From a virus: a DNA stretch of 26,765 nt. Shown here piece after piece: positions 1-26,765 of the stretch. The translations under genes and the position numbers were made by a program. Position 1 is the first letter of the stretch, and each line of letters starts with the position of its first letter. The stretch covers positions 1 to 26,765 of IMG/VR virus record IMGVR_UViG_3300005911_000008; one strand, 5' to 3'. The notes beneath the pieces are model-generated. The model did no database searches. It saw only the letters and a program-made list of their open reading frames with translations, and was not told the DNA's origin.

Positions 1-135
1 GCGTTCCTTAATTATTTCCTTATTATCATCTCTGTATTTTCTTTCGCGTTCCTTAATTATTTCCTTATTATCATCTCTGTATTTTTTGTTGTATTCCTTA
101 ATTTTTTCCTTATTATTATCTCTGTATTTTCTTTT
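1..135. repeat. three tandem copies of a 45-bp repeat
   Basis: Copies begin at 1, 46 and 91, exactly 45 bases apart, and a degenerate fourth begins at 136. The first 40 bases of copies one and two are identical; copy three differs at a few positions. The unit is a multiple of three and lies in frame in the minus-strand gene, encoding 15 residues. Near identity of the first two copies suggests recent duplication or slippage. The array probably continues past the left edge. Confidence 0.9.
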
Positions 136-162
136 GCGTTCCTTATGTTCTTCCTTCGTCAT
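1..162 (-). CDS. partial protein of 15-residue charged repeats
   Basis: The reading frame runs off the left edge, so only the first 54 residues are visible. I place the start at the ATG at 162; a TTG at 183 in the same frame is the alternative, and a stop at 220-222 closes the frame upstream. After MTKEEHKERKRK the protein is a tandem repeat of about 15 residues with the core KYRDDNKEIIKER, almost entirely Lys, Arg, Glu, Asp and Asn, which predicts a long charged helix. Repeats of this style are common as helical arms in phage HNH or GIY-YIG endonucleases, but the catalytic part, if any, lies outside the window, so that identity is a guess. It follows the methyltransferase gene after a 64-base gap that is richer in G and C than its surroundings. 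No clear ribosome binding site is visible. Confidence 0.65.
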   Translation of the reverse strand, partial: MTKEEHKERKRKYRDNNKEKIKEYNKKYRDDNKEIIKERERKYRDDNKEIIKER

Positions 163-226
163 ATCAATTTGATTTAAAACCAATCCCAGACCACAACCAC
201 GAGGCCCGGAATTGGTGGATTACATG

Positions 227-1210
227 TTAAAACATTTCTTTTTGATTATTTTCAAACCTATTCTTAACGCCGATCATGTTTTTAATAGTTTGGTTGTAAT
301 AACTTTCTTTTAATTCTATTCCTTTCGCTTTGCGCCCCATGCTGACAGGGCTGTAAATCTCAGAACCAACCCCCATAAATGGAGTCAATATGACCTCACC
401 CGGATTTGAATATAACTCTACAATCCTATCAATGACATCTAATTGTAACGGGTGAACGTGCTTTTCGTCATCCCCTTCTCTAGCTGGTTTAAATTCCAAC
501 ACATTCCGGTTCCTGATATCATCCCAAACGGATGAGGCGTAACGCTGCCAAATGATATGAGCTTTTTTGTTTGTCTTATGGTCAGCCCATTGTTTGTATT
601 TTATCAGTATATGATCCCATGAGCCATATTTACGCTCCATTTCCGGGAGCAATGGAGTTGACCCGGCATAATAATCTAACCCGGTTTTGTGAGTCACAGG
701 TATTTTATTTTCCCCGCCTTTTCTAAAAATTAAAACATAGTCAGGTATTGCAGTATAACACTTAGTTGAGTCCTCTACAATCTGCTTATGCTTAAGGCTA
801 TTTACCATAGTCCTAGTTCTGACCTCTAACGGTTCCTTCCATATCGTTATCCTATTGTTGTAAGAAAAACCATATTTCAAATGAAGCTTAATAATCTCAT
901 GTGGAAAGTCCCACAATGTGTGAGCTGTTGTATGTGTAATTACATCAGAACAATGTACCGCCGTTATCCTGCCGGGTTTTGTTACCCTCGCTACCTCTTT
1001 AATCAAAAATTCAAATTGTTGCAAAAACTGCTCTTTTGATTCACAGTTCGAAAAGTCATTTTCACTTGAACTGTATTGGTAAAGCCCGGCGAATGGTGGG
1101 GAGTAAACCGAAAGGTCAATACTTTCCTTTTCTAGTTCTGGTAAAACGTGCATGCAATCTCCGTTATACAGTGAATAATTTTCTGTATGATATTGGTTAA
1201 TAACCTTCAT
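227..1210 (-). CDS. beta-class DNA methyltransferase (N4-cytosine or N6-adenine)
   Basis: The 327-residue protein transfers a methyl group from S-adenosylmethionine to an exocyclic amino group in DNA. Catalytic motif IV is SPPF at residues 37-40, after the typical DLSVY strand. The AdoMet-binding motif I is near the C-terminus, TPFMGVGS at 276-283, followed by GIEL at 297-300. Motif IV before the target-recognition region and motif I last is the beta-class order. SPPF is more usual for N4-cytosine enzymes, where N6-adenine enzymes have DPPY; the usual Asp of DPFxGxG is Thr here. No restriction endonuclease gene is next to it, so it looks like an orphan phage methylase for restriction evasion or marking. 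Its ATG lies two bases after the helicase stop, so the two are surely co-transcribed. Target sequence cannot be read from the protein. Confidence 0.9.
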   Translation of the reverse strand: MKVINQYHTENYSLYNGDCMHVLPELEKESIDLSVYSPPFAGLYQYSSSENDFSNCESKEQFLQQFEFLIKEVARVTKPGRITAVHCSDVITHTTAHTLWDFPHEIIKLHLKYGFSYNNRITIWKEPLEVRTRTMVNSLKHKQIVEDSTKCYTAIPDYVLIFRKGGENKIPVTHKTGLDYYAGSTPLLPEMERKYGSWDHILIKYKQWADHKTNKKAHIIWQRYASSVWDDIRNRNVLEFKPAREGDDEKHVHPLQLDVIDRIVELYSNPGEVILTPFMGVGSEIYSPVSMGRKAKGIELKESYYNQTIKNMIGVKNRFENNQKEMF

Positions 1211-1212
1211 AA

Positions 1213-2580
1213 TTAAATAAATTTAGGCGTTAATATTTCTTTTTCAAATTTGATTTTCTCAACCTTTAATCCTTTGTTTAATGTCGTATTTAAACTGTCA
1301 AATAACTGTATTGCTTTTTCTGTTTTTAACAAAAGCGCATCAATAACCCGCTTTTGACCGTCTGATAAAACAAGATCAGCGTAAACAGGTTTTGTTTGCC
1401 CAAACCGCCAAAATCTTCTTATTGCTTGATAGTACTGCTCATAACTCCATGTTGGGAAATAAACAGTATGGTTACAGTGCTGCCAGTTTAGACCGAACGA
1501 AGTCATTTTTGGTTTCGTGATCAGCTTTTTTATTTCACCATTACCGAACGCTAATAAAAGTTCCTCCTTTTTTTCAAGTGGCATTGATCCTTTTATCTGG
1601 AACGCGTCCTTATCAAGTTTTTGCAGTAAATCACCTTCATCATTGAAATTACACCAATAAACAGAAATATCATGACTTTCTGCTAATTCAACTGCTTTAT
1701 TGCATCTATTTTCAATTGTTAGCTTTTGCTCTATCCTGACTTCTGTCATTGTTTTTGCCACTATTCCAAACATCATTATCTGACCATCAATAACCCAATT
1801 TTTATCATTCCTTACATAGTTATGATTTAGTATTAATTCAGGTAAAATAAATTTAGTATCATCAAATCCCAGGTCAGAAGGTTTCCGCATTGAGATCGAC
1901 CAACCAGATACCCACTTGAAAAAGTCATTTTTTGCATGTGGTTTAAGGTACCACTTTGTCGCAATCTCTTGCGGCCTTATGTTGTTTTCATTGTTAGCAA
2001 AAAACCTGCTTAACATTTCCATATAACCCAACTCTCCCAACGCCTCCGAACTTGTGCCCAATTCAATAAAGTCGTTAGGACTTGGAGTCGCTGTAAATAG
2101 AAATCTGTACTTTACTTTTTTAAGAAACGTAGTTACATGATTTTTAATTGCACCTTTGAAGTTTTTCAAAATACTGCTCTCATCTAGTATAACGCAATCA
2201 AAATCATCATGATTAAATTTATCCAAACGCTCATAATTGCAGATCACAATATCAGTATTATATTTGCCATCTTTTGAATACATTATTGACGCATCCAAAT
2301 TGAATTTTTCGGCCTCCTTGATGAACTGGAATGCAACGGCTAAAGGTGTTATTATCAGTACTGGCTTATTCGTGTGCCTCCGATAGTTCACAGCTGTTGT
2401 AAGCTCAATTATTGTCTTACCTAATCCAGTGTCAAGGAATACAGCGCACCGACCTTTTTTTATAGCATATTCTGATACATATTCTTGGAAGTCAAATAAT
2501 TTATCAGGTAGATATTTAATTTCAATTCCATGGTTGATCGATGAGTGCTGTTTCGATTTTAAAAATTCCTTATAATCCAT
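1213..2580 (-). CDS. SNF2/DEAD-type superfamily 2 helicase
   Basis: This 455-residue protein is an ATP-dependent DNA translocase or helicase of superfamily 2. Walker A is DTGLGKT at residues 50-56, motif Ia is near LIITPLA at 75-81, Walker B is DESS at 133-136, and motif III is TATPSPND at 163-170. In the second RecA-like half, TSFGLNWQ is motif V and QAIRRFWRFGQ at 385-395 is motif VI, with the paired arginines as arginine fingers. DESS rather than DEAH and the RxGQ ending are typical of the SNF2-like helicases of phages. Length fits the compact phage form with no extra DNA-binding domain. In phages such helicases serve replication initiation, recombination or fork restart. It sits directly before the methyltransferase and after a run of tiny genes; a short gap at 2581-2648 precedes it and may hold a secondary promoter. 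Confidence 0.9.
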   Translation of the reverse strand: MDYKEFLKSKQHSSINHGIEIKYLPDKLFDFQEYVSEYAIKKGRCAVFLDTGLGKTIIELTTAVNYRRHTNKPVLIITPLAVAFQFIKEAEKFNLDASIMYSKDGKYNTDIVICNYERLDKFNHDDFDCVILDESSILKNFKGAIKNHVTTFLKKVKYRFLFTATPSPNDFIELGTSSEALGELGYMEMLSRFFANNENNIRPQEIATKWYLKPHAKNDFFKWVSGWSISMRKPSDLGFDDTKFILPELILNHNYVRNDKNWVIDGQIMMFGIVAKTMTEVRIEQKLTIENRCNKAVELAESHDISVYWCNFNDEGDLLQKLDKDAFQIKGSMPLEKKEELLLAFGNGEIKKLITKPKMTSFGLNWQHCNHTVYFPTWSYEQYYQAIRRFWRFGQTKPVYADLVLSDGQKRVIDALLLKTEKAIQLFDSLNTTLNKGLKVEKIKFEKEILTPKFI

Positions 2581-2607
2581 CCGTATAAATTTTAATTAGT
2601 CAATAAG

Positions 2608-2615
2608 CAAATGTA
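2608..2615 (-). promoter_or_regulatory. weak promoter candidate (-7 box only)
   Basis: On the minus strand TACATTTG matches the Bacteroidota -7 consensus TAnnTTTG and lies 28 bases upstream of the helicase ATG, in one of the few gaps of the left block. I see no TTTG at the usual distance upstream, so this may be chance in AT-rich DNA. Confidence 0.25.
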
Positions 2616-2648
2616 ACAAATTACCTGTTGTGTGAATGTTAAAAATAG

Positions 2649-2849
2649 TTAAAACTCAGTTGTAGCAATCAAATCAATTGAGTCGTTTAGGTCCGCGTAT
2701 TCAGCAAATGTATTGAGTATCTTATACCCGCATGAATAGTCATCTTCGTTATAATCTTCATCCGATTCAGGTTCACTTTCATTAATATCTAAAATGTAAT
2801 GATTGCCCCAATACTTTTTAGGAACTATCGAAACCTTGACATTATTCAA
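2649..2849 (-). CDS. small acidic hypothetical protein (TTG start)
   Basis: I do not recognise this 66-residue protein. It has a basic N-terminal part with VSIVPKKYWG, then a strongly acidic stretch (ESEPESDEDYNEDDY, about residues 24-38), then a helical tail. No membrane segment or signal peptide is visible. The frame has no ATG at all: the only start near the front is TTG at 2849, preceded by GGAG at a very short spacing of two bases, so the true start is less sure than the frame. It follows the 75-residue gene after a 10-base gap and is the last of a run of very small genes before the helicase. An acidic, possibly DNA-mimic-like, role is imaginable but unsupported. Confidence 0.55.
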   Translation of the reverse strand: MNNVKVSIVPKKYWGNHYILDINESEPESDEDYNEDDYSCGYKILNTFAEYADLNDSIDLIATTEF

Positions 2850-2859
2850 ATCTCCGCAT

Positions 2860-3087
2860 TCAGTAAAACTGATTAAGTTGGTGCAATTGATCTTCGTCTG
2901 TAATCATTTGTAAGTACTTGCCTTTCACGCACACCTTATAGGCTTTCTTAGTGCTTAATATCTTATTATAAATATCACCACCTTCGTTTGTCCATCCGTT
3001 CTGCAATGTTATATTTCCAAGTCTCCACATACTGTTATTAAGTCGCTTAAATCCGTTCAGCTCAATAATTTCATTTGTTAATTTCAT
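2860..3087 (-). CDS. small hypothetical phage protein, 75 aa
   Basis: The protein starts MKLTNEIIELNGFKRL and then has a WRLGNITLQNGW stretch and an aromatic C-terminus (LHQLNQFY). This layout, a short helix, a two-strand tryptophan-containing sheet and a final helix ending in LxxLxxFY, resembles a small family often seen in Bacteroidota phages and conjugative elements, whose function is not known to me. The ATG at 3087 overlaps the stop of the 59-residue gene upstream in an ATGA, so translation is coupled. It has no Cys pair, membrane segment or signal peptide. I am sure it is a real gene because of the coupling and the compact reading frame, and unsure of its role. Confidence 0.7.
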   Translation of the reverse strand: MKLTNEIIELNGFKRLNNSMWRLGNITLQNGWTNEGGDIYNKILSTKKAYKVCVKGKYLQMITDEDQLHQLNQFY

Positions 3088-3263
3088 CGCTTCAAATGTT
3101 TATAGTTTAAATAATTCCCTTCGCTGTCAACTTCATCCTCCCTGTAATCAATCAGGTAGCGGTATTCATATTTTGTCAATTCCTTGCCCCATATCGGTAT
3201 ATTGGTATTGATTACTTTTTCGTTCACCTGGTAGATTCCTGGTGATATTGTTTTGATTTTCAT
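3084..3263 (-). CDS. small hypothetical protein, 59 aa
   Basis: Found by translating the gap between two longer frames. The 59 residues begin MKIKTISPGIYQVN and continue with INTNIPIWGKELTKYEY and a charged tail ending NYKHLKR. The first half looks like a beta hairpin, as in many small phage proteins whose name is unknown. Its ATG at 3263 shares one base with the upstream stop (TAATG) and its TGA overlaps the downstream ATG (ATGA), which is the strongest evidence that it is translated. There is no separate ribosome binding site, so it probably depends on ribosomes ending the gene before it. No known family is recognised. Confidence 0.72.
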   Translation of the reverse strand: MKIKTISPGIYQVNEKVINTNIPIWGKELTKYEYRYLIDYREDEVDSEGNYLNYKHLKR

Positions 3264-3436
3264 TAGTATAAATTTTTAATAACCTGTTCATAAACAAAAT
3301 CCCGATCTTCATTCAAACCATTCAATTGTGTTTCATCCATTGGCACCCCGTCAAGATCGGCAGCTGATATGAAGGCATCGACGAAATCCGGGGCATCGTT
3401 TGTATTGATGTCATCTATTTGGATGTTATCTATCAT
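3263..3436 (-). CDS. small acidic hypothetical protein, 57 aa
   Basis: Also found by hand. The 57-residue product is acidic and mostly helical in appearance: MIDNIQIDDINTNDAPDFVD at the N-terminus and FVYEQVIKNLY at the end. An AAGGAG Shine-Dalgarno site at 3445-3450 sits eight bases before the ATG at 3436, inside the end of the upstream gene, a strong site for this otherwise SD-poor window. Start and stop both form one-base TAATG overlaps with the neighbours. No Cys, no membrane segment, no motif I can name. Acidic small proteins in phage early regions are sometimes inhibitors of host enzymes, but nothing here shows that. Confidence 0.72.
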   Translation of the reverse strand: MIDNIQIDDINTNDAPDFVDAFISAADLDGVPMDETQLNGLNEDRDFVYEQVIKNLY

Positions 3437-3639
3437 TATCCGTTCTCCTTTATTAGTTCGTTTTGTTTTTCCAGATCATTTACAATTCCTTTAAGTGAAT
3501 AAATTAAACACTTATCTACTGTTCCGTCAAGTTTAGTTATTTCTTCTAATATCATACTGTTATAGCCCGTAACTAACAATTCAATAATATTGGCCGGCTT
3601 ACCGTTCGATCCTCCATAATGTTTTAAAGTAAGTATCAT
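3436..3639 (-). CDS. small hypothetical protein, 67 aa
   Basis: The 67 residues start MILTLKHYGGSNGKPANIIE and look like a small alpha/beta fold: a first strand, a Gly-rich turn, a second strand (LLVTGYNSMILEEI) and a helix ending KQNELIKENG. It resembles no family I can name. It opens with an ATG at 3639 that overlaps the stop of the 45-residue membrane gene by four bases (ATGA) and ends in a TAATG overlap with the 57-residue gene, so it is a middle link of the coupled run of small genes between exonuclease and helicase. No signal peptide or membrane segment. Confidence 0.65.
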   Translation of the reverse strand: MILTLKHYGGSNGKPANIIELLVTGYNSMILEEITKLDGTVDKCLIYSLKGIVNDLEKQNELIKENG

Positions 3640-3773
3640 TTCCTACCCTCCCTTTGGAATCTCTGGTGTAACTTTTCCCTGTATATCTTGCTGTTCTTTC
3701 GTTTGATTGACATAGCACGATTAAATATTAACAGCGTAATAATTATGACGGCTATTCCGATTAGGTATGTCAT
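3636..3773 (-). CDS. single-pass membrane microprotein, 45 aa
   Basis: Found by hand in the gap after the exonuclease gene. Residues 3-17 (YLIGIAVIIITLLIF) form one hydrophobic membrane segment, followed by a strongly basic tail (SIKRKNSKIYREKLHQRFQREGRK) that should stay in the cytoplasm, giving an N-out, C-in protein by the positive-inside rule. The ATG at 3773 overlaps the exonuclease stop and the TGA overlaps the next ATG, both as ATGA. The role is unknown; small membrane proteins in phage early regions can act in superinfection exclusion or in tethering phage proteins to the membrane, but this is only inference. Confidence 0.7.
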   Translation of the reverse strand: MTYLIGIAVIIITLLIFNRAMSIKRKNSKIYREKLHQRFQREGRK

Positions 3774-4363
3774 AATTCACTGATTAATTTAGTTACTAAC
3801 TTATCCAATTGAATACACCTATCTAACATATCAGCCTGATAATCATTATCGGCTGCAATCCGGTAAACCTTCGCTTTTAAGTGGTCAGGAAATTCAGGAT
3901 TAAATGTCATAAAGTCACACCATGTGCAGGTGGTAACCATCATTTGAAACTGCACCTGAGCAAAATATTTCGGTGGTATTCCGTTCTGTAAGTATTCAAG
4001 ATGTGCCTTCGGTTGAGGGCTTTTAATCTCCAACAAACCCCTGTTACGATCTTCCATTACCATCCCGTCAGGAGTACACCCGATGAAATCAAATTCAGGA
4101 TGGATTATAAATCCGGGTAACTTAACCTTAATATTTCTCGATTTCGCGTAAATCAATCTTGCATCAGGTTCCCGTTCCAATCCTTGTTCCATTTGCCAGG
4201 TAGTGAAATCAGGCGGCTCAACCCCAAGTCGCTCCAATACTAACTCATTTGCATAGGTCTTGGCCATTTGTCCGAATAGTTCCGGGCCTTTGCCTTTTGC
4301 CATAATGTCATAGCCTTTACTTGCCGTGATTCGGCCTGATCTTTTTGGTGATAGTTCTGTCAT
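3770..4363 (-). CDS. YqaJ-type 5'-3' exonuclease
   Basis: The 197-residue protein belongs to the YqaJ/lambda exonuclease group of the PD-(D/E)XK nucleases, which digest one strand of duplex DNA from an end to give single strands for annealing. The N-terminal RSGRITASKG (residues 8-17) is the usual start of the family. GLEREPDARLIY (61-72) supplies the first acidic residue, TPDG (97-100) and EIKS (112-115) form the metal site with Glu112 and Lys114, and QVQFQ (136-140) is the following helix motif. Length is typical for the phage form. The stop of the OB-like gene upstream overlaps its ATG in ATGA. A partner annealase (RecT, Erf, Bet or Sak) is not recognisable in the window, so that role may fall to a neighbour. 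Confidence 0.9.
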   Translation of the reverse strand: MTELSPKRSGRITASKGYDIMAKGKGPELFGQMAKTYANELVLERLGVEPPDFTTWQMEQGLEREPDARLIYAKSRNIKVKLPGFIIHPEFDFIGCTPDGMVMEDRNRGLLEIKSPQPKAHLEYLQNGIPPKYFAQVQFQMMVTTCTWCDFMTFNPEFPDHLKAKVYRIAADNDYQADMLDRCIQLDKLVTKLISEL

Positions 4364-4704
4364 ACTGTTACATTTTTATAGTTTCCTTTAATCCTGATTG
4401 CCTCCACCTGCTGACCAAACGCTGAAACCGTCTGTGTCGTAAGTGTAACCTGTTGCCCGATCCAGTCCTCGATATAAGGTGAACCAGTTACCTCTGCAAT
4501 TTTCTTCGCGTTGGTTTTGTTCAGGATCATACCTTTTTTAGCTCCTTTGAATTTCAAGACTGTAACGGTTTCCTTTTCTTTACCGTTAAATGTTTCGTCC
4601 TGATCAATTGATTCAATTGTAACTGTAACGTTTTTTTCTAGTTCCTCGGCAGATATAAACCGATAGTCAAAACTTTTCTTCCAATGTGTTTTCGTGTCGC
4701 TCAT
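4360..4704 (-). CDS. OB-like single-strand DNA-binding protein candidate
   Basis: This 114-residue protein has the layout of a small family that regularly precedes YqaJ exonucleases in Bacteroidota and Firmicutes phages: a beta-rich first half (VTVTIESIDQDETF), then KGMILNKTNAKKIAEVTGSP (57-77 region), then WIGQQVTLTTQTVSAFGQQVEAIRI. The last part reads as an OB-like strand pattern ending in a conserved Arg-Ile. By position and pattern it may bind single-stranded DNA made by the exonuclease or help it load; this is inferred, not shown. A promoter candidate lies 34 bases upstream, so this gene may start a separate transcript with the exonuclease and the small genes that follow. Confidence 0.65.
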   Translation of the reverse strand: MSDTKTHWKKSFDYRFISAEELEKNVTVTIESIDQDETFNGKEKETVTVLKFKGAKKGMILNKTNAKKIAEVTGSPYIEDWIGQQVTLTTQTVSAFGQQVEAIRIKGNYKNVTV

Positions 4705-4737
4705 TATAAATATTTTTAAGTGATTAATTTATTAATG

Positions 4738-4766
4738 TAAAGATACATCTAAATTCAACTTCCAAA
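4738..4766 (-). promoter_or_regulatory. promoter candidate before the recombination genes
   Basis: The only non-coding gap of the middle left block, 4705-4778, holds TTTG (4763-4766) and TATCTTTA (4738-4745) on the minus strand, 17 bases apart. The consensus is TTTG, 19-21 bases, TAnnTTTG, so the match is good at the -33 box, seven of eight at the -7 box, and short in spacing. A 14-base inverted repeat, TTAACA-TT-TGTTAA, lies at 4769-4782, just upstream of the -33 box and over the previous stop codon, where it could be an operator. Confidence 0.4.
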
Positions 4767-4778
4767 AGTTAACATTTG

Positions 4779-5819
4779 TTAATTTTTGATGTGATTAATA
4801 ACCTTATCAATCAAGTTTGAAACATCACCGTACATCTTTTGGTTTTTCACAGACTTGAATACATACCTGTTTTTAATATCTTCAAGATCATAAATCAAAT
4901 CCTGAACTTTTGCCGAGTCTCCTTTGTTCAGTTCGGATTGTTTTTTGATTTCGACATCTGATATTGCTTTTAATTCAGCAGCTTTCTTTTCTTCAAGTTC
5001 TTTGTTAATCCTGTCGCGTTCGTTGCGTTCTGCCTGTAATTTTACCCGCATTTGCTCTGCTGCCTTTTCCGCTTTCTCAGCCTCAATTTTACGCAACCTG
5101 TCTGATTCTTTCTTTTGCTCTGCAAGTTTCGCCTCGTTGTCTGCTTTGATCTTTGCTGCTTTTTCGGCTTCAACCTTTGCAACCCTGACACGTTCCTTTT
5201 CCGCTTTTTCCCCTACAACTTTCAAGTTCTCATTTTCAACCTCGATCAATCTCAACCTTTCCGCTTCTGCTTTCTCGGCTGCAATCCGATCTTGCTCTGC
5301 CTTTTTTTCCGCTGCAATACGATCTTCATACTCTGCTTTTTTAGTATTCAGATAAGCAATCCACACATCATCTTCCATGTAACCCAATTGCCGTTCGTGT
5401 GCATCTTCAAGGTAATGTGAAAGCATCTCGACGCGCTTTGTTTGCAGTTCCTCAATCTTTTTCAGTTGCTGGATTTCGTAGTAGTTCTCGATCTCTGACA
5501 ACTTTTCTTCCATTTGAACAATTGGAAGAGTTTCCTTGTTTTTCCATGCATCAACAAATTTCCCAGCGGCAAGGAAATAAGCCTTTTGTGTTTTGTGAAT
5601 TGATGCAATCCCGGTTCTGACTTTTACCAGTGATTTTCTGATTGTAGCTGCCTCTGAACAGGTTTTGATAGTGATCTCTTCCGTAAGGAGATTCTCATAG
5701 ACTTTCGCCAGTCCGTCACGCTCTATGATTTTGGGCATAAAAGCATCTTCAATTGTTTTTACTTTTTCTGAATCTAGTCCGTATTCAGCAGGATTAATTT
5801 TTGTAATTTGTGTCGTCAT
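4779..5819 (-). CDS. DUF1351-like coiled-coil recombination-region protein
   Basis: The 346-residue protein has an N-terminal helical domain (about 1-130) with the pattern AATIRKSLVKVRTGIASIHKTQ and later IVQMEEKLSEIENYY, then a long Ala/Glu/Lys coiled coil (about 165-295), then a short C-terminal domain. The N-terminal pattern of a small-residue helix, conserved Arg and Lys, and a following IxxxExxL helix resembles DUF1351, a phage family usually found next to RecT or YqaJ genes. That family has no settled function; possible roles are nuclease modulation or annealing. There is no signal peptide. The ATG at 5819 overlaps the previous stop in TAATG. The coiled coil makes plus-strand shadow frames that are not genes. 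Confidence 0.6.
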   Translation of the reverse strand: MTTQITKINPAEYGLDSEKVKTIEDAFMPKIIERDGLAKVYENLLTEEITIKTCSEAATIRKSLVKVRTGIASIHKTQKAYFLAAGKFVDAWKNKETLPIVQMEEKLSEIENYYEIQQLKKIEELQTKRVEMLSHYLEDAHERQLGYMEDDVWIAYLNTKKAEYEDRIAAEKKAEQDRIAAEKAEAERLRLIEVENENLKVVGEKAEKERVRVAKVEAEKAAKIKADNEAKLAEQKKESDRLRKIEAEKAEKAAEQMRVKLQAERNERDRINKELEEKKAAELKAISDVEIKKQSELNKGDSAKVQDLIYDLEDIKNRYVFKSVKNQKMYGDVSNLIDKVINHIKN

Positions 5820-6049
5820 TATAATTGTTTGTTTAATTTATTAATACATCCATTTAAGGAATCTATTTCATTTGTATATTTATCATTCAACCATGTGAAA
5901 GTTCCGGGATAGCTATTAAGCGAATCATAAAGAATCTCCCTTCTCCTTATGAAGTGGCTAATTGCAGCAATCACTTCTAATTTATGAGCATATTCTTTTG
6001 TCAGTTCATCCAACTCAGGCCGGCCTATATCGCATTTTCTTATTCTCAT
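5819..6049 (-). CDS. small helical hypothetical protein, 76 aa
   Basis: The 76-residue protein looks like two or three helices with many charged residues: RKCDIGRPELDELTKEY, then LEVIAAISHFIRRREILYDS, then a tail with INKLNKQL. The frame starts at an ATG at 6049, five bases after the stop of the lipoprotein gene, and ends in a one-base TAATG overlap with the coiled-coil gene. It has no membrane segment and no Cys pair. Small helical proteins at this position in phages have no common function known to me. Real gene by coupling and lack of any competing frame. Confidence 0.65.
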   Translation of the reverse strand: MRIRKCDIGRPELDELTKEYAHKLEVIAAISHFIRRREILYDSLNSYPGTFTWLNDKYTNEIDSLNGCINKLNKQL

Positions 6050-6054
6050 ATCGG

Positions 6055-6309
6055 TTAGTTATTAGTAAGTGGCTCATAAAATGATACGAATACCTGGCAA
6101 TTATTAATTGTCAATGAACATCCCATTTTGCCGTCCCTTTTACATTTGTTTATATATGAAATTTGAGACTCATCAAGTTCATTAGTGAATTTAACCTCAC
6201 TAGACTCTTTCAATATTTTCGTGATATGTTTAGGTTCTTCAGTATCTGAACAGCCCAATACACACGCTAATATTAAAAATATTACGCTTAACCTGTTTAA
6301 AATTTTCAT
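6055..6309 (-). CDS. small lipoprotein with surface-export-like signal
   Basis: The 84-residue product starts with a basic MKILNR, a hydrophobic run to residue 18 and the lipobox VLGC with Cys20; LAC with Cys16 is a second, weaker option. After Cys20 come Ser-Asp-Thr-Glu-Glu. In Bacteroidota a short Ser plus acidic stretch straight after the lipidated Cys acts as a lipoprotein export signal that sends lipoproteins to the outer surface, so the protein is predicted to be lipid-anchored and perhaps surface-exposed. The mature part is short, with Cys56, Cys64 and Cys71, which could form a disulphide. It sits in the early-type block rather than with lysis genes, which fits superinfection exclusion more than lysis. 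That function is inferred from position and signal; no family is recognised. Confidence 0.7.
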   Translation of the reverse strand: MKILNRLSVIFLILACVLGCSDTEEPKHITKILKESSEVKFTNELDESQISYINKCKRDGKMGCSLTINNCQVFVSFYEPLTNN

Positions 6310-6313
6310 ATTC

Positions 6314-6622
6314 TTATTTATTAGGATCTAAAATTGCCTGTAATTGTCGCATAAGGAATGAGTACTTCAACCTGTATGTGTTACCGTTTAATTTAATCCA
6401 CTCGTTAGGCTCGTTGTCAGGATTAGTTAAGTACTCATCCATGCAAGCCTTACAGAATATTACATCACGCTCATAAAGCCCGATCACATTAAACATACCG
6501 TGTTCAAAAACGGTATATCCGCATTCATCACACTCGGCTGCATCAATCGGTTCCTGATTACTTGGATGGTCAGGGTTTCCAATTCCGCAGTAGTCGCGGT
6601 CGTAGTTTGGTATTGTTTCCAT
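6314..6622 (-). CDS. zinc-ribbon-like protein, 102 aa
   Basis: Two Cys pairs, CDEC at 31-34 and CKAC at 57-60, are spaced as in a treble-clef or zinc-ribbon fold, and a further Cys12 lies in the sequence YCGIGNPDHP. The remaining chain is a helical tail. The CGIGNP start followed by a zinc ribbon is a pattern I recall in small proteins of Bacteroidota phages, usually unnamed. A structural zinc site suggests contact with nucleic acid or with a protein partner. The ATG at 6622 lies five bases after the stop of the 44-residue leader gene, so it is the second gene of the transcript from the promoter at 6787-6818. Confidence 0.65.
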   Translation of the reverse strand: METIPNYDRDYCGIGNPDHPSNQEPIDAAECDECGYTVFEHGMFNVIGLYERDVIFCKACMDEYLTNPDNEPNEWIKLNGNTYRLKYSFLMRQLQAILDPNK

Positions 6623-6627
6623 GCTAT

Positions 6628-6762
6628 TTAGTTTTTAATGATTTCAGCTTCGTATCCTAATTTTTCAGCCGCTCTTTTACAATGTTCAGCACTGTTGAGC
6701 GTGTCCCATTTTAGGGTTTTGGTGCCGGTTGGTTTTTTTATTATTACTTTGTATTGTTTCAT
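6628..6762 (-). CDS. 44-aa leader protein of the left operon
   Basis: Found by hand. The 44 residues start MKQYKVIIKKPTGTK, a basic strand pair, followed by LKWDTLNSAEHCKRAAEKLGYEAEIIKN, where the SAEHCKRAAEKLGYEAEII part is a helix and final strand. This strand-helix-strand layout with W, A, G and I at conserved-looking spots is common in small phage proteins, but no function is known to me. The start at 6762 is about 18 bases after the expected transcription start of the consensus promoter, so it is the first gene of the left operon. A plus-strand frame over the same bases is a shadow. The A/T-rich leader before the ATG has no Shine-Dalgarno site. Confidence 0.7.
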   Translation of the reverse strand: MKQYKVIIKKPTGTKTLKWDTLNSAEHCKRAAEKLGYEAEIIKN

Positions 6763-6786
6763 AATTTATTCGTATTTGTTATTAAA

Positions 6787-6818
6787 CAAAAGTAAACCAA
6801 CCGATACGGTAATGCAAA
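6787..6818 (-). promoter_or_regulatory. Bacteroidota-type promoter for the left operon
   Basis: On the minus strand TTTG (6815-6818) and TACTTTTG (6787-6794) are exactly 20 bases apart, matching TTTG-N19-21-TAnnTTTG, the consensus of the main sigma factor of Bacteroides, in every fixed position. Transcription should start near 6780 and run into the 44-residue gene at 6762. The spacer contains TTACC, a relic-like half of the GTTACC motif repeated upstream, so a repressor that binds those repeats might also touch the promoter. Confidence 0.75.
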
Positions 6819-6872
6819 TTTGATTTCATAAAATTTGTTAAAATTGGTTTATGATTTGACCAAAATATAAAA

Positions 6873-6898
6873 AGTTACCCTAATAAAAAAAGGTAACT
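6873..6898 (-). repeat. hairpin, terminator-like on both strands
   Basis: AGTTACC (6873-6879) and GGTAACT (6892-6898) are perfect 7-base inverted repeats around a 12-base A/T-rich loop. On the minus strand the second arm is followed by TTTTATATTTT, and on the plus strand by ATTTTT, so weak terminator activity is possible either way. Because the arms share GTTACC with the repeats beyond 6968, a protein-binding site is an equal possibility. Confidence 0.55.
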
Positions 6899-6912
6899 AT
6901 TTTTAAATGTTT

Positions 6913-6945
6913 GGTTATTTGAGTTATTTACATAACCAAATAACC
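6913..6945. repeat. long A/T-rich hairpin in the regulatory gap
   Basis: GGTTATTTG (6913-6921) pairs perfectly with CAAATAACC (6937-6945), and inside it GTTAT pairs with ATAAC around a four-base loop, leaving one bulged A. That gives a 14-bp stem in 33 bases. GTTAT/ATAAC is a one-base variant of the GTTAC/GTAAC motif on both sides. It could be a cruciform or iteron element, an operator, or a spare terminator. Confidence 0.6.
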
Positions 6946-6967
6946 TTTTAATAAATTGATAATCAGA

Positions 6968-7019
6968 GTTACTTTAGGTTACGGTAACCTAAAAGTTACC
7001 GGTTACGTTACCGGTAACT
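6968..7019. repeat. cluster of GTTAC/GTAAC palindromes
   Basis: Two perfect inverted repeats stand side by side. The first has 10-base arms TTTAGGTTAC and GTAACCTAAA around a single G (6973-6993). The second has 10-base arms AGTTACCGGT and ACCGGTAACT around six bases (6994-7019). The 52 bases hold seven GTTAC/GTAAC cores. It lies upstream of the left-operon promoter and just past the terminator of the virion block, so an operator or a replication origin is likely. Confidence 0.7.
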
Positions 7020-7027
7020 AATATCAT

Positions 7028-7058
7028 AAAAAAGGCCAGCCAAATTAATGACCGGCCT
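7028..7058 (-). terminator. rho-independent terminator of the virion and lysis block
   Basis: On the minus strand AGGCCGGTCA and TGGCTGGCCT form a 10-bp stem with two G-U pairs around a six-base TTAATT loop, followed directly by a run of T. It begins 32 bases after the last gene of the right block ends at 7091, and no other gene follows before the next promoter, so it should end the long structural transcript. Confidence 0.85.
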
Positions 7059-7090
7059 ACTAACTAAAACGAACACGAAAAAGAAAAGGA

Positions 7091-7750
7091 TCATTCTCGG
7101 CCCCGCTTACCCGTAACTCGGATATTGGCGGCACCTGATATTTTACTATTTGGATTCATGGATTTAATATCGGCTCCCCATTTTTTAGGTTCAAACCATC
7201 TACTGATAAAGAACTTTCTATTTTTAAACCAGCTAAGTGAGATTATTATTTCATCCCTTGATTCATAATTGATCACCTCCAAGCTATCAGGGTGAACGGC
7301 AATGAAAGCGTCCAACCACTTACTTTTATAGGCCGCAACCCGTGTGATCCTGTTAACGCTGTCACGGATTATTAATGTATCTCGGATTGGAATAAAGATT
7401 GAATCAACACGAACAACGGTCTTAACTGATAATAGTTGCTCTAATTGTCTATTTCTCTTGCCAAAATTTTGAGCTTGCAGGAATAAGGCGTTAATTGTGC
7501 TATCTGTTGTTTGCCTAAGCTCTCTAAGAGTTAATTGCTTCTCCTGAATAGTTATCGCATCTTGACCTGTTTTGTCCTTAAATCGCTTAATTTCGCCTTT
7601 GTAATTCTGTTCCCATCGAACTGCAATATCTTTTTCGCGTTCATAGCGTTTGAGTATAATCCAATTTGATAATATTAAGCTCAGGATTATTGCCCCGGCA
7701 AATATCCAACGCTTATTTTTAAGCAGAAATAGTTTAATGACAGCAATCAT
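7091..7750 (-). CDS. membrane-anchored coiled-coil protein, spanin-like candidate
   Basis: The 219-residue protein has a basic N-terminus and one membrane segment (about 15-33, WIFAGAIILSLILSNWIIL), a coiled-coil stretch (about 35-105), and a C-terminal domain of about 100 residues rich in beta strands. This N-in, C-out layout resembles the inner-membrane spanins of phages and a family of Bacteroidota phage proteins of unknown role (I recall DUF6549). It is the last gene before the terminator and follows the DUF5675-like gene by an ATGA overlap, which fits a lysis role. A spanin needs an outer-membrane partner; no small lipoprotein is embedded here, so it may instead be a unimolecular or unrelated protein. 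Confidence 0.6.
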   Translation of the reverse strand: MIAVIKLFLLKNKRWIFAGAIILSLILSNWIILKRYEREKDIAVRWEQNYKGEIKRFKDKTGQDAITIQEKQLTLRELRQTTDSTINALFLQAQNFGKRNRQLEQLLSVKTVVRVDSIFIPIRDTLIIRDSVNRITRVAAYKSKWLDAFIAVHPDSLEVINYESRDEIIISLSWFKNRKFFISRWFEPKKWGADIKSMNPNSKISGAANIRVTGKRGRE

Positions 7751-8166
7751 AATATTTCAATCTGGATTACATCCTGATCAATTTTACGGGATAAAGCCCC
7801 CATTGTCATAGTCGAATTAACGACATCAATTAAGCCATCCTTATTTAAATCATGCTTTTTATTCCCTACCAAAATGCAGCCCAAAATATCAAAGTGAAAA
7901 TTTCCTTTATGGACAAGGATACCAGATCGGCCTTCCACTTCCAGAAATCGTAACACCCACCCGCGCTTTTCATTGAACTCTTTAGCGGCAAAATAAATGC
8001 CTTTTGGAATGCAGCTAATATTTTTCATATTGTCATCCCATTCAAGTTCTAAAGTAAAGCATTCGAAAACTATTTTCTCACCATCGAATAAAAATAGTTT
8101 ACCCTCTGTTTGTTCCTTCTTATAAAACTGCCTTATGATTTTGATTTTGCTATGTGTAGCCGGCAT
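7747..8166 (-). CDS. DUF5675-like protein, endolysin candidate
   Basis: The 139-residue protein has the features of DUF5675: a TLELEW strand (38-43), CIPKGIY (52-58), then EVEGRSGILVHKGN (76-89) and GCILVG (96-101). His86 and Cys97 in H-x-G-N and G-C-x-x-x-G recall the His/Cys pair of YkuD L,D-transpeptidases, but the spacing is shorter and no Ser-x-Gly-Cys is present, so catalysis is a hypothesis. DUF5675 proteins are common in phage lysis regions of Bacteroidota. The ATG at 8166 lies inside the end of the previous gene and has GGAGG at 8171-8175 four bases ahead, which decides the start; the genes overlap by 34 bases. The C-terminus has a D-x-N-x-D-x-x-x-D-like loop (DLNKDGLIDV) that could bind calcium. 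Confidence 0.65.
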   Translation of the reverse strand: MPATHSKIKIIRQFYKKEQTEGKLFLFDGEKIVFECFTLELEWDDNMKNISCIPKGIYFAAKEFNEKRGWVLRFLEVEGRSGILVHKGNFHFDILGCILVGNKKHDLNKDGLIDVVNSTMTMGALSRKIDQDVIQIEIL

Positions 8167-8528
8167 GTTACCTCCATTTTATTTACAGTTTTTTCAATGC
8201 AAAGTATCCGTTTCTCGATTTCAGTAAACCGCTCCCTTTTCGAGTCTAAACGACTCTCAATACCCTGAAACCGCGTTTCAACTCTAGTTTCAATTTCTCT
8301 TATGGCCTGATTCTGTAACTGGCTATCAGTTTTAAGCTCTCCAATCTGTTCTTTTAAGTCACCAATTTTAAGCTGTATAGATTCAAGACCGGACAATATC
8401 GCTTTTTTGAAATCATCAAAACCTTTTAGCCATCGTTTTGCAGCGAAGGCAATAATTGTAATTGCAGCGATAATAATAAACCCTGCTGCACTGAATAGGA
8501 TACCCGTTGTTTCGGTCATTGGTGTCAT
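8133..8528 (-). CDS. membrane-anchored coiled-coil protein, holin-associated candidate
   Basis: The 131 residues begin with MTPMTETTG and one membrane segment (about 10-28, ILFSAAGFIIIAAITIIAF), then a basic KRWLKG turn, then a long coiled coil with repeats of ExxIxxLK and RLDSKRERFTEIEKRI. The layout resembles XhlA-type holin accessory proteins and other phage proteins that sit with holins. The start is an ATGA overlap with the stop of the 438-residue gene. A role in the lysis complex is inferred from the membrane helix plus coiled coil and from the DUF5675-like neighbour; direct proof is absent. Cys113 and Cys122 lie in the C-terminus. Confidence 0.6.
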   Translation of the reverse strand: MTPMTETTGILFSAAGFIIIAAITIIAFAAKRWLKGFDDFKKAILSGLESIQLKIGDLKEQIGELKTDSQLQNQAIREIETRVETRFQGIESRLDSKRERFTEIEKRILCIEKTVNKMEVTCRLHIAKSKS

Positions 8529-9841
8529 TTTACTTTAGGAATAATAAAAGATATTTCACTCCTCGTGTTGGACTTGAAATCAAATATTATCGCTTTTATT
8601 TTATCCTTAGACCCGTCAAAGGTGCCTCTATTTTCAAATACGTTTATATTAAAATATCTCTTATGGCTATCCTTAATAAACCAAGGCCCATACGCCCCGA
8701 ACGTCATTAAGTGCCTATTGGAAGCAAACCGCTTCAATTGCAAGGATACTTTTTTACGTGAATCGACAACTAAATTATTATTTTCATCAGCCCCAATTTT
8801 TAGAAATTCATCAGCGTAAAATACTTTTATAAAATTATGCGTAAAATCCAATAGCGGAAATTTATCAACAATAATAGGATCTGGTTTTGGTTTCACAACT
8901 GGGACGTATACAGGCGGCGTATAATTATCCAAATCAATAGCCCCCTCAGGCAATGGGGGTTTTGATAATGTGTACTTTAAGAAATAAAATGTTCCTATGG
9001 CATCGCACTTACTGTAAGGTGTAACATTTACTTTTATGATAATATTATTTTTATCATAATCTGAAAGTGAAGGATAATAGTATGTCCCACCACTCAATAA
9101 CTTTTTTAAAAGCCCGTCACCTTTTATAATTTCAAGTCCGTAGTCACTAAAAAACCTGACCTTACCTTGTACGCGGAAATTCTTATTTTTAATATATCTA
9201 CACCTTAACTTCCCTAATCCAGTATGACATGACAGCCAATGAGATTCAAAATTAATACTAATCGTATCGCCATACTCCACTGGAAAAACTGGACACTGCT
9301 CAAACAGCCATTCAGCATATTGCGTAGGATAAACATCAAATGTTTCATGTGTAATTATGATTGAGTCAATCACATAAAAACTAAGCGGATACCACTTCCA
9401 CCCCGTCGCACTGCTTAATCTATTATTAACTTCGTGCGGATATGCTCTGTACGCTTTACCATCCTGCCATATTCCCATATTAATATTCTGACCGTAATCA
9501 AACCCATCTTTTTTAACATTACCAAGTCCCGGCGGGTCTTGGCCAAATGGGATGGATGTGCGCCCTTGACAACTTACAGTTATGCCCAGTTTGTTAGCAA
9601 CCGTATCAATTTTCCGGCTGTTCACTAATCTGGCCGAATCGTTATCTATGTAATATAAAAACAGGTAACTATCAACAGGCAACTGATTTTCAACATTAAA
9701 AATAGTTATACTTGGGTTGTCTCCGTGCCGCATCGGGGGCGGTATCTCCTGAGCTGTTCCGCATAGCTTAACGGCTAAAACAATTGTAACGATCAGTGCA
9801 ATTGCTAATAATACAGGTGCAAAACTTTTTAGTGTTCTCAT
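8525..9841 (-). CDS. membrane-anchored hypothetical protein, 438 aa
   Basis: One N-terminal membrane segment (about 8-24, APVLLAIALIVTIVLAV) is followed by CGTAQE and then a long soluble region. The Cys lacks a proper lipobox, so a signal anchor is more likely than a lipoprotein. A beta-rich middle contains several Trp, Tyr and His stretches, then a proline-rich linker at about 299-325 (TPPVYVPVVKPKPDPIIV), then a C-terminal beta domain starting FPLLDFTHNF. The linker looks like a hinge between two periplasmic or surface domains. No enzyme motif is recognised. Placed between a holin-like gene and a membrane coiled coil, it may be a lysis factor or a host-surface protein; sure of the reading frame, unsure of the role. 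Confidence 0.6.
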   Translation of the reverse strand: MRTLKSFAPVLLAIALIVTIVLAVKLCGTAQEIPPPMRHGDNPSITIFNVENQLPVDSYLFLYYIDNDSARLVNSRKIDTVANKLGITVSCQGRTSIPFGQDPPGLGNVKKDGFDYGQNINMGIWQDGKAYRAYPHEVNNRLSSATGWKWYPLSFYVIDSIIITHETFDVYPTQYAEWLFEQCPVFPVEYGDTISINFESHWLSCHTGLGKLRCRYIKNKNFRVQGKVRFFSDYGLEIIKGDGLLKKLLSGGTYYYPSLSDYDKNNIIIKVNVTPYSKCDAIGTFYFLKYTLSKPPLPEGAIDLDNYTPPVYVPVVKPKPDPIIVDKFPLLDFTHNFIKVFYADEFLKIGADENNNLVVDSRKKVSLQLKRFASNRHLMTFGAYGPWFIKDSHKRYFNINVFENRGTFDGSKDKIKAIIFDFKSNTRSEISFIIPKVK

Positions 9842-10053
9842 TTTAGTTTAGTTTTAATTATTTCGGTAACGTCTTTAGCAAGTCCGGCAATCAATAGAAT
9901 GGCGCAAAGTACACCACCCACAACCAATACCCTGTAGTCATCCAAGGTATAAAATCCAAACCCGGATAAAAACATTGCTGCCATTGTAGCAAGCCCAGCC
10001 CAGGTGCCGGTAAACCTTCGCCAAAATCCTAATTCACCTTTTGATTTTTCCAT
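9838..10053 (-). CDS. small two-helix membrane protein, holin candidate
   Basis: The 71-residue protein has two hydrophobic segments (about 18-35, TWAGLATMAAMFLSGFGF, and 43-59, LVVGGVLCAILLIAGLA), a basic N-terminus, a short turn with DDYR and a basic C-terminus (EIIKTKLK). Two helices with both ends in the cytoplasm match class II holins. It lies in the lysis region and overlaps the start of the next gene in ATGA. The glycine-rich helix packing supports assembly in the membrane. Holin is the best reading, but small membrane proteins in this region could also be antiholin or unrelated. Confidence 0.6.
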   Translation of the reverse strand: MEKSKGELGFWRRFTGTWAGLATMAAMFLSGFGFYTLDDYRVLVVGGVLCAILLIAGLAKDVTEIIKTKLK

Positions 10054-10055
10054 GA

Positions 10056-10442
10056 TTATTCAAATATTCGTTTATGATAATTAAGTAATTGATACAATGA
10101 TAACGTTCGCTTCATATCTTCGCCCGTTGTATATATGTAATTTTTCACAAAGAAGTAGCCATACTCCTCACCGGTGTATGGGTTTTTAAGTTTGTCGCCC
10201 GCTCTTAAATACCTCTTGTAAGTTTTCTCCTTCGAAAAATAGGATGTATCAGATAGTTTCAGCTCTTTAGTTAAAGTTATAAAACTAACTAATTGATACG
10301 GATTGTCGGCATCAATGAATTTTTCATGATACCATCTGTAAAAAATAGTATCATTACTAAACTGCACTGTATCCGTATGGATCAACGTTTGCCCAACCCC
10401 AGCAAATGGGATGAGTAATAATAATAGAATTAAGTTTTTCAT
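10056..10442 (-). CDS. exported hypothetical protein, 128 aa
   Basis: MKNLILLLLLIPFAGVGQ is a clear Sec signal peptide with a predicted cleavage after Gly17, leaving Gln at the new N-terminus. The mature part of about 110 residues has a beta-rich run (TDTVQFSNDTIFYRWYHEKF), a charged middle and a Tyr-rich end (YIYTTGEDMKRTLSLYQLL). No family is recognised. It follows the fibre genes by a few bases and precedes the holin-like gene, so it could belong to either the tail or the lysis set. Similar signal peptides on four other genes of this block make it part of an exported group. Confidence 0.6.
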   Translation of the reverse strand: MKNLILLLLLIPFAGVGQTLIHTDTVQFSNDTIFYRWYHEKFIDADNPYQLVSFITLTKELKLSDTSYFSKEKTYKRYLRAGDKLKNPYTGEEYGYFFVKNYIYTTGEDMKRTLSLYQLLNYHKRIFE

Positions 10443-10449
10443 ATCTTTA

Positions 10450-12180
10450 TTAATTATGTACTTTGGTTATTTTAATTATTCCATTTTTTAATTGTGCTGT
10501 ACCGCTTCCATCGCCCTTTATTTGCAATAAAATTTCATCACCAGCCGCGCAAACAAATGATGCGACTGTAATAATAGTGCCATAATCGTCAGTTCCTTCA
10601 CCTGTAATCGCTCCAGCGACTGGCATTCCAGATGTTTGTGTTTTATTATAAAACCGGATAGATACGGTTTCGTTATAATCGCAACTTAATGTATTTGTTG
10701 CTATAAAATCATAGTGACCCGCTCCGGTTATTGTGATTGTATCATTCGATTCTGTAAAGCCATCGCTATGATCATTAATCCACAAGCTATCACCAATATT
10801 TGAAAGGTGATCCCATTCGGTTGAATAACTGTAAGAAACTGTTGAATCTCCGTAATAATGAAATAAATGAATAGCCTTATCTGGAGATATATATTGAGTA
10901 GTTCTAATATCACCAGTCGTTACAAAACCACCTGCGTAAACAACCGCGCTCGAATCATCAGCCATGATGACTGAGGTTACCGATTCATTTCCAATTGTGG
11001 CAGTGTTATCGCCACTTCCTATTGCATCGTAACCGATAACTATTTCATTATCACTGTTGGCTGTGTTTGCTTCAGATAAATCACCGATGTAGACGCATTG
11101 GTCCGGACTAGTATTACTTAATCCGCCTGTGTATGTGCTTCCCGCATTGAGTCCGATTGCAACAGTATTATTTCCAGATGTATTATTATTCAACGCTGAT
11201 TTACCAACGGCTGTATTATTTCCACCAGTGATATTGCTCAACATTGACTGCCAACCTATCGCGGTGTTTCCATTTGCTGAGCAAGCTAATAACGCCGCAG
11301 AGCCTATTGCGGTATTTTGACTATCTGTTGCATCAGTAGCCCCCCTTAGTGCGTCTGCGCCTATACCTATATTGTTATTTGCATTTACACTTAACAAACC
11401 AGCCTCATAACCGATATAAATATTTTCATTTGCTGTAAGATCATCTACTGGACCCGCATCTCCACCAATGAATATGCTTCCTCCCGTACTACTTATCTCA
11501 ATCCTTCCAGCAACATCTAATATGGCCGCCGGACTCTTAACCCCAATGCCGACCGAGTCGGTTACTGTTTTTGTATAAACGGAACCACCTGACCTGCCCC
11601 ATAGCGAAGTATCCGACACTGTTCCAACGTAATCAACAACAGCCGATGAAGTGACCAACGCGCCATCAGAATTAATGACAGTGGTTAAAATAGAATCTAC
11701 AAATACGGATTGACTAGCAAATGATAAATCGTTTTCAACATAAACATTGTCCAAATTAAGCACAATTGAACCGCCATCAATTTGACTTTTACCAGATGTA
11801 TTTTCGTAGAAATCTGTTGTACCGTTCAAACTGAACTTACCTCCATTAATTTCGAATAATTCAGATGGTGAGTCCGTACCTATACCTAACGAGTCAGTTA
11901 TAGTTGATGAGTATAAATGTCCCAGAGTCTTATCCCAGTATTGGCCCGTCGAGATAATATAAAAAGATGCCTCTACGTCGCGAATGGCGTTGGTTTTCGC
12001 AATGCTTTTAAAGGCTATACGCAATACAGCATCATCAACGTTATATACCATCGTACCTTTTACGATATTTTCAGCGAATACAGTTCTATCATTAGCGACT
12101 CGGACCAATTTAACGGGCGTTATCTGTGAATAACCGTGCAATGTCATCACGCACAAAATGATTCCGAGTATTTTTTTCAT
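10450..12180 (-). CDS. exported tail-fibre-like adhesin with YadA-head repeats and C1q-like tip
   Basis: The 576-residue protein has four parts. A signal peptide, MKKILGIILCVMTLHGYS, is cleaved before Gln19. Residues 20-60 form an N-terminal module with RVAND, shared with the next fibre gene. Two structural modules follow, each ending TDSxGIGxxSP (95-107 and 207-219). Residues 250-400 are YadA-like head repeats such as NTAIG, NTAVG and VAIG, expected to wind into a trimeric beta roll. The C-terminus (about 430-576) has the beta pattern of a C1q/TNF-type jelly roll (YDFIATNTLSCDYNETVSIRF, then AAGDEILLQI), a common receptor-binding tip. Such fibres bind host surface sugars or proteins. The signal peptide is the odd point, because virion proteins normally assemble in the cytoplasm. 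Confidence 0.75.
   Translation of the reverse strand: MKKILGIILCVMTLHGYSQITPVKLVRVANDRTVFAENIVKGTMVYNVDDAVLRIAFKSIAKTNAIRDVEASFYIISTGQYWDKTLGHLYSSTITDSLGIGTDSPSELFEINGGKFSLNGTTDFYENTSGKSQIDGGSIVLNLDNVYVENDLSFASQSVFVDSILTTVINSDGALVTSSAVVDYVGTVSDTSLWGRSGGSVYTKTVTDSVGIGVKSPAAILDVAGRIEISSTGGSIFIGGDAGPVDDLTANENIYIGYEAGLLSVNANNNIGIGADALRGATDATDSQNTAIGSAALLACSANGNTAIGWQSMLSNITGGNNTAVGKSALNNNTSGNNTVAIGLNAGSTYTGGLSNTSPDQCVYIGDLSEANTANSDNEIVIGYDAIGSGDNTATIGNESVTSVIMADDSSAVVYAGGFVTTGDIRTTQYISPDKAIHLFHYYGDSTVSYSYSTEWDHLSNIGDSLWINDHSDGFTESNDTITITGAGHYDFIATNTLSCDYNETVSIRFYNKTQTSGMPVAGAITGEGTDDYGTIITVASFVCAAGDEILLQIKGDGSGTAQLKNGIIKITKVHN
10981..11433 (-). repeat. YadA-head-type repeats in the fibre gene
   Basis: Residues 250-400 of the 576-residue fibre consist of irregular units with the hydrophobic pattern (N)NxxIGxxA or NTAVGxxA, as in trimeric autotransporter heads. 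At least six units are seen: IYIGYEA, IGIGADA, TAIGSAA, TAIGWQS, TAVGKSA, VAIGLNA, with later variants YIGDLS, VIGYDA and TIGNES. They vary in length, so the DNA is not a clean tandem array. Confidence 0.8.
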
Positions 12181-12182
12181 TC

Positions 12183-12956
12183 TTAATAGTTATATGTTAC
12201 AACGACAATATCATATTGCAAAACAGCTATGCCAATTTCAAGCGTTCCTGCCGTGAGGGTGTAATTCGCCGGATCAAGCATAGACCCATTCAAAGACACC
12301 GTCGCCCCGGCTGTTTGAGCAGTTTGGGCTAAGGAGTGTTCCGTGGCTGTGCCGCTCGTTTCTTCGAACTTTTCAGTGAACAATGTAAAATTAGCGGCTA
12401 AACCATCTAATTTAGATTTATCTGTTGCTGTCATTACTCCAGCCGCCTCAGTTGTTGCTGCTGCAATTACTACATCATCAGCCCCCCCATCGGATGTTAT
12501 GCCATATGTGGAATGACTTACGGTCCCTGTGCTTAGAGCAGTAGATACGTTTGTAACCTTCGCATTATTCAATACTACCTCATCAAACTTCGCTTTAGTC
12601 ATCACACCAGCCCGTGAAGCACTAGCGGCCACAAGTGTCGCATTCGTTCCAGTACTTGAATTTACATCAACTGTCGTCTCCGTAACGGTTCCCTCAGTTA
12701 AATTAGTAGTTGCCGAGTTAGGGTTAATCAATGTAAATGATGCTGATCCGGTTGTAAGCGTTAAAGTACTTACTACCCCCACATTTGATACATACAATAG
12801 ATCCGCGTTAATATCGTAGATCAACTTACCAACGGATATATTTACACCCATTGCAGTGGTGTCGTTCGCGATCCGTAAAACTTCGGTTGGAACTACCTGT
12901 GAAAATGCCAATATACTAATCAGCATTAAACTTAAAAACAAACTTACTTTTTTCAT
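12183..12956 (-). CDS. exported small fibre-like protein, 257 aa
   Basis: Signal peptide MKKVSLFLSLMLISILAFS, predicted cut before Gln20. The next 40 residues (VVPTEVLRIAND and following to LIYDINADLLYV) match the start of the 576-residue fibre: P, hydrophobic pair, R-I/V-AND, T, then a G and I/V-Y. A Thr/Ser/Ala-rich helical-linker region with VMTKAKFDEVV and VMTATDKSKLDGL repeats, both of the 'gvMTkxkfdkl' type seen in phage fibres, covers the middle. The C-terminal 40 residues (VSLNGSMLDPANYTL to YDIVVVTYNY) are a fibre tip pattern shared with the 517-residue gene: NG, long strand, Y, G-turn, strand, D-hydrophobic-V-x-Y. Probably a receptor-binding or base-of-fibre protein; host ligand unknown. 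Confidence 0.7.
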   Translation of the reverse strand: MKKVSLFLSLMLISILAFSQVVPTEVLRIANDTTAMGVNISVGKLIYDINADLLYVSNVGVVSTLTLTTGSASFTLINPNSATTNLTEGTVTETTVDVNSSTGTNATLVAASASRAGVMTKAKFDEVVLNNAKVTNVSTALSTGTVSHSTYGITSDGGADDVVIAAATTEAAGVMTATDKSKLDGLAANFTLFTEKFEETSGTATEHSLAQTAQTAGATVSLNGSMLDPANYTLTAGTLEIGIAVLQYDIVVVTYNY

Positions 12957-12977
12957 AATATTTACAAATTTAGTTAA

Positions 12978-14531
12978 TTATTGTTTAATAAAAAAGTTAT
13001 CATATTGTTTTGTACTTAGCGATAGGACTAATGTCGTTGTACCTTCCCCGCTCCATTGTGACCCTTTAAGTATTCCACCGTTCAAAAATACTAATGAGTT
13101 CGCACTAATTGTAAACCCTACTGCTATATTAGTTTCGGAATCTGCCAATTCTTTTTCATAAGTACTTCGAAAGGTGTTTACATAACCCCAAACCGCCCCC
13201 GATGTAGGTATATTAGTATCTGAATCGGTGAGGGTTGTTTCTATTGTGTCGACTGCCTGAGTTAAGTTTAGATCAAACGTACCCGATACGTTGGTATTAG
13301 TATCCAACAAAATCCCGCCTGTGTAGAACTCGCTCCCAATCACCACTTGATTGTTGGCAGTCGGTTGGCCTTGTGTTCCGAATATAGCCGCACCTGTATA
13401 GGTAGTGTTTATTCCGGCTTGGTATCCTAATCCTATTGCATTTGTAAGGTCAATCTTTGAATTTTTGAACACTTGACCGCCTACTGCAATTGTATTTGTT
13501 ACTGTTGTGGCTGAGTCGGCGTTTCGGTCTCCTATTAATAAAGAATTTAGGATATTTCCAGTTGCTGAATATGCGTTTTGGTAGCCAAACATTCCGTTAT
13601 TTAAAACATTCCCAGTCGCTAAAAAGGCGTTTCTGGTGCCAAATATTCCATTGTATTTAACATCCCCAGTCGCTGAGTAAACATTTATATACCCAAATAT
13701 TCCATTAAATCCAACCACACCAGTCGATAAATATACGTTACGCTCACCAAATATACCGTTATAATAAACAGTACCTAACGCTGAATAGACATTTTTATAA
13801 CCAAAAATACCATTTCTATTTGCCCCTGCAGTAGTTGAATAGGCATTTTGATAACCAGCCGCAAAATTATATGTAGGTGTCGTTTCAGCCGCAAAATTCC
13901 CATCACCAAACAAAGCATTATAACTCCCCAAAGTAGTCCCGATATTCGTAGTATTAAATATCAATGAAGTCCCGTCATATTCAGCATGGCCGCTTGATGT
14001 CTCATATAACTCAGTAGTTCCATTTATACTCAGGGTGTCGGATAGTTGGATTGAGCCAACCACGTCCAGCATCTCAGTAGGCGAACCCGTCCCAATACCC
14101 ACGCTGTCGGTTACATATAAACTCCCACCAACTCTAACAGAGTCAACTATATTAGCCCATTCGGTTACGTCTAAATTACCTCCTATATCCACATCTCCAT
14201 CGAGTAAACTATTTCCAGATACATCCAGTAGCTCAGTGGGCGACCCCGTCCCAATCCCCACGCTATCAGTAACCGTACTCGGCCAGATATGACCCTGTGT
14301 ACGGCTCCAGAATGATGTGTCCAGACTGCCGCCTATGCTGTCATTGATCTGCCAAAGTGGCACCGCATCCCACTGATTTACAGCAGTATCCAGTTTAATA
14401 ATCCGGTTTGAGTCCATTGACATTATCCCCTGAAAAGTTCCGCCGCCATAAATTATAAGGCTGTCACCAAGCACTTCCTGTGCCATCGCGGCCAATGGCA
14501 ACATAAATATTATTAAGATTAGTTTTTTCAT
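12978..14531 (-). CDS. exported fibre-like protein with 18-residue repeats
   Basis: Residues 1-17 (MKKLILIIFMLPLAAMA) are a textbook signal peptide with cleavage before Gln18. Two TDSVGIGTGSPTE modules follow at 88-100 and 141-153, then a linker with ELYETSSGHAEYDG that has a close copy in the 576-residue fibre. From about 218 to 330 there are seven repeats of 18 residues, NGIFGYxNVYSATGxVxY, each with two hydrophobic stripes as in a beta helix or roll. The last 45 residues (SLVFLNGGILKGS to KQYDNFFIKQ) are a fibre-tip pattern like that of the next gene. Start is an ATG in a TAATG overlap with the previous stop. It is likely a trimeric tail fibre or surface adhesin. Confidence 0.7.
   Translation of the reverse strand: MKKLILIIFMLPLAAMAQEVLGDSLIIYGGGTFQGIMSMDSNRIIKLDTAVNQWDAVPLWQINDSIGGSLDTSFWSRTQGHIWPSTVTDSVGIGTGSPTELLDVSGNSLLDGDVDIGGNLDVTEWANIVDSVRVGGSLYVTDSVGIGTGSPTEMLDVVGSIQLSDTLSINGTTELYETSSGHAEYDGTSLIFNTTNIGTTLGSYNALFGDGNFAAETTPTYNFAAGYQNAYSTTAGANRNGIFGYKNVYSALGTVYYNGIFGERNVYLSTGVVGFNGIFGYINVYSATGDVKYNGIFGTRNAFLATGNVLNNGMFGYQNAYSATGNILNSLLIGDRNADSATTVTNTIAVGGQVFKNSKIDLTNAIGLGYQAGINTTYTGAAIFGTQGQPTANNQVVIGSEFYTGGILLDTNTNVSGTFDLNLTQAVDTIETTLTDSDTNIPTSGAVWGYVNTFRSTYEKELADSETNIAVGFTISANSLVFLNGGILKGSQWSGEGTTTLVLSLSTKQYDNFFIKQ
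13545..13814 (-). repeat. five tandem 54-bp (18-residue) repeats
   Basis: Five consecutive units of exactly 18 residues begin with NGIFG or NGMFG: GYKNVYSALG, GERNVYLSTG, GYINVYSATG, GTRNAFLATG and GYQNAYSATG. A degenerate unit stands on each side (AAGYQNAYSTTAG before, LIGDRNADSATT after). DNA identity between units is moderate, so the repeat is old enough to have diverged but has kept its length exactly. Confidence 0.85.
14073..14270 (-). repeat. duplicated GIGTGSPTE module
   Basis: Bases 14073-14111 and 14232-14270 are near-identical direct repeats that encode TDSVGIGTGSPTE twice in the 517-residue fibre, 159 bases apart. More diverged copies occur in the 576-residue fibre at 11860-11898 and 11524-11562. 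These are the start of repeated structural modules of the fibres. Confidence 0.85.
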
Positions 14532-15676
14532 TATGGGATTACTTTAATTGTTTGAACCCTTGCCGTAATAAATGCACCAATCACAGTAAAAAAAATAGGC
14601 CATGCTGCACTTATCCCGGTATCTGGCATAAAATTACGGGTGAATATTTGGAAATCCTTAGCGGTCGTTAATGTGTACGTTTTCAAAATATCATCACCTC
14701 CGATAGTAGTCCCGATTTTAATAGTTCCGCTGGTTCCTGTTGATAATTCGATTATAATCTGATTAATTGAGTATCCTAAATTTACCAATGCACTATCTAA
14801 TGCGGCAATGGCTATTTTATTTATATTTATTACTTTGCTCATGGCTACTGTATCACAATTAAACCCTAAATCGTGGGCGTTCATACCAAGATTTAAATTC
14901 TGTACCATCGGGGCTGATACAATTGACCATGCCCCCGCTGTTGAAATTTCCGGTATCTTTTCAACTACATAAGCCACCTCATTAACCAAAAATGAATCGT
15001 GGGCCATTGCAATAGAAATCACCTGGGCTATTTGTCGAGGTATTAAACCGGATTTAAATAGTATCTGTGCAAATTGATTTGATTTTAAAATAGATTTCTC
15101 GTTCTGATTATCGTAAACATCTGTTTCACCAACAGATTGATACTCTAAATCTTCAATTAAGATCCGCATGTAGTTAACGTTCGCAAGGGCATAGGTAGTA
15201 TTATAATCAAATTCAAACGGGTCTGTATCTTCATCTAAATTAGTCCACTGCAATAGCCTGTAATCAGTATCAGATGCAATAATATTTACATACTCACTTT
15301 GCCAAGTGCTTTCTTCTGTTGTTAATTTGAAATATGACCGGCCAAGTGCTGAAAATGTTATAAGATAATCGTAAATTATCCATGCGTCCATCCCAGCAGT
15401 AACGACAGTAGGACGCCCTGTGGTATCGTCCACTACGTGTACTGTTGTTGATCCGTCATCAAAGTATTGCGTTAAAACTACCGTTGCAGTTAAACCAGCC
15501 TTAACTTGAATCGGTACAGGATCATTCAGAAAAAAGATCTGATCAAAGTAAATGGAAGGCTTATTACTCCAAGTTTCCTCACAGGATAGTTGGTTATCCA
15601 TTGACCGCATCAGGTCGTCCCGGTGTGCCCATCGGATTGAGTTGGCTTTACTTATGACTGCCTTTAATGTATCCAT
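14531..15676 (-). CDS. tail-tip or baseplate protein, 381 aa
   Basis: No signal peptide; the protein begins MDTLKAVISKANSIRWAHRDDLMRS. The first 150 residues read as a beta-sandwich with NDPVPIQVKAGLTATVVLTQYFDDGST, a type of domain seen in Bacteroidota phage tail proteins that come after the hub. The middle has acidic and helical stretches; the C-terminal half (about 220-381) has beta strands typical of a carbohydrate-binding or jelly-roll fold (SAAWPIFFTVIGAFITARVQTIKV). It lies between the 695-residue tail protein and the fibres, a usual place for an adapter that holds the fibres. Function is placed by context only. Confidence 0.55.
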   Translation of the reverse strand: MDTLKAVISKANSIRWAHRDDLMRSMDNQLSCEETWSNKPSIYFDQIFFLNDPVPIQVKAGLTATVVLTQYFDDGSTTVHVVDDTTGRPTVVTAGMDAWIIYDYLITFSALGRSYFKLTTEESTWQSEYVNIIASDTDYRLLQWTNLDEDTDPFEFDYNTTYALANVNYMRILIEDLEYQSVGETDVYDNQNEKSILKSNQFAQILFKSGLIPRQIAQVISIAMAHDSFLVNEVAYVVEKIPEISTAGAWSIVSAPMVQNLNLGMNAHDLGFNCDTVAMSKVININKIAIAALDSALVNLGYSINQIIIELSTGTSGTIKIGTTIGGDDILKTYTLTTAKDFQIFTRNFMPDTGISAAWPIFFTVIGAFITARVQTIKVIP

Positions 15677-15677
15677 T

Positions 15678-17765
15678 TTAAACAGGTATTACTTGATCTG
15701 CATTGTATTTCAACAATAACAATTCTGTCATTCCGTCCTTAATTGTTGTCTTACATTCCAATATCCAACCAAATTTTGTATCGGCTAATTTAATCAAATA
15801 ATTCGGATTTGCGTCTATTGCGTTTAGTTCTGTCGTTGTCAGCGGTACATTTACCCGGTACATCTCCGGTGTCCATCGGCAATCGTTTAAGTCAGTCACC
15901 TGTATATCCGCATTTTCTTCAACTGTATCTGCCTCAGTACTTAATCGGCTTTGTAAGGTTGTATTCTTATCAGTTGTTTGCCATCTAAGATAACTTGATA
16001 GCTTCTTTGTTAACCCGGCTTTAATTACTTGCCCCCACCTGAGTAAGTTCCGGGCTGGACTCCAATTGATATTAAACGAACTTGCAGCGTAAATTGAACC
16101 GCCGATAAAATCAAACCCTTCATCGGTACGGCCTTTAAATATCGCGCCATCCCTTACAAGGTCTACCATGAATATATCACCATCACCTTTTACATCTTCT
16201 GTTTTATCATAATCCACCTCCAATACAGCGTTCATAATCAACCGCATTCCCTGACCATCAGCCCTATATTTACCAAGTTGCTTTAATGAAGTGAACACGG
16301 CTTTTATTACAGTAGTCCAACTTGATTTAGTGTTGAACTCCAACAGTCCATCAGATTTTTCATAAGCATATTTACCGTAGCCAGTTGTTACATCTTTGAA
16401 TACCTGATCATTTGCAAACTCTTTACCTATTGCTTCATCTCTTAATTTGCTTGATAAATCAACACTTACATTTTCATCAAAGAAATAATCCATCTCCTCA
16501 ATCCTGATTTTGTTTACACCACCGATTACCTCAACACCAAGCCCTAATCTAAAAATTGAACTCTTGGCGGCAAAGAAATTCTTTAATGTTAACGGGATTG
16601 TTAACGCATCGTTATTACGGAAGAACTCACCCCTTGTAACCGCGCCCAATTCGCCATCTGATCCGTACGTGGTTAATGGTGTATCAGTCCTACCAAAGTA
16701 ATCAGAATAAAATGGGTTATCTTCATTGGTTAATATTTGCCCAAGTCTTAAAAATGCCTCATAGTCTAAACGTGCCTTTAACGTTTTTTCAGGATTGCCC
16801 AAATAGGTTTCGTTTATTGTCATATCAGCAGTCAGGTAAGCGAACTTTAACGCGTCACTTGATATTGTAGTTTCAAGTAGCATACTTTCGCCCTGCTGTA
16901 AAGCATACTCAATATCTTGGCTGAATGTTATATTCCCGTGATTAGTTCCGGTGCCTACCAATTGCCGCTTTACCTCCACTTCATCGGAGTCAATGATAAC
17001 TAAATATGTAGTTGCTGTACCTGACCCATCAATAAAGAAACATTCAATATCAATACTTAATGCCATTAACCTTGTTTGCAAACTTGAATTAAAGAATGAT
17101 CCAATCTTTAATCCAACACCAGCGGCTCCTGATGTCGGTGTTTGTGTTTCTGTAAAATCTGAACTATCTTCTTGGATCGGGATGATATGGATAAGGTCTA
17201 AAATGAATGCACTACTGGCCCGTGAAAAAACAGACTCATCAGCTATGGACGTATCAGGCATGGTGATTTCAGTAATTGGAAACGCTGTTATCCCGTCCGT
17301 TTCTCCATCAATAGCGGTGCGTTTCAATATATCAACTTCCGTATCCTCCCGGTTAAACACCTTTTCCTTGAAATCATCGTCAACCAGCTTAACAGTTACT
17401 CCGGTCTCATCAATTTTGTACTGAGCTAACGATACCTTACCCGGTGAAGGAAAATCTTGATAGGTATTTGTTGCGACATTGAGTTTTGATATGGTGATTG
17501 TAATATCCGCATCAATTCCGGTATTCTCGTAAACCGCCTGTAGGAAGTCCCGCCCCTCCTTAACGAATGTTAAATCTACTGAACTACCTTTCCTTAATAC
17601 TGAGTTGTACAATTTATGCCTGTTGTATTCAATCTCGTAATCATTCCACCCGTCCGGGGCATGATATAATTGTATCTCTCCCTGACTGGCCTCACTCAGA
17701 ACGAACCTGTACAACTTATTTCCGTTGTCCCTTGCTAGTTGCGCTATTTCTAGTTTGCTGGCCAT
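15678..17765 (-). CDS. distal tail or baseplate hub protein, 695 aa
   Basis: The protein follows the tape measure by a one-base TAATG overlap, which in siphophages is where the distal tail and tail-hub proteins lie. Its N-terminal part (about 1-160) is beta-rich: LYRFVLSEASQGEIQLYHAPDGWND, then VDLTFVKEGRDFLQAVYENTG, then GKVSLAQYKIDETGVTVKLVDDDFKEKVFNREDTEVDI. The pattern of a 'G-K/T-V-x-L-x-x-Y' strand with a following V-x-V-x-D-D-D-F is one I associate with a tail protein family of Bacteroidota phages. No peptidase or glycosidase motif is seen. A role as the tube-end hub to which the 381-residue protein and fibres attach is inferred from position and size. Confidence 0.6.
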   Translation of the reverse strand: MASKLEIAQLARDNGNKLYRFVLSEASQGEIQLYHAPDGWNDYEIEYNRHKLYNSVLRKGSSVDLTFVKEGRDFLQAVYENTGIDADITITISKLNVATNTYQDFPSPGKVSLAQYKIDETGVTVKLVDDDFKEKVFNREDTEVDILKRTAIDGETDGITAFPITEITMPDTSIADESVFSRASSAFILDLIHIIPIQEDSSDFTETQTPTSGAAGVGLKIGSFFNSSLQTRLMALSIDIECFFIDGSGTATTYLVIIDSDEVEVKRQLVGTGTNHGNITFSQDIEYALQQGESMLLETTISSDALKFAYLTADMTINETYLGNPEKTLKARLDYEAFLRLGQILTNEDNPFYSDYFGRTDTPLTTYGSDGELGAVTRGEFFRNNDALTIPLTLKNFFAAKSSIFRLGLGVEVIGGVNKIRIEEMDYFFDENVSVDLSSKLRDEAIGKEFANDQVFKDVTTGYGKYAYEKSDGLLEFNTKSSWTTVIKAVFTSLKQLGKYRADGQGMRLIMNAVLEVDYDKTEDVKGDGDIFMVDLVRDGAIFKGRTDEGFDFIGGSIYAASSFNINWSPARNLLRWGQVIKAGLTKKLSSYLRWQTTDKNTTLQSRLSTEADTVEENADIQVTDLNDCRWTPEMYRVNVPLTTTELNAIDANPNYLIKLADTKFGWILECKTTIKDGMTELLLLKYNADQVIPV

Positions 17766-20587
17766 TAATTCAAGCCTTTCAATTTCTTATTTCGATAGTT
17801 CTCTGTATAGTTTCCTGACCGCTTAACGTAATGTGTAGGATAAAAATGGTTGTGAGTTTGCTTGCTCAATGCACTTGCTACCATTTTATTTGTCTGAATC
17901 AATTCACTAATCATGGCCGGGTCTGATCCGCCTTGGGGACTTGTCCGATCGCTTAGTATCCGTTCTGTTTCCTTATTGGTATAAATCTTTGCACCTTCCA
18001 ACCCGCTTACTAATGCTGGATCGTTAGCAAGTAAAGTTTGACCTGATTTTGTTCTAATCAATTCCTTTCCTTTTTCACCTACTGAGATGACACCAGCCGG
18101 TGCTGACTCAGTTCCTTTGAAGAACTTTGGAATTGGCTTAGATGCAATGGCAGCTATTTGCAGTGCACCAAATGCAGCGTTGAGTAATAGGAATGGTAGA
18201 CCAACGGGTAACGGATTCCTAACAAGTGATGCAATAAGTGATAACGCTACATTCATACCGGCTGTAATAAGTGCCGCTTTCTTTTCAGCTTTGGCCTGTT
18301 TGGTTTTTATTTCCGCGTCTTTCTTATCGTATTTTTCATTAATTTTTGCCTGTGCAATTTTATCACCTTCCGCGTCAAGTAATTCCTTTTCCCTTTGTTC
18401 ATCTAACCTTATTGACTTGGCCTCTAATGTATTATTGTATATTTCAACCCCATAATATAGGGCATCATTAATTATAGATACTGCTGTTTCCGCAATAGAT
18501 TGTATTTTTTCCCATGTATCTTTTGCATTGGCTACCTTTAAAGCATTATACTCTTCATCAGTCAACTGGCCAGCGGCATAAAGTGCTTCAATCTCTTCGT
18601 TTTTAATGCTCTCAATCTGGACTTGTTGCGCTGCTAAGTTTCTGGCCTGCTCAATAATTGCAGCGTTTCGAGTACCTAATTTTTTAAGGAAGTCATCATC
18701 TTCCGCATCGGCTTCCTCCGGCGCATCGAAATCTTGCCGGGCTGCTTTGGCTGCGTCTTTTGCTGCTTTGGCTGCGTCTTTTGCTGCTTTCTCGGCTGCT
18801 TTTGTTCGTCTGTCAAACTCTTCTATTAAATTTTCTGTTATTGCATCTTCAAGTTCTATTTGTTCTTCTGCTGACTTCTCGGCAAGTGCAATCCTTTCTT
18901 CCTCCGCTTTTTTTATTGCCGCTGCTTTTTTTTGTGCCAATAATTGACCATCAGTAATATATTCTTCATTAGCCTTACTTAAACCAAATAAAGCGTTAAC
19001 CGATTCGACTATAGCATCTCTTTCAAGTTCTCGCTCCTCACGTGTCTTTTTAATCCTTTCAATATTCGCCCGGTGCGTTTTTGTATTTTGATCTCTGTAA
19101 ACTTTGTTTTTCTTTAATTCGGCTTTAGCTAATAACTCTAATTGGTGCAATTCATCTCTATACGTTTGTGCAATTTTCTCGTTAACCTTTTGAAGTTTCT
19201 CATCCATTATAACCGCTGCAATCTTCAACTTGTATTGCTCATTTACATCCACTAACCTTGCTGCAAGTTCTTTATTCGTTACACTTTCAGTATTAAGATT
19301 TTTAAGAAAATTAGGATACATTTCTTGCAAATCAGTAATCAAATCTCTTCTAATTTTTTGACTGGTATTTGCGTTGGTTATCATTGAAACTAAATGATTC
19401 AACTCTTCCTGCTCAGTAATTAGTGCTTCACTTTCTTTGTCTCTAATCGTTATCAGTGAGTTTAATCCACGTATCATTGGATTGATACCATCTGTAATAT
19501 ACTTACCAACCCGCTCCAATACATCACCAATGGTATTACCCAACTGAACTAATGCACCCTTACCAACTAATGCGGCCGCTGCCTGACCTTCAAACTTTGA
19601 ATTTAAAGCATCTAACGCGCTGGCCATTCTTTCACTACTTCCGGCTGCACCTTCAATCTGAATGCCATACCTTGATAGCGCGTTTGTTTCTGATCCTACC
19701 GACTTGGCCACTAAATCTGAAGCGGTTTTTAAATCTATTCCTTTGGCCTGTGCAAAATCTAAAATAGCGGGTGTAATTTTTAAAATCTGCTCTTCAGTCA
19801 ATCCCATTTGAGCAAGGAATGACTGACCTCTGATTATTTCTTCATCACCAAACCTTGTTAGCGTTTGAAGTGCTGACGCTTGGTTTAATAATTCTTTTGA
19901 TACATACCCTAATGCTGTGGCAAGTGATACCTCGGCCAATTGCTGTATGTCTGTTTTATCAATTGCTGACTGGATAAACTTGTTAAATTTACTGAACACA
20001 CCTATAACCGCTGCAACCCCGACAGCTAAGACGGCAAAGGAACCCTTTAAACCTTCTAACGCGCTTTTATAATTACCTACATTTCTTTGGTTCCGGCTTA
20101 TCTGTTTGTCTTGATTCTTTAATGAAAGTGTATTCTTTTTAATTTCAGCCGTTAGCCTTGCATGTTCAGCGCGTCCCTTTTCTGTCGTTGTATCTAATCT
20201 TTTCCGAACCGCTACAAGTGCATTTGTTTTAGCAATCAAATCCTGTTCCGACTTGACTTCCTTTTGTATTGCAGCCTGTAAGGCCATTTCTTTGGCCTCC
20301 ATCTTAGCCATTTGGGCAAGTCCGCGCTGCCTCTGCTTTTCAAGTGCTTTCTCAGCTGCCGTTAGTTCTTTATCTTGTTTCTTTGATCTCTCCTTTTCTT
20401 CATTCGCTCTCTTTTGCGCTGCATTTAATTCCTTTAAAGTAATACCCTCTTTCCTCAACGTTTCAGCCAACTTTTCAATGGTGATAATATAAGCCATTGT
20501 GGATTTATCCAACCTAGTTATTGATTCATCAGTGGTAATAATACCCTGTATTGCCTTTTTGCTTACAATTTCGTTAATATCTGACAT
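17765..20587 (-). CDS. tail tape measure protein
   Basis: The 940-residue protein is the largest in the window and has the classic tape-measure layout: a long helical, coiled-coil N-terminus (about 30-170), a hydrophobic segment at 183-198 (SFAVLAVGVAAVIGVF), helical middle with many Ala, Lys and Glu, and a second hydrophobic block at 771-816, then a C-terminal part ending YRNKKLKGLN. In siphophages this protein fills the tail tube and sets tail length at about 1.5 angstrom per residue, which predicts a tail near 140 nm if unprocessed. The hydrophobic segments may help open the host inner membrane for DNA entry. No lytic transglycosylase or peptidase motif is visible. Neighbours on both sides are coupled by TAATG overlaps. 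Confidence 0.9.
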   Translation of the reverse strand: MSDINEIVSKKAIQGIITTDESITRLDKSTMAYIITIEKLAETLRKEGITLKELNAAQKRANEEKERSKKQDKELTAAEKALEKQRQRGLAQMAKMEAKEMALQAAIQKEVKSEQDLIAKTNALVAVRKRLDTTTEKGRAEHARLTAEIKKNTLSLKNQDKQISRNQRNVGNYKSALEGLKGSFAVLAVGVAAVIGVFSKFNKFIQSAIDKTDIQQLAEVSLATALGYVSKELLNQASALQTLTRFGDEEIIRGQSFLAQMGLTEEQILKITPAILDFAQAKGIDLKTASDLVAKSVGSETNALSRYGIQIEGAAGSSERMASALDALNSKFEGQAAAALVGKGALVQLGNTIGDVLERVGKYITDGINPMIRGLNSLITIRDKESEALITEQEELNHLVSMITNANTSQKIRRDLITDLQEMYPNFLKNLNTESVTNKELAARLVDVNEQYKLKIAAVIMDEKLQKVNEKIAQTYRDELHQLELLAKAELKKNKVYRDQNTKTHRANIERIKKTREERELERDAIVESVNALFGLSKANEEYITDGQLLAQKKAAAIKKAEEERIALAEKSAEEQIELEDAITENLIEEFDRRTKAAEKAAKDAAKAAKDAAKAARQDFDAPEEADAEDDDFLKKLGTRNAAIIEQARNLAAQQVQIESIKNEEIEALYAAGQLTDEEYNALKVANAKDTWEKIQSIAETAVSIINDALYYGVEIYNNTLEAKSIRLDEQREKELLDAEGDKIAQAKINEKYDKKDAEIKTKQAKAEKKAALITAGMNVALSLIASLVRNPLPVGLPFLLLNAAFGALQIAAIASKPIPKFFKGTESAPAGVISVGEKGKELIRTKSGQTLLANDPALVSGLEGAKIYTNKETERILSDRTSPQGGSDPAMISELIQTNKMVASALSKQTHNHFYPTHYVKRSGNYTENYRNKKLKGLN
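18741..18790 (-). repeat. 21-bp tandem repeat in the tape measure gene
   Basis: Two perfect copies of a 21-base unit start at 18741 and 18762, with a partial third at 18783. It encodes a 7-residue heptad, AAKDAAK, repeated in a coiled coil. As a heptad-sized unit it could change the protein length without breaking the helix. Confidence 0.8.
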
Positions 20588-21183
20588 TATTTAGCTGGTT
20601 GTTTTTTCTTATCAGCACGTATTTTTAAGCGTCCGAACTCAAATAGTTTCATACCTGGATCATATATCATATTCATAGTTGAGAATGTATCGAACACAGC
20701 ATCAAAGAAATCTGTTCTCGGAATTGATTTAATATCAATTGCCGGATAACGCTCAATGAATTTATCAGTTAACCGCTCAATCTCTTTTTGCAATGCTTTT
20801 AATCCTTCGCCATCTATTACATTAATCCCGGTTAATTTTTTAACCCTCTCAGCATAAAATTTTAGATTCCCTTCATATTCTTTTGACTCGACTTTAAAAA
20901 CCATTGCGAACAATGACCGTTCATTTTGGTTTCGCATCAGGATTGACATTACCCTTAACATTCTGTCAAGCATCATAAGTTTATTATGTGCTAGTAGCCT
21001 ATGTGCGTCCTTACCTAAATTTGATTCAATTGAAAATATTGTTTTGTACTCATCAAAAAATACTTCAACATCAAACCACTTAATAGGGAATGGATTGTAC
21101 CAACGTTTTAAAATAGAAAGGTCATTTGTCAAGTCCATTTCACCGTATTGCCTGATTGACATCGTATTTACTGTATGAATCAT
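20587..21183 (-). CDS. tail assembly chaperone candidate, 198 aa
   Basis: This helical, charged protein sits directly upstream of the tape measure, the usual position of the chaperones that keep it soluble. Notable segments are IRQYGEMDLTNDLSILKRWYNPFPIKWFD near the front and a run of hydrophobic helices (LLAHNKLMMLDRMLRVMSILMRN, 65-87). The start at 21183 overlaps the previous stop as ATGA, and the stop forms a TAATG with the tape measure. Lambda-like phages make two chaperones by frameshift; I see no obvious slippery site at the end of this gene. Two small neighbours, 142 and 63 residues, may share the role. Confidence 0.5.
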   Translation of the reverse strand: MIHTVNTMSIRQYGEMDLTNDLSILKRWYNPFPIKWFDVEVFFDEYKTIFSIESNLGKDAHRLLAHNKLMMLDRMLRVMSILMRNQNERSLFAMVFKVESKEYEGNLKFYAERVKKLTGINVIDGEGLKALQKEIERLTDKFIERYPAIDIKSIPRTDFFDAVFDTFSTMNMIYDPGMKLFEFGRLKIRADKKKQPAK

Positions 21184-21608
21184 GATAGTACTTTCGATTT
21201 ATAAAGTATGGTTAACTCATTAGTGGTGATTGCCATTGCCTTGTTTTTATTCCTTATCCCAAAAAGTTGCTCCCCATACATAACAACCAAATGTTTCATG
21301 TAAGGTACATATGAGGTCATTAGATATTTATTCGGCTCATTGAAAAGAATATCCATTTCCTTGTAAAATGCACCTGTTAAGAATAAGTCAGGCTTACGAT
21401 AACCTTTAAATTTAGCATAAGCCGGGCTGTATGTCGCCGATCCAGTTAATGAGTTAACTAATGCAGTTCCTTTCGATGTTTGTGAACTCTTTAATTGAGC
21501 TTTATTTAATTGCAATAGCTTCTCATTGTGATCGACAACATTACCTATGTGCAGGTCAAGATTTACCCTGAACTGATTGCTTCTTTTTCTTAGCTGGCTT
21601 ATCTTCAT
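21180..21608 (-). CDS. hypothetical tail-region protein, 142 aa
   Basis: The protein has a basic N-terminus (MKISQLRKRSNQFRVNLD), a helical middle with LNKAQLKSSQTSKG and a stretch YSPAYAKFKGYRKPDLFLTGAFYKEM (about 77-103). A 'YSPAY-K-kG-R-P-DLFLTGxFYxS' pattern is one I recall from proteins of Bacteroidota phages and mobile elements that lie between tube and tape measure. It may serve in tail joining or assembly. Its start at 21608 lies 53 bases before the end of the 63-residue gene in another frame. No membrane segment or signal peptide. Confidence 0.6.
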   Translation of the reverse strand: MKISQLRKRSNQFRVNLDLHIGNVVDHNEKLLQLNKAQLKSSQTSKGTALVNSLTGSATYSPAYAKFKGYRKPDLFLTGAFYKEMDILFNEPNKYLMTSYVPYMKHLVVMYGEQLFGIRNKNKAMAITTNELTILYKSKVLS

Positions 21609-21747
21609 TTGGAATTGTATTCCCTTCTTTTACCCAACGTTCAGCTGCAGTCAAAGGATCAAGCCTGCAAGTCAGCTTATGCCAACTCGCAAACCTTTTC
21701 CAGTCTTTTGGCGCAACGCGCATATTTACACTGAAATCACCTTTCAT
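21556..21747 (-). CDS. small basic hypothetical protein, 63 aa
   Basis: The ATG at 21747 is four bases after the stop of the tail tube gene, and the frame is open for 63 residues: MKGDFSVNMRVAPKDWKRF, SWHKLTCRLDPLTAAERWV, then a Lys-rich tail (KPAKKKKQSVQGKS). Trp and aromatic spacing look like a small folded domain. The last 53 bases overlap the next gene in the +1 frame. Either it is a separate tail-region protein, or its reading continues into the next frame by recoding; the sequence alone does not decide. Function unknown. Confidence 0.5.
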   Translation of the reverse strand: MKGDFSVNMRVAPKDWKRFASWHKLTCRLDPLTAAERWVKEGNTIPNEDKPAKKKKQSVQGKS

Positions 21748-21750
21748 AAT

Positions 21751-22653
21751 TTAGGCTACTAAAATTTTCAGTGAGTTTGAAATATAGGTCAAGTAAATAG
21801 GCACTGAGTCCTCATCGTGCGCTTGAATGATTGCCCATTCACCCGCTGCCAATGTTGTTGCTGTTTCCCCAACCATCTTGGTAATTGTAAGCGTGTAGCT
21901 CCCATTTCCATTTGGAACAACCGAGTCCACCGTTACCACCAATCCGGTATTGTCTTTTAGTACTGAGAAATCAGTATACAACAACGTTGCCGGATCATCA
22001 CCTGAACCACGCTTTTGAATCTTAACAATAACCTCTTTAGCTGCATATGCAGTTGTAATATGCATACTCAGTGCAGCCGGTACATAATCAAAAAGGTCAC
22101 TGTAAGGCATATCTTCAAGGTCTACCTGCACAACATCCTCAAATTCACTGTACGAATCAAAGAATATGTACATAGGGAACGATTGATTTTTGTCTTCCGG
22201 TGGCAATCCTGCTTTGAATCCTAACTTACACCTGAAACCTTTTAGCGTTCCGCCTGTGATCCTTGTAGCCCACATTTTATTTCCCTGAAACGTTGGGAAG
22301 AACTCAAACCAGGTATCGGTTAATGAATGCAGGTATTTGTAATCACAGATCGAAGCATCCAGATAGATAACTCCTCTCGGGATCGGCGTTGATCCGATCG
22401 AACTTTTACCAAGTGGAGATGTGATAATCTCAACATCGTCACTAGTATTTTCGAAGTAAAGCACGGGCAAGGCTATTGCGTCTCTGGTATCATCGTTAAT
22501 CAACGCCAGAACAGAATGCCAAGCTGTCGCGCTTCCAATGGTGGTATCCGTCCAGGCTGTCGCGCCTTTCTTTTGAAGGATGCCGCCATTCATTTTTTCT
22601 AACAGTGAAGCACAATCGCCCCATCCGCTAAAATATGCATTTGTACAACTCAT
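21751..22653 (-). CDS. major tail tube protein candidate
   Basis: The 300-residue protein lies between the connector genes and the tape-measure group, which is where the tube protein belongs. The sequence is beta-rich: VLYFENTSDDVEIITSPLGKSS, then GVIYLDASICDYKYLHSLTD, then FRCKLGFKAGLPPEDK and FDSYSEFEDVVQVDLEDMP. The C-terminal 80 residues (SVVPNGNGSYTLTITKMVGE and beyond) look like an added Ig-like domain, common as a surface decoration of tail tubes. Its A-rich leader (22654-22681) fits a highly expressed virion gene in Bacteroidota. There is no sheath gene near it, in line with a non-contractile tail. Confidence 0.65.
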   Translation of the reverse strand: MSCTNAYFSGWGDCASLLEKMNGGILQKKGATAWTDTTIGSATAWHSVLALINDDTRDAIALPVLYFENTSDDVEIITSPLGKSSIGSTPIPRGVIYLDASICDYKYLHSLTDTWFEFFPTFQGNKMWATRITGGTLKGFRCKLGFKAGLPPEDKNQSFPMYIFFDSYSEFEDVVQVDLEDMPYSDLFDYVPAALSMHITTAYAAKEVIVKIQKRGSGDDPATLLYTDFSVLKDNTGLVVTVDSVVPNGNGSYTLTITKMVGETATTLAAGEWAIIQAHDEDSVPIYLTYISNSLKILVA

Positions 22654-22681
22654 TGTTTATTTGTTTTTGTTTTGTTTTGTT
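22654..22681 (-). promoter_or_regulatory. A-rich translation leader of the tail tube gene
   Basis: On the minus strand this leader is made of repeated AAAAC and AAAAAC units directly before the ATG, with no Shine-Dalgarno site. In Bacteroidota, A-rich, unstructured upstream bases raise translation. The repeat also looks like a slippage-prone simple sequence. Confidence 0.5.
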
Positions 22682-22687
22682 TAAAAT

Positions 22688-23167
22688 TTATGCCGTTAAT
22701 GTCCTAACTAAATACCTTACATTAACCCTGTTACCGCTCCATATTGACGCGGCTACATTGAAATCTTTTGTTAAATTGTTAGTTGATTGTTTAAAGGAAT
22801 AAGTTGGATAAATAAAATAAATATTATTCCCACTTGCTGATGATATAGCACTAGCTACGGCAGCACCATCTACTGTAAAACCTATACCATTAATAGACCC
22901 CTGTGGGCGCATCTCTATTTTCTCAATAACTTCGAGCGTAGCCAGAACTTTGATAGTTTTATTTGCACTAATGTTATTTTCTTCGTACCATGTAACACTA
23001 CCGGATAACGTTTCTACAACATCTTCAACATAAGGCTTTAAAGCGAACTTCTTATTCTTAGCAGCCGCCGCCGACTCGCTGACGTCAACAATCTCTATCA
23101 TATCTCCAGTCGCCAAGTCAGCAGCAGCCAACTCATCATATCCGGTTATTTTAGCCTTTCCGCTCAT
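22688..23167 (-). CDS. virion protein with fibre-type N-terminus, 159 aa
   Basis: The N-terminus, KITGYDELAAADLATGDMIEIVDVSE followed by KNKKFALKP, follows a pattern of phage fibre and decoration proteins in Bacteroidota: an 'I-L-A' helix, a T/D-G-D turn, then I-x-I-V-D and K-x-F-x-L. The second half is a beta-rich domain (VTWYEENNISANKTIKVLATLEV, then GSINGIGFTVDGAAVAS). It sits between head-tail completion genes and the tail tube, so it could decorate the capsid or the tail tube rather than be a long fibre. Its ATG at 23167 is four bases after the previous stop. Confidence 0.5.
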   Translation of the reverse strand: MSGKAKITGYDELAAADLATGDMIEIVDVSESAAAAKNKKFALKPYVEDVVETLSGSVTWYEENNISANKTIKVLATLEVIEKIEMRPQGSINGIGFTVDGAAVASAISSASGNNIYFIYPTYSFKQSTNNLTKDFNVAASIWSGNRVNVRYLVRTLTA

Positions 23168-23170
23168 AGT

Positions 23171-23731
23171 TTACCCTTCTGTTATTCTAATCCTGTCATC
23201 TTCTGTTATTCTAACAGTCGCCGCCTCGTTACAATCCAGCACCCGCAAATTCAATCCACTAACCACAATCGCATCAAGTGCATCGTTCCCGATTCTTAAC
23301 GAATTACCGAACTCGTCACCCGTTCCCCAGTATAACCGATCAATTTTTGTATGCTCGTAATCATCATCTGATACAACTAAATTGCTTTGTTTGAGATATT
23401 TGATTAACAGATCATAAATCGGTATCAATGTAGGTGTGAAGGTGTTTGTGTATCGGTTTTCCGCTTTGTATGTAGGACTCGTTTGGGTCATTATAACAAG
23501 TGTAACGTCCTCAACTGTTGTACCGTTCAGATTAACTTTTTCTTGAAAGTCCTGAAACAATGCTATCAATGGATATTTACTATACTTGAATGTCTCTGAC
23601 GCTGATTTTTTAGATAGAATATTGAATATCTCAAGCGGGTGGCCATACAGATAATATGGTTCCTCGGCCTCACTATCGTAAGCAAGCCTTACCTGTTCAA
23701 CAACATCACCTATTCTATCGACGAAATTCAT
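23171..23731 (-). CDS. tail completion or tail terminator candidate
   Basis: I place the start at the ATG at 23731 (MNFVDRIGDVVEQV), because it overlaps the previous stop in ATGA; an in-frame TTG nine bases upstream would add only three residues. The 186-residue protein has an alpha/beta layout: a first helix with FVDRIGDVVEQVRLAYD, a strand with PLIALFQDF, VTLVIMTQTSPTY, then a C-terminal part with GLNLRVLDC. This arrangement, an N-terminal helix and a central sheet of about 60-130 residues, resembles tail completion proteins of siphophages. Position directly after the connector-like gene and before the tube supports it. Confidence 0.55.
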   Translation of the reverse strand: MNFVDRIGDVVEQVRLAYDSEAEEPYYLYGHPLEIFNILSKKSASETFKYSKYPLIALFQDFQEKVNLNGTTVEDVTLVIMTQTSPTYKAENRYTNTFTPTLIPIYDLLIKYLKQSNLVVSDDDYEHTKIDRLYWGTGDEFGNSLRIGNDALDAIVVSGLNLRVLDCNEAATVRITEDDRIRITEG

Positions 23732-24255
23732 ATGCCCCAAACATTAATATTATCAAGTTCAGTAAATACCCATTCAGGATAATCGCTTTCATTCTCAGAT
23801 AAAAATGAATACAGAGAATCATAAGGATAGCCCACGCCCTGAGCAAGTTGTTCCAACTTAGTCCAAGCAAACACCAACTTTTGAACGATTGAAGCGTTCT
23901 CTGAGTTTTCAGATTGTAGCTTTAATTCGCCAACATTTCCAGTCACCGTTGATCGGCTTTGTAACCAATAGAAAAAAACATAATACGCTATCAAGGATAT
24001 TAAGTCATCGTTTGCTAGGCCATTCCATTTGCACGTGTATTCACCAACGGTGTATTCCTTGCCCTCAACAATGTCCTTAATCCGTTGCGGTGAGGTGGTA
24101 ACATCGTAAGCTTCTACCAGTACCCATAATTCATAACCTAACAACTTTTGCAAAATCTCCTTTTCATATCGGGTGATGTATGCGGTCAAATCGTTATAGT
24201 CTGAATCTGGAATGTTAATATCCTTAACAAAATATGTTTTATCTATCAATGACAT
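23728..24255 (-). CDS. head-tail connector (adaptor) candidate
   Basis: This 175-residue, mostly helical protein starts MSLIDKTYFVKDINIPDSDYNDLTAYITRYEKEIL. The NxPDSDYNDLxxYIxRYExEILxxLLG opening followed by a Trp-rich helix block (DLISLIAYYVFFYWLQ) is a pattern I associate with Bacteroidota phage connector proteins (DUF6712-type, recalled, not searched). In HK97-like phages such a protein sits under the portal and receives the tail. Gene order, after the capsid genes and before the tail completion gene, agrees. The start overlaps the 55-residue gene by 17 bases. Confidence 0.55.
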   Translation of the reverse strand: MSLIDKTYFVKDINIPDSDYNDLTAYITRYEKEILQKLLGYELWVLVEAYDVTTSPQRIKDIVEGKEYTVGEYTCKWNGLANDDLISLIAYYVFFYWLQSRSTVTGNVGELKLQSENSENASIVQKLVFAWTKLEQLAQGVGYPYDSLYSFLSENESDYPEWVFTELDNINVWGI

Positions 24256-24406
24256 CTTTTATCTTTTTTTTCTTAGTTACAATAGTAAGAATGCCTTTTG
24301 ACTCCAACAGTTTGGCGCGTTGCTTTTCCATTTGCAGGATGGAACCGGGCATCTTTAACCCGGTTTCACCTGCTAATTTTATAATCTCAACTTTTACTTT
24401 GGCCAT
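24239..24406 (-). CDS. small virion-region protein, 55 aa
   Basis: Found by hand in the gap between the exported protein and the connector. It starts MAKVKVEIIKLAGETGLKMPGS and has MEKQRAKLLESKGILTIV before a KKKKIKDVIDR tail. The pattern 'V-x-x-L-x-G-x-x-G-x-x-P-G-x-x-x-M-x-x-x-x-A-x-x-L-x-x-x-G' matches small SH3-like proteins often found near phage head-tail genes. The ATG is two bases after the previous stop and the end overlaps the connector start by 17 bases. The function is unknown; a head-completion or decoration part is possible. Confidence 0.6.
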   Translation of the reverse strand: MAKVKVEIIKLAGETGLKMPGSILQMEKQRAKLLESKGILTIVTKKKKIKDVIDR

Positions 24407-24408
24407 TT

Positions 24409-24858
24409 TTAATCTGGATAAAATAGTTTGAAGTCGAGTTTGTTGACCTTACTCACACCTGTACCCGTTCCGGTCAGCACAATTTTAAATTGCGTCCATC
24501 TGGTTTCAGTTGTACTTGTGGAAGTAATATCAATCTTTGAATCAACGCCCTGATCTACATTTGCACTTGACGCGAGAGACACCCAAGCAGCGTCATCAAA
24601 GTTTCGACCGAATAAAGTCATTACCATTGCTGTATGGTTTCCGCTTACTGAGTCGCAATCAATTAATATGTGCTGTGTAGTTGGCCATTTGGTATTTGAT
24701 TTAATCCATAATTCAACCGCCACCTCATCTGTGATAGTCACATCCTTAGTAGATGTATAATAAGTCTGTTCACCTCTGTTATAAAGGGTGTATGATTGAG
24801 CGTCAATAGTACAGACGAACCCAATCAAAATGCCTAAAATAATTACTAGCTTTCTCAT
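24409..24858 (-). CDS. exported beta-rich protein within the head genes
   Basis: The protein has a clear Sec signal peptide, MRKLVIILGILIGFVCTIDA, cleaved before Gln21. The mature 129 residues are beta-rich (SYTLYNRGEQTYYTST, then VTITDEVAVELWIKSN, then TRWTQFKIVLTGTGTG), and the ends suggest a jelly-roll or carbohydrate-binding fold, though no ligand residues can be named. A perfect AAGGAGG ribosome site precedes the ATG. It stands between the major capsid gene and the connector genes, where an exported protein is unexpected; it could be a decoration protein, or a host-surface protein carried by the phage. Confidence 0.6.
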   Translation of the reverse strand: MRKLVIILGILIGFVCTIDAQSYTLYNRGEQTYYTSTKDVTITDEVAVELWIKSNTKWPTTQHILIDCDSVSGNHTAMVMTLFGRNFDDAAWVSLASSANVDQGVDSKIDITSTSTTETRWTQFKIVLTGTGTGVSKVNKLDFKLFYPD

Positions 24859-24863
24859 TGTTT

Positions 24864-24870
24864 CCTCCTT
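24864..24870 (-). promoter_or_regulatory. strong Shine-Dalgarno site
   Basis: On the minus strand AAGGAGG, a full complement of the 16S rRNA tail, ends five bases before the ATG at 24858. Such strong sites are rare in this window and in Bacteroidota, which makes high or independent translation of the exported protein likely. Confidence 0.8.
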
Positions 24871-24872
24871 AT

Positions 24873-26192
24873 TTATGCAGTTGTTATTGTTGCTAAATCA
24901 GTTGCTAATACACCTTTCATAAGTGAGTTTGCATTGTAAACAGGAAGCATTACCTTGCCTTCTATTTTCACGGTAACCAGGTCAGCAATAAAGTTACTTG
25001 CATGTGCATCAGTGGCCAAGATTTCAATAGGGCCATTAAATAAAAGTTGCATGTTTGATGGTGCAATTGCTCCAACTATGTATTCACCCACTACCATATC
25101 AGCGGTTTCAACTTGTCTCATTCCAAATGCACCATTATAACCCTGGTTGTTAGGCTGCAAGAATGTTGCAGGGCTTACGAAGTCAGCAATCGTATTCTTT
25201 GAACTTGTTAAAATAGTTCCCGAATAAGGATTGATTAAGTAAGTGTTTGCAACGTAATTATACAGGCCATTCATTTCACCTTTAGCACAATTCAGCACAT
25301 CAAAATAATTCGCGTTTGGAATTTTAGTAGCAAGATTGGTTCCTGCAAACGAATTTGCGAAGGCGTCAAGTCCTTTCAGGTCGTTAGCTGCAACCATACC
25401 CGCGCCACTACCGGCACCGGCAATGGACTGAGTGTTCAGCTCTTTGATAAACATCTGCATCAAGCGATTACGGACATATTGATTCAACCATGAAGCATTT
25501 TGCAATGCTGAACGGCTGATCTCAATAAATGCCGTGATCCTTGTCGCATATGCTGTACCCATTTCAAAGTCCATTGTAGACTCCGGAGAGTTTCCGTTTT
25601 CAGCTGCTGCCGCTGTGGCATCTGTTAACCCGGCTGCACGTTCGGTAGGATATTCCAATGAAGAGCTGTTAATACTTCCAGTTGGAAGCAACAACCTTAC
25701 ATCAAAGTTCTCCATCTGCGGTCCTTGTGGAATTTGGAAAGGCATTACTGGCTGCATCGCTCCGGCTCCAACTCCATAAGTTGCAGTTGTGAAGTCAATG
25801 TCCTTAGTTTCAAAACTAAATGTTGCCTTTGATGTTTTACCATCTGCAAAATCTTTGAACTCTTTTGTACTCAACCCATCATCCAGTACTGATCCAAATG
25901 TTTTGTGCTGTTCAGTTGGCTTAAATGTCTGCATCAATTTGGCCATTGTTTCGCCTTGAATCTTTGACGCTTCGTGCAGTTTCTTAAGTTCTTCTTTCAT
26001 TTTAACTTCGGCCTCAGTGCTTACCAGTATCTTACCAAGTAAATCCTTTTGGTCCATCACCATCCGCGCCCATTCGTCTTTGGAAACGGCTTTTTGCATT
26101 AATACGTTGTACTCTGCAAACTTCGCATTTATTGCGGCTGCGAGTAGCTCCGGGGTCTGCAAATTATCCCCTGTTAATTTGTCTTCTGCCAT
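24873..26192 (-). CDS. major capsid protein, HK97 fold
   Basis: The 439-residue protein has an N-terminal helical part (about 1-100) typical of the cleaved delta or scaffold domain, then a capsid domain starting near FTTATYGVGAGAMQPVMPFQIPQ. Regular HK97-type features are the P-domain long helix (LNQYVRNRLMQMFIKELNTQ, about 235-255), the N-arm and E-loop region with TGSINSSSLEYPTERAAGLTD, and a C-terminal strand with SNFIADLVTVKIEGKVMLPV. It forms the icosahedral shell and is matured by the protease next to it. Its leader is A-rich without a Shine-Dalgarno site. The start ATG at 26192 lies 14 bases after the protease stop. Confidence 0.9.
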   Translation of the reverse strand: MAEDKLTGDNLQTPELLAAAINAKFAEYNVLMQKAVSKDEWARMVMDQKDLLGKILVSTEAEVKMKEELKKLHEASKIQGETMAKLMQTFKPTEQHKTFGSVLDDGLSTKEFKDFADGKTSKATFSFETKDIDFTTATYGVGAGAMQPVMPFQIPQGPQMENFDVRLLLPTGSINSSSLEYPTERAAGLTDATAAAAENGNSPESTMDFEMGTAYATRITAFIEISRSALQNASWLNQYVRNRLMQMFIKELNTQSIAGAGSGAGMVAANDLKGLDAFANSFAGTNLATKIPNANYFDVLNCAKGEMNGLYNYVANTYLINPYSGTILTSSKNTIADFVSPATFLQPNNQGYNGAFGMRQVETADMVVGEYIVGAIAPSNMQLLFNGPIEILATDAHASNFIADLVTVKIEGKVMLPVYNANSLMKGVLATDLATITTA

Positions 26193-26206
26193 TATTACTA
26201 ATTTTT

Positions 26207-26752
26207 TTAAAAGTTTATTAACTGATAAAGTGAGTGTAAATCGGCTTTTTCCTGTCGAGTGTAGAAAGACGGCTCCAGCAAAAGTGATTCAAATGTATTT
26301 AAAGTGTCTTTTACGACGGCTTCTTTTTGTTCTTTTACATCTATTGTGGGCGTCTTTTCATTTGCGGCCCACGTTGTTATTGTTGATACCTCAAAGAGTT
26401 TTAGTTCTAAAATATCAATACCTGTATCATTCTTTCTCGATTTAGTTGGTATGAATCCCATTGAATGATGGTTTATGATTCCATCTTCATACATTGTGTA
26501 AACATCATTTGCTGTTGCAGTTCTTGCCATTTTAGACCATACCCAGGGGCCGGATTCATCCTCTCCCATTTCTTTAATCAATCCAATAGGTAAGGCAGCT
26601 GGATTGCTTTTAAATTCATGGTTAATATAGTGGCGTATCATCGCCTTGCCTTCTGGCCCTTGCTCTTTTGTGGTTTTTGTCGTTGCGCCTTTATGGAGTA
26701 CATCACCATCATTGTCAACGTTATCAAAAGCCCCGTAGTAAAATTTAACCAT
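26207..26752 (-). CDS. HK97-type prohead protease, perhaps 5'-truncated
   Basis: The protein digests the scaffold or delta part of capsid subunits during head maturation. The FDNVDNDGDVLHKGATTKT stretch (9-27) is the standard N-terminal beta hairpin, RHYINHE (40-46) gives the catalytic His region, and HHSMGF (95-100) has Ser97 as the likely nucleophile. After position 120 comes ELKLFEVSTITTWAANEKT, also typical. The ATG at 26752 gives 181 residues, but the frame is open upstream to the window edge (positions 26753-26765), and most relatives have a few more residues before the first strand, so the true start may lie outside. It precedes the capsid gene as expected. Confidence 0.85.
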   Translation of the reverse strand: MVKFYYGAFDNVDNDGDVLHKGATTKTTKEQGPEGKAMIRHYINHEFKSNPAALPIGLIKEMGEDESGPWVWSKMARTATANDVYTMYEDGIINHHSMGFIPTKSRKNDTGIDILELKLFEVSTITTWAANEKTPTIDVKEQKEAVVKDTLNTFESLLLEPSFYTRQEKADLHSLYQLINF

Positions 26753-26765
26753 ACGTTGCTTTCCG

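Follow-up and report, generated by a model that had tools for sequence, protein, structure and literature searches.

What role is played by a dense array of GTTAC and GTAAC words that fills a non-coding gap between the late and the early genes of a phage? The earlier note had proposed that the array is bound by a dimeric repressor, by a replication initiator recognising iterons or by a site-specific recombinase. The window, i.e. the whole 26.8-kb stretch of DNA analysed here, is a linear virus fragment whose main genes are all on the minus strand, with protease, major head, tape measure and tail-spike-like genes on its right side and YqaJ exonuclease, helicase and N6/N4 methyltransferase genes on its left. 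The late block, which includes a DUF5675 gene and the gene for a membrane-anchored, spanin-like DUF6549 protein, ends at 7091, and the array lies between the terminator of this late/lysis operon (7058-7033) and the early promoter (6818-6787). Homologues of the neighbouring genes are found in Cellulophaga, Bacteroides and Flavobacterium phages, and thus support a Bacteroidota host. The features of the region are given below, together with their conservation in two sister contigs, L002 and L003.

6629-6762, minus strand: first small early open reading frame (44 aa), 100% identical across all relatives
6787-6818, minus strand: Bacteroidota-type early-operon promoter, TTTG N20 TACTTTTG, matching the consensus and identical in L002 and L003
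6846-~7550, no strand: exchanged patch, the sole divergent segment relative to L002 in 15.5 kb, comprising the array and the middle of the DUF6549 gene
6873-7019, no strand: GTTAC/GTAAC array (nine cores plus four GTTAT/ATAAC variants, four inverted repeats), a proposed cluster of initiator-binding sites (iterons)
6873-6898, no strand: inverted repeat 1, AGTTACC N12 GGTAACT, the left core pair (7-bp arms, spacer of 12), terminator-like on the minus strand
6899-6967, no strand: AT-rich stretch between the two GTTAC groups, containing inverted repeat 2; candidate melting region
6913-6945: inverted repeat 2, GGTTATTTG/CAAATAACC (9-bp arms, spacer of 15), with an inner GTTAT/ATAAC pair
6968-7019, no strand: right group of seven GTTAC/GTAAC cores, including inverted repeats 3 and 4
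6973-6993: inverted repeat 3 (10-bp arms, spacer of 1)
6994-7019: inverted repeat 4 (10-bp arms, spacer of 6)
7033-7058, minus strand: intrinsic terminator at the end of the late/lysis operon, with a stem of 10 bp and a T run, common to L002 and L003
7091-7750, minus strand: last late gene, DUF6549 protein, spanin-like with an N-terminal transmembrane segment; 79% identical to L002/L003, whereas its neighbours are 96-100% identical

Elsewhere in the window, positions 1-160 carry in-frame tandem repeats on the minus strand (RKYRDNNKEKIKEYNKK...) that resemble the N-terminus of HNH-type homing endonucleases; in L003 this position is taken by another gene. A small lipoprotein with a signal peptide and a lipobox (LACVLGC) is encoded at 6055-6309, near the start of the early operon, and is possibly a superinfection exclusion protein or an outer spanin.

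Reading of the sequence and a repeat search bore out the description of the array in the earlier note, in its counts as well as its coordinates. The 147 non-coding base pairs hold nine cores (starting at 6874+, 6893-, 6968+, 6978+, 6984-, 6995+, 7002+, 7007+ and 7014-), four variants (6914-6918, 6923-6927, 6932-6936 and 6940-6944) and four inverted repeats with arms of 7-10 bp, all of them perfect. Dinucleotide shuffles of the same segment contained 1.08 cores on average, and none of 2,000 reached nine; inverted repeats cover 91 of the 147 bases against a shuffle mean of 13, a coverage attained in 0 of 1,000 shuffles. The array is the densest inverted-repeat patch of the window, GTTAC is the first-ranked 5-mer cluster in its 8-kb segment, and the DNA folds with a z-score of -6.7. 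Two cores on the left are separated from seven on the right by a stretch (~6898-6967) with 81% A+T, compared to 62% overall. Core spacing is irregular (19, 75, 10, 6, 11, 7, 5, 7), most cores are inverted with respect to each other, and the direct pair GTTACN3GTTAC does not occur in the window. GC skew does not change at the array, which is weak evidence given that all genes are on one strand. The array region had no match in Rfam, its exact core had none in the viral contig collection, and comparison of its DNA with phages and plasmids returned chance-level matches only.

The hairpins predicted from the array are also very stable as RNA (z-score of -7.8), and T runs come after two stems on the minus strand. 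Both observations would be expected if the array acted at the RNA level, with tandem hairpins that insulate the late from the early operon or provide back-up termination between them. However, 6898-6873 is the sole array stem of the four with a T run immediately after it. The array is already preceded by a strong terminator, its hairpins are built on a common sequence core, for which terminators have no need, and the segment that replaces the array in relatives shows no excess folding (z-score of 0.1). We thus regard a role in RNA as decidedly unlikely.

The array had been placed between a terminator and a consensus promoter. The terminator is real and on the minus strand; the promoter conforms to the Bacteroidota consensus, while no sigma-70 promoter is present there. 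The array stands directly upstream of this early promoter, 55 bp from its -33 box, in keeping with the main rival to the initiator-site reading developed below, that of an operator array, in which a phage or host regulator would bind GTTAC half-sites cooperatively and control the early promoter. We consider this possible, if less than probable. The many scattered cores of mixed orientation over 147 bp would be unusual for a single dimeric repressor, and no helix-turn-helix protein or other DNA-binding regulator was found among the scanned window proteins.

The flanks of L002 and L003 are near-identical to those of the window, with about a dozen scattered substitutions in ~14.8 kb between the window and L002, but 6846-7027 is replaced in both by ~45 nt in which AATAATCT, or a near match to it, occurs three times, with both orientations represented. 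Further into the patch, the terminator and the 3' end of the DUF6549 gene are ~97% alike, while about one third of the bases differ from L002 in the middle of this gene (7200-7550), both ends of which are near-identical. Among the proteins compared between the window and L002 (155-15676), all are 99.7-100% identical except for the DUF6549 protein (79%). Because divergence from L002 is confined to 6846-~7550, the array is, on sequence comparison, part of an exchanged segment, swapped together with the middle of the DUF6549 gene.

These data bear on the operator explanation in two ways. The replacement in L002 and L003 is itself a repeat array upstream of an identical promoter, and AATAATCT could represent another operator type, as in heteroimmune phages; the exchange of operator sets among near-identical phages is a classic occurrence. 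On the other hand, since all other compared proteins are 99.7-100% identical, no protein over 155-15676 co-varies with the array apart from the membrane-anchored DUF6549 protein.

The same patch could be a recombination product or assembly chimera devoid of a dedicated function, a divergent allele having been spliced in by homologous exchange or by the assembler. In keeping with this, 6846-~7550 is the only segment that diverges from L002, the array and the DUF6549 allele of the window are absent from all other IMG/VR contigs searched, and contig L005 stops exactly at 6852, showing that assemblers break there. An exchange, however, accounts for the arrival of the array and not for nine copies of a 5-mer and four perfect inverted repeats; moreover, the reading frame of the DUF6549 allele is uninterrupted, and neither frame nor sequence is damaged where the flanks join. 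This explanation therefore appears quite improbable.

An attachment site, or another recombinase target, could also be considered, given the inverted repeats of varied spacing at a module junction. Nevertheless, no integrase or recombinase was found among the scanned proteins of the window (an incomplete genome), neither a tRNA nor an attP was found in the window, and relatives carry unrelated sequence at the same place, which makes this by far the least credible alternative.

In Bacteroides fragilis phages, too, the DUF6549 gene is followed by a gap and then by the early operon, but a GTTAC array at this junction is absent from them, from Cellulophaga phi10:1 and from the more distant contigs examined. 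Scanning a genome collection for relatives through the DUF6549 protein recovered none, and through the 346-aa early protein only two MAG contigs, both lacking the array. According to the earlier note, a regulatory or origin function would fail if related genomes kept the genes and not the repeats; L002 and L003 do keep the genes and carry a different, shorter array, which weakens the idea. In a homologue of the 346-aa early protein, an AAATC tandem repeat lies directly before the start codon (L012:371-412), possibly a phase-variable start region.

We searched for the longest palindrome of the array (GTTACCGGT, gap, ACCGGTAAC), which was found in 20 contigs. Two of these, L041 and L046, represent one phage type, a motif-led find, and have ~17 GTTACCGGT-type units. 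The units lie directly 3' of a Prim-Pol/D5_N/DUF5906/Pox_D5 gene (L046:12998-13220 and L041:1830-2060), and are a very clear candidate for the origin of this uncharacterised phage. This domain order is that of D5-type superfamily-3 helicases (PMC9611036). The GTTACN3GTTAC pair is absent from L046, and is thus common rather than strictly defining. Another match, L051, whose single palindrome lies in a gap of 58 bp, was discarded because it looked ordinary and resembled a terminator.

To avoid motif bias, a sample was then assembled from 18 phage loci chosen by helicase homology and not by motif (with Streptococcus phage Sfi21 included for its annotated origin), all of them DUF5906 by profile, and 5-mer clusters within 300 bp were ranked over a few kilobases around the helicase gene. 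GTTAC was the top-ranked cluster in five of the 18 (Sfi21, Javan392, Dub35A, R9Y3 and Vibrio 1.022.O) and was not in the other 13, while in all nine control phages lacking DUF5906 it ranked 24 or worse. The annotated origin of Sfi21 contains 11 GTTAC cores around a stretch of 89% A+T, directly 3' of the DUF5906 primase gene. Six loci have the direct pair GTTACN3GTTAC: the same five and the L003 contig. Other words are clustered just past the helicase gene in further phages, namely GGAAC (Javan612), GTCAC (Constance) and GGCAC (Adephagia). In DUF5906-helicase phages of Alteromonas, Streptococcus, Lactococcus and Vibrio, the GTTAC clusters, often with GTTACN3GTTAC around AT-rich stretches, are at L063:1535-1865, L064:4593-4930, L072:4568-4790 and L066:7550-7850. 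A search of the open literature found no paper stating that GTTAC clusters recur at the origins of D5/DUF5906 phages.

The window has no DUF5906 helicase over its 26.8 kb. Sister contig L003 (G002), however, reaches past the left edge of the window and encodes, just beyond that edge, a 411-aa DUF5906 helicase (PF19263, E 2e-15). In the 184 bp directly 3' of this gene, a stretch of 85% A+T is surrounded by four GTTAC cores (shuffle p 0.003), among them one GTTACtttGTTAC pair. From this helicase and its adjacent cores, the kind of phage found in the window appears to use a DUF5906 initiator with a GTTAC core, and a helicase of this family is probably encoded by the window's own phage. This agrees with the prediction that the binding protein would be encoded elsewhere. 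With regard to the three binders initially proposed, the GTTAC clusters of Sfi21, of other, unrelated DUF5906 phages and of the sister helicase favour an initiator; neither a recombinase nor a repressor was found among the scanned proteins of the window.

We therefore propose, with a probability of roughly 55%, that the array is a cluster of iterons to which a D5/DUF5906 superfamily-3 initiator helicase binds, and would be an origin or an auxiliary origin element. The phage helicase would bind GTTAC cores through its C-terminal domain and hexamers would assemble at the left pair of cores and at the right group of seven, so that the AT-rich stretch between them opens and replication starts. Alternatively, the array could serve the initiator as an auxiliary site comparable to crr in satellite phage P4, replication being assisted rather than started there. 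The array is not directly 3' of a helicase gene, for which R9Y3 and Vibrio 1.022.O provide precedents of a remote cluster. Since L002 and L003 lack the array and L003 has sites beside its helicase, the cluster in the window would be second, dispensable or relocated; our preferred reading is that of an additional set of initiator-binding sites, or of a relocated one. Our confidence is kept moderate by the location of the helicase outside the window, by the lack of the array in the sisters, by the irregular, inverted spacing with no GTTACN3GTTAC, and by the 13 of 18 sampled loci where GTTAC is not the top cluster. Initiator sites and an operator of the early promoter are not mutually exclusive: the array being 55 bp upstream of the -33 box, a bound initiator could also modulate early transcription.

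Next to its DUF5906 helicase, the sister contig (IMGVR_UViG_3300025697_000230) encodes, at L059:15299-15940, a 213-aa T5orf172/MUG113 protein. The C-terminal part of this protein is homologous to the C-terminal part of the helicase (pairwise E 2e-8), and the chimera is an Odn-like, possibly origin-directed nuclease. By analogy, the array might be an origin element, bound by the initiator, which near-clonal phages exchange as a cassette in order to escape origin-directed nucleases. We hold this extension to be unlikely; it would set an Odn-like design in Bacteroidota phages, with an initiator family different from that of ICP1 and PLEs.

If the initiator-site reading is right, the origins of D5/DUF5906 phages could often be found from sequence alone through a GTTAC cluster, which would recur across Streptococcus, Lactococcus, Alteromonas, Vibrio and Bacteroidota phages. 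Competition between phages that targets origins becomes directly testable with these near-clonal phages, whose arrays have been exchanged, and with a sister nuclease that apparently borrows the C-terminal domain of the initiator.

Known systems show parallels to the array at different levels. Short origin iterons are recognised by the C-terminal domain of SaPI Rep helicases, and SCCmec Cch2 binds where iterons of 5 nt are found (PMC7581432); these origins, like the array, combine iterons of ~5 nt with inverted repeats, but are directly downstream of the helicase gene and have another core sequence. Odn of phage ICP1 joins a T5orf172 nuclease to the DNA-binding domain of an initiator, and is considered to have favoured the swapping of origins among PLEs (PMC8263062). 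Here too, sequence at a putative origin is swapped between near-identical elements and a similar nuclease chimera is present in a sister contig, although the PLE initiator is RepA_N and the link between nuclease and array swap is speculative in our case. The Sfi21 origin (AF115103), a 302-bp non-coding region 3' of a D5-type primase, shares with the array an AT-rich stretch surrounded by cores of either orientation, as well as the D5/DUF5906 initiator family, encoded in Sfi21 itself and, for the window, in a sister phage. It differs in that its cluster adjoins the primase gene and has GTTACN3GTTAC pairs, whereas the array is at the late/early junction, mostly inverted and irregular. In satellite phage P4, the alpha helicase-primase binds ori1 and crr, which share the same short repeat and are kilobases apart; P4 can serve as a model for an additional cluster at a distance from the helicase gene, with core sequence and repeat layout different from those of the array. 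Lastly, in Alteromonas phage R9Y3 the genes flanking the cluster are divergent, and not co-directional as in the window, and the AT-rich stretch is more pronounced against a genome of 54% GC. Its thirteen GTTAC cores (L063 1535-1865), within 300 bp, lie between the late genes and the early operon, as does the array in the window; in R9Y3 this operon encodes the DUF5906 primase/helicase.
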